A DNA stretch of 48,400 nt from a gamma proteobacterium HTCC2207 (lineage in GTDB: Bacteria > Pseudomonadota > Gammaproteobacteria > Pseudomonadales > Porticoccaceae): contig CAJJAU010000045.1 in assembly GCA_905182275.1 (NCBI GenBank), positions 1 to 48,400 of the forward strand, read 5' to 3'. The position numbers and the translations under genes are program-made. Below, piece by piece: positions 1 through 48,400 of this stretch; the first letter of the stretch is position 1, and each line of letters begins with the position of its first letter. The notes beneath the pieces were generated by a model. It did no database searches. It had not been told where the DNA came from and saw nothing but the letters and a program-made list of their open reading frames with translations.

Positions 1-715
1 CTACATAGGGCATTTGGTGACGACCAATAGAGAATGACGACCAGTGCCAATCATCAGGAATATTGTTTACCATCGCCATATAAGTATTGAGATCATTGGG
101 AGCGCCCCAGGGCACACCCATACATAGCTGTACTAATGCGGGACTACTCAACACGCCTTCTTTGACCAGTTCTTTAGCAAACCACAAATGACCTGTATCA
201 AAAGCCTCAATTTCAGGTTTAACGCCCAGCGCGGTCATCATGCTGCCCATCGCTCTGAGCATACCGGGGGTGTTGGTCATCACATAGTCAGCTTCGGCAA
301 AGTTCATGGTGCCGCAATCCAGTGTGCATATTTCAGGTAGGCATTCAGCAATGGGCTCCATTCGAGTTTCCGCGCTCGCCATATCAGTACTCTTATGTAA
401 TGGCAGTGGCGCAGAAGGTGGACCAAATACCATATCGCCACCCATTCCAGCGGTCAAATTTAAGACAACATCAGTGTTTGAATCGCGAATCCGATCAGTT
501 AGTTCTCGATATAGTTTAGGGTCTCTAGAGGCCACGCCCGTCTGCGGGTCGCGCACATGACAGTGAACGATGGCAGCACCTGCTTTAGCCGCCGCAATGG
601 CACTTGCAGCAATCTCTTTAGGTGATCTCGGCACTTCCGGACTGCGGTCTTGGGTGTTGCCTGAACCAGTAATAGCGCAGGTAATGAAAACATTTGGATT
701 GACCGTTAATGGCAT
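1..715 (-). CDS. Beta-keto acid cleavage enzyme (BKACE, DUF849 family), 3' part missing
   Basis: The frame reads on the minus strand from ATG at 715 and leaves the window at position 1, so about 238 N-terminal residues are visible. It begins MPLTVNPNVFITCAITGSGN and continues with IVHCHVRDPQTG and VVLNLTAGMG, the early strands of the BKACE/DUF849 TIM barrel. In this family a metal held by His residues (the HCHVRD stretch) supports condensation of a beta-keto acid with acetyl-CoA, giving acetoacetate and a new CoA ester. A GGAGG ribosome binding site lies 6 bases upstream of the start. It sits downstream of, and in the same direction as, the FAD oxidoreductase, 129 bp away. The particular keto acid cannot be told from this portion. 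The family call is firm. Confidence 0.85.
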   Translation of the reverse strand, partial: MPLTVNPNVFITCAITGSGNTQDRSPEVPRSPKEIAASAIAAAKAGAAIVHCHVRDPQTGVASRDPKLYRELTDRIRDSNTDVVLNLTAGMGGDMVFGPPSAPLPLHKSTDMASAETRMEPIAECLPEICTLDCGTMNFAEADYVMTNTPGMLRAMGSMMTALGVKPEIEAFDTGHLWFAKELVKEGVLSSPALVQLCMGVPWGAPNDLNTYMAMVNNIPDDWHWSSFSIGRHQMPYV

Positions 716-844
716 GAGTAGCCTCCGCTATTTAAATGGTTGTTTGTAGAGTAAAAGTTTACAAATCCTTAGATACAATATTTATAGCATACATAGTGCA
801 CAGACAATATATCCTCATTTAAATAGTCCAATAGCATGACAATT

Positions 845-2206
845 TTAATGTATGCGAGCCCCTTGCTGAATTAGTATTTTCTGTACTTTTTTAATATCGA
901 CATCAGCGACATCGACATTGGTCTGTATTGAAATGGCGGCGGCCACACCGGCACCCTGGCCATTGACTGCGCAACACATCATATTGCGCACCGCGGCATG
1001 AGAATCTTGGTCACCGCCTACACAGCGTCCCGTCACCAGTAAATGACGCACACCCTTGGGCAGCATAGATCGGTAAGGTAGCTGAAAATAACGACCGGTA
1101 GTTGGCAATATGAGAATGCCGTAACCATCGATAAACTCAGGAAATATACCAATACTGTCATCAAACGTACCTTGTTCCCGAACATCCTGAGCGGTCATGT
1201 TGTAAACCGCATCAATTTTGCGGGTATCTCGAACGCCCAGGGTCATGCCAAAGTTTCTTAGCTTGGCATTCTCACAACCCGGATTAAATTGTTTCAGCGC
1301 TTCAATGGCTAACATCGCCTGCCGACGACCCTCCATTTCACCTTTTGTAAGATGATCAGGGTTGGTGGCATCCAATCCAGCTAAATGCACTAAATTTAGG
1401 TAACTAAGATCACCTTGGTCGCTAATAGCTCCCCATGTGCCAGTGATGGTATTTAAATTTGCTGGAATAAGACCCGACTTAATCGCCTTTTCAAAGGGCT
1501 TTTTTAGGTAGGGAGAAAACAATTTATCTTCTTTGCCAGTTGTCTCCATTGACCAGTCCGGTCCGCACCAATCGCTATAAGTATGAGGATTAGATTTCAC
1601 GTCTTCGATAAATCGAGTTTTATCGACACCATTCATAGAGAACATGACAGAGGCTGCCATCATTTCTTCTACGGGTGTCTTATGTACTCGCGCACCGGCT
1701 CTGTGAGCGATGTCAGCATCACCAGTGGCATCAATAACGCGCTTGGCTAAAATAGCCTCTCGGCCAGCTTTGCTCTCTACGATGACACCTTTGATAACTC
1801 CTTCTTCTACAATCGTGGCAACCATGGTTCTGTGCAGCATTGGCGTAATACCGGCTTCTTGAACTAGCACGTCAGCAACATACTTAAAGGCTTCACCATC
1901 AATGGCATGACTGTTAGATTGAGGCTCTGGATTGGCCGCACCCATCGATTTGGCGCGTTCCTCAAACTCAATACCAATACCCTCGCTATCAACCGTTTTG
2001 TCGTGTCGGTACCATGCAAAACCCTCGACGCCGACCTGAGTCAGATTGCCACCAAAACAGCCGTAGCGCTCTAACAAAGTCGTCTCAGCACCTGCTCTAG
2101 CGGCAGCCATTGCCGCCGCTAGTCCGCCTGGACCGCTACCCACCACCAAAACATCAGTACGGTGGATAATTGGCGTTTCACGTGCTGCCTCGTTAATTAA
2201 TTCCAT
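845..2206 (-). CDS. FAD-dependent oxidoreductase (FAD_oxidored / PF12831 type)
   Basis: A protein of about 453 residues with an N-terminal dinucleotide-binding fold: VLVVGSGPGGLAAAMAAARAG gives the GxGxxG motif, followed by an acidic residue in LLERYG. Further on, VIDATGDADIAHRAGARV and the C-terminal LVTGRCVGGDQDSHAAVRNM match the second FAD-contact region of PF12831-type flavoproteins. The family includes varied dehydrogenases and reductases, so the substrate is unknown. I chose ATG at 2206; a GTG at 2218 would add four residues. There is no signal peptide, so it should be cytoplasmic. It lies upstream of the BKACE gene in the same direction and may act on a related acid, which is inference from position only. 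Confidence 0.82.
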   Translation of the reverse strand: MELINEAARETPIIHRTDVLVVGSGPGGLAAAMAAARAGAETTLLERYGCFGGNLTQVGVEGFAWYRHDKTVDSEGIGIEFEERAKSMGAANPEPQSNSHAIDGEAFKYVADVLVQEAGITPMLHRTMVATIVEEGVIKGVIVESKAGREAILAKRVIDATGDADIAHRAGARVHKTPVEEMMAASVMFSMNGVDKTRFIEDVKSNPHTYSDWCGPDWSMETTGKEDKLFSPYLKKPFEKAIKSGLIPANLNTITGTWGAISDQGDLSYLNLVHLAGLDATNPDHLTKGEMEGRRQAMLAIEALKQFNPGCENAKLRNFGMTLGVRDTRKIDAVYNMTAQDVREQGTFDDSIGIFPEFIDGYGILILPTTGRYFQLPYRSMLPKGVRHLLVTGRCVGGDQDSHAAVRNMMCCAVNGQGAGVAAAISIQTNVDVADVDIKKVQKILIQQGARIH

Positions 2207-2218
2207 ACAGATACCCAC

Positions 2219-2358
2219 ATATTTTACGTTTAGTCATCAAAACCTCGGACTAATAGTAATCAAATATTAATCAATAGAGAATTAAAATATCGCAGCACAT
2301 TAAACACTCTCCATCGCTGCCCCTTGTCCGTTTATTAACATCAGGTAAACTGTTGCTC
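2219..2358. promoter_or_regulatory. Divergent promoter region between the FAD oxidoreductase and PP2C genes
   Basis: This AT-rich gap of about 140 bp separates two divergent genes and must hold both promoters. I see no clear operator palindrome. A short AGGT at 2343-2346 is the only ribosome-binding-like sequence before the phosphatase gene. Confidence 0.4.
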
Positions 2359-3102
2359 ATGCCTAAAGATTTCACTCTCCAGTTTTATTCGCGCACCCAC
2401 ACGGGCAAGATAAAGCGCAACAATGAAGACTATCTAAGAATTCATCAAAATGGGCTTTTAGCAGCTATTGCAGACGGTATGGGTGGCACTGATTTTGGTG
2501 AGATTGCCAGTCAAATTGCGGTAGATGCCAGCGTTGAATATCTTGCCAGTGCTGATCCTGCGAAGTTACTTAACAAACCCGCGGGTGAACTTGGCAATGC
2601 TGTAAAATATGCCAATGAGGCCATTATTGCTATTCAGCAGAACGAAGAACAATATCGCACCATGGGTTCGACCCTGACCTGTTTGTTGATGGTCAACAAT
2701 CAGCTGCATTTCTCCTGGGTTGGTGATTCCAGAATTTATATAGTCAGGCCGGCCCAAAATAATATTCAAATGCTGACTAGAGATCACACCTTGGATCGCA
2801 ATAAAATCGATGCCACTTTAGCGCCCGACCTCTACCGACGTGCTCCGAGTATTCTGACGCAGAAAGTCGGTAGCATATTGTTGATTCAACCTGATACCGA
2901 CTGTTTTGAGTTGCAAATAGGCGATATTATTTTGGCCTGTACTGACGGTTTGACCGATCGTATCGAAGATGAACTGTTGTTAGAGTACGCAATAAAGTTC
3001 GTTGATAATTTAGAAGGCTACGCAGACAAACTGCTCGACCGCGCCCTAGATTGTGGTGGTCAGGACAACATCTCTCTTATTCTTGCGCAGGTATCGAACT
3101 AG
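2359..3102 (+). CDS. PP2C-family (PPM) Ser/Thr protein phosphatase
   Basis: A 247-residue protein made almost entirely of one PPM phosphatase domain. The metal-binding motifs are all visible: RNNEDYL near the N terminus, ADGMGG, GDSRIYIV, TRDHT, ACTDGLTD and GGQDNISLI at the C terminus. These aspartates hold the two Mn/Mg ions that activate water for removal of phosphate from Ser/Thr residues. No membrane segment or extra sensor domain is present. ATG at 2359 gives the conserved beginning; TTG at 2353 has the closer AGGT and would add two residues. The gene converges on a Ser/Thr kinase gene 20 bp away, so the two probably form an opposing kinase/phosphatase pair. Confidence 0.93.
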   Translation: MPKDFTLQFYSRTHTGKIKRNNEDYLRIHQNGLLAAIADGMGGTDFGEIASQIAVDASVEYLASADPAKLLNKPAGELGNAVKYANEAIIAIQQNEEQYRTMGSTLTCLLMVNNQLHFSWVGDSRIYIVRPAQNNIQMLTRDHTLDRNKIDATLAPDLYRRAPSILTQKVGSILLIQPDTDCFELQIGDIILACTDGLTDRIEDELLLEYAIKFVDNLEGYADKLLDRALDCGGQDNISLILAQVSN

Positions 3103-3122
3103 CTGCGTAGAGAGTTCCAGAG

Positions 3123-4073
3123 TTACTGCTTGAACCGTCTAATCAATTCAGCCATAGTTTGAATTCGCTGGTCTGGATTTTTTTGCAGACACTGCATGAT
3201 GGTGTCATCTAACGAATTTGGTATTGGCATAGAGGTTATAGACGATAGCAGTGGTGGTTGATCGTTCATTGTGCTGGCAATGAGTTTATCCATAGTGTCG
3301 CCAGCGGCAGGAGTTCTGCCACTAAGGGCTTCATAGAGTACCGAGCCAAGACTATAGATATCGGTTCTTCCATTGATACTAGAGTCTTTTTTAATCTGTT
3401 CTGGAGACATATAGCTGATAGTGCCTTGGAGTTTCTGAAATCCGGTCATGCTTTGGTCATCAATGACATGCTCGGAGTCAATACTGTCAATATCCGAGTC
3501 CTCACCTTCCTCACCTTCCTCACTTCTAACCTTGGCTAATCCCCAATCTAACAGCAGTACCTCGCCAAAGGGCCCAACCAAAATGTTTTCTGGCTTTATG
3601 TCTCTATGCACCACACCATGGGTGTGGGCATATTCCAAGGCGTAGGCCACCTGAATAACGATATTCAGCAGTTGGGTGGTGTCATAACGTTCGCGATAGT
3701 TAATAATCTCTCGAAACGTATAGCCATGCACAAGCTTCATCGTAAAGTAATAGTGTCCTTTGCGATCTCGGCCTAACTCATAGGTTGGCATAGTATTGGG
3801 GTGCTGCAACATGGCAGAGATACGCGCTTCGCGTAACAAACGTTTTTGTTCAATAGGATCTTCGGCAAACTCGGGTTTTAAAGACTTATGGCAAACCACA
3901 CGACCTAAATGTAAGTCCTTACAGGACTGAATGAGCGACTTGCCGCCCTTGGCAATAGTTTTGAAATAGGCATAGCGAAAACTAGCATGCAGGCTTTTTG
4001 ATAAATCCTTATCAGTTTGCTCTAAATATAATTTAGGGTAATCAGCTTGCCTAAACTTTGGAAATTCACTCAT
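3123..4073 (-). CDS. Ser/Thr protein kinase (Hanks type) with an acidic activation-segment insert
   Basis: A 316-residue soluble kinase. Visible motifs are an atypical nucleotide loop ([10 protein letters not shown], about residues 40-49), the ATP-anchoring Lys63, Glu82 in the C helix, the catalytic loop [12 protein letters not shown] (HRD 156-158), DWG instead of DFG at 176-178, and SYMSPEQ near 220-226. DWG is common in bacterial relatives. Between DWG and SPE lies an acidic stretch (about 185-206) that lengthens the activation segment; part of it is encoded by a 9-bp tandem repeat. No transmembrane or PASTA region follows the kinase domain, so this is a cytoplasmic kinase, unlike PknB. It converges with the PP2C gene. 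A GGAA lies just upstream of the ATG at 4073. Confidence 0.92.
3501..3527. repeat. 9-bp tandem repeat inside the kinase gene
   Basis: Two exact copies of CTCACCTTC (3501-3509 and 3510-3518) are followed by a degenerate third (3519-3527). On the coding strand they encode the acidic run SEEGEEGED in the kinase activation segment. The unit is a multiple of three, so gain or loss of copies would stay in frame. Confidence 0.8.
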
Positions 4074-4198
4074 ACACTATTCCGTGGTTAGCCTAATCGT
4101 CCGTTGGAATAAGAGACTATAGCTAAGCGAGTGATGGGTCAAACACTGTGACTTTTTAGAGCGCAGATTAACTGCGCTCACAGGCGCTACCAGTGTCG

Positions 4199-4870
4199 TT
4201 AAAAACCGCTATAAGTGACAAAGGTACTGTTGTCGGCCCGTGTCGAGCGCACGTCATTTGCGGCGAAGCTTTCATCGGGATAGCCCATAGCAATACAAAT
4301 CATAATAGCTTGATCATCTGGAATATTAGCGTGCTCATGCACCACGTCAGACTGCATAATGCCTTGACCATTGATGACGCATCCAATCCCTCTCTCCCAT
4401 GCTGCAAGCACAATACCATAAGCAAGAGAGCCCAATCCAAATTGAGTGATCGCAGCAGGTTCAAGGCTTTTGTCATAAGTAAGCACTAACGATACTGGAG
4501 CATCAAATTGACGAAATCCTCTTAACATCCAATCCATACGCTTTTCTTTGTCGTCTCTCTCAATACCCATTGCTTCGAACAGCTGCACAGCAACATCAAT
4601 TTGATTTTGACGGTGTCCTCCTTCGTATTTTTCTTTATAGGGAAAGTCGCGGACGTTAGGTTTTCCTGCCAAGGTATCCTTCGTATTACCTTCGCGAATT
4701 TTATTAAGTACTTCTCCAGCCACTGCATGGATATGCCAGGTTTGAGTGTTGTATGAGGACGGTGCCCATTTTGCAGTATTGATAATGTCATCAACAACTT
4801 CTTTAGGTACCGGTTTTTGTTGAAATCCGCGTACGCTCTTTCGTGATTGTGAAAAGGCTGTAAAGTCCAT
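4199..4870 (-). CDS. Nitroreductase-family FMN oxidoreductase
   Basis: A 223-residue protein with the nitroreductase start pattern: FSQSRKSVRGF (the RxSxR FMN-phosphate contact), then AKWAPSSYNTQTWHIHAVAG, which packs around the flavin. The C-terminal half carries ICIAMGYPDESFAANDVRS, the usual GYPD segment of this family. Members are homodimeric and use NAD(P)H to reduce nitro compounds, quinones or enones; the substrate cannot be assigned. The start is ATG 4870 with AGGAG six bases upstream. It lies 335 bp downstream of the BCCT gene in the same direction and is probably transcribed from its own promoter. Confidence 0.9.
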   Translation of the reverse strand: MDFTAFSQSRKSVRGFQQKPVPKEVVDDIINTAKWAPSSYNTQTWHIHAVAGEVLNKIREGNTKDTLAGKPNVRDFPYKEKYEGGHRQNQIDVAVQLFEAMGIERDDKEKRMDWMLRGFRQFDAPVSLVLTYDKSLEPAAITQFGLGSLAYGIVLAAWERGIGCVINGQGIMQSDVVHEHANIPDDQAIMICIAMGYPDESFAANDVRSTRADNSTFVTYSGF

Positions 4871-5205
4871 AATTGCTCCTATTAATTGATGTAAGTGAGG
4901 CTTAGAAAGATTACTCAGTCTTTAGCTTCAAGGTTTTTTCGGGTGCGATATACCCCATAAAATGGGATTAAAACAAATATCAACATGGTAAAGCTGAGTA
5001 TTGAAGATTCAATTAATTAAAGTAGATTTCATCGAGTCTCATTCCCTGATTGTTAAAGTCAGGAAGAGTGTATATAAAATATATGGCACTTGCTATGCCA
5101 ATTTATAGTGAATTCTGATTTTCAATCGCCAGTAATTTGGCCTCAAGAATGTCATTGATATCACCGGAGGTTTCTCCAGTGATATTTTTAGTCTTGACAA
5201 AGGAT
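4871..5205. other. 335-bp gap between the BCCT and nitroreductase genes
   Basis: No convincing reading frame is present. The part nearest 4870 must hold the nitroreductase promoter on the minus strand. The gap contains a small inverted repeat CCCAT/ATGGG near 4955-4966, another CCTGA/TCAGG near 5045-5064, AT-rich TATA-like stretches near 5074-5082, and a strong hairpin at 5158-5185 that is listed separately. Confidence 0.5.
5158..5189 (+). terminator. Terminator-like hairpin 20 bp past the BCCT stop, oriented on the plus strand
   Basis: An 11-bp stem with one mismatch (5158-5168 with 5175-5185) and a 6-base loop is followed on the plus strand by TTTTT (5185-5189). On the minus strand the hairpin is followed by mixed sequence, so it is not a classic terminator for the BCCT gene, although it could protect that mRNA's 3' end. 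No plus-strand gene precedes it. Confidence 0.45.
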
Positions 5206-6789
5206 CTAACGATTCGAGTTAAGTTCTTCTGCGGTTAACGACAATTCTTTTGGTCGCACTAGATCACCAAAGTCTTGGTTCAACCAACGTACCAGTGAAA
5301 TACACAACAGAATCATAATAGGAATTAGGGGAACAGAGCTGAGAACGGTAATTGATAGTACAGTATCTAAGGCACCTGACTGAAGTATGCCGGCAGTGAT
5401 TAACGCCAGTAGTACCGCCCATGCAACGCGACTCCAGCGTCGCGGCTCTGCATCGCTACGCAGATTTTTAGCGCATATGCTAGACAGAACATAGGCTGAG
5501 GAATCGATGGTTGTGGCATAAAACACGATTGACAATAGGGTGAAAATAAACAGGGTGAATTTGCCAAACGGCAGACTTTGTATAACTAGGGCATTCACGA
5601 AGGACATGCCTTGAGTGCTGAGAATCTCTTTTACCGCCAGTGTCCCAGTGCTTTCTAAGTAAAGTGAGTAACCACCCATCACGGCCAGAAATAACCAGGT
5701 GCCTAAACAACCCCAGCCAATAACGCCCAAGACTAACTGACGAATGGTACGGCCTCGAGAAATACGCCCAAAAAACAACCCGACCATGCCGGTATAGGCG
5801 AGCCACCAGGCCCAATAAAATCCAGTCCAGTCTTCGGGAAAGCTACCGTTATTAATAGGGTCAGTCCATGTTGATGTACTGATGAAATTGTTAAACATTA
5901 AGCCAATGCTGTTCACTGTGAGGTCCATGATAAACACACCAGGCCCGGCTATCAGTACAAATAGAATAGCGATTGAGGCTAGGACAATATTAATGTCGGC
6001 AAGCACTTTAATGCCTGATTTTAAGCCTCGATAAACACTAGTACCGAACAGCAGAGTCCACAACCCAAGTACACTCATTTTGACCACCATACTGTCTGGA
6101 ATCTCAAACAGGGTCGAGAGCATTGCTGAAAGCAATGGCACGCCTAACCCTAAAGAGGTGGCAACACCACCGACAATGCCTAAGATGATTAAAATATCAA
6201 TGACGGTTTTTATTTGATTACGACCTTTGACCGGCAGTGCTCCATCACAGGCGCTGCTAATACGTAATATGGGAGAACGCTTAACATAAAGCATGTAGGC
6301 GATGGGCACTGCGGGTAGGGCATAAATAGACCAAGGCACTATGCCCCAATGCAGTAGCGGGTACATATGCGCCCATTCAAAAGACTTTGATGATCCTACT
6401 TCAATACCCATAGGGGGTGTTTGCAGATAGTAGATAGGTTCAGCGAACCCCCAGGCAATAACACTTGCGCCTATGGCGGTGGTGAACATCATGGCCACCC
6501 AGTGAGCGTCGGAGTATTCAGGTTGCTCATCTGGCGCGCCTAATTTCACCTGACCATATCGACCAAAGGCCAGCCACATACAAAAAATAAAGGCACCCAT
6601 GGCGACCATAAGATAGAGCCACAAGAAGTTGCTCATAACAAATGTACGACCCTCACTCAGCAACTGGGAAGCGCTTTCTGGAAAAATCATAAGTGGGATG
6701 GCGCAGACTAAGACAATAATGACCGCGGGAATGAAGACAGCCATGTCTACTTCGGGTTCTGTGCTCTCAATACTTTTAGGATCGCTCAT
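5206..6789 (-). CDS. BCCT-family betaine/carnitine/choline transporter
   Basis: A 527-residue integral membrane protein with about 12 hydrophobic helices. The family signature after the eighth helix is clear: WWLAYTGMVGLFFG followed by RISRGRTIRQL. An earlier conserved segment, IAWGFAEPIYYLQTPP, matches the glycine-rich TM3 region. BCCT proteins take up trimethylammonium solutes such as glycine betaine, choline, carnitine or DMSP, by Na+ or H+ coupling or exchange. The long cytoplasmic ends of osmosensing members such as BetP are absent; about 17 residues precede the first helix. I start at ATG 6789 (MSDPKSIES), because an in-frame extension to 6885 would add 32 residues that do not look like this family. 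The exact solute is unknown. Confidence 0.92.
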   Translation of the reverse strand: MSDPKSIESTEPEVDMAVFIPAVIIVLVCAIPLMIFPESASQLLSEGRTFVMSNFLWLYLMVAMGAFIFCMWLAFGRYGQVKLGAPDEQPEYSDAHWVAMMFTTAIGASVIAWGFAEPIYYLQTPPMGIEVGSSKSFEWAHMYPLLHWGIVPWSIYALPAVPIAYMLYVKRSPILRISSACDGALPVKGRNQIKTVIDILIILGIVGGVATSLGLGVPLLSAMLSTLFEIPDSMVVKMSVLGLWTLLFGTSVYRGLKSGIKVLADINIVLASIAILFVLIAGPGVFIMDLTVNSIGLMFNNFISTSTWTDPINNGSFPEDWTGFYWAWWLAYTGMVGLFFGRISRGRTIRQLVLGVIGWGCLGTWLFLAVMGGYSLYLESTGTLAVKEILSTQGMSFVNALVIQSLPFGKFTLFIFTLLSIVFYATTIDSSAYVLSSICAKNLRSDAEPRRWSRVAWAVLLALITAGILQSGALDTVLSITVLSSVPLIPIMILLCISLVRWLNQDFGDLVRPKELSLTAEELNSNR

Positions 6790-6900
6790 AGGGACGTTTA
6801 TAGTTATTGACGATGGAGGAGAATAGCACAAGGTTGTCTTTAGCGAAAAGATTGGGACGCGAGCGGGGGAACTCGCTAAAAACATGCCCGAACTGGCGCT

Positions 6901-7464
6901 CTAAATAAGAGGCGCCATCTTGTCGATCAAGTCTGCAAGCTCAGGCTTGTGTTGGCGGATTTCCTCTGCGGTGAGCCCATGCAATTCATGGGGAAATACT
7001 AGCCATTCATCTGTTTCGTGAAGAAAATAGTCAGGGGCCTTGCCGGCCTTATTATTTTTGGGTTTGTAATAAGGGGTGGCGATACGGATGTCGGGCGTGT
7101 TTTTTTTACAGGCTTTCTTAAGATCGTCTATTGCTTGTTGGATGGAGAGCCCTGTGTCGTGGACATCATCCACTATTAGCAGTGAATCTTCAGATTCAAG
7201 TTGACGGATAATATAGCTAAGACCATGTACTTTGACCTTTTTACTGCGTTCACCAATACCAGTGTAGGATGAGGTGCGAATGGCGATATGGTCTGATTCA
7301 ACGCCTAGCACGTCGAGAAATTCTTGCACTGCGATGCCAATAGGCGCGCCGCCGCGCCAAACGCCGACAATATAGTTCGGTCGATAGCCGCTCTCAAAAA
7401 TGTTCCATGCTAGGCGATAGGAGTCTTCTAGTAGCTGTTGGGCTTGAATGTAGCGCTTTTTCAT
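6901..7464 (-). CDS. Purine-type phosphoribosyltransferase (hypoxanthine/xanthine PRTase-like)
   Basis: A 187-residue PRTase. The PRPP-binding motif is LLIVDDVHDTGLS in the middle of the protein: two acidic residues followed by the DTG loop for the 5-phosphate. The first loop is VGVWRGGAPIG, and the C-terminal WLVFPHELHGLT packs over the base. Such enzymes transfer phosphoribose from PRPP to hypoxanthine, xanthine or guanine for salvage. The stop lies 111 bp beyond the BCCT start, and the gene is separated from the TonB receptor upstream by a strong terminator, so it is probably expressed alone. A purine-type NCS2 permease lies about 3 kb away, which fits a salvage role. The exact base is not determined. 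Confidence 0.82.
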   Translation of the reverse strand: MKKRYIQAQQLLEDSYRLAWNIFESGYRPNYIVGVWRGGAPIGIAVQEFLDVLGVESDHIAIRTSSYTGIGERSKKVKVHGLSYIIRQLESEDSLLIVDDVHDTGLSIQQAIDDLKKACKKNTPDIRIATPYYKPKNNKAGKAPDYFLHETDEWLVFPHELHGLTAEEIRQHKPELADLIDKMAPLI

Positions 7465-7574
7465 CGAGTCTTATTCCAAATAAATGCTTTTAATAGCCGG
7501 CAATATTAACATGTTTCGTCGTTGTTAAGCATTGCCTCGGCCGACCACTACATCTGCTATATAAGGCATTCTTA

Positions 7575-7609
7575 ATAAAAAACCCCGGACAGAATCTCTG
7601 GCCGGGGTT
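7575..7609 (-). terminator. Rho-independent terminator of the first TonB-dependent receptor gene
   Basis: AACCCCGG (7581-7588) pairs with CCGGGGTT (7602-7609) around a 13-base loop. On the minus strand the stem runs into TTTTTT and TATT. It lies 20 bp past the receptor stop codon and ends that transcript before the PRTase gene. Confidence 0.88.
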
Positions 7610-7628
7610 GGTTGTTTAACGGCTAATT

Positions 7629-9914
7629 CTAGAAGTCCATGCCAAAACGAACCATTAATTGGCGAGGCCCTATAAGTTCATCACCGGTTGCTCCAACGCC
7701 GAAAACATCGGTAAAGCGAGCGTTGATGCCATCTTCATCGGTAAGGTTTTTGGCAACGAGTTCTACATGCCAACTCTCGCCAGCGCCGGGATAAAACCCG
7801 ACTACTAAATCAAGAACATCGTAGCTAGGTACTATATCTGTGTCAGCATTGTTGAAGATGCGATGTTTGAAGTCTCCACGATAGGTGTATTGAAGTGTAC
7901 TGCGCATTTCGCCCCAGGCTTCTAGTTCCTTGGTCCAGTTAAGTGACAGGTTTCCGGTAAAACTAGGCGTCTTGGCTAACTCATTACCATTTACATTCTG
8001 AATTTGGTCAGCGCGCGCTATCTGAATCTCATCACTGAAAAGATCAAACCCCTGTCCTAACAAAGCATTACCAGCCGCTTCTGACTGAACGTTATCTAAG
8101 GCGAGATGATCTGAGGTGATTTCGGTATCCAACCATGCCATGCGGGCATCGAGAATAAGTGAGTCGGATAAAAATGCAGAAAACTCTAATTCCGCGCCAA
8201 AAATTTCTGACTCTGGAATATTACCTACGCCACCATTAAACACTTCAGGGTCTGTGGCCTGATATTGCAAATTATTATAGTCATAGTAAAAAGCGGCGGC
8301 ATTCAAACGTATTCGTCCGTCAGCCAAATCAGTTTTCAAGCCAATTTCATAGGCATTAACAATTTCTTCGTTAAAGATAGGTAAGACGACAATCGGTGCT
8401 ATCACAGCTTCGGTGCCGTAGGTTAGGTTCGATCCTCCAGGCTTAAACCCTTTAGTAAAGGAGCCAAATAGCATGGTGCTATCATTAATGTCATGCTCAA
8501 CTACTAGACGCCCAGTGACTTTATCACTTTTTATCTCTAGGACATCTGTGCCTTCTCGCCCGTAATAGTTAGTCACTGAGCTATAAACCTCATCTTCTGT
8601 ATAGCGCAGGCCGAATACGGTTCGCCAGGTTTCACTGAGGTTCCAAGTCCCCTGCCCATAAACAGAGGTTGAGTCGCGCTCTGGTTTTGAATCAGATATA
8701 AAGCCTACATCACCACCATAGGCGTAAATAGTCTCTATTGTGAAGGGATCAAAAGTACCATCAAAACCGAAATCAAGGCGCTCAAGAATACTGATCTCGA
8801 CTTCTGTATCTAAGTAAAACACACCAGCGACCCAGTCGAGCTTCCCAAATAGAGGTTCGGAGGAAACTAAGTTTACTTCTTGAGTAATGGTGGTCTGCTT
8901 ATTGGTCTCAGGGTCATACGAGCTAGGAAGTTGAGCAAATGGCGGCAGGAAATCCAGATCATTACGGTCATTGTCGCGACGAATTAAAATATCATCGTCC
9001 TGATAACTGGTTAGTGACTTAACGCTAAATTTTTCGAAATCCCATTCCAATACGGCACTATATAACTGTGACTCTAGCTCGTATTCGGCTGTTGAGTTCT
9101 GACGAAGTTTTCTGGCGCCTGGAGTTGGATCTAATAGGCCTTTTTGTGCAGCGCCATTACGATCTTCGTCAAAGTACTGGGCCGTAAAATTAGCGCGAAA
9201 ATTATCTGAGGGCTCATAGAGCACACGAACCCGAGCAGACAGGCTGTTGGCATCATCTAGATCTTGATCCAGAGTCAGGTTGTCAGTAAAGCCATCACGC
9301 TTGTTAGAAATAACCGATGCACGCAGCGCTAAGGTGTCACTTAGGGGTAGGTTGTATGCGGCGCGAGCTTTAACTAAACCGTAATCCCCAAGAGTCAGGT
9401 CGGCTTTACCGAAGCTGCTGTCCATGGAGGGTGCAGTGGTGATTACATTGATTGCACCACCAGTAGAGTTCTGCCCGAACAGTGTACCCTGTGGGCCACG
9501 CAACACTTCAATGCGTTCGAGGTCGAGAAAATCTGTTTGCAGAGCAAAAGGGGATGCCACATAAATACCATCTAGGTGGTAGGAGACAGAAGGATTGGCA
9601 ATTGCGTTCTGGTTGGCTTCGTTGCCCACGCCACGAATTGTTATAACAGTTTTAAATCCTTCATTCTTGGCAATATTAACGCCAGGAGCGATGGCACTAA
9701 GGTCAACAAAAGATGTCACTTGCCGAGTATCTAGATCTTCTCCGGTCAAAACTGTTATCGCCTGGGATAGATCTTGGAGGCTTTCGCTGCGTTTTTCGGC
9801 GGTTACTAAAACCTCTTCAAAAACAGGTTGAGAATCTTGTGCAGAAATATCCGCAGCAAGTAATGACGCTATTGTCACACTGAGGACTTTAACCGCAAGA
9901 TAAGGGTGCTTCAT
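7629..9914 (-). CDS. TonB-dependent outer-membrane receptor (first of three)
   Basis: A 761-residue receptor. Residues 1-25 are a signal peptide ending near ADISAQ. A TonB-box-like FEEVLVTAEKR follows, then the plug domain with TIRGVGN and IEVLRGPQGTLFGQNSTGGAINV, and a long beta-barrel region ending in VRFGMDF, with the C-terminal Phe used in barrel assembly. TBDTs import substrates such as siderophores, vitamins, glycans or nucleobases using TonB energy. The sequence resembles the large marine class of non-siderophore receptors; the ligand is unknown. It is divergent from the NCS2 purine permease across a 373-bp gap and precedes a purine PRTase, so a purine-related ligand is possible but unproven. 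Confidence 0.93.
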   Translation of the reverse strand: MKHPYLAVKVLSVTIASLLAADISAQDSQPVFEEVLVTAEKRSESLQDLSQAITVLTGEDLDTRQVTSFVDLSAIAPGVNIAKNEGFKTVITIRGVGNEANQNAIANPSVSYHLDGIYVASPFALQTDFLDLERIEVLRGPQGTLFGQNSTGGAINVITTAPSMDSSFGKADLTLGDYGLVKARAAYNLPLSDTLALRASVISNKRDGFTDNLTLDQDLDDANSLSARVRVLYEPSDNFRANFTAQYFDEDRNGAAQKGLLDPTPGARKLRQNSTAEYELESQLYSAVLEWDFEKFSVKSLTSYQDDDILIRRDNDRNDLDFLPPFAQLPSSYDPETNKQTTITQEVNLVSSEPLFGKLDWVAGVFYLDTEVEISILERLDFGFDGTFDPFTIETIYAYGGDVGFISDSKPERDSTSVYGQGTWNLSETWRTVFGLRYTEDEVYSSVTNYYGREGTDVLEIKSDKVTGRLVVEHDINDSTMLFGSFTKGFKPGGSNLTYGTEAVIAPIVVLPIFNEEIVNAYEIGLKTDLADGRIRLNAAAFYYDYNNLQYQATDPEVFNGGVGNIPESEIFGAELEFSAFLSDSLILDARMAWLDTEITSDHLALDNVQSEAAGNALLGQGFDLFSDEIQIARADQIQNVNGNELAKTPSFTGNLSLNWTKELEAWGEMRSTLQYTYRGDFKHRIFNNADTDIVPSYDVLDLVVGFYPGAGESWHVELVAKNLTDEDGINARFTDVFGVGATGDELIGPRQLMVRFGMDF

Positions 9915-10287
9915 TTCGGATACCTATGTATGTAAGTGTTATATGAAATAGATTTTTGGCTGACCCAAACTTGCGCATTTTAAGGAGCGCCAATAACTTT
10001 ATGAACCATTTGGGTGCATTTGTTTCGGCAACCCAAGGCAAACGCCCCTAGGGGAGAATGCTATATACTAAAGCAAATACCCTGCCATGATACATTAAAA
10101 TGGCTCAATATTATTTGTTGAGTTAGCCACTAGCTATCTAACTATGCGCTGAAGTATCATCTTGATCAAAGTGACGTGCTTGATTTCTTCTGAACGCCAA
10201 TAGGCTGCTATATATCCTTAGGATGAATTGCTAACCCTGATAATTTTGTCACTAATTTCCGTGAAAACTAAGCGATATGGACTCTAT
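9915..10287. promoter_or_regulatory. 373-bp divergent regulatory region with repeated ACCCAA half-sites
   Basis: This region holds the promoters of the TBDT (minus) and the NCS2 permease (plus). No gene is visible. Three related heptamers occur on the receptor side: ACCCAAA at 9963, the inverse TTTGGGT at 10009 and ACCCAAG at 10031. A perfect 10-bp palindrome CCCCTAGGGG spans 10045-10054. An AGTTAG/CTAACT inverted repeat lies around 10120-10143. These may be operator sites; no known consensus was matched. Confidence 0.4.
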
Positions 10288-11586
10288 ATGAACAGATTTT
10301 TGGATAGCTTATTTAAGCTACAAGCAAATGGTACAAATGTGGGCACTGAGGTTTTGGCAGGCTGCACAACCTTTATAACCATGGTCTATATTATCTTCGT
10401 CAATCCACAGATGATGGCCGCAAGCGGCATGGATCAGGGCGCTAGTTTTGTCGGCACTTGTTTAGCCGCGGCTATAGCCTGTTTTGTTATGGGTTTATAT
10501 GCAAATTGGCCGGTGGGTATGGCACCCGGAATGGGCCTAAATGCTTTTTTTACCTACACGGTTGTTGGCGAGATGGGTTACAGCTGGCAGATAGCGCTGG
10601 GAGCAGTCTTTCTAGCAGGCATCATTTTTGTGATCATGAGTGTTACGCGCCTTCGAAGATGGATGTTAGATAGTATTTCGCTCAATTTACGTATTGCTAT
10701 GGGCGCCGGTGTCGGTCTTTTTATCGGATTCATAGGTCTTAAAAGTGGTGGAATTATTGTCGCTAACGGAGCAACTTTTTTGTCTCTAGGTGACTTTACG
10801 CAACCCCAAACCTTGCTTGCTGGTTTTAGTTTTTTGAGTATTGCGATTCTTTCGATCCGCCGTGTTCCTGGCGCAATTATTATAGGTATCCTCAGTGTTA
10901 CTAGTATCGCTATTGCGATGGGACTAGTAGAGTTTAACGGCCTGATAGCAGCGCCGCCCAGTTTGGCCCCAACCTTGATGCAATTAGATATTGTTGGCGC
11001 ATTTGACGTTGCCATGATTAGCGTGATCATTGCGTTTTTATTCGTGAATCTATTTGATACTGCGGGTACTTTACTGGGGGTTGCTAACCGAGCAGGATTG
11101 ATTGATGAACAGGGTAATGCCAAAAATTTGGACAGAGCGTTGAAAGCTGATAGTAGCTCTAGCGTGTTGGGTGCCTTTTTGGGTTGTCCGCCGGTCACAA
11201 GTTATGTTGAGAGTTCAGCGGGAGTTGAAGCGGGTGGCCGAACAGGTTTGACAGCCGTTGTTGTAGGCAGCTTATTTCTATTGGCCATCTTTTTCTCGCC
11301 ATTAGCTGCAATTGTGCCAGCCTATGCCACCGCGGGGGCTCTAATTTATGTAGCTATACTCATGTTGAGCGGTATGGAAGCTCTTGACTGGTCAGATATG
11401 ACGGAAATATTACCGGCATTGGTAACCATCATTATGATTCCACTATCATTCTCAATTGCCAACGGTATAGCGCTGGGATTTATTACTTATGTCGCTGTAA
11501 AGTTTTTTGCCGGTAAACGCGCTGATATAACATTGGGAGCTTGGTTTCTTGCGGCTATTTTCCTAGCTAAATTCACTTTTCTCTAG
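10288..11586 (+). CDS. NCS2-family purine permease (AzgA/PbuG-like)
   Basis: A 432-residue integral membrane protein. The start MNRFLDSLFKLQANGTNVGT is followed by LAGCTTFITMVYIIFVNPQM, and then PVGMAPGMGLNAFFTY, a hallmark of the AzgA-like branch that carries adenine, guanine or hypoxanthine by proton symport. FVNLFDTAGTLLGVA contains the conserved acidic residue of the eighth helix, and GCPPVTSYVESSAGVEAGGRTG matches the tenth-helix motif. I use ATG 10288, since earlier in-frame codons back to a TTG at 10228 give non-conserved sequence. It is divergent from a TBDT and near a purine phosphoribosyltransferase, making a plausible purine-uptake and salvage neighbourhood. Confidence 0.93.
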   Translation: MNRFLDSLFKLQANGTNVGTEVLAGCTTFITMVYIIFVNPQMMAASGMDQGASFVGTCLAAAIACFVMGLYANWPVGMAPGMGLNAFFTYTVVGEMGYSWQIALGAVFLAGIIFVIMSVTRLRRWMLDSISLNLRIAMGAGVGLFIGFIGLKSGGIIVANGATFLSLGDFTQPQTLLAGFSFLSIAILSIRRVPGAIIIGILSVTSIAIAMGLVEFNGLIAAPPSLAPTLMQLDIVGAFDVAMISVIIAFLFVNLFDTAGTLLGVANRAGLIDEQGNAKNLDRALKADSSSSVLGAFLGCPPVTSYVESSAGVEAGGRTGLTAVVVGSLFLLAIFFSPLAAIVPAYATAGALIYVAILMLSGMEALDWSDMTEILPALVTIIMIPLSFSIANGIALGFITYVAVKFFAGKRADITLGAWFLAAIFLAKFTFL

Positions 11587-11774
11587 CTGGATTTAAAGTG
11601 AATTTTTTGGATATTTGTTTAAAAAGATCTTGAGCACCATACTCGTTAATCACTAATTATTCGGTTAAAATAAGGTGTCTTTGAACTGGCTATATATTGC
11701 CGGCATTATCGTTAATTACTTTGTAAAAACTATGTTTTTTAGCGATATTAAAATTACATGAATGGAGATAGTAA

Positions 11775-13154
11775 ATGCACATCCCTAAGTTAATCAGCGC
11801 GGCACTGTTTTTGTTGCCACTTTATCTTAATGCAGAGGAAGTTTTAGATCAGAATGTTAGGGATGAGGCCAAAGCGTTAATAGCTCAAAGTTTTCAGAGC
11901 GATCTTGGCTATCAGATAATAGAGAGTTTGACCACAGAGGTGGGTCAAAGGCTTGCCGGGACAGAGGCTGAGGCGCGCGCAAGAGATTGGGGCGTTGCCA
12001 AGTTTAAACAGCTAGGCTTCAAGAATGTACGCATTGAACCATTTCAAGTAGATCATTGGGAACGCCATTCCGAACATGCTGAGATAACATCGCCTTTCCC
12101 ACAAAAGCTAATGATTACAGCGTTGGGTGGGAGCATAGCGACAGATTCAGCCGGCATTGTTGGTCAAGTGGTTAGGTTTGAAAATTTGCAGGCTCTAAAA
12201 GATGCACCAATGAAAGGCCTGAAAGGAAAAATTGTCTTTGTTGATGAGTATATGACCAGAACGCAAGATGGCTCTGGCTATGGGGTCGCTGTGAAAAAGC
12301 GATCTGGAGCGGCTGTTGAGGCTGGTAAACGTGGTGCCGCCGCTGCACTCATTCGGTCAGTTGGCACTGATCACCATCGGTTTCCGCATACAGGTCAGAT
12401 GACTTATGACCAAAATGTGGTCAAAGTCCCAATCGCAGCTCTTTCTGCTCCAGATGCTGATCAGTTGCATCGAGCCCTTGGGCGCGGTGATGTTGAGGTG
12501 AAACTTCAAATTGATGTCCAATCATACGGTAAAAGTCAGTCTGGTAATGTCATTGCTGAGATTCCTGGAGTAACGGATGAAATTGTTATTATCGGGGCAC
12601 ATCTTGATAGTTGGGACCTGGGAACTGGTGCCGTTGATGATGGTGCTGGAATTGGCATAACAGTGGGTGCTGCAAAGTTAATTCTGGATATGAATAAAAA
12701 ACCTAGACGTACGATTAGAGTAGTTATGTTCGGAGCAGAAGAGGTGGGGTTAGTTGGTGCGATAGCCTATGCCAAAAAACATGCTAATGAACTTGATCGC
12801 CATGTGGTTGGAGCTGAATCTGACTTCGGCGCCGGTCAAATTTGGCGTTTTGAGACTAGATTTTCTGATAGTAAGCTGCACAAAGCTGAGGCAATGCACA
12901 AAGTTTTATCGCCGCTAGGTATTGCGCTGGGTTCAAACGACGCCTCTGGTGGGCCTGATATGGGTCCTTTGCGAATGCTCGGTATGCCGGTTGTAACTCT
13001 TAAGCAGAATGGTTGGGATTACTTTGATCTGCACCATACGCCAAATGATACCTTTGACAAGATTTCTGCTGATGATATTGCTCAAAATGTAGCCGCTTAC
13101 GCAGCATTTGTTTGGATGGCCGCAAACATGCAGGGTGATTTTCGAGAGCCGTGA
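11775..13154 (+). CDS. M28-family metallo-carboxypeptidase, exported (carboxypeptidase Q-like)
   Basis: A 459-residue protein with a signal peptide (residues 1-20, ending LYLNA-EE). A PA-like insert (about 120-230) precedes the zinc peptidase core. The two-metal ligands are visible: His276 in IGAHLDSWD, Asp288 in GAVDDGAG, Glu322/323 in FGAEEVG, Asp350 in AESDFG, and the last His in DLHHTPNDTFD. This order matches carboxypeptidase Q/plasma glutamate carboxypeptidase relatives, which release amino acids from short peptides. It should act in the periplasm or outside the cell. ATG 11775 has GGAGA eight bases upstream. It lies 188 bp after the permease with no obvious terminator between. Confidence 0.9.
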   Translation: MHIPKLISAALFLLPLYLNAEEVLDQNVRDEAKALIAQSFQSDLGYQIIESLTTEVGQRLAGTEAEARARDWGVAKFKQLGFKNVRIEPFQVDHWERHSEHAEITSPFPQKLMITALGGSIATDSAGIVGQVVRFENLQALKDAPMKGLKGKIVFVDEYMTRTQDGSGYGVAVKKRSGAAVEAGKRGAAAALIRSVGTDHHRFPHTGQMTYDQNVVKVPIAALSAPDADQLHRALGRGDVEVKLQIDVQSYGKSQSGNVIAEIPGVTDEIVIIGAHLDSWDLGTGAVDDGAGIGITVGAAKLILDMNKKPRRTIRVVMFGAEEVGLVGAIAYAKKHANELDRHVVGAESDFGAGQIWRFETRFSDSKLHKAEAMHKVLSPLGIALGSNDASGGPDMGPLRMLGMPVVTLKQNGWDYFDLHHTPNDTFDKISADDIAQNVAAYAAFVWMAANMQGDFREP

Positions 13155-13329
13155 TATGTTTTAGGCGCTATGCTAAAAGGTAGACTAAATACTATGATTA
13201 TCCTCAGCGCCAGCACCTATTGAGTAGCCAGGATGTTAATGATCTAGCCTGTGATAAAATTAATCATCCAAGAGTCATTTTTTGACGTATCTTGGCGCAT
13301 ACATTTGTATAACAAACCACGGAGTCAAC

Positions 13330-13782
13330 ATGAAGCAGATATTAAAAGTAGCTATCTTATTAGGTTTTTCTGGGGCGGCTAGCCTCTCTCAGGCTGCCTG
13401 TTCCTTCGACGTAGAAGTCGGCGACTATTTGAAATTTAGTGCGGCGGATATGACCGTTGAAAAGAGTTGTGAATCTATCACTGTAAATCTAAAGCACAGC
13501 GGCCAGTTGCCAGCTAACATAATGGGGCACAACTGGGTTTTATCTAAGAATACTGAAGTACAGGCAGTTGCGACCGAAGGCATGAGTGCTGGACTTGCTG
13601 CCAGCTACGTACCGCAGGGTGATGCCCGTGTGATGGCGTTCTCTAAGGTGATTGGGGGTGGAGAGTCCACTAGCGTAACCTTTTCAACCTCAGGATTGAC
13701 CGTTGGTGAAGGTTACACATTCTTTTGCTCCTTCCCTGGGCACTCTTACAGCATGCGTGGCGCGTTTAACGTCAATGCCTAG
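13330..13782 (+). CDS. azu: Azurin, periplasmic type-1 blue copper protein
   Basis: A 150-residue precursor: signal peptide 1-22 (ending SLSQA-A), then a mature part of azurin length. All copper ligands are in place: His67 in MGHNWVL, then Cys133, His138 and Met142 in CSFPGHSYSMRG, with the same spacing as Pseudomonas azurin (Cys112, His117, Met121). Cys24 and Cys47 would form the usual disulfide. Azurin carries single electrons in the periplasm, for example between c-type cytochromes and their partners. The start is ATG 13330 with CGGAG just upstream; an in-frame extension upstream is not conserved. The gene stands alone and ends at a perfect terminator shared with fpr. Confidence 0.96.
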   Translation: MKQILKVAILLGFSGAASLSQAACSFDVEVGDYLKFSAADMTVEKSCESITVNLKHSGQLPANIMGHNWVLSKNTEVQAVATEGMSAGLAASYVPQGDARVMAFSKVIGGGESTSVTFSTSGLTVGEGYTFFCSFPGHSYSMRGAFNVNA

Positions 13783-13800
13783 TTTTGGGCATTAAAATTG

Positions 13801-13837
13801 TAATAAAAAAGGCCACATTAAGTGGCCTTTTTTATTA
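13801..13837. terminator. Perfect bidirectional rho-independent terminator between azurin and fpr
   Basis: TAATAAAAAAGGCCAC (13801-13816) pairs perfectly with 13822-13837 around the loop ATTAA. The A-tract on the left becomes the T-tract for the minus strand, so it ends both the azurin transcript and the convergent fpr transcript. Confidence 0.95.
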
Positions 13838-13853
13838 CTAAAACGTTGTTGTA

Positions 13854-14627
13854 TTACTTTTCTACAAAAGCTCTTTCGATAACATACTCACCCATCTTAG
13901 AATTCCGTGCTTCAGAGAAGCCTCTGTCATCTAAAATTTTGCACATATCTTTGAGCATACTTGGGCTGCCACAAAGCATAAAACGATCATCCTGGTTATT
14001 TGGCATTGGTATGTCTAAGTCTAGAAATAGTTTACCAGAGGTCATCATGTCTGTGATCCGGCCATTGTTTCTAAACGGCTCCCTCGTCACAAGAGGGTAG
14101 TAAATCAATTTTTGCTTAACAAAATCGCCAAAATACTCATGCTCAGGTAGTTCGTTTTGAATGTAATCGCTGTAGGCTAGTTCTGAAATGTAGCGCACAC
14201 CATGGGCCAAAATTATTCGATCAAACTGCTCATAGACCTCTGGATCTTTAATAATGCTCATAAAAGGGGCTAAGCCTGTTCCTGTCCCGATCAGATAGAG
14301 ATTTTTCCCCGGCAACATTTGGTCAGTGATTAAAGTCCCAGTTGGCTTTTTACCGATCAAAATTTTGTCGCCAGGCACCAGATGTTGTAGCTTTGAGGTT
14401 AGAGGACCGTCTTCTACTTTAATACTAAAAAACTCGAGTTCGTCTTCATAATTAGCGCTGGCAATGGAATAGGCACGCATTAACGGCTTACCTTCATGCT
14501 CAAGGCCGATCATCACGAAATGACCATTTTTAAATCTAAAACCAGCATCACGTGTAGTTTTAAAGCTAAATAATGTGTCATTCCAATGGTGAACATTGGT
14601 GACGGTCTCAGTAATCAGTTTTGCCAT
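13854..14627 (-). CDS. fpr: Ferredoxin/flavodoxin--NADP+ reductase (bacterial Fpr type)
   Basis: A 257-residue soluble flavoprotein. RAYSIASANY binds FAD, LIGTGTGLAPFMSII binds the NADP pyrophosphate, and MLCGSPSMLKDMCKIL is the distal NADP motif. The C terminus YVIERAFVEK, which lies over the flavin, is typical of subclass I bacterial Fpr. The enzyme exchanges electrons between NADPH and ferredoxin or flavodoxin, often in oxidative-stress responses. ATG 14627 has AAAGGA upstream. It lies 161 bp downstream of the AceE-type gene in the same direction. It could also supply reduced flavin to the halogenases further along, since no dedicated flavin reductase lies beside them, but that is speculation. 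Confidence 0.95.
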   Translation of the reverse strand: MAKLITETVTNVHHWNDTLFSFKTTRDAGFRFKNGHFVMIGLEHEGKPLMRAYSIASANYEDELEFFSIKVEDGPLTSKLQHLVPGDKILIGKKPTGTLITDQMLPGKNLYLIGTGTGLAPFMSIIKDPEVYEQFDRIILAHGVRYISELAYSDYIQNELPEHEYFGDFVKQKLIYYPLVTREPFRNNGRITDMMTSGKLFLDLDIPMPNNQDDRFMLCGSPSMLKDMCKILDDRGFSEARNSKMGEYVIERAFVEK

Positions 14628-14788
14628 GTGACTATCCTTTGTAAGAGGGTAACCTGATGATGAAGAAATTGCGCGGAGCAGTATAAAAAAAATTGCTGCG
14701 CAGGTATAGCGAAATATATTAGCTATATCTAGTGGTTATTGGCATTTAGGCCTGTTTAAAAATGCTATTTTGACCTTATGCCAGCCAC

Positions 14789-17488
14789 TTATAGTGTCCA
14801 AGGTGGAGCAGATTCTTGATCTATTTCGAATGTTTTGAGCGCGCCGACTAAAACAGCACGATCAATTAACTTTAACCTGACCAGTGATTCGATCGCTGCT
14901 AATGCAATATTTTTTCTATCGACTTCAAAAAATTCCCGCAACACAGTGCGTTGGTCGCTGCGGCCAAAGCCGTCAGTCCCCAAGGCAATGAAACGCGCCT
15001 CCAAGTAGGGCGCTACCAGGTGCGGTAATGCCGAAACATAGTCGGTGGCAGCGATAATGGGCATTTCGCCAGGAAGACATTCCTGCAGGTGACTGCGTTT
15101 TTGGGTCTCTGAAGGGTTCAGCCGATTTTCACGCTCCACCGTTCTCGCTTCTTTAGCCAATTCGGTGAAGCTAGTCGCGCTGAATATGTCGCTGCTAATA
15201 TTGAACTGGTCGAGTAATATATCTGCGGCGGCTATGACTTCATTAAGAATAGTTCCTGAGCCAATTAACCGTACTCTTATGCCGTCGTTATCGTCTCCGC
15301 GACTTTGCAGTTTGTAGAGGCCGCGAAGAACATCATTCTCTATCTCGCCGGGAATACTGGGCTGCTCATAATTCTCATTCATGACAGTGATGTAATAAAA
15401 CTCATCAACATCTCGTTCCATCATCTGCACCATGCCATGCTGCATGATAATGGCTAATTCATAGGCATAAGCAGGATCATAGGCACGGCAATTGGGGATA
15501 GTGGATGCTATTAGGTGGCTGCTTCCATCCTGATGTTGTAGGCCTTCTCCGGAAAGCGTTGTCCGTCCGGCAGTGGCACCTAGCAAAAAACCTCTAGCGC
15601 GCTGATCTGCAGCGGCCCAAATTAAATCACCTACACGTTGAAAGCCAAACATGGAGTAGTAGATGTAGAACGGTAAAGTAGGAACATTGTGAACAGAATA
15701 GGATGTCGCGGCAGCGGCCCAGGATGATATCGCACCGGCTTCGTTAATGCCTTCCTCTAAAAGCTGTCCATTTTTAGCTTCCTTGTAAAACATCATTGAG
15801 CCCGCATCTTCAGGCTCATAGAGTTGCCCAAGGGGCGCGTAAATACCAATCTGACGGAACAGATTATCCATACCAAAGGTTCGTGCTTCATCTGCAACAA
15901 TGGGGACCACTTTGGGGCCTAATGTCTTGTCTTTTAGCAACCCGCCAAGCATGCGTACTGCAGCCATAGTGGTCGACATAGATTTGTTGTTAGCGTGCAG
16001 GGCAAACTTAGCATAGGACTCTATTTCTGGTATCAAACCTTTCGTATTTGACGGCTCTGAGCTAGAGGCCTGATTTACGTTCCGAGCGGGAATGGCCCCG
16101 CCTAGAGCTTCACGTTTTTGGCGTAAGTAGGTGAGCTCAGGACTATTTTCATCAGGCTTATAAAAACGTAAATTTTCCAAGTCATCATTGGTCAATGGTA
16201 GTGAGAACCTGTCTCGAAAGGTGGTTAGTGCCTCCATGTCTAAATTTTTAGCTTGGTGCGACGACATACGGCTTTCTCCGGCACCTCCCATACCAAATCC
16301 CTTTTTGGTTTTTGCTAAAATCACCGTAGGTTTGCCCTTACAAGACTTAGCTGCGGCGAAGGCAGCATAGAGTTTGCGGAGATCATGGCCGCCGCGTTTA
16401 AGACGGTTTATCTCAGCATCCGTCATGTGCTCAACCAGTTTACGGGTAGCGGGATCGGTATCAAAAAATTTGGCGCGGTTATAGTCGCCATCTTTAGATC
16501 CTAAATCTTGGTATTCACCATCGACGGTTTCAGCAAAGCGGCGTAGAAGGACCTGATCTTTATCTCTGGCAAACAAACTATCCCACTCGGACCCCCAAAG
16601 TACTTTAATGACGTTCCACCCGGCACCAATAAATAAGCTTTCTAGTTCTTGGATAATTTGCCCGTTGCCTCTAACGGGGCCATCTAGACGCTGCAGGTTG
16701 CAGTTGACTATAAAGGTTAAATTATCCAGGCCCTCACGTGCGGCTAGTGTTAGTCCTGCAATCGATTCTGGCTCATCCATTTCGCCATCGCCAAATACCC
16801 CCCAAACATGACGGCCTTCGGTCGTGGCTAAACCGCGTCCTTCTAAGTAGCGCATGTAACGGGCTTGATAGACCGCATTGATTGGGCCGATGCCCATAGA
16901 GCCTGTTGGGAATTGCCAAAAATCTGGCATCAACCAAGGGTGCGGATAAGAGCAAAGCCCCTTGCCGCCAACCTCTTGCCGATAATTGGAGAGCTGCTCT
17001 TCACTGAGACGACCTTCAAGATAAGCCCGAGCATAAACCCCTGGAGCAGAATGTGGCTGAAAGTAAATAAGGTCTCCCGCGAAGTCTTCGGTTGCTGCAT
17101 GAAAGAAATGATTAAAGCCCGTTTCAAAAATTTCCGCAGCTGAGGCGTAGCTGGCGATATGACCTCCGAGCCCGCCATAGGCTCTGTTTGCACGCATAAC
17201 CATAACCAGCGCGTTCCAGCGGTTAATGGCGGTGATTCTTTCTTCGAGTTCTAAGTTGCCTGGATACAGAATTTGTTGATCTACAGAAATAGAATTTCTA
17301 TAGGCTGAGAAGGGCTGTCCGCTGGCAGTAAATCCGGTATTTCTGATCACTTCTTCTAATTGACGAAGTAAAAATTGCGCTCTCTCTGGGCCATGAACTG
17401 AGGTCACAGACGACATTGAATCGATCCATTCTTGCGTTTCTGTTGGGTCGCTATCGGTAATAGTAGCGCCATAGTTAGATAGCTTCAT
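14789..17488 (-). CDS. AceE-type 2-oxo acid dehydrogenase E1 (homodimeric pyruvate dehydrogenase E1), stand-alone
   Basis: An 899-residue protein of AceE length (E. coli about 887). The thiamine-diphosphate motif runs from GDGEMDEPES (GDG 233-235) to NCN (262-264). HPWLMPDFWQFPTGSMG and the central transketolase-like region are also typical. AceE decarboxylates a 2-oxo acid and passes the acyl group to the lipoyl domain of E2. No aceF or lpd lies beside it here. Instead an Lrp/AsnC regulator is divergent from it, an arrangement like Pseudomonas putida mdeB/mdeR, where the AceE homolog is thought to act on 2-oxobutyrate. Pyruvate or 2-oxobutyrate are therefore both possible. The start is ATG 17488. 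Confidence 0.93.
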   Translation of the reverse strand: MKLSNYGATITDSDPTETQEWIDSMSSVTSVHGPERAQFLLRQLEEVIRNTGFTASGQPFSAYRNSISVDQQILYPGNLELEERITAINRWNALVMVMRANRAYGGLGGHIASYASAAEIFETGFNHFFHAATEDFAGDLIYFQPHSAPGVYARAYLEGRLSEEQLSNYRQEVGGKGLCSYPHPWLMPDFWQFPTGSMGIGPINAVYQARYMRYLEGRGLATTEGRHVWGVFGDGEMDEPESIAGLTLAAREGLDNLTFIVNCNLQRLDGPVRGNGQIIQELESLFIGAGWNVIKVLWGSEWDSLFARDKDQVLLRRFAETVDGEYQDLGSKDGDYNRAKFFDTDPATRKLVEHMTDAEINRLKRGGHDLRKLYAAFAAAKSCKGKPTVILAKTKKGFGMGGAGESRMSSHQAKNLDMEALTTFRDRFSLPLTNDDLENLRFYKPDENSPELTYLRQKREALGGAIPARNVNQASSSEPSNTKGLIPEIESYAKFALHANNKSMSTTMAAVRMLGGLLKDKTLGPKVVPIVADEARTFGMDNLFRQIGIYAPLGQLYEPEDAGSMMFYKEAKNGQLLEEGINEAGAISSWAAAATSYSVHNVPTLPFYIYYSMFGFQRVGDLIWAAADQRARGFLLGATAGRTTLSGEGLQHQDGSSHLIASTIPNCRAYDPAYAYELAIIMQHGMVQMMERDVDEFYYITVMNENYEQPSIPGEIENDVLRGLYKLQSRGDDNDGIRVRLIGSGTILNEVIAAADILLDQFNISSDIFSATSFTELAKEARTVERENRLNPSETQKRSHLQECLPGEMPIIAATDYVSALPHLVAPYLEARFIALGTDGFGRSDQRTVLREFFEVDRKNIALAAIESLVRLKLIDRAVLVGALKTFEIDQESAPPWTL

Positions 17489-17617
17489 GGGTCATCGCTC
17501 AGCGGTAAATAAAGCAGAATTGTAGGTGAGAATCCGTGGCAGGTGTTGCTGTTTTGTGGTGTAAATGGGAAGATTAAAGGCATATATATAAAATTTAAAG
17601 GATTGATTAAGCATATT
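17489..17617. promoter_or_regulatory. Divergent promoter region of the AceE-type gene and the Lrp regulator
   Basis: This 129-bp gap separates the two divergent start codons. Lrp/AsnC proteins commonly bind AT-rich DNA between themselves and their target, and the regulator-side half (about 17565-17610) is AT-rich. No clear palindrome was found. AAAGGA before 17618 is the likely ribosome binding site of the regulator, though rather far from the ATG. Confidence 0.4.
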
Positions 17618-18094
17618 ATGCCGAATAATGAGATTGATTCCATAGATTTGCGAATACTTCATGAGCTTCAACAGTTTGGGAGAATATCCAATGTAGATCT
17701 AGCAGGCAGGGTTGGGCTGTCTCCCTCACCTTGCTTGAGCCGCGTGCGAGCCCTAGAGCAAAAAGGGATTATTGACCGTTACGTTGCCTTGGTGAAGCCG
17801 GGCACCGTTGGCTTGTTGATCAATGTATTTATACAGGTGACACTTGAGAGGCAGGTTGAAAAAGCATTAGAAAATTTTGAATCCAAGATGCAGAGCTACC
17901 CCGAAGTGATGGAATGTTACCTAATGACTGGCAATAGTGATTATTTGATTAGACTTTTAGTTAGTGATATAGCAACCTTGGAAACATTTATTGTTCAAAA
18001 GCTGTCGACCATTCAGGGCGTTTTAAATATTCAATCTAGCTTTGCCTTGAAGCAGGTCAAGTATAAAACCGAGTTGCCGATCACTTCGGGATAA
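17618..18094 (+). CDS. Lrp/AsnC-family transcriptional regulator
   Basis: A 158-residue protein with the full family layout. The N-terminal helix-turn-helix runs IDSIDLRILHELQQFGRISN, DLAGRVGLSPSPCLSRVRAL, then GIIDRYVALV. The C-terminal RAM domain includes VMECYLMTGNSDYLIRLLV, the effector-binding and oligomerisation turn. Lrp-type proteins sense amino acids and activate or repress nearby catabolic genes. The closest functional candidate by context is MdeR, the activator of mdeAB, because its neighbour is an AceE homolog. ATG 17618 gives the conserved start; an upstream in-frame extension to 17543 is not family-like. The direct target is probably the divergent E1 gene. Confidence 0.93.
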   Translation: MPNNEIDSIDLRILHELQQFGRISNVDLAGRVGLSPSPCLSRVRALEQKGIIDRYVALVKPGTVGLLINVFIQVTLERQVEKALENFESKMQSYPEVMECYLMTGNSDYLIRLLVSDIATLETFIVQKLSTIQGVLNIQSSFALKQVKYKTELPITSG

Positions 18095-18393
18095 AAGGCT
18101 ATTTCCAGTGCTGCCATTCTCGTGAAATAACTGTAATTAAAAGTGCGAGAGACCCGTTCAGTATAGGAAATTCGTTTATTTGTAGGCGCTAATCAATGTT
18201 ATCCGCCCTTTAACTCATATTTAGTGCGTTTAATCTCAAACATGAAGTTTGAAAAACTATAGTGTTTTACTCTTACAATCGAAATAATTTTTACAATTTG
18301 AGGGTCCAGAGATTTCAAAAGAGTTTTGGCTCGATTGAATGGTCCACTCAAAATAATATATGTGTTTTTTACATAAATTTCAGGGGTTATAAA
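18095..18393 (+). promoter_or_regulatory. 299-bp leader/promoter region of the second TonB-dependent receptor
   Basis: No convincing gene lies here. The sequence is AT-rich toward the receptor start, and AGGGG at about 18382-18386 serves as its ribosome binding site. An open frame continues upstream to 18262, but its 44 extra residues do not resemble a signal peptide, so I treat this stretch as untranslated. Confidence 0.5.
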
Positions 18394-21354
18394 ATGGTAT
18401 TCAGAAAGAGATTACTCTCATCTAGCGTTGCATTAGCGCTTATCGGCACAGCAGTTCCTGCGTTCGCTCAAGACGAGGGAGTGATAGAAGAAATTATTGT
18501 CCAGGGTGGTATTCGTGGCAGTTTGAAAGCCTCGATGGACATTAAGCGAGATTCTATGGGTGTTGTGGATGCTATTTCAGCTGAAGATATCGGTAAGTTC
18601 CCCGATGCGAACTTAGCAGAATCTTTGCAACGTATTACCGGTGTGTCTATTTCTAGAAGTCGCGGTGAAGGTAGTCAGGTAACAGTTCGTGGCTTTGGTC
18701 CTGAATACAACCTAGTTACTTTGAATGGTCGGCAAATGCCAACTCACAATGGAGCAAGCCGGTCGTTTGACTTCGGTGATCTCGCCTCTGAAGGTGTTGC
18801 TGGTGTGCAGGTCTACAAGACAGGCCGTGCAGATGTACCCTCAGGTGGTATCGGATCGACCATTAATATATCAACGCCTAAGCCTCTTGAGGCTGACCCT
18901 ATTGGAAGTATCTCTGTTAAGGCTGTTAACGATACCTCTACTCGCGCTGGCGATGAGTACACTCCAGAATTTTCTGGCATCTACATGAATACCTTTGCTG
19001 ATGACACTATCGGTATAGCCATTATAGCCAGTCGACAAGAGCGTAATAACGGTGTCAATGCGGCAAGCGTTGGAGGCTACTATACTAGAGCTGGCGATGG
19101 AGCTGATCAAAAATTATCAGGCAATGATAATCAGATTAATCGACCAACCACAGCAGACTCAAATTATTCTTTACCTCAATCGATGGCCTACAACATTGCA
19201 GAATACAGCAGTGAAAGAACTAACGGTCAGATAGTATTGCAAATGGCACCATCAGACTCTGTGAGCATGACGCTAGATTATATTCGCTCAGAGTATGACC
19301 TTGAGCGGTCTTACAGTGATCTGTCGGCATGGTTCTCAAATACTGCTGCGGTATCTCAATCTAGTTCGTGGACAGATGGCCCAATTGCTAGCCCAACTTT
19401 TTACCAAGAGACTGTCAAAAACAATGACTTTGCCATGGGTACTGGTGAAGATGGACGGACTAACACTAATGAATCATTAGGTTTGAATTTTGATTGGCAA
19501 GTCAATGATGAATTAGTGCTCAATTTTGACTGGCATGATTCGTCTGCAGAGACAGGCGCAAATGGTCCTAATGGAACTAGCTCATTAATAACAATGGCAA
19601 GTTTTAATAAGGTAGGTCAGACCTTTATTACTGGATATGATATGCCAGTTATGTTGCTGGATTTGAATTCTGGCGGTGAAACTGATCGACCTCTTTATAA
19701 AAATGACATGATCATCACCGGTAGTACATTCGTAAATGATGCTGCGTTAATGAATATTGAGCAAAGTAAGTTCAGCGGCACCTGGGACTTCTCTGAGGAC
19801 TCAAGTATTGATTTTGGTGTACAGATCTCAGACGTCGACAACAAAGCGGTTTCTAACTTTGTACAGCTAAATAACTGGGGAGGAAGTACTAATCCTGGGG
19901 ATTTGGCAGATATAGTTGTTCGTTCAAGTGTTGAAGGTCAATTTGATCAACTCTCAGGTAATGATTATGAGGGTATTCAGACAGAATATATGACGGCTTC
20001 ATTAGCAGACTTGATTGCGGCAGGAGAGGCTTCCTATGTGGTAAGCGGCGCTGACTATGAAGCTATTGGTGACTGTGGTACTGGGTACTGTGCCTCTACT
20101 AAATACAATGGTGAAGACGTCAATGGCTTCAGTAACCTCTTTACTCTTGAAGAATCAATTGCAGCTTATATTCGTTACAACTTAGCCACCGAAGTGTCTG
20201 GAATGCCCGTCAATTTGCATCTGGGTCTTCGTTATGAGGAAACTGATATCACCTCTCAAGCAGTCACTTCAGAGTACGACGGAACAGTTTGGGCTAAAGC
20301 AGGTAACGAAGCTTATTTGACAGCGAAAGCTGGGGGCGGAGAGCCAGATTCTTTCTTGGGCAACTACGATTTTGTATTACCTAGCCTTGATTTTGACATT
20401 GAGGTTGTGGAGGACGTTGTCTTGCGCGCATCCTTTAGTAAAACGATAACACGCCCAAGTTATAACGATATTAAAGGTGGCCTAACGGCTAACAGTACTC
20501 AGTTTTACGCTAATCAGAATGCTTTTGCATCGGCGGGTAATCCTGATTTAGAGCCAATTTTGTCTCGTAACATAGATCTTTCAGCTGAGTGGTATTACGG
20601 CGAGGGAAGTTACGTATCGGTTGGATATTTCGATAAGGACGTTGATAAATTCATTGGTTCGGGTATCGGAGAGCGTTCATTGGGAGCAATTCCTAACATC
20701 ATTGGCGGTACCCTTTGGAATCAAGCTGTTGCTGAAAGTGGCCTTGATCCTGCTCAATACACTGTAGTTGCTCAGTATATTTTAGATAATTACCAAGACA
20801 GCCCCTATGTTAACGGAGATGAGATCTCTGGTGCGGCGGGTGATCCTGATTTGATATGGACTGTGACTCAGCCTGTGAATCAAAAGAAAGCGCGGGTTGA
20901 TGGTGTTGAGATCAATCTGCAGCATTTCTTCGGCGAATCAGGTTACGGATTTATTGCTAACGCGACCTTTGCAAGTGCTGATGTTGGTTACGATAATATG
21001 AAATTTAATGAGGGGCAGTTTGTTCTTAATGGCTTAAGTGATTCAGCTAACTTGGTGGGCGTCTACGATAAAGATGGACTGTCTGTTCGTTTAGCTTACA
21101 ACTGGCGAGATGATTTCTTGGCCGGCGCTGGTCAAGGTCAGGGTACTAATACTAACCCAACAAATGTTGAAGCCTATGGCCAGTTAGATCTTGGTATTAC
21201 CTATGAATACAATGATAGGCTAACTATCTATGCATCAGGTCTTAATATTACGGATGAAACAGTTCGTGTGTATGGCAAGTCTAAAGATTTAGTGCTGCAA
21301 GCAGTGCAGGGTGGTCCAAGATACGATTTGGCAATCCGTTATAAACTGTTCTAG
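18394..21354 (+). CDS. Large TonB-dependent receptor of the Xanthomonas/Caulobacter class (TIGR01782-like)
   Basis: A 986-residue receptor with signal peptide MVFRKRLLSSSVALALIGTA ending in FAQ. IEEIIVQGGIRGSL is the TonB-box-like start, followed by SAEDIGKFPDANLAESLQRI and VTVRGFGPEYNLVTLNGR, the plug signature of the TIGR01782 class. The C terminus is RYKLF. This class is linked to uptake of carbohydrates and other complex substrates in Xanthomonadales, Caulobacterales and marine gammaproteobacteria, and is often followed by tryptophan-halogenase-like and SapC-family genes, exactly as here. The next gene begins 178 bp downstream after a long stem-loop. The ligand is not known. Confidence 0.93.
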   Translation: MVFRKRLLSSSVALALIGTAVPAFAQDEGVIEEIIVQGGIRGSLKASMDIKRDSMGVVDAISAEDIGKFPDANLAESLQRITGVSISRSRGEGSQVTVRGFGPEYNLVTLNGRQMPTHNGASRSFDFGDLASEGVAGVQVYKTGRADVPSGGIGSTINISTPKPLEADPIGSISVKAVNDTSTRAGDEYTPEFSGIYMNTFADDTIGIAIIASRQERNNGVNAASVGGYYTRAGDGADQKLSGNDNQINRPTTADSNYSLPQSMAYNIAEYSSERTNGQIVLQMAPSDSVSMTLDYIRSEYDLERSYSDLSAWFSNTAAVSQSSSWTDGPIASPTFYQETVKNNDFAMGTGEDGRTNTNESLGLNFDWQVNDELVLNFDWHDSSAETGANGPNGTSSLITMASFNKVGQTFITGYDMPVMLLDLNSGGETDRPLYKNDMIITGSTFVNDAALMNIEQSKFSGTWDFSEDSSIDFGVQISDVDNKAVSNFVQLNNWGGSTNPGDLADIVVRSSVEGQFDQLSGNDYEGIQTEYMTASLADLIAAGEASYVVSGADYEAIGDCGTGYCASTKYNGEDVNGFSNLFTLEESIAAYIRYNLATEVSGMPVNLHLGLRYEETDITSQAVTSEYDGTVWAKAGNEAYLTAKAGGGEPDSFLGNYDFVLPSLDFDIEVVEDVVLRASFSKTITRPSYNDIKGGLTANSTQFYANQNAFASAGNPDLEPILSRNIDLSAEWYYGEGSYVSVGYFDKDVDKFIGSGIGERSLGAIPNIIGGTLWNQAVAESGLDPAQYTVVAQYILDNYQDSPYVNGDEISGAAGDPDLIWTVTQPVNQKKARVDGVEINLQHFFGESGYGFIANATFASADVGYDNMKFNEGQFVLNGLSDSANLVGVYDKDGLSVRLAYNWRDDFLAGAGQGQGTNTNPTNVEAYGQLDLGITYEYNDRLTIYASGLNITDETVRVYGKSKDLVLQAVQGGPRYDLAIRYKLF

Positions 21355-21369
21355 ATCTTAGTAGATAGA

Positions 21370-21418
21370 TAGAACCAATGAGGCCGCTCTAATTTTTTGG
21401 GCGGCTTCTTTGGTTCTA
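21370..21418 (+). terminator. Long stem-loop between the receptor and the halogenase operon
   Basis: Positions 21370-21387 pair with 21401-21418: 16 of 18 positions are complementary, including GAACCAA/TTGGTTC and GCCGC/GCGGC. A T-run lies in the loop rather than after the stem, so it is not a standard intrinsic terminator. It begins 15 bp past the receptor stop. It may end or stabilise the receptor mRNA and lower expression of the genes that follow. Confidence 0.6.
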
Positions 21419-21532
21419 ACGTATATAGAAGTAGTAAAGAAATTTCCAAAGAATAATGAGTTACTATTAGCTTTCGTAGCTACATTTGTTGCTGACCATG
21501 TAGCGGACATTGAAATGATTTGAATGAGCTAG

Positions 21533-23125
21533 ATGTATTTTATGACCCCAGATCAAAAAATAAATAGCATTGTTATTGTGGGTGGTGGGACTGCCGGATG
21601 GTTAACGGCGGGTATTATAGCCGCAGAGCATAGTGCCAATGGCACTGCGATCAATGATTTGGTTGATGTGCAAATCACATTGGTGGAATCACCGGATGTT
21701 CCAACTATTGGAGTCGGAGAAGGTACCTGGCCTTCAATGAAATCCACTTTACAAAAAATGGGTATCTCCGAAACTGATTTAATTCGAGAATGCGATGCCA
21801 GTTTCAAGCAGGGTACGCTTTTTAATGGTTGGAAAACCGGTGGAAATGATGCGTACACCCACCCGTTCACTCCCCCTCATTCCTATGCTTCGACTAATTT
21901 AGCGCCCCAATGGCAGAAATTTCGAAATGAAGTTGCCTTTGCTGACGCAGTGTCATCACAAAATGCGTTAATGTTTCAGGGCTTAGCCCCGAAGCAAATA
22001 TCCACGCCCGAATATGCCTTTAATGCTAATTATGGATATCATCTTGATGCGGGTAAGTTTGCTGAGCTACTCCGGAAACACTGCGTCGATAAATTAGGGA
22101 TCACTCACCTAAAAGCAAATGTGATTGCTATTAACTCGTCGGCTGATGGTGATATCGAGTCTCTACAAACTGACACGGAAGGGCATATTGCAGGTGATTT
22201 ATTTGTTGATTGCAGTGGTTCCAAAGCGCTGTTGCTAGGGGAGCATTTTGAGATACCCTTCTGCTCGAGAAGCCAGTTTCTGTTTAACGATACTGCATTG
22301 GCTTCTCAGGTTCCCTATACCAACAGCGATGATCCGATTGCATCAAGTACATTATCTACCGCTCAGACCTCCGGGTGGATTTGGGATATCGGATTACCAA
22401 CCAGACGCGGTATCGGTCATGTGTATTCCAGTGCTCATACTACCGAAGACCGTGCTAGTGAAGAATTGTTGGCATATATTAAAGCGACGGTTAGTGCCGA
22501 AGCAGCCTCGACAACGTCAATTAGGAAGGTTGCATTTAATCCAGGTCATCGCGCCAAATTTTGGCATAAAAACTGTGTCGCCGTAGGTATGTCTGCTGGT
22601 TTTATAGAACCGCTGGAAGCATCAGCACTGGTTTTAGTGGAGCTGTCTGCCGCTATGATTGCCGAGCAATTACCTGCAAATCGACAGGTGATGGATCTTG
22701 TGGCGAAGCGTTTTAATGCTAAGTTTCTCTATCGCTGGGACCGAATTATTGATTTTTTGAAGCTTCATTATATTCTCTCTCAGAGACAGGATAGTGATTA
22801 CTGGAAAGATAACATTGCTGCGTCGAGTATTCCTGAAAGTCTATCTGAACTCATAGATCTATGGCGGTGGCAAAGTCCTTGGCATAGAGATACCGGGCAC
22901 ATTGATGAAATGTTTCCGTCGGCGAGTTTTCAATATGTACTTTACGGAATGGGCTTTGAAACTCAAAGTAGTACGACAGTGAGGCGATCTGATAGAGAAG
23001 CCGATTCTGCGGCAGCGGGGCTTTTCCGAGAAAATGCAGAGAGAACCCAAAAGTTGCTGGCCTCAATGCCCACTAATAGGGAATTAATCGATAAAATCAC
23101 TACCTACGGTTTGCAAAAAATATAA
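21533..23125 (+). CDS. Flavin-dependent tryptophan-halogenase-family protein (copy 1)
   Basis: A 530-residue protein of the PrnA/RebH family (PF04820). VGGGTAGW (16-23) binds FAD. Lys92 in SFKQGTLF aligns with the catalytic Lys79 of PrnA, and Glu362 in FIEPLEAS with Glu346; the next residue is Ala where PrnA has Ser347. The family WxWxIP box is altered to WIWDIGLP (282-289). True halogenases use FADH2, O2 and halide to make HOCl or HOBr, which the lysine guides to an aromatic substrate. No tryptophan-specific pocket can be claimed. ATG 21533 is used; ATG 21542 is an alternative. First gene of a tight operon with SapC, a JmjC-like oxygenase and a second halogenase. Confidence 0.9.
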   Translation: MYFMTPDQKINSIVIVGGGTAGWLTAGIIAAEHSANGTAINDLVDVQITLVESPDVPTIGVGEGTWPSMKSTLQKMGISETDLIRECDASFKQGTLFNGWKTGGNDAYTHPFTPPHSYASTNLAPQWQKFRNEVAFADAVSSQNALMFQGLAPKQISTPEYAFNANYGYHLDAGKFAELLRKHCVDKLGITHLKANVIAINSSADGDIESLQTDTEGHIAGDLFVDCSGSKALLLGEHFEIPFCSRSQFLFNDTALASQVPYTNSDDPIASSTLSTAQTSGWIWDIGLPTRRGIGHVYSSAHTTEDRASEELLAYIKATVSAEAASTTSIRKVAFNPGHRAKFWHKNCVAVGMSAGFIEPLEASALVLVELSAAMIAEQLPANRQVMDLVAKRFNAKFLYRWDRIIDFLKLHYILSQRQDSDYWKDNIAASSIPESLSELIDLWRWQSPWHRDTGHIDEMFPSASFQYVLYGMGFETQSSTTVRRSDREADSAAAGLFRENAERTQKLLASMPTNRELIDKITTYGLQKI

Positions 23126-23165
23126 ACTGTTAGGAACTTAAAATAATAGGTTGTTTGGAGTAACT

Positions 23166-23888
23166 ATGAGCAATTACGTCCTGCTAAATAATAGCGCCCA
23201 CAAAGATTTAAGAGTGATCACTACCCGATCTGAAAGCTATGGCGATAATGTTATGCACGCGATGACGTTTCCCATAGAATTTCGCGACGTTCAATCAAGT
23301 TATCCAATATTTTTCTGTAAAGATTCAGAGTCTGGGCAGTTCTATCCTGCCGCTCTTTTTGGTCTTGAGCAGAATCAGAATTTATTTTTGACCGAAGGTG
23401 GATGGGATGCATCCTATATTCCCATGATGATAAAGCGGCACCCATTTCTTATTGGTTATCAAACCGACCCTGAGCATGTAGGCGGAAAAAAGCCAGTAGT
23501 GTCTATCGATATGGACAATCCTCGTATTAATGATAGTGAAGGGGAGCCTCTATTTTCTGATAATGGTGAGGCTACGGATTATTTAAAGGAATCCATTAGT
23601 ATGCTGGAAGCAATTCATCATGGGCATGAGCACAATAAAGGTTTTGTTGAGACCTTATTAGAGCATGACTTGCTTGAAGCATTTACTTTGGAGGTTGTTC
23701 TTAACGATGGTTCAAAAAATCAATTAACCGGGTTTTATACCATCGCGGAACAAAAACTGCATGAACTAGAGGGAGATACTTTTGCGATGTTAAATAAACG
23801 CGGTTACCTCCAAGCAATTTTTATGGCGGTGGCTTCTCACTCTCGACTTAGGCCGCTTGTTGAAAAACGGAATGCTCTAATACTGTAA
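23166..23888 (+). CDS. SapC-family protein
   Basis: A 240-residue protein starting MSNYVLLNNSAHKDLRVITT and containing FPIEFRDVQSSYPIFFCKDS and YIPMMIKRHPFLIGY, the pattern of the SapC family (PF07277). The family was named from a Campylobacter surface-layer gene, but its molecular role is unknown. It recurs beside TonB-dependent receptors and tryptophan-halogenase-like genes in Caulobacter, Xanthomonas and marine bacteria. I see no signal peptide and no membrane helix, so it is probably cytoplasmic. ATG 23166 has GGAG six bases upstream, which is why I prefer it over the in-frame TTG at 23151. It lies 40 bp after halogenase copy 1. Confidence 0.88.
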   Translation: MSNYVLLNNSAHKDLRVITTRSESYGDNVMHAMTFPIEFRDVQSSYPIFFCKDSESGQFYPAALFGLEQNQNLFLTEGGWDASYIPMMIKRHPFLIGYQTDPEHVGGKKPVVSIDMDNPRINDSEGEPLFSDNGEATDYLKESISMLEAIHHGHEHNKGFVETLLEHDLLEAFTLEVVLNDGSKNQLTGFYTIAEQKLHELEGDTFAMLNKRGYLQAIFMAVASHSRLRPLVEKRNALIL

Positions 23889-23917
23889 TTACTAGCTCTT
23901 TTTAGGGGACGATTTAC

Positions 23918-24931
23918 ATGTTAGAAATTGTAAATAATATTAAAGAGATCGACTGCTGCGCTTGGGACAGTATTCCTGAAGAGGTCTTATTATCTTCTCA
24001 GCCAGTCGTACTTCGGGGGTTAGTAGCTGATTGGCCAATAGTGGCGGCAGCTAATCAATCAACCGAGCAAACTATTGCCTATTTGAAAAAGTTTGATAGT
24101 GGCAGACCTCTTACGGCGATGGAAGGTGGCGCCGATATTGATGGGCGGATTTTTTATAATGATGATTTTGACGGGTTTAATTTTGATTATCATCGGATGA
24201 CTTTAGCCCAGGTATTTGAGAAATTGGTTGAATATCAAAGGATAGATAAACCACCGATGATCTATGTAGGATCGACTAATATAGATAACTGGTTGCCAGG
24301 CTTTAGAGATGAAAACGATTTAGTGCTTGGTGACAGATCACCACTAGCCTCGCTGTGGATCGGTAATCGGAGCCGTGTTGCACCTCATTATGATTTCCCA
24401 ACGAACATTGCATGCTCGGTCGCAGGCCGGCGACGATTTACGCTGTTTCCTCCCGAGCAATTGCATAATATGTATGTGGGTCCAATTGATCGTTCTCCAG
24501 CAGGTCAGCCAATCAGTTTAGTTGATCTGGCTGACCCAGACTACCAGCGCTTCCCAAAATTTGAGCAGGCTTTACAGGCTTCACAGGCAGCAGATTTAGC
24601 GCCTGGAGACGCAATACTAATACCTAGTATGTGGTGGCATCATGTTGAAGCTATGGACAGTCTAAATGTATTGGTTAACTATTGGTGGCGCAGTACACCC
24701 AGCTTTATGGGCCCACCACTAAGTGTATTACAGCACGCTATTTTAGGCCTTCGAGATTTACCGGAGGATCAACGAGCCGTATGGAAAGATTTATTTGACT
24801 ACTATGTATTCAATCCGAGTGAAGAAAACGTAGCGCACATTCCTGAATCCGTTAGAGGAGCGTTAAATCCAATAACTGAACAAACTGCCCAACAAATTCG
24901 TGGCCTATTATTAGAACAATTTAAGCACTAA
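23918..24931 (+). CDS. Cupin-8/JmjC-like Fe(II)/2-oxoglutarate oxygenase
   Basis: A 337-residue protein of the cupin-like (PF13621) group related to FIH and JmjC hydroxylases. The iron triad is visible: His157 and Asp159 in APHYDFPTN, and the distal His241 in PSMWWHHVEA. The stretch VAGRRRFTLFPPEQL after the HxD motif is the standard family segment. Such enzymes hydroxylate protein side chains or small molecules with O2 and 2-oxoglutarate. AGGGGA lies nine bases before ATG 23918. It sits between SapC and the second halogenase, with 29 and 23 bp gaps, so all are probably one transcript. The substrate is unknown; an amino-acid or peptide product shared with the halogenases is a fair guess. Confidence 0.9.
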   Translation: MLEIVNNIKEIDCCAWDSIPEEVLLSSQPVVLRGLVADWPIVAAANQSTEQTIAYLKKFDSGRPLTAMEGGADIDGRIFYNDDFDGFNFDYHRMTLAQVFEKLVEYQRIDKPPMIYVGSTNIDNWLPGFRDENDLVLGDRSPLASLWIGNRSRVAPHYDFPTNIACSVAGRRRFTLFPPEQLHNMYVGPIDRSPAGQPISLVDLADPDYQRFPKFEQALQASQAADLAPGDAILIPSMWWHHVEAMDSLNVLVNYWWRSTPSFMGPPLSVLQHAILGLRDLPEDQRAVWKDLFDYYVFNPSEENVAHIPESVRGALNPITEQTAQQIRGLLLEQFKH

Positions 24932-24954
24932 CAGTGTTTATTGGAGAGTTGAGT

Positions 24955-26442
24955 TTGACAGCACAAAGAATAAAAAAAGTGGTAATCGTTGGTGGGGGAA
25001 CCGCAGGTTGGATGGCTGCGGCCTCTATATCAAGGTTAATTGGTAGAGACCTGGATATCACTTTGGTTGAGTCCGATGAAATAGGGACTGTGGGTGTTGG
25101 AGAGGCGACTATTCCTACTTTTTTTGCCCTACATCAATTGCTGAAAATCAATGAAGCAGAGTTTCTTTCTGAGGTGCAGGGCACCATTAAGCTGGGTATT
25201 TCCTTTGAAAGTTGGAAAAACAAAGGAGAGGACTATATTCATGCCTTTGGGTATACAGGGAAATCATGTTGGGCTGCAGGGTTCCAACATTTTTGGCTCA
25301 AAGGAAAAGCTCTAGGTTTCAGTGAAGAATATAGCCATTACTCTCCAGAATTGATGGCGGCAAAAGCTAATAAGTTTGGTCTTCTCAAGCAGAATAGCTT
25401 GAATTATGCCTATCATATTGATGCCAGTTTATATGCTAAATTTCTGCGAAGAATGGCCGAAGAGAGCGGCGTTATTCGTAAAGAAGGAAAAATTGTTAAG
25501 GTCGACCAAGCTAGCGACGGGGATATCCAAAGTGTCGTTTTAGATTCTGGACTAAAGATTGATGGTGATCTGTTTATCGATTGCTCTGGATTTTCAGCCT
25601 TGTTGATCGACAAGACTTTGGGTGTCGAGTATGAAGACTGGTCCCACTGGTTGCCCTGTGACAGTGCTATTGCGGTGCAGACAGCATCGGTATCATCGCC
25701 CATTCCTTACACCCGTTCTATCGCCAGAGATTGCGGTTGGCAATGGCGTATTCCTCTGCAGTCGCGCGTGGGTAACGGATTGGTCTTCAGTAGCCAATAT
25801 ATGAGTGATGATGAAGCAACACAGTTTTTGCTGAATAATGTGGAAGGTGAAACCTTAACGACACCTCGAGTGATTAAGTTTCGCACCGGTCAACGAAAAA
25901 CACAATGGAGCAAAAACTGTGTCGCCTTGGGGCTCGCTGGAGGCTTTTTAGAGCCCTTAGAAAGCACCAGTATTCATCTTATTCAGCGCGGGATCATTCG
26001 TTTAATGCAGATGTTTCCGCTGACAGGCATAACAGATGCTGACCGTGATGAATTTAATCGTCAAATGAGTGACGAATATAACTTTATTCGTGATTTTATT
26101 ATCATGCACTATCACGTGACGGAGCGAAGCGACACCGCGTTTTGGAGACAGTGCAAAACTATGGATATCCCTGAGTCCTTAGATCATCGCCTAAGATTAT
26201 TTAAACAATCAGGGCGCGTATTTCAGGGGGAAGGAGATGTTTTTGGTGAAAACAGTTGGACCCAGGTTATGTTGGGCCAAGGTCTAATGCCAGAACAGTA
26301 CCATCCTATCGTTGATATGATGAGTGATGCTGAGCTAGAACGGTTCTTGAAAACGAATAAAGCCATGGTTGATCAGGTCGTCGGGCAATTACCTACACAT
26401 CAACAATTTTTGAATCAATATTGCCCAGCAAAACCACTCTAA
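24955..26442 (+). CDS. Flavin-dependent tryptophan-halogenase-family protein (copy 2)
   Basis: A 495-residue protein with the active-site signatures nearest to PrnA in this window. VGGGTAGWMAA binds FAD; Lys79 in TIKLGISF falls at the very number of the catalytic lysine of PrnA/RebH; the intact family box WQWRIP spans 262-267; and Glu336-Ser337 in FLEPLESTSI match PrnA Glu346-Ser347. I choose TTG 24955 because GGAGAG lies 8 bases upstream and the resulting start MTAQRIKKVVIVGGG is typical; GTG 24934 would add seven residues and has no ribosome binding site. It differs greatly from copy 1 in sequence, so the two are old paralogs rather than a recent duplication. The substrate is unknown. Confidence 0.92.
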   Translation: MTAQRIKKVVIVGGGTAGWMAAASISRLIGRDLDITLVESDEIGTVGVGEATIPTFFALHQLLKINEAEFLSEVQGTIKLGISFESWKNKGEDYIHAFGYTGKSCWAAGFQHFWLKGKALGFSEEYSHYSPELMAAKANKFGLLKQNSLNYAYHIDASLYAKFLRRMAEESGVIRKEGKIVKVDQASDGDIQSVVLDSGLKIDGDLFIDCSGFSALLIDKTLGVEYEDWSHWLPCDSAIAVQTASVSSPIPYTRSIARDCGWQWRIPLQSRVGNGLVFSSQYMSDDEATQFLLNNVEGETLTTPRVIKFRTGQRKTQWSKNCVALGLAGGFLEPLESTSIHLIQRGIIRLMQMFPLTGITDADRDEFNRQMSDEYNFIRDFIIMHYHVTERSDTAFWRQCKTMDIPESLDHRLRLFKQSGRVFQGEGDVFGENSWTQVMLGQGLMPEQYHPIVDMMSDAELERFLKTNKAMVDQVVGQLPTHQQFLNQYCPAKPL

Positions 26443-26459
26443 TCATTCCGGAGAATCAA

Positions 26460-26828
26460 GTGAATCAAACCAATGTATTTGGTGAATCGATTGAAGAGTG
26501 CTGTAGTCATCCCATTACGGGTTACTTCCGTGATGGGTTTTGCAATACGACTAAATATGATCGAGGCTCGCACACTATCTGTGCATTGATTACTGATGAT
26601 TTTTTAGTGTTTTCTCAGTCTCGAGGCAACGATTTATCAACACCCAGACCCGAATTTGAATTCCCTGGTTTAGTTGCCGGGCAATCTTGGTGCTTATGTG
26701 CGGGTCGCTGGCTTGAAGCCCATGAGGCTGGTTTTGCGCCTAGAGTTCATTTAAAACGCACTAACAGCGAATCACTCAATATTGTGCCTTTGGACATACT
26801 GCGGCACTATGCAACAGATCTAAACTAG
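26460..26828 (+). CDS. DUF2237 (PF09996) family protein
   Basis: A 122-residue protein. NVFGESIEECCSHPITGYFR, CNTTKYDRGSHTICA and GNDLSTPRPEFEFPGL, then WCLCAGRWLEAHEAG, give a near-complete DUF2237 pattern. The function of the family is not known to me. Several conserved cysteines (ECC, FCN, WCLC) and acidic residues suggest metal or redox chemistry, which is inference. The start is GTG 26460, preceded by GGAG seven bases upstream and 17 bp after the second halogenase; an in-frame upstream ATG at 26421 would overlap that gene and add non-conserved residues. Probably co-transcribed with the halogenase operon. Confidence 0.88.
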   Translation: MNQTNVFGESIEECCSHPITGYFRDGFCNTTKYDRGSHTICALITDDFLVFSQSRGNDLSTPRPEFEFPGLVAGQSWCLCAGRWLEAHEAGFAPRVHLKRTNSESLNIVPLDILRHYATDLN

Positions 26829-26853
26829 ATTTTAAAAATCAGAGGGTGAACGT

Positions 26854-27474
26854 ATGGGTCTTTATGATAAGTACATTTTACCAAGTTTTTTAAACTGCGC
26901 CTGCGGCAGTAAGCCGATCAATTATCAACGACAAAAAGTGGTTCCTTGTGCCGAGGGCATTATTTTAGAAGTTGGAATTGGCTCCGGGTTGAATATTCCA
27001 TTTTACGACAGAGCTAAGGTGAAGAAACTCATTGGTCTTGATCCATCAGCTGAGCTTAATGCCATGGCCCAAAAAATGGCCAATAAGCATGACCTTGAGG
27101 TTCAGTTTTTACTCAGTGGTGCTGAGGATATTCCTCTTCCAGATCATCACGTAGATACGGTCTTAGTGACCTACACGATGTGTACTATTCCCGATGCGCT
27201 TACGGCCAATAAAGAAATGCTCAGAGTGTTAAAGCCCGGTGGCAAGATGATTTTTTGCGAACATGGTCTAGCCCCTGATGCGAAGGTGTCAAAATGGCAG
27301 AGCCGAATCGACCCGCTCTGGGGAAAGATTGCCGGTGGCTGTCACCTAAATCGTGATATTCCTGAGTTGATTCGTTCTGCGGGTTTTCATATTCAAACTA
27401 TGGATGAGATGTATCTACCCAGCACCCCTAAATTTGCGGGTTACAATTATTGGGGCGTTGCAACCCACGGTTAA
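26854..27474 (+). CDS. Class I SAM-dependent methyltransferase
   Basis: A 206-residue methyltransferase. LEVGIGSGLNIPFYDRA is the SAM-binding motif I, IGLDPS the motif II acid, and AEDIPLPDHHVDTVLVTYTM covers motifs III-IV; VLKPGGKMIFCEHG is the usual post-core strand. It resembles the Methyltransf_11 group that includes METTL7-like and phospholipid N-methyltransferase-like proteins, but the acceptor is unknown. GAGGGTG lies just upstream of ATG 26854, 25 bp after the DUF2237 gene, so it is likely the last gene of the operon. Its end is 12 bp from the convergent HxlR-type regulator. Confidence 0.88.
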   Translation: MGLYDKYILPSFLNCACGSKPINYQRQKVVPCAEGIILEVGIGSGLNIPFYDRAKVKKLIGLDPSAELNAMAQKMANKHDLEVQFLLSGAEDIPLPDHHVDTVLVTYTMCTIPDALTANKEMLRVLKPGGKMIFCEHGLAPDAKVSKWQSRIDPLWGKIAGGCHLNRDIPELIRSAGFHIQTMDEMYLPSTPKFAGYNYWGVATHG

Positions 27475-27486
27475 TTGAATGGCACT

Positions 27487-28422
27487 TTAGCGCTTAAAGT
27501 GAACCTCAGTCGCGATAAGCCCTTCGCCACATTGGTCGCAGCGCACCTCGGCATTTAAATCTGCACCACAGCTTATGTGCTTGAGTAGAATGGGGTTGCC
27601 ATCTCCCGTTGTGCACCATTTATCGCCCCACGCCATGAGTGTTACAAAATAGGGGAATAGATCTCGACCCTTATCGGTAAGATGATAGTCATAACGCAGT
27701 GGACTAACTTGGTAGGGCTGCTGATAAAAAATACCTTCGTTAACTAATAGTTTTAACCGATCGGCGAGAATATTCGTCGCCACCGGCAGCTCTGTATGGA
27801 AATCATCAAAGCGATTAAACCCATGAAAAGCCAACGCAATAATATTTGCGGTCCAGCGATCACCCAATAGATTAATTAAATTGTTGTAGAGTGTTTTACC
27901 ACGGTCTTCAGAGGCAGAGAGGTTTGATGATCGTCTGCGTGTTTTGGTGATACGTGTATCGTTTTTAGCACCGGGACCTTTATGAAAGCTTACATCTGTC
28001 GAAAGTACTGACTGATTGCAATGGCTGCATTCCATCATTGGCCAAAATGCCTTGCCACAGCGGTCGTGGATCAATTCCACAGAATCTAACGCTGGAGTGG
28101 TGAAATACTTTCGTTCCCAAGTCATGGCCATTAATCCATTGCGATAGAGTTCAATGGACTTTTTTGTCATATGATAGGTGGGTCGTTTTTGACCTTTAAC
28201 GGTAATATCTTTGCGCAGACAACCCACTGACTGTAGCCAGCTGAGTCTATTGCTAAGGACACCGCGAGAAGCCCCCGTGCCGGCTAGCATATCGCTAAAA
28301 GTGTTAATGCCCCAAAACACCTCTTGAAGAATTAATAGACACCACTTATCACCAATTTCATCGAGAGCGCGGTTAATTGAGCTCGCTTTAGTGCTGACTG
28401 TGGTTTTACCTGAGAGGTTCAT
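27487..28422 (-). CDS. Tandem HxlR-family regulator with two winged-helix units and two putative zinc ribbons
   Basis: A 311-residue protein containing two complete HxlR-like halves. Unit 1: DKWCLLIL (25-32) begins the winged helix, ending with HDRCG (Cys122) and CSHC (Cys132, Cys135). Unit 2: DRWTANII (188-195) begins the second, ending with HISCG (Cys285) and CDQC (Cys295, Cys298). The HxxCG to CxxC spacing is the same in both halves (10 residues from Cys122 to Cys132 and from Cys285 to Cys295), so each unit has a matching four-ligand zinc-ribbon-like tail. Ordinary HxlR proteins are about 110 residues and act as dimers; this one would be a built-in dimer. It is 36 bp downstream of the carotenoid oxygenase gene in the same direction and may control that gene or the divergent acyl-CoA operon. 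Confidence 0.9.
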   Translation of the reverse strand: MNLSGKTTVSTKASSINRALDEIGDKWCLLILQEVFWGINTFSDMLAGTGASRGVLSNRLSWLQSVGCLRKDITVKGQKRPTYHMTKKSIELYRNGLMAMTWERKYFTTPALDSVELIHDRCGKAFWPMMECSHCNQSVLSTDVSFHKGPGAKNDTRITKTRRRSSNLSASEDRGKTLYNNLINLLGDRWTANIIALAFHGFNRFDDFHTELPVATNILADRLKLLVNEGIFYQQPYQVSPLRYDYHLTDKGRDLFPYFVTLMAWGDKWCTTGDGNPILLKHISCGADLNAEVRCDQCGEGLIATEVHFKR

Positions 28423-28458
28423 TGAATTGGGGTTCCTAGGGGCAATAAAGGGATGAGA

Positions 28459-29964
28459 CTATGCCCAAAGATCCTCACCACGACTCCACCAAGCATGGAA
28501 ACCAACAGGCACGCGATGAGGTATTTTAACCCGTGCAATGGGTCCTTGAGATATATCTTGAGCATCGAATATCTGTAGCTCAGATGTCCACGTGTTGCTG
28601 TCGGTGACCAAAGACATGACATAGCCATGATCTTCTACGCTATTACGATCGGCGCCTTTAACCGGCGCAAAAGGGGTTTCACTACCATAAACACCATCGC
28701 CATAGTCCCATTGGACGTTTTGACCGGTGTCGTTATTGTATTTAACCATTCCATTGAAGCGCAGAGTATGGCCGCCTTCTTCGAGCAGTGGAATACGTTG
28801 ATGATAGGCATATTTAGATTTTATACCATGATAAATTTGGTTGATTTTATTGAATTCTGTATTTAGATCGTCAATATCACCTTCACGGACTTCGCCAGTC
28901 ACTAGGTTAAAACGCCAGCGATAGTTGTTGGCTTCCAAGCGCATGTAAGCCAGCATATGAGACAGTGCGCCCTCCTCATTGGCAGCATTTGGCATTGGGT
29001 TAATCGATCGACAGCCATCCATAGTGATCCAATCGCCGTCTTCCCAACAGTTGGACACATGCAGAATAAAACAGGGTTCACAGTCGAACCAACGGATTTC
29101 TCTAGCATCGCCATAACGCGGAATAACACCGAACCGCGAGGGCATATCATGGTGAAAATTGAGCACCCGCATGTTGTGGTTACGCAATACCTTCATGTCA
29201 TGGAAGAACGGCAAATCATGGAGGATGGTGTAATGGGTAGTAAAGCCTAAATCATGAGGTAAACGTGGTCCGGCCAACTCAATATCAACCTCATGGCGCA
29301 GGGTTCCATCGGGGTTAGCAACACCATAGGTCATGAAGGGTGCATCATCGCCATAGTCCATAAAAATTAATTCACCGGTGTTCCAGTCTATGTGACTATG
29401 AGCAGACATATTTCTGCGCGTACGACCTTCAACATCAAAAACACCCTGATTTTCTAAGGTCAGAGGGTTCATCTGATAGGGAATTCCGGCGTTGTACCAA
29501 GTGGGTACGAGCTTGCCATTAAACATCACAATATCGGTATTACCGGTATCTTTGATAGGAAAATCAGGCAGTGAAAAATCGAAAGGCCCCATGACCCCCG
29601 GCCATACTGCTTCACTTTTTGTCATTTCATGCTGCAGGGCAGCTGTATGAATATAACTATTGCGATAAGACGCCTTACCGTCCCTGATATAAATAGCATG
29701 TACCATCCCATCACCATCAAAGGGGTGATAGAGGTTTTTGGGCTTAAACATTGGATTGGGCCCATTGCGGTAAAACGCACCAAACAAATCATCCGGTAGC
29801 TCACCGATAACCTCTAGTTCATTGACCACAATTTCATCAGAGGTTGGCGCATAGGCACCATGAAGATAGGGATTATCTAACTCGTAAATCCATTGTTGAG
29901 TGTTATCAAATTTAGGGGCAGATCCGATACATTTCTCGGTAATTTCGAAGAAATTACTACTCAT
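28459..29964 (-). CDS. Carotenoid-oxygenase-family dioxygenase (RPE65/lignostilbene dioxygenase-like)
   Basis: A 501-residue protein of the carotenoid oxygenase family (PF03055), a seven-bladed propeller with a four-histidine iron centre. The likely ligands are His189 (SAHSHID), His237 (PHDLGFTTHY), His302 (ILHVSN) and His490 (VGFHAWW); the N-terminal FYRNGPNPMF and HPFDGDGMVHAI are also typical. The enzymes split C=C bonds with O2 in carotenoids, apocarotenoids or stilbenes. No signal peptide is present. AAGGA lies before ATG 29964. It is divergent from a nitronate-monooxygenase/acyl-CoA ligase/thiolase operon, which could use the acid made from the aldehyde product. Substrate class is not settled by sequence alone. 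Confidence 0.93.
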   Translation of the reverse strand: MSSNFFEITEKCIGSAPKFDNTQQWIYELDNPYLHGAYAPTSDEIVVNELEVIGELPDDLFGAFYRNGPNPMFKPKNLYHPFDGDGMVHAIYIRDGKASYRNSYIHTAALQHEMTKSEAVWPGVMGPFDFSLPDFPIKDTGNTDIVMFNGKLVPTWYNAGIPYQMNPLTLENQGVFDVEGRTRRNMSAHSHIDWNTGELIFMDYGDDAPFMTYGVANPDGTLRHEVDIELAGPRLPHDLGFTTHYTILHDLPFFHDMKVLRNHNMRVLNFHHDMPSRFGVIPRYGDAREIRWFDCEPCFILHVSNCWEDGDWITMDGCRSINPMPNAANEEGALSHMLAYMRLEANNYRWRFNLVTGEVREGDIDDLNTEFNKINQIYHGIKSKYAYHQRIPLLEEGGHTLRFNGMVKYNNDTGQNVQWDYGDGVYGSETPFAPVKGADRNSVEDHGYVMSLVTDSNTWTSELQIFDAQDISQGPIARVKIPHRVPVGFHAWWSRGEDLWA

Positions 29965-30137
29965 AATCCTTATCTCTACTAGTCTTTAACCAAACTATGC
30001 CTCAGTATGGTCTATTTATGCAAGTACCTAGGCCGGTTTTAAAGAGTGCATTTGCCAGCGCATCAGCAGTTGGTTAGTATTTAGACTCTGATTGGTCTCA
30101 TGATAAAAGTAAGGCTTCAGTCTATGGATAAGCTCTA
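29965..30137. promoter_or_regulatory. Divergent promoter region of the dioxygenase and the NMO/ligase/thiolase operon
   Basis: This 173-bp gap separates the two divergent transcription units and is the natural site for control by the adjacent tandem HxlR regulator. I found no convincing long palindrome. Confidence 0.35.
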
Positions 30138-31043
30138 ATGTCATTTAGTAATCTTCGTTTGCCAGTTATTCAGGCGCCGATGTTTTTATTGTCTGGGCCT
30201 GAAATGGTCATTGCCAGCTGTAGAGCGGGGATTGTCGGATCATTTCCCTCGCCTAATGCTAGGACCATCGATGTGTTAGAACAGTGGTTACGCACTATTA
30301 CTGAGGCACTTGCAGGTTCTCCGCAAGCGGCACCCTGGGCGTTAAATTTAGTGATGCACCGGTCTAATCCCCGCCGTCTTGAAGATCTACAGTTAGCGGT
30401 TAAATACCGAGCCCCTATTGTTATCACTGCACTGGGTAGCCCCGAGGAAGCAGTGGATGCTGTGCAAGCTTATGGCGGAAAAGTTTACGCAGATGTAACA
30501 ACCATTGAATTTGCCCGTCGCGCTGCGGCATCGGGAGTCGACGGTTTGGCATTGATTTGCTGCGGCGCGGGAGGTCATACCGGCCAGCTATCACCCTTTG
30601 CCTTTGTCGATGAAGTTCGCCAGTTTTTTGATGGAGAGATCATCCTCTCGGGGGCTATTGGCAATGGCCGCGCCATTCGAGCAGCACAAGTTTTAGGCGC
30701 TGACTATGTATATATGGGGACACGATTCATACCGACTGACGAATCTTTAGCTCAAACAGACTACAAAACCATGGTGGTCGAATCCAGCGGTGCAGATATC
30801 GTTACTTCAGATTCAGTCACCGGTGTTAAAGCCAATTGGCTTAAAGGAAGCCTGGTTAACGCTGGCTATGACACTGACAACATGCCATCGCCTGGAGAGA
30901 TTAATTTTCTTGAGGCTGCGGGGGATGTCAAACGATGGCGAGATATCTGGGCAGCAGGCCAGTCAGTGGGGTCTATTAGTCGCAATCAATCTATTGCTGA
31001 GGTGGTTGATCAGTTAGATAAAGAGTATAGGGCCAGCCTATGA
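30138..31043 (+). CDS. Nitronate monooxygenase-family flavoprotein (2-nitropropane dioxygenase-like)
   Basis: A 301-residue TIM-barrel flavoprotein. LPVIQAPMFLLSGPEMVIAS is the classic N-terminal strand, CCGAGGHTGQLSPFAFV contains the conserved GGHTG with the catalytic-type His, and LSGAIGNGRAI plus GADYVYMGTRF bind the FMN phosphate. NMO proteins oxidise nitronates, but many family members sit in acyl-CoA catabolic operons with unknown roles, and trans-acting enoyl reductases share the fold. Here it is the first gene of an operon with an acyl-CoA ligase (4-bp overlap) and two thiolases, so a role in breakdown of an unusual acid is more likely than nitronate detoxification. ATG 30138 is used. 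Confidence 0.88.
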   Translation: MSFSNLRLPVIQAPMFLLSGPEMVIASCRAGIVGSFPSPNARTIDVLEQWLRTITEALAGSPQAAPWALNLVMHRSNPRRLEDLQLAVKYRAPIVITALGSPEEAVDAVQAYGGKVYADVTTIEFARRAAASGVDGLALICCGAGGHTGQLSPFAFVDEVRQFFDGEIILSGAIGNGRAIRAAQVLGADYVYMGTRFIPTDESLAQTDYKTMVVESSGADIVTSDSVTGVKANWLKGSLVNAGYDTDNMPSPGEINFLEAAGDVKRWRDIWAAGQSVGSISRNQSIAEVVDQLDKEYRASL

Positions 31044-32725
31044 TTACCTCACCTCAGCAGCGCATTAAAGAGTATACCGAACGTAATTGGTGGGGCCATG
31101 AGACCTTACATGACCTTCTGCAGCGGCAGGTTGAAAAAAATCCCGAATTACTGGCTGTTGCAGATCAGCCTAATCGAGGCGAATTAACCGGCGACGCCCC
31201 CTATCGCTTAACCTACAGTGAGCTTAATGACGCCAGTACCGCACTTGCATGTCAGTTAATTGATGCGGATATTGGTGCGGATGATGTCGTTATTGTGCAA
31301 CTCCCCAATATCGCAGAGCTAGTCATCTGCTATATGGCCTGTAGCAAGGTAGGCGCAATTATTTCGCCGATTCCAGTGCAATATGGACGTCATGAATTAA
31401 CTCATATTAGTGCCATGGTTTCCCCCAAGGCAATGATTACAATTGATAGCTTTAGAGATCTGCCACTGGCGAAAAATGCTCAAGAATACCTTGATGACAG
31501 GATAGCATTGCTGGTTTTTGGTAAAGACTTGCAGGTGAATAGTAGCCCAGATGAAACCTACCAATTGCAGTTATCCCGTTATCAACAATTCCACCCAGCA
31601 GATGCCAACCATATTATTACCATTTGCTGGACCTCGGGAACCACAGGTACACCCAAAGGCGTGCCACGATCTCACAACATGTGGATTGCTACGGCCCGGT
31701 GCTGCGCTGAGGCGGGAAATTACCAAGCCGGAGATCGCTTTTTAAATGTCTTTCCGCTGGTCAATATGGCATCAATTGGCGGATTTTTATTTCCGGCCCT
31801 AATAACTGGATGCAGTATTATTTTGCATCATCCCTTAGATCCGAGTCTGTATTTGAGTCAGTTACAGAATGAAAAAATTACCTTTACTCTTGCACCGCCC
31901 TTACTACTGAACCAACTGGCCAAATCCCCCGACATGTGGGGCCAGTTTGATTTTTCTAACCTGCGCTCTATAGGCTCTGGTTCGGCGCCTCTTGCCCCTT
32001 GGATGATTGATACTTTTAGTCAGAAGTATGGGTTAGATGTGATTAATTTTTATGGATCTAATGAAGGGATTAGTTTGTTCTGTACACCTATGCACACGGC
32101 TGACAGCGATATTCGAGCGACTATGTTTCCAAGATTAGGATGTGGTATCGATCATTTTGATTCCTATGCAAATAAGGCGCTGCTCAGCAAGGTGGTGGAT
32201 ATAGATACTGGGGAAGTGATTACTCAAGTTGGGCAGGTAGGGGAGTTACTGTTTGCTGGGGCAACGGTGTTTGATGGCTACCTCTGTACTGACAATACCG
32301 AATTATTCCGTGACGATGGTTACTTCCATACCGGCGATCTGGTTGAGATTTGCGGTGAGCCGCCTTGGTTTTATCGAATAGCCGGGCGCAGCAAAGATAT
32401 TATTAATCGCGGTGGTATGAAAATCTCTCCTGCAGAGATTGATATTTTGTTAGAAGGCTTGCCCGATTCGACAGAGGCTGCGGTGTGTAAGTACCAAGAT
32501 GATGAACTGGGTGAGAAGATCTGTGCTTGTATAGTCATGGAGCCCAACACTGAAATTATAACCTTAGAGAAATTATCGGACTATCTCAGTGCACTAGGCA
32601 TCGCTAAATTTAAACTGCCGGAGCGCATAGAGTTTTTTACTCATTTGCCGCGTAATCCATTGGCCAAGGTGCAGCGTTTTATGTTGGAAGACAGTGTCAG
32701 CCAACGTCAGCAGGAGAATATTTAA
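31040..32725 (+). CDS. AMP-forming acyl-CoA synthetase (ANL superfamily)
   Basis: A 561-residue adenylating enzyme. The A3 loop TSGTTGTPKGVPRSH, the A5 segment INFYGSNEG, the A7 GYFHTGDLV and the A8 hinge IAGRSKDIINRGGMKISPAEI are all present, and the C-terminal LPRNPLAKVQRF carries the A10 lysine needed for adenylate formation. The style of N terminus (TERNWWGHETLHDLL) recalls cyclic or aromatic acid ligases such as DhbE and cyclohexanecarboxylate-CoA ligase more than long-chain FadD, though this is a judgement by eye. It activates a carboxylic acid to its CoA ester via an acyl-AMP. Start and stop overlap neighbours by 4 bp and 1 bp, indicating translational coupling. Confidence 0.92.
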   Translation: MITSPQQRIKEYTERNWWGHETLHDLLQRQVEKNPELLAVADQPNRGELTGDAPYRLTYSELNDASTALACQLIDADIGADDVVIVQLPNIAELVICYMACSKVGAIISPIPVQYGRHELTHISAMVSPKAMITIDSFRDLPLAKNAQEYLDDRIALLVFGKDLQVNSSPDETYQLQLSRYQQFHPADANHIITICWTSGTTGTPKGVPRSHNMWIATARCCAEAGNYQAGDRFLNVFPLVNMASIGGFLFPALITGCSIILHHPLDPSLYLSQLQNEKITFTLAPPLLLNQLAKSPDMWGQFDFSNLRSIGSGSAPLAPWMIDTFSQKYGLDVINFYGSNEGISLFCTPMHTADSDIRATMFPRLGCGIDHFDSYANKALLSKVVDIDTGEVITQVGQVGELLFAGATVFDGYLCTDNTELFRDDGYFHTGDLVEICGEPPWFYRIAGRSKDIINRGGMKISPAEIDILLEGLPDSTEAAVCKYQDDELGEKICACIVMEPNTEIITLEKLSDYLSALGIAKFKLPERIEFFTHLPRNPLAKVQRFMLEDSVSQRQQENI

Positions 32726-33960
32726 TGAGTATACCTATTTATATATTGGGAGGATCTCAAACAGATTTTGCACGCAACTGGGCAAGAGAAGATCTGTCTC
32801 TTTACGATATGTTTCGCGAGGCACTGAACCAAGCGCTAACGTCAACCGGCATTAGCCCAGATCAAATTGAAGTTGGGCATGTGGGCAATTTTGTGGGTGA
32901 TTTGTTTACCGGTCAGGGGTTAATAGGCGGTTTTTTTGCCGAGGCGCATGCTGAATTATCCGCCATTCCAACCAGTCGTCATGAGGCTGCCTGTGCATCA
33001 GGATCCATCGCTATTCTAAGTGCTATGCGAGATATTGAAGCGGGTCATTACGATTTGGCCTGCGTGCTGGGGTTGGAATATATGCGCAATGTGGACGGTC
33101 AAACCGGCGCTGAATATTTGGGCGCAGCAACATGGAAAGGTGTTGAGGCGACCGATTGTGATTTTCCGTGGCCCTTCATGTTCAATCAAATAATTGATGA
33201 ATATGACACGCGTCATGGCATTGACTGTGATTATCTAAAAGCCATTTCAAAAATCAACTTCGACAATGGTCGCCGCAACCCCAATGCTCAGACCAGGAAT
33301 TGGAATTTTCCACCGGAGTGTTACACCGACCACGACCAGCTCAATCCGGTTATTGAAGGCAAGGTGCGCAAAATGGATTGTGGTCAGATTACCGATGGTG
33401 CCGCCTGTGTGTTTTTAGCTAGTGAAAAGGCGGCTAAAGCCTATGCCGCAGAACATCATCTGAAGCTTTCAGATATTCCAATAATTAAAGGCTGGGGGCA
33501 TCGGTCGGCCGCACTAAGCTTAGACAGCAAGTTGAAATTGAGTGCTGGGCAGCCATTTTTATTTCCCCATGTTAATCAACTCATGATCGATACTCTGGGT
33601 CGAGCAGGCTTTTCTCATGTGACTGATCTTGACGGTTTAGAAACACATGATTGTTTTTCTATTACAGAGTATATGGCGATAGATCATATTGGTCTGACAG
33701 CACCCGGAGAGAGTTGGAAAGCCATCGAGGAGGGACGCATTGGAATGGACGGTGATTTCCCGATTAACCCTAGTGGAGGCCTTCTTGGTTTAGGCCATCC
33801 AGTTGGGGCCACAGGCGTACGCATGTTATTGGACTGTGCAAAGCAAGTGACAGGCCGGGCAGGTGACTATCAAATTGCTGGGGCAAAGAACATGGCTACG
33901 TTTAATTTGGGTGGTAGCACCACCACCTGTGTGAGTTTTATTGTCGGCGTTAATCCGTGA
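32725..33960 (+). CDS. SCP2-type thiolase family protein
   Basis: A 411-residue thiolase-like enzyme. The nucleophilic Cys lies in HEAACASGSIAI; HDCF in LETHDCFSIT replaces the NEAF box of ordinary thiolases and marks the SCP2-thiolase group, where the HDCF cysteine is thought to act as the general acid/base; GGLLGLGHPVGATG holds the catalytic His. The C terminus lacks the usual second-Cys box, as expected for this group. SCP2-type enzymes shorten branched, steroid-like or cyclic beta-keto acyl-CoAs. It overlaps the ligase stop by 1 bp (TAATG) and the next thiolase by 4 bp. Natural substrate unknown. Confidence 0.9.
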   Translation: MSIPIYILGGSQTDFARNWAREDLSLYDMFREALNQALTSTGISPDQIEVGHVGNFVGDLFTGQGLIGGFFAEAHAELSAIPTSRHEAACASGSIAILSAMRDIEAGHYDLACVLGLEYMRNVDGQTGAEYLGAATWKGVEATDCDFPWPFMFNQIIDEYDTRHGIDCDYLKAISKINFDNGRRNPNAQTRNWNFPPECYTDHDQLNPVIEGKVRKMDCGQITDGAACVFLASEKAAKAYAAEHHLKLSDIPIIKGWGHRSAALSLDSKLKLSAGQPFLFPHVNQLMIDTLGRAGFSHVTDLDGLETHDCFSITEYMAIDHIGLTAPGESWKAIEEGRIGMDGDFPINPSGGLLGLGHPVGATGVRMLLDCAKQVTGRAGDYQIAGAKNMATFNLGGSTTTCVSFIVGVNP

Positions 33961-35159
33961 AACAGGCGTTTATTTATGATGCGATCAGGACGCCAAGAGG
34001 TAGGGCCAAAGCCGATGGTGGGCTAGCCGACTTAACTCCCTTTGAATTATTAAAAACACTTTACGATGCCCTCGAACAGCGTACTCACCTAGACAGAAAT
34101 CGCGTTGAGGATGTAGTGCTCGGATGCGTAACACAGGTGGGTGAACAAGGCGGTAATATAGCAAAAGCCTCATTACTTTATGCTGGATGGCCCGATCATG
34201 TCCCAGGCTTAACGGTTAATCGTTACTGTTCGTCGGGAATCGATGCCATTAATATCGCTGCCATGAAAGTGATGACCGGGCAAGCACAGTGCACTATAGC
34301 CGGAGGCATAGAAATGATGTCTCGAGTGCCTATGTTGTCAGATAAGGCGACCCTATTTTCAGATTCAGCCCAGGCTTTGCGCCATCGCATGCTCATGATG
34401 GGCAGCGGCGCTGATCTTATAGCATCCCTTTTTGATATGAGTCGTCAGCAGGTTGATGAGGTTGCTTTTAAAAGTCAACAGCGAGCCGCCTATGCCAGAG
34501 AGCAGGGCTGGTTTAGCTCTATTATCCCTATTTTCAACCCTGTTAAAGACATCATGGTCAACATGGATGAATGTGTTAGAGAAGCAATCTCTATGGACGA
34601 ATTAGACGCATTGAAACCTTTCTTCGCTGACATAGGAGCCCAAGGCGTTGATGCTCTGCAGTGCCAAGAGCACCCGGAGCTAGAGGCTATTCGACATGTA
34701 CATACCGCAGGGAACTCGCCTGCCATGGCTGATGCGGCGTCTCTTATTTTGATTGGCGATGAGTCACTCTCTGAAACATTAGGTCAACCACCACGCGCCA
34801 AAATTGTTGCTATGGCTACGGTTTGTGACGACCCACTGGAAGTAGTTTCAGGATGTGCAAAAGCTACCGCAACATTAATGAGACAACATAATCTAAAAGC
34901 ATCAGACATCGATCTGTTTGAGCTCCATGAAGCTTTTGCTGCAACTAGTATAAAATGTCAGCTCACTTTAGGTATTGGCGATGAAAAGCTAAATGTGAAT
35001 GGAGGCTGTATAGCGCTAGGCCATCCAATGGGCGCGACAGGTGGGATTATGATGGGGACTCTGTTGGATGAGCTAGAGCGAAGAAAAAGTACAACCGGTA
35101 TTGTTGCGGCAAGCGGAGCAGCAGGAAGTGGTACCGCTATTTTGATTCAATGTGTGTAA
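33957..35159 (+). CDS. Acetyl-CoA acyltransferase (thiolase) with second catalytic Cys replaced by Ser
   Basis: A 400-residue thiolase starting at GTG 33957. The nucleophilic Cys is in NRYCSSGIDAIN, the oxyanion box is HEAF as in FadI/TFE-type thiolases, and GGCIALGHPMGATGG holds the His. In the last box, where the family normally has a cysteine (pattern AACAAGGxG or CIGGG), this protein has AASGAAGSG; the residue is Ser386 encoded by AGC at 35112-35114. The proton-shuttle cysteine is therefore absent. Thiolases split beta-keto acyl-CoA with CoA. The enzyme may be slower, biased to one direction, or specialised. Last gene of the overlapping operon. No terminator is visible after it. Confidence 0.9.
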   Translation: MKQAFIYDAIRTPRGRAKADGGLADLTPFELLKTLYDALEQRTHLDRNRVEDVVLGCVTQVGEQGGNIAKASLLYAGWPDHVPGLTVNRYCSSGIDAINIAAMKVMTGQAQCTIAGGIEMMSRVPMLSDKATLFSDSAQALRHRMLMMGSGADLIASLFDMSRQQVDEVAFKSQQRAAYAREQGWFSSIIPIFNPVKDIMVNMDECVREAISMDELDALKPFFADIGAQGVDALQCQEHPELEAIRHVHTAGNSPAMADAASLILIGDESLSETLGQPPRAKIVAMATVCDDPLEVVSGCAKATATLMRQHNLKASDIDLFELHEAFAATSIKCQLTLGIGDEKLNVNGGCIALGHPMGATGGIMMGTLLDELERRKSTTGIVAASGAAGSGTAILIQCV

Positions 35160-35209
35160 TTTTAATTTTCCGCATCTAAATATTGGCTTGGTTTGATTAA
35201 GGCGGTTTT

Positions 35210-36001
35210 ATGAAAACTATTATTCAACGATTTTTTGTTTTGGGTGTTTTTTTTGTTATGTCCTCGGTGTCCCATGCATCTGAAGGGACTCAGATTAAGC
35301 CATCAAAAAATCTCAAGACAGATCGTATTCTCTTTGTTGGTAATAGCTACCTTTACTACAATGATAGCCTGCATAACCACGTAAAGAGGATGGTTCAGGA
35401 AAAATTCCCAAAAAGAAAAAAACTCCTTAGCTATAAATCTTCTACCATTGGTGGCTCACGTTTGGTACACCACAATATTGATCATTTATTAGATTCAAAA
35501 AATATTGGTGTCAGCAAAAATTTTGAACTCGTCATCCTTCAAGGCGGCAGCACTGAGCCTTTAACAAAGAAATCCAGACGACAATTCCATGAGCAAGCTA
35601 AAAAAATGATCGGCAAAATAAAAGCGAGTGGTGGTAAGGCTGCACTTTATATGACCCACGCCTATGTGAAGCCTCATAAAAAATACGCGCCAGGCATGAT
35701 TGATGACATAAAAAGTACGTACGTTAAGGTGGGAAATGATAACGAGGCTCTAGTAATACCTGTAGGTTTGGCCTTTGAAATGGCCTATAGAATTAAGCCA
35801 GACATCAAATTACATAAAGAATTTGATGGTACGCATCCTAGTCTTCTTGGTACTTATTTAGCTGCCAATGTTGTTTTTGCCACTCTGTTTAAGTCGTCCC
35901 CTATCGGATTAGAGTACAACTATTTTGATACTATTTCTGATGAGGATAGGGAGTTTTTACAAAAAATAGCGACAGCAACGGTTGCCGAATTTTTTAAATA
36001 G
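35210..36001 (+). CDS. Exported SGNH/GDSL-like hydrolase
   Basis: A 263-residue protein with a signal peptide (residues 1-24, ending SVSHAS). Block I is ILFVGNSYLYYNDSL, with GNS in place of GDS, which is common in part of the SGNH superfamily and in DUF4886-like proteins. VILQGGSTEP could be the block II-III area, and DGTHPSLLGTYLAA near the C terminus gives the DxxH catalytic pair. The likely chemistry is hydrolysis of an ester, perhaps an acetyl group on a sugar or lipid, outside the inner membrane. AAGG lies upstream of ATG 35210. It lies 50 bp after the thiolase operon and 70 bp before the DASS symporter, so it may be co-transcribed with either. The substrate is unknown. Confidence 0.78.
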   Translation: MKTIIQRFFVLGVFFVMSSVSHASEGTQIKPSKNLKTDRILFVGNSYLYYNDSLHNHVKRMVQEKFPKRKKLLSYKSSTIGGSRLVHHNIDHLLDSKNIGVSKNFELVILQGGSTEPLTKKSRRQFHEQAKKMIGKIKASGGKAALYMTHAYVKPHKKYAPGMIDDIKSTYVKVGNDNEALVIPVGLAFEMAYRIKPDIKLHKEFDGTHPSLLGTYLAANVVFATLFKSSPIGLEYNYFDTISDEDREFLQKIATATVAEFFK

Positions 36002-36071
36002 ACGAATAAAGATTGTTTGAATCAGAAATGATGAATCGAGTAACAGTAAAATTGTATCGGCGGAGAAGATA

Positions 36072-37565
36072 ATGACAGAGTCAACAATAACTAAAATAGA
36101 TTCTGATAGAGCAGGTTACCAAAATATAGGATTGTTCATAGGTCCCGCAATATTCTTAGTCATGCTGGCTTTTAGTAATTTTCAACAAACCATGTCCATT
36201 GAAGCTTGGAGAACGGCTGCGGTGGGTCTATGGATGGCAGTTTGGTGGGCCACAGAGGCGATTCCTGTTCCAGTGACTGCATTTTTACCCATTGTCACTT
36301 TTGATCTTTTGGGTATTGCGTCGATTAAGGAAGCTGCTGCGCCCTATGCCAACCCTACCATTTACCTGTTTCTTGGGGCATTTATTTTGGCATTGGCCGT
36401 CGAGCGCTGGAATTTACATAAGCGCGTTGCGTTTAATATTTTGGCCCGCACGGGTACCGATGGTAAACGCTTGATTGGTGGCTTCATGTTAGTTGCAGCG
36501 CTGCTGTCTATGTGGATGACGAACACCTCAACTACGATGATGCTTTTGCCTATAGCTATCTCGGTCGTGGCCGTCGTCGTCGGCAACTTGGATGATGTGG
36601 ACCAAAAAAATAAAACTAATTTTCAAATAGCGATGCTTTTAGGTCTGGCCTTTGCGGCAACCATTGGCGGTTTGGCAACACTAATTGGCACACCGCCCAA
36701 TGCTTTATTTGCGGCCTTTATGAAGGAAAATTATGCCATCGAAATTAGTTTCTTTGACTGGATGCTGGTGGGTGTTCCTCTAACCGCAATTTTATTACCG
36801 ACAGCGTGGTTAGTTTTGACTCGTTGGGCTTTCCCGGTGAACATTCAATCCAACAGCGCGGCGGCTGCGCATCTTCGTGAGGAAAGAGAGGCACTTGGGA
36901 AAATAACGGTACCAGAAAAACGTGTCGCCATTATCTTTGGTTTGGTCGTGTTGGGATGGATTTTACGCCGGCCTCTAAGCGCCGGACTATCTATTCAAGG
37001 GTTGTCTGATACTGCCATTGCGCTCGGAGGCGCTCTTCTCCTGTTCTTTATGCCAAGTGGCGACAAGCAACAAAAGCAGTTAATGATATGGTCTAACCTT
37101 GATCGTTTGCCGTGGGGTGTTCTTATTTTGTTTGGCGGAGGTTTAAGCTTGGCTGCAACTATTGCCAGCAGTGGATTAGCGCAATGGTTAGGAGAGAGCT
37201 TGTCTCCTATATCAGTATTAGGCATTTCGGCATTGGTAATCAGCGCCACAGCTCTGGTAATCTTTTTGACTGAGTTGACCAGTAATCTGGCGACAACCGC
37301 AACGTTTTTACCAATCATCGCGGCCATTGCAATACAGGCTGGAATTCCACCCATGGTACTTTGCGTTCCGGTTACCTTGGCAGCGAGTTGCGCCTTTATG
37401 CTACCGGTGGCTACACCACCTAATGCCGTTGTCTTCTCGTCGGGAATGATAACAATCCCTCAGATGGTGCGTGCTGGGTTCTATCTCAATTGTATCGGGA
37501 TGGGATTACTGGTCTTAGTAGCATTGTGGTGGGCGCCATTGATATTTGGCGTAAACTCTTACTAA
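36072..37565 (+). CDS. SLC13/DASS-family sodium:dicarboxylate (anion) symporter
   Basis: A 497-residue membrane protein with roughly 11-12 hydrophobic segments. WMTNTSTTMMLLPIAISV and IGTPPNALFAAFM form the first half-site, and LTSNLATTATFLPIIAA with ATPPNAVVFSSG the second, the two inverted SNT/TPPN repeats that hold Na+ and the carboxylate in VcINDY-like proteins. DASS carriers import succinate, malate, citrate or sulfate. GGAG precedes ATG 36072. The gene converges, with 30 bp between, on a signalling operon that ends in a periplasmic solute-binding protein, so that operon may sense a substrate related to this transporter, though it is on the other strand. The solute is not determined. Confidence 0.92.
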   Translation: MTESTITKIDSDRAGYQNIGLFIGPAIFLVMLAFSNFQQTMSIEAWRTAAVGLWMAVWWATEAIPVPVTAFLPIVTFDLLGIASIKEAAAPYANPTIYLFLGAFILALAVERWNLHKRVAFNILARTGTDGKRLIGGFMLVAALLSMWMTNTSTTMMLLPIAISVVAVVVGNLDDVDQKNKTNFQIAMLLGLAFAATIGGLATLIGTPPNALFAAFMKENYAIEISFFDWMLVGVPLTAILLPTAWLVLTRWAFPVNIQSNSAAAAHLREEREALGKITVPEKRVAIIFGLVVLGWILRRPLSAGLSIQGLSDTAIALGGALLLFFMPSGDKQQKQLMIWSNLDRLPWGVLILFGGGLSLAATIASSGLAQWLGESLSPISVLGISALVISATALVIFLTELTSNLATTATFLPIIAAIAIQAGIPPMVLCVPVTLAASCAFMLPVATPPNAVVFSSGMITIPQMVRAGFYLNCIGMGLLVLVALWWAPLIFGVNSY

Positions 37566-37595
37566 GTAAAAAAAATTGGATTGAAGTTTATGGTT

Positions 37596-38393
37596 TTATG
37601 GCGCAACCGCCAGATTTTGATTAGGCCAATGCCGTTTAAACTCCTCAATGCGCAGTAAGCGTTGGCGAAGCACTTGCTCATGTTGGCCGTTTGCGACCAA
37701 ATTTTGATAACTATCGTTTAATTTTTTGATTATTTTTTGATCAGAATCAAGAGCCGCTGCGAGGTATAAACCATTGGAGATGCCATCAAGTCTTAATATG
37801 GGTTTGAACGATGAGCAATCTAAATCGTCACGACTACAAAGTTGCATAAGGCCTCCATCACTCATAGGGAATACGTCTATGCGTCCCAGTAAGGCCTTCT
37901 GTATATTTTGATAATTACTGTTCACCGCTTGTAGATTTTCAAACCCCTTGTCTTTAAGGAATTGATGATGAATATGCTCATTGACCACGCCGATTTTCCA
38001 AGTTTTGGCATCGGCCAAGTTAACGACTTTAATATCATCTCTTGTTGTTAGGCTGAATAGATAATAGGTCACGGGTATTAACTGCCCGATCCATCGGAAC
38101 TGTTTTTCTCGGGCTGTATCTCTGGCGATGGGATAAATAAGGACATTATCATTACTCTGGGCCTTACGATAGGCGCGTTTCCATGGCTCAAATGTCAATT
38201 CATAGTCCAATTGAGCATTATCTAGTAACTGTTTGACAAAAGCAGTGGCCTCTCCTCCGTTACCGGAGGTGTCAGCGGTTAGAGTGAAAGGGGTGGCCTC
38301 AGTTAACAGAACTAAAGGTGGCTGTTCGGCCTTAACATCTCTAACCAATGTTGCCGTTATTATCAACATTAATAGCGTACGGTGGTTTACCAT
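37596..38393 (-). CDS. Periplasmic solute-binding protein, amino-acid type (SBP_bac_3-like)
   Basis: A 265-residue protein with a signal peptide (residues 1-22, ending DVKA-EQ). The fold pattern fits type 2 periplasmic binding proteins: PPLVLLTEATPFTLTAD at the start, FEPWKRAYRKAQ as the first hinge-side helix, DAKTWKIGVVNEHIHHQFL for the second lobe and GRIDVFPMSDGGLMQL. No ABC permease or ATPase gene lies nearby. It starts three bases after the hybrid histidine kinase stop, so it is the third gene of a response-regulator/kinase operon and probably works as a ligand sensor for that kinase rather than for transport. Ligand unknown. Confidence 0.85.
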   Translation of the reverse strand: MVNHRTLLMLIITATLVRDVKAEQPPLVLLTEATPFTLTADTSGNGGEATAFVKQLLDNAQLDYELTFEPWKRAYRKAQSNDNVLIYPIARDTAREKQFRWIGQLIPVTYYLFSLTTRDDIKVVNLADAKTWKIGVVNEHIHHQFLKDKGFENLQAVNSNYQNIQKALLGRIDVFPMSDGGLMQLCSRDDLDCSSFKPILRLDGISNGLYLAAALDSDQKIIKKLNDSYQNLVANGQHEQVLRQRLLRIEEFKRHWPNQNLAVAP

Positions 38394-38396
38394 TGG

Positions 38397-40697
38397 TCAA
38401 AGCTCAGAAATAGCATTGGGCAAACCCTCGAATGTTTGTTCGCAGCATTCTATTAACTGCTGAACGTCGACCTGCAATCTCATCGTGTAGTTTGTACTAT
38501 TAATTTTTCTCTGCTGAATCTCACCTGCAATGGCCCCTAAAGCTATGAAACCGAAGTTTGAACAGAGTCCGGCTAGCGCATGAGCAAACCCACTAATTAA
38601 TCGATGGTTATCTGGCTCGGCGGTACAAATTTGATCGGTCAGCCGACGAGCGGATAACTCAGCTTCGTGATAAAGGGACTTAACTTTTTTTGTACCGAGT
38701 GTTGCGCAATGCTCATTAAGAATATTCATGGCAATTAATCCGTTGTTACTAATTGCTATGGCTGGTTCTGTATAGCTCAATATTTCTGGGAAAAGCTTCG
38801 CAATGGAGGTTGAAAGCTTATTCATATCTAAAGGCTTCTCAACGACCATGTCCATCCCTGCAGTTAGGCATCTTTCGCGCATATCACTACTAAGAATTGC
38901 ACAGCTACCGAGTATTTTCATACCATTATATTCTGGCATCTCTCTTATACGTTTGGTCGTTTCTATTCCATCCATAACTGGCATATGGATATCCATGAGC
39001 ACTAAATCTATCTGCTCGCTATACAGAATATCTAAGGCCTCTTGACCATTCCCAGCCAAAAATGTTCTCCAAGAGGTTCGTTCCAACTGTCCTTTCAGTA
39101 ATTTCCTATTAATTTCCACATCGTCTACAGCCAAAATATTCAGTGATGTGTTGTTTTTTTGAGTTACTGTTGGAGCCTCGTTATGTTCGATTTCATCAAT
39201 TTTACTGACGCCAAAATTCAAAGTGAACCAGAATGTACTGCCAACACCTGTGTTGCTAAAAAAATCAATTAAACCATTTTGTTGCTCGACAATTTCCTTA
39301 CAAATAGCTAAACCCAAGCCAGAACCGCCATAGCGACGTGCAACGGAGCTATCTCCCTGGCTGTAAGGGTCAAAAATATCCTCATATGACTGATTAGCGA
39401 TACCAATACCTGTATCAATAACAGAAAATTTTAAATTAACAGTATCTCCATTATCACTACTAAGTCGATCGACAGTTAATGTGATTGTTCCTCTTTCAGT
39501 AAATTTCAAAGCATTGTTAAGAAGGTTCAGAAATACCTGACGCAATTTTTCCGGATCGCCCACAACCATCGCCGGCACATCATCAGCAATAATTTCATAG
39601 AGATGAATACCTCTCTTCTCGGCCGTCGTGTTTACGGAAAATATGAGCCCATGAATTAGGCCATGTAAATTAAAAGAGCTAGAGTCTATTTCAAATATAC
39701 CTTGCTCATATTTTGCATAGTCCAGGGCAGAACTCATCATTACCAGCAGCGATTTACTGGAGTCATAGATTGCATCTATATACTCAGCTTTATCGCGGTG
39801 CCTTGGATTATTCCTTATGAGTTCAGCCATTCCTAGAATGCCATTCATCGGCGTGCGTATCTCATGGCTCATAATGGCCAAAAACTCTGTCTTTGCCTGA
39901 CTTGCATTAATGGCTATTTGTCGCTCTATATCAAGTTCTTTGGTACGAGCTTCGACCATTTTTTCAAGGTTTTCATTACTCCCTTTAATTTGTTGATGTT
40001 GAGTTCGGATAATCGCCAGATGGTCATTGAAGGCACCAATTAGAACGCCAATTTCATCGTCTTGATGATTTTCAGGCATTGGAATTCGTTGGTCAGTAAT
40101 ACCTTGCTGTATAGGTTGGCTCGCTCTAAGTATTGGGCGAGTAAATGTAAAATAAAATAACGATATTAGACAAATGGTCAGAGCGAAATTACGTAAAATA
40201 CCGGATGTTAGAACCACGGCCGATCGTCTAATAAATGTGTCGGCGGCCAATGTCGGATCTACCACGACTATTAATTTCCCAACAGGCGTAGGGTAGATAA
40301 TGTTATCAAACAGCGGTTGCTCGATTGTTTGAGGTTTCCCGAAAAGCCAGCGCTTAAAAGGAGTACTCTGAGTCGACGAAGGTTTGTCTGCTAGTCCGAG
40401 CATACCCCCTCTGTCATCATAGATAATAGCTGACACAATAGACACATTACTGACTAAACCCTCGCTAAGTTGTGTTGCACCATTACTGTCGAGATTATAT
40501 GCTGCATGAAACGCAGCTCGATTGGCGGTAATTAACACGTCACTGATGAGTTTGTTGAGTTCGTCTTTTTGTGAAAAATAATCTAGATATATTTGCCCAC
40601 TACTCAAAACAATTCCAATTACAAATGCAGCTATAACGGCTACTTTAGTCTGCCGATAGGATAGGCTCTTTGTTAACGGGATTTTGTAAATTGGCAT
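38397..40697 (-). CDS. Unorthodox hybrid sensor histidine kinase (HAMP-HisKA-HATPase-REC-Hpt)
   Basis: A 766-residue membrane kinase. TM1 is about 18-40 and TM2 about 160-186, enclosing a periplasmic domain of about 120 residues; HAMP follows (about 187-240). HisKA has His278 in AIMSHEIRTPMNG; the ATPase domain has NLLNNALKFTERG, SVIDTGIGIA and YGGSGLGLAICKEIV. The receiver carries Asp569 in LVLMDIHMPVMDG, and the C-terminal Hpt domain His706 in FAHALAGLCSNFGF. This His-Asp-His order matches TorS, BarA and ArcB type phosphorelays, passing phosphate to a separate response regulator, here the gene 14 bp upstream. The stop is three bases before the periplasmic binding protein gene, which probably supplies the ligand signal. 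Confidence 0.95.
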   Translation of the reverse strand: MPIYKIPLTKSLSYRQTKVAVIAAFVIGIVLSSGQIYLDYFSQKDELNKLISDVLITANRAAFHAAYNLDSNGATQLSEGLVSNVSIVSAIIYDDRGGMLGLADKPSSTQSTPFKRWLFGKPQTIEQPLFDNIIYPTPVGKLIVVVDPTLAADTFIRRSAVVLTSGILRNFALTICLISLFYFTFTRPILRASQPIQQGITDQRIPMPENHQDDEIGVLIGAFNDHLAIIRTQHQQIKGSNENLEKMVEARTKELDIERQIAINASQAKTEFLAIMSHEIRTPMNGILGMAELIRNNPRHRDKAEYIDAIYDSSKSLLVMMSSALDYAKYEQGIFEIDSSSFNLHGLIHGLIFSVNTTAEKRGIHLYEIIADDVPAMVVGDPEKLRQVFLNLLNNALKFTERGTITLTVDRLSSDNGDTVNLKFSVIDTGIGIANQSYEDIFDPYSQGDSSVARRYGGSGLGLAICKEIVEQQNGLIDFFSNTGVGSTFWFTLNFGVSKIDEIEHNEAPTVTQKNNTSLNILAVDDVEINRKLLKGQLERTSWRTFLAGNGQEALDILYSEQIDLVLMDIHMPVMDGIETTKRIREMPEYNGMKILGSCAILSSDMRERCLTAGMDMVVEKPLDMNKLSTSIAKLFPEILSYTEPAIAISNNGLIAMNILNEHCATLGTKKVKSLYHEAELSARRLTDQICTAEPDNHRLISGFAHALAGLCSNFGFIALGAIAGEIQQRKINSTNYTMRLQVDVQQLIECCEQTFEGLPNAISEL

Positions 40698-40711
40698 CTA
40701 TTTACAAGTGC

Positions 40712-41461
40712 TCAGTTATAAACTACGTCGGCAGAAAAAATATAACCGGTGCCATACGCAGTATTTATTAACTTTGGGTTAGTGCGATCATCGCCGAGTT
40801 TTTTCCGTATTCGCGCTATCATTACATCTATTGTCCGATCAGTAGGAAACCAATCACGATGTTTCATATGATTCATTATTTGATCTCGATTTAGCACGTA
40901 GCCTGCATTCTGAATAAGGACAGAAATTAATTGAAACTCACCTTCTGTCAAACGGATATCACAGCCATCAGTATCACCACCGCTATTTTGTATAATGCGG
41001 GTACCAAGATGTAATATCCAATCGCCAAAAGTAGCGGTCTTGAAGTTTCCGAACGTCTTATTGTTCTTACTAGCAATAGATCTATTAGTGATGCGATCGA
41101 GAAGATTTCTTACGCGTACCATTAGTTCACGTGGATTATAGGGTTTAGTTACATAGTCATCAGCACCTAGTTCTAGGCCAACAATCTTATCGATGTCATC
41201 GTTCTTTTGAGTGACTAAAATAATGCCTACACCAGATCGACTACGGAACTCCCGTGTCAATTCAAGGCCCGTTTTACCGGGGATTTTAATATCCATTATT
41301 ATGATATCTAGTACTTTGTCAGAGAACAACTTTTCTGCCTGATTACTTGAACTAGCCTTGTAGACTAGGTAATTTTCAGCGACAAAGTAACTGGCTAGTA
41401 AGTTTAGGCTAGCGGGCTCATCTTCGACAATTAGCACTGCAGGTTGCTTTACATTTTCCAT
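40712..41461 (-). CDS. OmpR-family response regulator (TorR-like)
   Basis: A 249-residue regulator. The receiver domain has the acidic pair in LIVEDEPASL, phosphoacceptor Asp57 in IIMDIKIPGKTG, and Lys in DDYVTKPYNPREL. The stretch LVTQKNDDIDKIVGLELGAD is close to the TorR pattern. A winged-helix DNA-binding domain follows, with LTEGEFQLISVLI, DQIMNHMKHRDWFPTDRTID and LINTAYGTGYIF. It is the first gene of the operon that includes the His-Asp-His kinase and a periplasmic binding protein, and so is the expected end point of that relay. Targets are unknown; the divergent TonB-dependent receptor shares its 369-bp upstream region and is the obvious candidate. Confidence 0.95.
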   Translation of the reverse strand: MENVKQPAVLIVEDEPASLNLLASYFVAENYLVYKASSSNQAEKLFSDKVLDIIIMDIKIPGKTGLELTREFRSRSGVGIILVTQKNDDIDKIVGLELGADDYVTKPYNPRELMVRVRNLLDRITNRSIASKNNKTFGNFKTATFGDWILHLGTRIIQNSGGDTDGCDIRLTEGEFQLISVLIQNAGYVLNRDQIMNHMKHRDWFPTDRTIDVMIARIRKKLGDDRTNPKLINTAYGTGYIFSADVVYN

Positions 41462-41830
41462 ATAAACCAGCGTTCATAACGATATTTAAATTCATTAAAG
41501 ATTGTCGTCAATTAAAGTACTGCGGGATCTCAACGACGTAGAAGAAGTATTAGTCTAGATCAAGGGGGTATTAATTGGCAAGAGAGACACCTCGAATTCT
41601 TACCGGGTAATTGGCTTAAACTGTTCCAGCTCAATACCGCGAATATTACCTTCCATGACTATAGCCTGAGGGAGTAAGGGCTAAATCTATAGGTAGGGCA
41701 GATGAACTTCAGGTTGTGGTTACAATTGATTTACAAGATAGAACAATATGTGCGCTTTTTTCGGCTTAAAAATACATATTTTGGGATACACTCGTTTTAG
41801 TGATAAGTCAAAAAAATGGGGAGAAGAGAT
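41462..41830. promoter_or_regulatory. 369-bp divergent regulatory region of the response regulator and the third receptor
   Basis: No gene is seen. An inverted repeat AATATGT (41745-41751) / ACATATT (41774-41780) with 22 bases between lies about 50 bp before the receptor start. A GTTCATAA at about 41472-41479 resembles part of a TorR-box decamer and lies close to the regulator start, where autoregulation would be expected. GGGGAG before 41831 is the receptor ribosome binding site. All assignments are tentative. Confidence 0.4.
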
Positions 41831-44776
41831 ATGTTAAAAACTAATGCGATGGCTGTTGCCATCAAAATGATTGTGGTTTTGGGGTGTGCGGTCACAAGTG
41901 TTGTGGCTCTGTCTCAAGAGGAAACTGAGCTGGAAGAGATAGTGGTTGTAGGGTCACAAATTAAGGGTGCTCAGATTAACTCTGCCTTGCCAGTCAGCAT
42001 TATTTCATCTGAAGATATAGACATCCTAGGCTTGGATTCTGGTGAAGAATTACTCGAAAACATGGCAGAGATGGGGCTTAACTATTTCACTGAAGCCGAA
42101 GCTTTTTCTGGTGGTGTAAATTCTGTCCGTGGTGATATTGGGTCATATAATCTAAGGAATATGGGTGTTGGTAATACGCTAGTTCTGTTGAACGGCAGGC
42201 GTCTTGTGAACGCAGCGGGCTATCAAACTGAGCTACTTGGTGGTGACTATGTGCCTACATTGAGCGTCAACTCTAATGTCATTCCAACATCTGGGATGGA
42301 TCGCGTTGAGGTTTTAAAAGACGGTGCATCGGCTATTTATGGTGCTGACGCTGTTGCAGGTGTCATTAATAATGTTATCGATTCTAATTATGAAGGATTC
42401 GGTTTCACAACTAAACTCACTGGCTACGATCACTTCGAAGCCGAAGATTTAACCTTCAGTGCGAAGTTTGGTACTGCGTTTAATGATGGTGATTCTCATC
42501 TTACTGTGCTGGTGGATTTCTACGATCGCGACACTATCAAGGCTACTGAAGATGAGCGTTGGAGTATTGGTGATCATCGCAAAATACTACCCGATGATTC
42601 ACCCTGGAAGACGAGTACTGCTTTTCGAAACCTTTATTCATATCAGTATGCTCAATTAGATCAATCTGGGCGTAACAGCTTTACTGATTCTAGCGGTGAA
42701 ATGCAGATCTTGCCTGGTGACGATGCAAAATGTGCGGGCTCATCGGCTTTAGACACTGGCTATGGTACCTGTTTAGTACCAGATACTACCTCGGATAATT
42801 ATTATTTAAACCCTGGTTTATACCGTGATTTTAGAAGTGCGGTGAAAAGGAAAAATATTTTTGCGACTTTCAAACACGTGGTTAATGATGATTTAGAATT
42901 CTTCTCTGAGCTCGGGCTGTATAGTTCTTCGTCTCTACGGAACATTGAACCCGCTGGAACATCATCCTCTGCACCCATCTCGATCGGCGCGGACTATTAC
43001 TACACTAATCAGTTGGTCCAAGATGGCGCGAATCCTTTAGCTGGTGTTGGAGCGATCAAGCTCGATGGTATGCGAAATCCTAAATATGGACGAATTGTTA
43101 GTTCAGATAAAAGAACGACTCGTTTTCTTGCTGGGTTAAGAGGAACCCGCGGGGATTGGGACTGGGAAACAGCGGTACTGCATTCCAAGGCAACTACGGA
43201 TGATCTAACCGAGAATCGCATTTCTAATAACTTACTGACCGAGGCTTTAGCTGATTCAACAGCGGCTGCCTTCAACATTTTTTCTATTGATTCTGCCAAT
43301 ATCGAGCGGGCTATGATCGATGTTTATCGTAATGATGAGAGTGAATTAACGTCGTGGGACTTTAAAGCCAGCAAAAATGACATATTCTCATTGCCGGCAG
43401 GTCCAGTGGGTATGTTGATTGGTGTTGAATATCGAGAAGAGAAGTATTCGGATGATAGGGATCCACGGTTAGATGGCACCATAAAGTATGTGGCACAAAA
43501 TGGGTCGGAATTTCCGTTTGTATCGGACGTGTTAGGGTCTAGTCCGACTACTGATTCAGTGGGTGAAAAAGACACGATCTCTGTATTTACAGAATTTCAA
43601 ATACCTGTCACCGAGACCATTCAAGCTCAACTGGCTATCAGGCATGAAGATATTTCAGATGCCGGTTCTACCACAGTGGGTAAGTTCGCTATTGGTTGGG
43701 AAGCTACAGATTGGTTGCTTATTAGGGGTTCTGCCCAAACAGCCTTTAGAGCACCAAACTTGGTGCAGGTTAATCAAGCTCAGGTAGCTCGATTTGGTTC
43801 TCGCGTTGATGCGGTCTATCAATACATTACTGAGAATAATACTACTACGGCGTCAGGTATGGATAAAGACTCTAAGTACACGATTCAGAGATTTGCTATG
43901 GGTGCTGAAGACTTGCAGTCAGAGGAATCTACCAACACCTCTATAGGGTTTGTTATTCAGCCCTCTCAGCTGGACGGCTTAACGATCACATACGATGCAT
44001 GGAAGATTGAAAAAGATAAAACTATTGGTTTATTTGGCCGTGATAATCACACTATTCTTGACCTTGCTCTGCTGCTTGAAAATGGGACTAATAATTGTGA
44101 CGCATTTATGGGTAACACAGCCGTTTTAAGGGATACAGATGAGCTAGATGATGGCGTTCTTGGGCTGTTTTCTACCGCGGGAATATGTCCTGTTGGTCAG
44201 GCATACAGAGTAGTGGATGAATATATTAATATGGCGAAACGAACGCTTGAAGGTCAGGATATAGGCATTAACTACAATTTGGATACTAGCCTAGGTAACT
44301 TTAGATTTCGTTACAATGCGACATTCACTGATACTTTTGAGCAGGTTCCTACCGGTAACTTTAGTACCATTGAAAATGCACAGGCATCCGGAGCTATTCC
44401 CGCTTATGTCAATCTCAAAGGCTTCGGTGATTTGCTGGGTATCGATGGTAATTATGATGAGAAGCATTCAATGAAATTGTCATGGGGCAAAGGGCCTTGG
44501 GGTGTATCACTTTCTGGTTTAAAGAAAGGTAATTTCATTCAAAGTAGTCTCACTTTAAGTGATGGTACTGAGTATGTGGTGCCGTCTATGACCACTATGG
44601 ATGCAGCGGTACACTATAAGTTTGATCTTGGCGGTAGTACGGCTAGGCTAAAATTTGCGGTGAAGAACTTTAATGATGAAAGAGCACCTACAGCTGACCG
44701 CTTCTTTGGTTTCTTCGCTGATGCACACCAAGACTATGGAAGAAATTACTATCTAAGTTTGAAAGTTGATATGTAG
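41831..44776 (+). CDS. TonB-dependent outer-membrane receptor (third of three)
   Basis: A 981-residue receptor with a signal peptide (residues 1-29, ending VVALSQ), then the TonB-box-like ELEEIVVVGSQIKGAQ. The plug carries NLRNMGVGNTLVLLNGRRLV and VEVLKDGASAIYGADAVAGV, a pattern of the large receptor class that often handles peptides or complex organics. The C terminus is YYLSLKVDM, without the common final Phe. ATG 41831 is chosen because GGGGAG lies 8-14 bases upstream; ATG 41816 lies before that site. It is divergent from a TorR-like regulator and followed, after a strong terminator, by two gamma-glutamyltransferase-family genes, suggesting import of a peptide- or glutathione-like compound. 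Confidence 0.93.
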   Translation: MLKTNAMAVAIKMIVVLGCAVTSVVALSQEETELEEIVVVGSQIKGAQINSALPVSIISSEDIDILGLDSGEELLENMAEMGLNYFTEAEAFSGGVNSVRGDIGSYNLRNMGVGNTLVLLNGRRLVNAAGYQTELLGGDYVPTLSVNSNVIPTSGMDRVEVLKDGASAIYGADAVAGVINNVIDSNYEGFGFTTKLTGYDHFEAEDLTFSAKFGTAFNDGDSHLTVLVDFYDRDTIKATEDERWSIGDHRKILPDDSPWKTSTAFRNLYSYQYAQLDQSGRNSFTDSSGEMQILPGDDAKCAGSSALDTGYGTCLVPDTTSDNYYLNPGLYRDFRSAVKRKNIFATFKHVVNDDLEFFSELGLYSSSSLRNIEPAGTSSSAPISIGADYYYTNQLVQDGANPLAGVGAIKLDGMRNPKYGRIVSSDKRTTRFLAGLRGTRGDWDWETAVLHSKATTDDLTENRISNNLLTEALADSTAAAFNIFSIDSANIERAMIDVYRNDESELTSWDFKASKNDIFSLPAGPVGMLIGVEYREEKYSDDRDPRLDGTIKYVAQNGSEFPFVSDVLGSSPTTDSVGEKDTISVFTEFQIPVTETIQAQLAIRHEDISDAGSTTVGKFAIGWEATDWLLIRGSAQTAFRAPNLVQVNQAQVARFGSRVDAVYQYITENNTTTASGMDKDSKYTIQRFAMGAEDLQSEESTNTSIGFVIQPSQLDGLTITYDAWKIEKDKTIGLFGRDNHTILDLALLLENGTNNCDAFMGNTAVLRDTDELDDGVLGLFSTAGICPVGQAYRVVDEYINMAKRTLEGQDIGINYNLDTSLGNFRFRYNATFTDTFEQVPTGNFSTIENAQASGAIPAYVNLKGFGDLLGIDGNYDEKHSMKLSWGKGPWGVSLSGLKKGNFIQSSLTLSDGTEYVVPSMTTMDAAVHYKFDLGGSTARLKFAVKNFNDERAPTADRFFGFFADAHQDYGRNYYLSLKVDM

Positions 44777-44790
44777 TTTATGTGGGCTTT

Positions 44791-44818
44791 AAAAGGGAGC
44801 CATGTGCTCCCTTTTTTA
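44791..44818 (+). terminator. Rho-independent terminator after the third receptor
   Basis: AAAAGGGAGC (44791-44800) pairs perfectly with GCTCCCTTTT (44806-44815) around CATGT, followed by more T residues. It lies 14 bp past the receptor stop, so the two GGT-family genes need readthrough or their own promoter. Confidence 0.93.
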
Positions 44819-44865
44819 TTCTTCAATATTAATAGTGGGATTGTTCTCAGCCTCAGGTATTTTAA

Positions 44866-46524
44866 ATGATCCGTTTTCTTGTCTTTTGTCTTTTGTCTAA
44901 CACTGTAGTGGCTGCAACGGACACCCTAAAACTAACTGAAGGGTCAGTATCTTCTGCGCACCCATTGGCAACTCATGCGGCAGAGACAATCTACAGATCG
45001 GGTGGTAATGCAGTCGATGCTGCGGTCGCAGTCTCCTTTGTTCTATCTGTGGTTGAACCCACCATGAGTGGACTGGGTGGGCGAGCACAATCTATTGTGC
45101 GAACTCAGAAAGGTGATTTTGTGGGTTACAACGGTATGACAGAGATACCTAAAAGCTTCATTAAATCAACTGACATGCCATCGTCCGGCTACTCTACGGT
45201 CGCAACACCTGGGCTCGTTGCATTATTGTGGGATATGCATCAGCAGCATGGCGAACTACCCTTTGCCGAGCTTGTTAGGCCGGCAATAGATTATGCTGAG
45301 AATGGTTTCGCGTTATTGCCTGGGGAAGTCGCTCGACAAACTAGTGTTATCGAGAGTATAAGCGCAGATGTTGGAATGCAGCGCGCATTTCTTGATGCTG
45401 AAGGAGCGGTGACTGCCGTTGGCAAAATATTAAAGCAGCCGGACTTGGCTAAAACACTAAAAAGAGTTGCACTAGGGGGTGCCGATGCTTTTTACCGTGG
45501 AGATATTGCTCGCGCTATTAGCGATGATATGGATCACCAAGGTGGATTTGTAACGCAACAAGACTTATCTGAGTATCAAGTGCTGCCGGGACGTTACATC
45601 AGTTTTGCCTATCGCGATTTTACTATACACACACTGGCAGCTCCGGCAGGTGGAGGCTTGGTTGCTAAAGCAATGATGTTGTTGAGTTACTTTGATATGA
45701 CCTCATTAGATGACGCACGATGGGCGACAACCGTTAGTCAGGCGTTAGCGATTAGCATTGAGTCGATGAGTAGTGACTATTATGAAAAAAACCTTGATGA
45801 GCTTACTGATTCAACATGGGCTGAACAGCAAAGTAAGCGAATATTTATACCGCTAATAAGTCAAAAAACTCGGATCAGCGATAACAACAAGTCTTTGCCA
45901 CCAGGCACTGATTGGATAGGCGCTCCCGGCGCACACACATCACACTTCGCCACTGCTGACTGTACCGGACTGACTGTATCCATGACGCAGACTATAGGTC
46001 CGATATTTGGAGCAAAGGTAGCTACTCCCGAACTTGGTTTCGCCTACGCGGCAACCATGGGTGGTTATCTCCGAACAGGCTTACAAAATCCAGGTGAGAG
46101 GCCTCGAACATCCATTGCCCCGGTTATTGTTACCCAACAAAACAAAGTGGTTATGGCACTAGGTGCAGCTGGAGGTATTCGTATCCCGTCGGCCATTGTA
46201 CAAACACTCTCCAGGTACATTGATCAGGGTAAACGCTTGTCAGAGGCTGTTACGGCTCCGCGCGTTCATCCGCTTGCGACCATCAATAAAGATAATGAGC
46301 GGGTTATTGATCTGAGTGCTTTTGATGCTGAGATGGATGGGCCGGGATGGGATGAGTCAGACATATTGTATTGGCAAAATGTGGGATTTAAGGTGAACAA
46401 AATTAGTAAGAGTGCGTCCTTCGGTCGTATTCACGCAATTGTGGGGCAGGATGATAAATTAGTCGGCGTAGCTGATCCTGATTGGGAAGGAAGTGCCAAC
46501 GACCCAGTAAGGTGCTCAGAGTGA
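44866..46524 (+). CDS. Divergent gamma-glutamyltransferase-family Ntn hydrolase with a non-canonical substrate pocket
   Basis: A 552-residue protein with a signal peptide (about 1-17, ending NTVVAA). The overall GGT fold is clear: SGGNAVDAAVAVSFVLSVVE at the N terminus and the self-cleavage site HTSHFATAD, whose Thr would become the catalytic N-terminal residue of the small subunit. However, the Arg of the REMAP motif that binds the glutamate alpha-carboxylate is missing (here VGYNGMTEIP), the NNxMDDFS segment that holds the alpha-amino group reads YAATMGGYL, and GSPGGS reads GAAGGI. It probably hydrolyses an amide other than a gamma-glutamyl bond. The canonical neighbour gene shows the contrast directly. 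Periplasmic. Confidence 0.88.
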   Translation: MIRFLVFCLLSNTVVAATDTLKLTEGSVSSAHPLATHAAETIYRSGGNAVDAAVAVSFVLSVVEPTMSGLGGRAQSIVRTQKGDFVGYNGMTEIPKSFIKSTDMPSSGYSTVATPGLVALLWDMHQQHGELPFAELVRPAIDYAENGFALLPGEVARQTSVIESISADVGMQRAFLDAEGAVTAVGKILKQPDLAKTLKRVALGGADAFYRGDIARAISDDMDHQGGFVTQQDLSEYQVLPGRYISFAYRDFTIHTLAAPAGGGLVAKAMMLLSYFDMTSLDDARWATTVSQALAISIESMSSDYYEKNLDELTDSTWAEQQSKRIFIPLISQKTRISDNNKSLPPGTDWIGAPGAHTSHFATADCTGLTVSMTQTIGPIFGAKVATPELGFAYAATMGGYLRTGLQNPGERPRTSIAPVIVTQQNKVVMALGAAGGIRIPSAIVQTLSRYIDQGKRLSEAVTAPRVHPLATINKDNERVIDLSAFDAEMDGPGWDESDILYWQNVGFKVNKISKSASFGRIHAIVGQDDKLVGVADPDWEGSANDPVRCSE

Positions 46525-46603
46525 TTTAATTCGTCGTTTATTATCGAAAATTACCTTATCATTCCGCCGCAAATGAATTAGAAAATACTATTGGAGTAGC
46601 TTC

Positions 46604-48400
46604 ATGCTAAAAATCATAAAAACACCGTCGAAGGCTTTGGTTCCGTTAATCACTGGATTTATGTTACTAACTGCTCTTCAGTCTATAGCGTTGTCAAAAG
46701 AAGCTGCCATCATTGACCCTACTGCACGATTCCATCCGGTTTATAGTCAGTCAGGGATGGTAGTTTCCCAAGAGATTGTTGCCAGCCAAATTGGTGCTGA
46801 TATTCTTAGCCAGGGCGGCAATGCTATTGATGCCGCAGTGGCCACGGGGTTTGCATTGGCAGTAACACTGCCGCGCGCGGGAAATCTGGCCGGGGGTGGC
46901 TTTATGATGATTCACTTAGCGGAAGAAAATAAAACCATTGCTCTGGATTATCGTGAAATGGCTCCTGCAGCCGCAAGCCGAGATATGTTTTTAGATGGTC
47001 AAGGTGATGTCGATAACCAGCTAGCCCGTTTTAGTATCAAATCATCGGGCGTCCCTGGAACCGTTGCTGGGTTGCTGCATGCTCACGAGCAATATGGTTC
47101 ATTAAGCTTATTGAAAGTGCTAAATCCAGCCATTAAAATTGCCAAAAATGGGATTAAGGTGACTGTTGATTTATCCTCATCCTTGGCGTCAAGAGCGGAG
47201 CGGCTAGGGAAAAATAAAGCATCTAAAGGTTATTTTTATAAATCTGATGGGGCTCTGTATCAGCCGGGTGACACCTTAAAACAAGCTGATTTAGCGACCT
47301 CATTAGCGCGCATTAGAGCAGGCGGCCGCGCTGGCTTTTACGACGGTAAAACCGCTGATTTAATTGTTAGCGAAATGCAACGATCTGGCGGTCTTATTAG
47401 TCGTGCGGATCTTAAAAATTATAAAGTCGTTACTCGCCAGCCAGTGTGCGGTGATTATAGAGATAACATCGTGTGTGCTATGCCCCCGCCATCATCTGGT
47501 GGTGTTCATTTGGTGCAAATGTTAAACGTGCTTGAAGGTTGGGATTTAAAAGCACTTGGCCATAATAGCGCCGCGTATATACATCGGTTAGTCGAAGTTA
47601 TGCGCCGCGCCTATGCGGACCGAAGCGCCTATCTTGGCGATCCTGATTACTACGCGGTGCCGGTAGGGCAGATTATTGATAAGAAGTACGCCGCATCCTT
47701 GCGCGCGGACATTGACCTCTCAAAAGCTAGTGTGTCATCCGCAATCGAACCCGGTTTAGATATTGATATTGATAGCCTTTCAAAGAGACGTGAAGCCGCG
47801 TCAAAAGAATCAGTTGAGACCACTCATTTTTCGACATGGGATCAGTGGGGTAATGTAGTCAGTAGCACAACCACGCTGAACTTTTCATACGGGAGCGGTA
47901 TTTCCGTGGTAGGAGCCGGATTCTTACTAAATAACGAAATGGATGACTTTTCGGCTAAACCGGATACGCCTAATGGATTTGGATTGATTGGAGGTATCGC
48001 TAATTCCATTGAGCCCGGAAAACGTCCACTGTCATCAATGACCCCAACCATTGTATTTGGCGAAGACGGCAAGCCAATGCTCGCCACCGGCAGCCCCGGA
48101 GGTAGCACTATTATTACTGTGGTTTTACAGACAATTCTAAATGTTCTGTCGTTTGATATGGGTATAGCAGAGGCGTCTTCTGTATCCAGAATACACCATC
48201 AATGGCTGCCCGATCAGGTGTTTTTTGAGTCGGGAATATCCAAAGACACATTACAACTATTAACGAGCATGGGCCACCAGATTGGTAAAAAGCCAAGAAT
48301 TTTGGGCTCGACTCAAAGTATTCAAAGAGGCCAAAATAATAGTACGCTTGGTGCTTCTGATCCGCGTCGCCAAGGTTCCGGTGCGGTTGCGCAGAACAGA
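46604..48400 (+). CDS. ggt: Gamma-glutamyltransferase (glutathione hydrolase), cut by the window end
   Basis: The frame opens at ATG 46604 with GGAG seven bases upstream and stays open for 599 codons to the last base, with no stop in the window; E. coli GGT is 580 residues, so nearly all is present. A signal peptide or anchor covers about residues 1-31. Canonical features: ALDYREMAPAAASRDMFLDG with the carboxylate-binding Arg, the cleavage-site nucleophile Thr in ETTHFSTWD, FLLNNEMDDFS, RPLSSMTPTIVF and ATGSPGGSTII. The enzyme cleaves the gamma-glutamyl bond of glutathione in the periplasm and transfers the glutamyl group to water or an amino acid. It lies 79 bp after its divergent paralog. 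Confidence 0.95.
   Translation, partial: MLKIIKTPSKALVPLITGFMLLTALQSIALSKEAAIIDPTARFHPVYSQSGMVVSQEIVASQIGADILSQGGNAIDAAVATGFALAVTLPRAGNLAGGGFMMIHLAEENKTIALDYREMAPAAASRDMFLDGQGDVDNQLARFSIKSSGVPGTVAGLLHAHEQYGSLSLLKVLNPAIKIAKNGIKVTVDLSSSLASRAERLGKNKASKGYFYKSDGALYQPGDTLKQADLATSLARIRAGGRAGFYDGKTADLIVSEMQRSGGLISRADLKNYKVVTRQPVCGDYRDNIVCAMPPPSSGGVHLVQMLNVLEGWDLKALGHNSAAYIHRLVEVMRRAYADRSAYLGDPDYYAVPVGQIIDKKYAASLRADIDLSKASVSSAIEPGLDIDIDSLSKRREAASKESVETTHFSTWDQWGNVVSSTTTLNFSYGSGISVVGAGFLLNNEMDDFSAKPDTPNGFGLIGGIANSIEPGKRPLSSMTPTIVFGEDGKPMLATGSPGGSTIITVVLQTILNVLSFDMGIAEASSVSRIHHQWLPDQVFFESGISKDTLQLLTSMGHQIGKKPRILGSTQSIQRGQNNSTLGASDPRRQGSGAVAQNR

Follow-up and report, generated by a model that had tools for sequence, protein, structure and literature searches.

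In the CUT loci of Xanthomonas, a TonB-dependent receptor (TBDT) is combined with glycan degradation, an inner-membrane transporter and a regulator (PMC1790865), an arrangement that resembles the context of many relatives of the locus analysed here; halogenases and SapC proteins go unmentioned in the main text of that paper. The flavin-dependent halogenases BrvH and Xcc4156 modify indole in vitro, and larger or peptide substrates are proposed by the authors in the accessible text (PMC5945002, PMC7336383). As that text does not mention TonB, SapC or cupin, the gene neighbourhood goes undiscussed there, at least under these names. The receptor-halogenase link is likewise not described in the accessible parts of PMC11337851, PMC8269204 and PMC12645471, and halogenases are not mentioned in those of four marine studies, PMC8371827 and PMC6383258 among them. 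More generally, a literature search, with subscription papers and preprints outside its coverage, found no paper tying a halogenase to SapC and to TonB, cupin, polysaccharide utilization or N-acetylglucosamine.

Receptor and enzymes of the window

The window (the whole stretch of 48,400 nucleotides) comes from a 2.0 Mb Porticoccaceae (SAR92-type) assembly. All seven genes named by the original prediction were recovered at their predicted places by open reading frames and Pfam/NCBIfam profiles, and the enzymes retain their catalytic residues. The first gene (18394 to 21354, on the forward strand like the stem-loop and the six genes that follow) encodes a TonB-dependent receptor of 986 aa of the TIGR01782 (TonB-Xanth-Caul) type, with a score of 623 bits (cut-off 310). 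It is the only TIGR01782 protein above this cut-off in the assembly and carries Plug and barrel domains in Pfam, and its AlphaFold2 model (pLDDT 87.3) has a plug-and-barrel fold resembling solved siderophore receptors. An Lrp-type regulator lies upstream of it (17543 to 18094). The 178 bp that separate the receptor gene from HalA contain a strong terminator-like stem-loop (21370 to 21418; MFE -32.7 kcal/mol, z -6.0).

The enzyme block begins with HalA, a flavin-dependent halogenase of the 'tryptophan halogenase' family (21533 to 23125, 530 aa; PF04820, 384 bits), followed by a SapC family protein (23166 to 23888, 240 aa; PF07277, 239 bits against a cut-off of 28.9), a Cupin_8/JmjC-like 2-oxoglutarate oxygenase (23918 to 24931, 337 aa; PF13621, 245 bits), a second flavin-dependent halogenase, HalB (24955 to 26442; PF04820, 623 bits), a DUF2237 protein (26460 to 26828; PF09996, 168 bits) and a class I SAM methyltransferase (26854 to 27474; PF08241, 70 bits). 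The list of open reading frames gives alternative starts for HalB (GTG 24934, upstream) and for DUF2237 (TTG 26421). The predicted spacing of 17 to 40 bp holds if the starts are the codons bearing an RBS (ATG 23166 for SapC, TTG 24955 for HalB and GTG 26460 for DUF2237), with which the gaps from HalA to the methyltransferase are 40, 29, 23, 17 and 25 bp.

HalA has as its nearest solved structure 2pyx (E 6e-191), a 'tryptophan halogenase' presumably of Shewanella origin; its match to QhpG is weak (36 bits; cut-off 240). For HalB the nearest solved chain is 6y1w (Xcc4156; E 9e-197), with 6frl (BrvH) ranking third, both being, like HalB, enzymes without a known natural substrate. Besides their profile matches, both halogenases of the window contain a GGGTAG motif (GxGxxG) and the Lys/Glu pair of PF04820 halogenases, K92 and E362 in HalA (64 sequences) and K86 and E343 in HalB (81 sequences, numbering from 24934), which we take to be the catalytic residues by comparison with RebH and PrnA and which are conserved at 97% or more. 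The WxWxIP motif reads WQWRIP in HalB and WIWDIG, without the proline, in HalA. Conservation of at least 97% is also found for H157, D159 and H241 of the Cupin_8 enzyme (77 sequences), forming an HxD...H iron site. The protein hydroxylases FIH and JMJD5 are its nearest solved relatives and their metal-binding residues align, with an E of only 1e-20 and an FIH alignment that covers 124 residues. As predicted, no flavin reductase of family PF01613 adjoins the halogenases; the single one in the assembly is located on contig C6, unlinked to the locus, and an FNR-like oxidoreductase is found at 13854 to 14627 of the window.

Receptor-enzyme linkage and the conserved core

The association between receptor and enzymes is real and widespread, the TBDT-halogenase-SapC neighbourhood recurring, as the original prediction had it, in relatives' loci, in a ten-genome set and in a phylum sample. 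Among ten genomes chosen as carriers of the module (nine through HalB-based loci and one, G057, through SapC), 56 of the 60 full-length 'tryptophan halogenases' (matches of at least 365 bits, weaker ones being dropped) have a TIGR01782 receptor no more than 9 kb upstream of them. A module gene directly follows 37 of the 74 TIGR01782 receptors of these genomes, the other half being without enzymes, and up to three HalB-type copies can be found behind one receptor (loci L193 and L201). In 14 genomes of a phylum-wide sample, 41 of 48 halogenases (at least 298 bits; weaker matches, G000 and G057 dropped) have a receptor of the family no more than 9 kb away, receptors being called by local profiles at more than 300 bits; at most seven candidates per genome were scored. 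Twenty-five of the 48 are downstream on the receptor's strand, 13 are on the opposite strand and 7 have no receptor near, most of the 48 having been viewed on their upstream side only. The module also occurs in environmental Shewanella and Bowmanella, and in control searches Caulobacter vibrioides matched both SapC and PF04820, the latter profile matching E. coli too, so that the Caulobacter halogenases are candidates. Distances between receptors also correlate with those between the enzymes (rho 0.83 for HalA, 0.44 for HalB and 0.71 for SapC), a value reached by 0 of 999 shuffles in each case; within genomes the signal is weak, with 71 (HalA), 81 (HalB) and 39 (SapC) of 999 shuffles reaching the value, and the correlation is not taken as proof of the linkage.

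The conserved core consists of five genes, coding for the TBDT, HalA, SapC, the Cupin_8/FIH-like enzyme and HalB. In a set formed of the best 80 of 149 HalB-based loci, where partner enrichment is partly by design because the loci were found using HalB, HalA, SapC, Cupin_8 and HalB occur in this order in 55 of the 69 loci with at least 3.7 kb of upstream view, and all five core genes in 43 of the 64 with at least 6.6 kb. Two loci (L035 and L036) are without Cupin_8 but keep the remaining module. DUF2237 and the methyltransferase are present in 7 and 8, respectively, of the 75 loci with a downstream view, all among L034 to L041; L033, whose contig stops there, also carries DUF2237. The claim of a receptor followed by six genes in conserved order therefore stands for the five core genes and fails for DUF2237 and the methyltransferase, which are confined to one lineage.

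These two genes could be read as the tail of an unrecognised natural-product pathway employing HalA and HalB, as halogenases of this family are known to work in such pathways (PMC8269204, accessible text). This seems very improbable, since neither the methyltransferase nor DUF2237 was seen outside L033 to L041, no PKS or NRPS family was found among the 29 window proteins scanned, and the AMP-binding gene of the window (31040 to 32725) is grouped with thiolases.

Glycan context and the proposed substrate

Among 61 relatives' loci of at least 13 kb (L042 to L112), GH16, GH3 or GH1 genes are found in 47, any of nine sugar-use families in 52 and a LacI regulator in 22, with sugar transporters also near the receptor; no such sugar-use context was seen in 19 random control regions drawn from the ten genomes, the local profiles having been trained on the relatives' loci themselves. 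This context speaks against the first alternative of the original prediction, in which an aromatic or peptide-like substrate is taken up through the receptor and halogenated in the cell. The locus of the window differs from CUT loci and polysaccharide utilization loci: a scan of 29 window proteins revealed neither a glycosidase nor a sugar transporter next to the receptor. Elsewhere in the genome, two GH16 genes (one with CBM6) are located on contig C10, with no TIGR01782 receptor adjoining, and two GH3 genes on C30. Together with the relatives' loci, these enzymes suggest that the receptor may be an outer-membrane transporter of algal beta-glucan (laminarin-type) oligosaccharides; use of laminarin by SAR92 is described in the accessible text of PMC8371827 and PMC6383258.

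Related modules adjoin GH20, GH36, GH95, GH31 or GH67 genes. As the glycosidases differ between modules, what the enzymes accompany is the receptor family rather than any single sugar or ligand class. Boulanger et al. are said to have described in 2010 GlcNAc-induced 'nix' genes of Xanthomonas, linked to a TBDT, containing these families and belonging to the GlcNAc regulon. Algal polysaccharides can bear aromatic material, and it is conceivable that a phenolic or aromatic substituent or companion arrives with the glycan and, once imported, becomes halogenated or hydroxylated: the enzymes have no evident signal peptide and would meet such a ligand in the cytoplasm, and BrvH and Xcc4156 are active on indole in vitro in the accessible reports. 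We nevertheless regard it as quite unlikely, as the same enzyme families are found beside receptors for several unrelated sugars and no aromatic-degradation family is among the ten recurrent flank families scanned.

The reading that we prefer, with a probability of roughly 0.4, is that of a glucan receptor whose accompanying cytoplasmic enzymes, produced in smaller amounts, modify it or a surface-protein partner prior to export. HalA, SapC, Cupin_8 and HalB would constitute an oxygen-using enzyme set dedicated to the receptor, most likely acting on its polypeptide or on that of the partner before Sec export. The FADH2-dependent HalA and HalB would add halogen, or perhaps hydroxyl groups, to aromatic side chains and the FIH-like enzyme a hydroxyl group to a side chain, and SapC may serve as a substrate-binding or adaptor protein. 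Of the two alternatives in the original prediction, modification of a protein would thus now appear the better, at the expense of aromatic import.

SapC has a confident structure model and clearly belongs to PF07277 by score; it has no solved relative by sequence, and its fold has no match in PDB or BFVD at E up to 0.001. Thirteen SapC loci without other module genes were retrieved by local profiles. Eight of these were scanned, taking in one or two neighbouring genes per locus; in four of the eight SapC adjoins giant RTX/cadherin proteins or an ShlB partner, and no TIGR01782-family receptor was seen in those. A more general form of the preferred reading, possible if somewhat doubtful, is that of a dedicated oxidative system of post-translational modification, in which the halogenase pair, the FIH-like hydroxylase and a SapC adaptor modify TIGR01782 receptors (and, where SapC stands alone, other giant surface proteins) in the cytoplasm, ahead of export. 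The SapC-only loci could also indicate that the enzymes modify some other envelope component (a TonB-box partner, a secreted glycosidase, a lipoprotein or a lipid) and not the receptor, as might the glycosidases co-encoded in most glucan loci. This we consider unlikely, since what the enzymes regularly have next to them, whatever the sugar, is the receptor.

The receptor-enzyme boundary and the receptor sequence

The hairpin of the window has counterparts in relatives, with terminator-like stems 3' of the receptor at 40 of 50 TBDT-HalA junctions and at none of 195 junctions within the enzyme block, for which shorter stretches were examined (mean 41-64 nt versus 113 nt); duplicates were dropped throughout, and the shuffles preserved base composition only. 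With regard to a possible RiPP-type peptide modification locus, which would have a conserved short precursor gene, the TBDT-HalA gap ranges from 32 to 307 nt in 20 loci. A hairpin follows 31 of 37 module-linked receptors versus 11 of 31 unlinked ones (p 5e-5). A scan for sigma-70 promoters and terminators gave counts at or below those of shuffles; it missed the hairpin at 21370 to 21418 because its loop maximum was 8 and the core loop here is 9. Since transcription would have to pass the hairpin, with the enzymes presumably expressed by read-through, the output of the enzyme block is probably lower than that of the receptor.

The hairpin and the tight linkage to the receptor imply regulation, and it could be argued that the enzymes are flavin, oxygen, 2-oxoglutarate or redox sensors or regulators that adjust the receptor or its locus and carry out hardly any substrate-specific chemistry, or none, a role that might also suit the multiple HalB-type copies in L193 and L201. 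The probability of this seems low: conservation of the presumed catalytic Lys/Glu and His-Asp-His residues at 97% or more suggests catalysis, and LacI already provides many loci with a regulator of their own.

Comparisons of receptor residues were also made. Trp, Tyr and His are not enriched in linked versus unlinked receptors of the ten genomes (Trp 1.35 versus 1.25%, p 0.29); across a larger set, of 126 receptors, linked ones have slightly more Trp (one-sided p 0.059). The best aromatic signature is W904, with a frequency of 0.98 in receptors linked to HalA and HalB, 0.71 with HalB only, 0.75 with HalA only and 0.22 in unlinked receptors, a pattern for which subfamily ancestry could account; four HalB-only receptors have Lys there. 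One column tracks HalA on the receptor tree, Arg at 230 (9 of 16 changes), in a ragged region of the alignment and with partial downstream views, L053, L056, L057 and one of L191 left out; the window receptor has Tyr in this column. The columns separating linked from unlinked receptors include W904, T293, Arg at 230 and others; confounded as they are by ancestry and alignment quality, they speak neither for nor against modification of the receptor.

Halogenases of the BrvH and Xcc4156 type have been studied as biocatalysts, and in the genomes analysed most full-length members are tied to a single receptor family. If the preferred reading is true, receptor modification would provide a natural role for this large orphan group of 'tryptophan halogenases', the uncharacterised SapC family would gain a role, and a new layer would be added to the uptake of algal sugars by marine bacteria, a large carbon flux.

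Conservation and variants of the gene unit

The window is contig C45 of an assembly of 2.02 Mb, 91% complete. This assembly has a single protein above the cut-off for the TonB-dependent receptor (TBDT) family TIGR01782, encoded at 18394-21354, and in assembly-wide profile searches both PF04820 halogenase-family matches (HalA and HalB) and the sole SapC fall in the adjoining enzyme block. Relatives' loci were retrieved with HalB, and the best 80 of 149 were compared; the nearest named ones belong to Porticoccaceae or SAR92-type metagenome genomes, with HalB identities of up to 98%. The original prediction that receptor-halogenase-SapC neighbourhoods recur is borne out in this set, as the order TBDT-HalA-SapC-Cupin_8-HalB is found in 43 of the 64 loci with at least 6.6 kb of upstream view. 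The proposed six-gene operon stands only for HalA-SapC-Cupin_8-HalB (55 of the 69 loci with at least 3.7 kb upstream), whereas DUF2237 (7/75 loci with a downstream view) and the methyltransferase (8/75) are confined to loci L034-L041, whose genomes are Porticoccaceae or SAR92 apart from one labelled simply Cellvibrionales. Another Porticoccaceae locus, L045, has neither gene.

The gene unit is modular. Variants lack HalA (e.g. L086) or Cupin_8 (L035, L036), the full set is accompanied by DUF6445 behind 18 of 88 receptors, and L157 repeats enzymes in the order SapC-Cupin_8-HalB-DUF6445-HalB-DUF6445-HalA. The seven module genes behind the one receptor of L157 (264-11450) include two copies each of HalB and DUF6445 and a single HalA. 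L035 and L036, from two Porticoccaceae/SAR92 genomes, present a natural deletion, with a gap of 77 bp from SapC to HalB where the Cupin_8 gene is missing. Downstream of the block, loci L053, L056, L057 and L059 carry a protein of about 700 amino acids (TPR-containing in L053, the one scanned); in the first three, of which L056 and L057 are named Woeseiaceae, the receptor ortholog is on the opposite strand at a distance of several kb.

Elsewhere in the window, a regulator with two HxlR stretches (27487-28422, minus strand) and an RPE65/carotenoid-cleavage-type oxygenase (28459-29964, minus strand) are syntenic with the block in L034-L040, yet convergent to it. Two further TonB-dependent receptors, at 7629-9914 (minus strand) and 41816-44776 (plus strand), have no TIGR01782 match and no halogenase or SapC beside them; the latter is followed by a gamma-glutamyltranspeptidase gene (44866-46524).

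Receptor, sugar genes and enzymes

Ten module-carrying genomes hold 74 TIGR01782 receptors above the cut-off, and for 37 of them the immediately following gene, on the same strand, belongs to the module (HalA 18, HalB 12, SapC 6, Cupin_8 1). Of the 60 full-length halogenases in these genomes, 56 are located downstream of a receptor of this kind at a distance of 9 kb or less (about 0.7% by chance). Because these genomes had been picked for carrying the module, the count was repeated across 200 genomes sampled evenly from the phylum. Of 48 full-length halogenases there (14 genomes), 41 have a receptor matching a local profile of the family no more than 9 kb away (25 lie downstream on its strand, 13 have it on the opposite strand, and the remaining 3 share its strand but lie on its far side), and seven have no such receptor near in the DNA examined. 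At six loci from genomes of the phylum outside the class (L269, L274, L276, L279, L280 and L298; genomes G239, G145, G243 and G200), receptor and HalB are divergent neighbours rather than co-directional.

GH16, GH3 or GH1 genes occur in the flanks of 47 of 61 loci (L042-L112, at least 13 kb), rising to 52 when sugar transporter, LacI, glucokinase or Entner-Doudoroff-type genes are included; the same profiles found no such gene in 19 randomly drawn 20-kb regions from the ten genomes. None was found among the 29 window proteins scanned. The assembly has two GH16 genes on contig C10 (one with CBM6, no TIGR01782 receptor adjoining) and two GH3 genes on C30. Published work describes laminarin clusters predicted in 6 of 22 SAR92 species (PMC8371827), transcripts of a GH16 laminarinase type from a SAR92 bin lacking a PUL (PMC6383258) and gammaproteobacterial receptors apparently associated with laminarin (PMC8319329). 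Given the relatives' flanks, the assembly's own GH16 and GH3 genes and this laminarin use, the receptor's ligand is likely to be a beta-glucan.

The sugar enzymes beside linked receptors nevertheless vary: GH20 (L190, L197), GH36 (L194), GH95 (L196), GH31 (L193) and GH67 (L158). The block's enzymes thus go with the receptor whatever the sugar, which makes it hard to account for them as processors of an imported ligand, the role originally suggested.

The receptor as proposed substrate

We commit to the reading that the receptor itself would be the enzymes' substrate, on the strength of linkage rather than chemistry. Presumed catalytic residues are at least 97% conserved in HalA (64 sequences), HalB (81) and the Cupin_8 enzyme (77). 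The nearest solved chains to HalB are, in order, Xcc4156 (6y1w), 9luq and BrvH (6frl) (names per PMC7336383), and 2pyx is nearest to HalA. Excerpts from the authors of both BrvH (PMC5945002) and Xcc4156 (PMC7336383) suggest, from an open active site, larger substrates or peptides. In favour of a receptor substrate, the Cupin_8 enzyme resembles protein hydroxylases, its nearest solved relatives being FIH and JMJD5. The SapC model is confident (pLDDT 96.4), but comparison with PDB and viral folds gave no match with E of 0.001 or less. As no N-terminal signal peptide is evident by eye in HalA, HalB, SapC or the Cupin_8 enzyme, they would act on the receptor ahead of Sec export.

Against this, the enzymes are missing behind half of the family's receptors, and linked receptors have no clear enrichment in aromatic residues. 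Ancestry confounds the candidate site W904, where four HalB-only receptors have Lys instead; Arg at 230 tracks HalA on 9 of 16 changes but sits in a poorly aligned stretch, and is Tyr in the window. Receptor and enzyme distances are correlated overall, weakly within genomes.

Eight of 13 loci with SapC but no other module gene were scanned. In four, SapC adjoins giant surface proteins, RTX (L162, L169) or cadherin/FG-GAP (L161), or a two-partner-secretion ShlB gene (L164); the other four (L156, L159, L160, L168) have no clear partner.

Possible dosage control and place among known loci

A stem-loop at 21370-21418 (-32.7 kcal/mol, z -6.0) separates receptor and enzymes. Terminator-like stems lie 3' of the receptor at 40 of 50 TBDT-HalA (0.8 expected from shuffling), 7 of 11 TBDT-SapC and 2 of 2 TBDT-HalB junctions, and at no junction within the block (HalA-SapC 0/57, SapC-Cupin_8 0/68, Cupin_8-HalB 0/70). 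In the ten genomes they stand behind 31 of 37 linked receptors versus 11 of 31 unlinked ones with a same-strand next gene (p = 5e-5), and behind 4 of the 6 remaining unlinked receptors. We read the hairpin as a putative partial terminator that would hold enzyme dose under receptor dose.

Xanthomonas work reportedly already shows the halogenase-SapC-TBDT linkage, which the original prediction also stated; among the matches listed in our literature search, no paper stating it was found. Loci joining receptors to glycan use (CUT loci) are already known (PMC1790865, in excerpt). The present locus would be categorically new only if modification were shown, and we file it as a variant of the glycan-receptor locus with a receptor-tracking oxygenase block.
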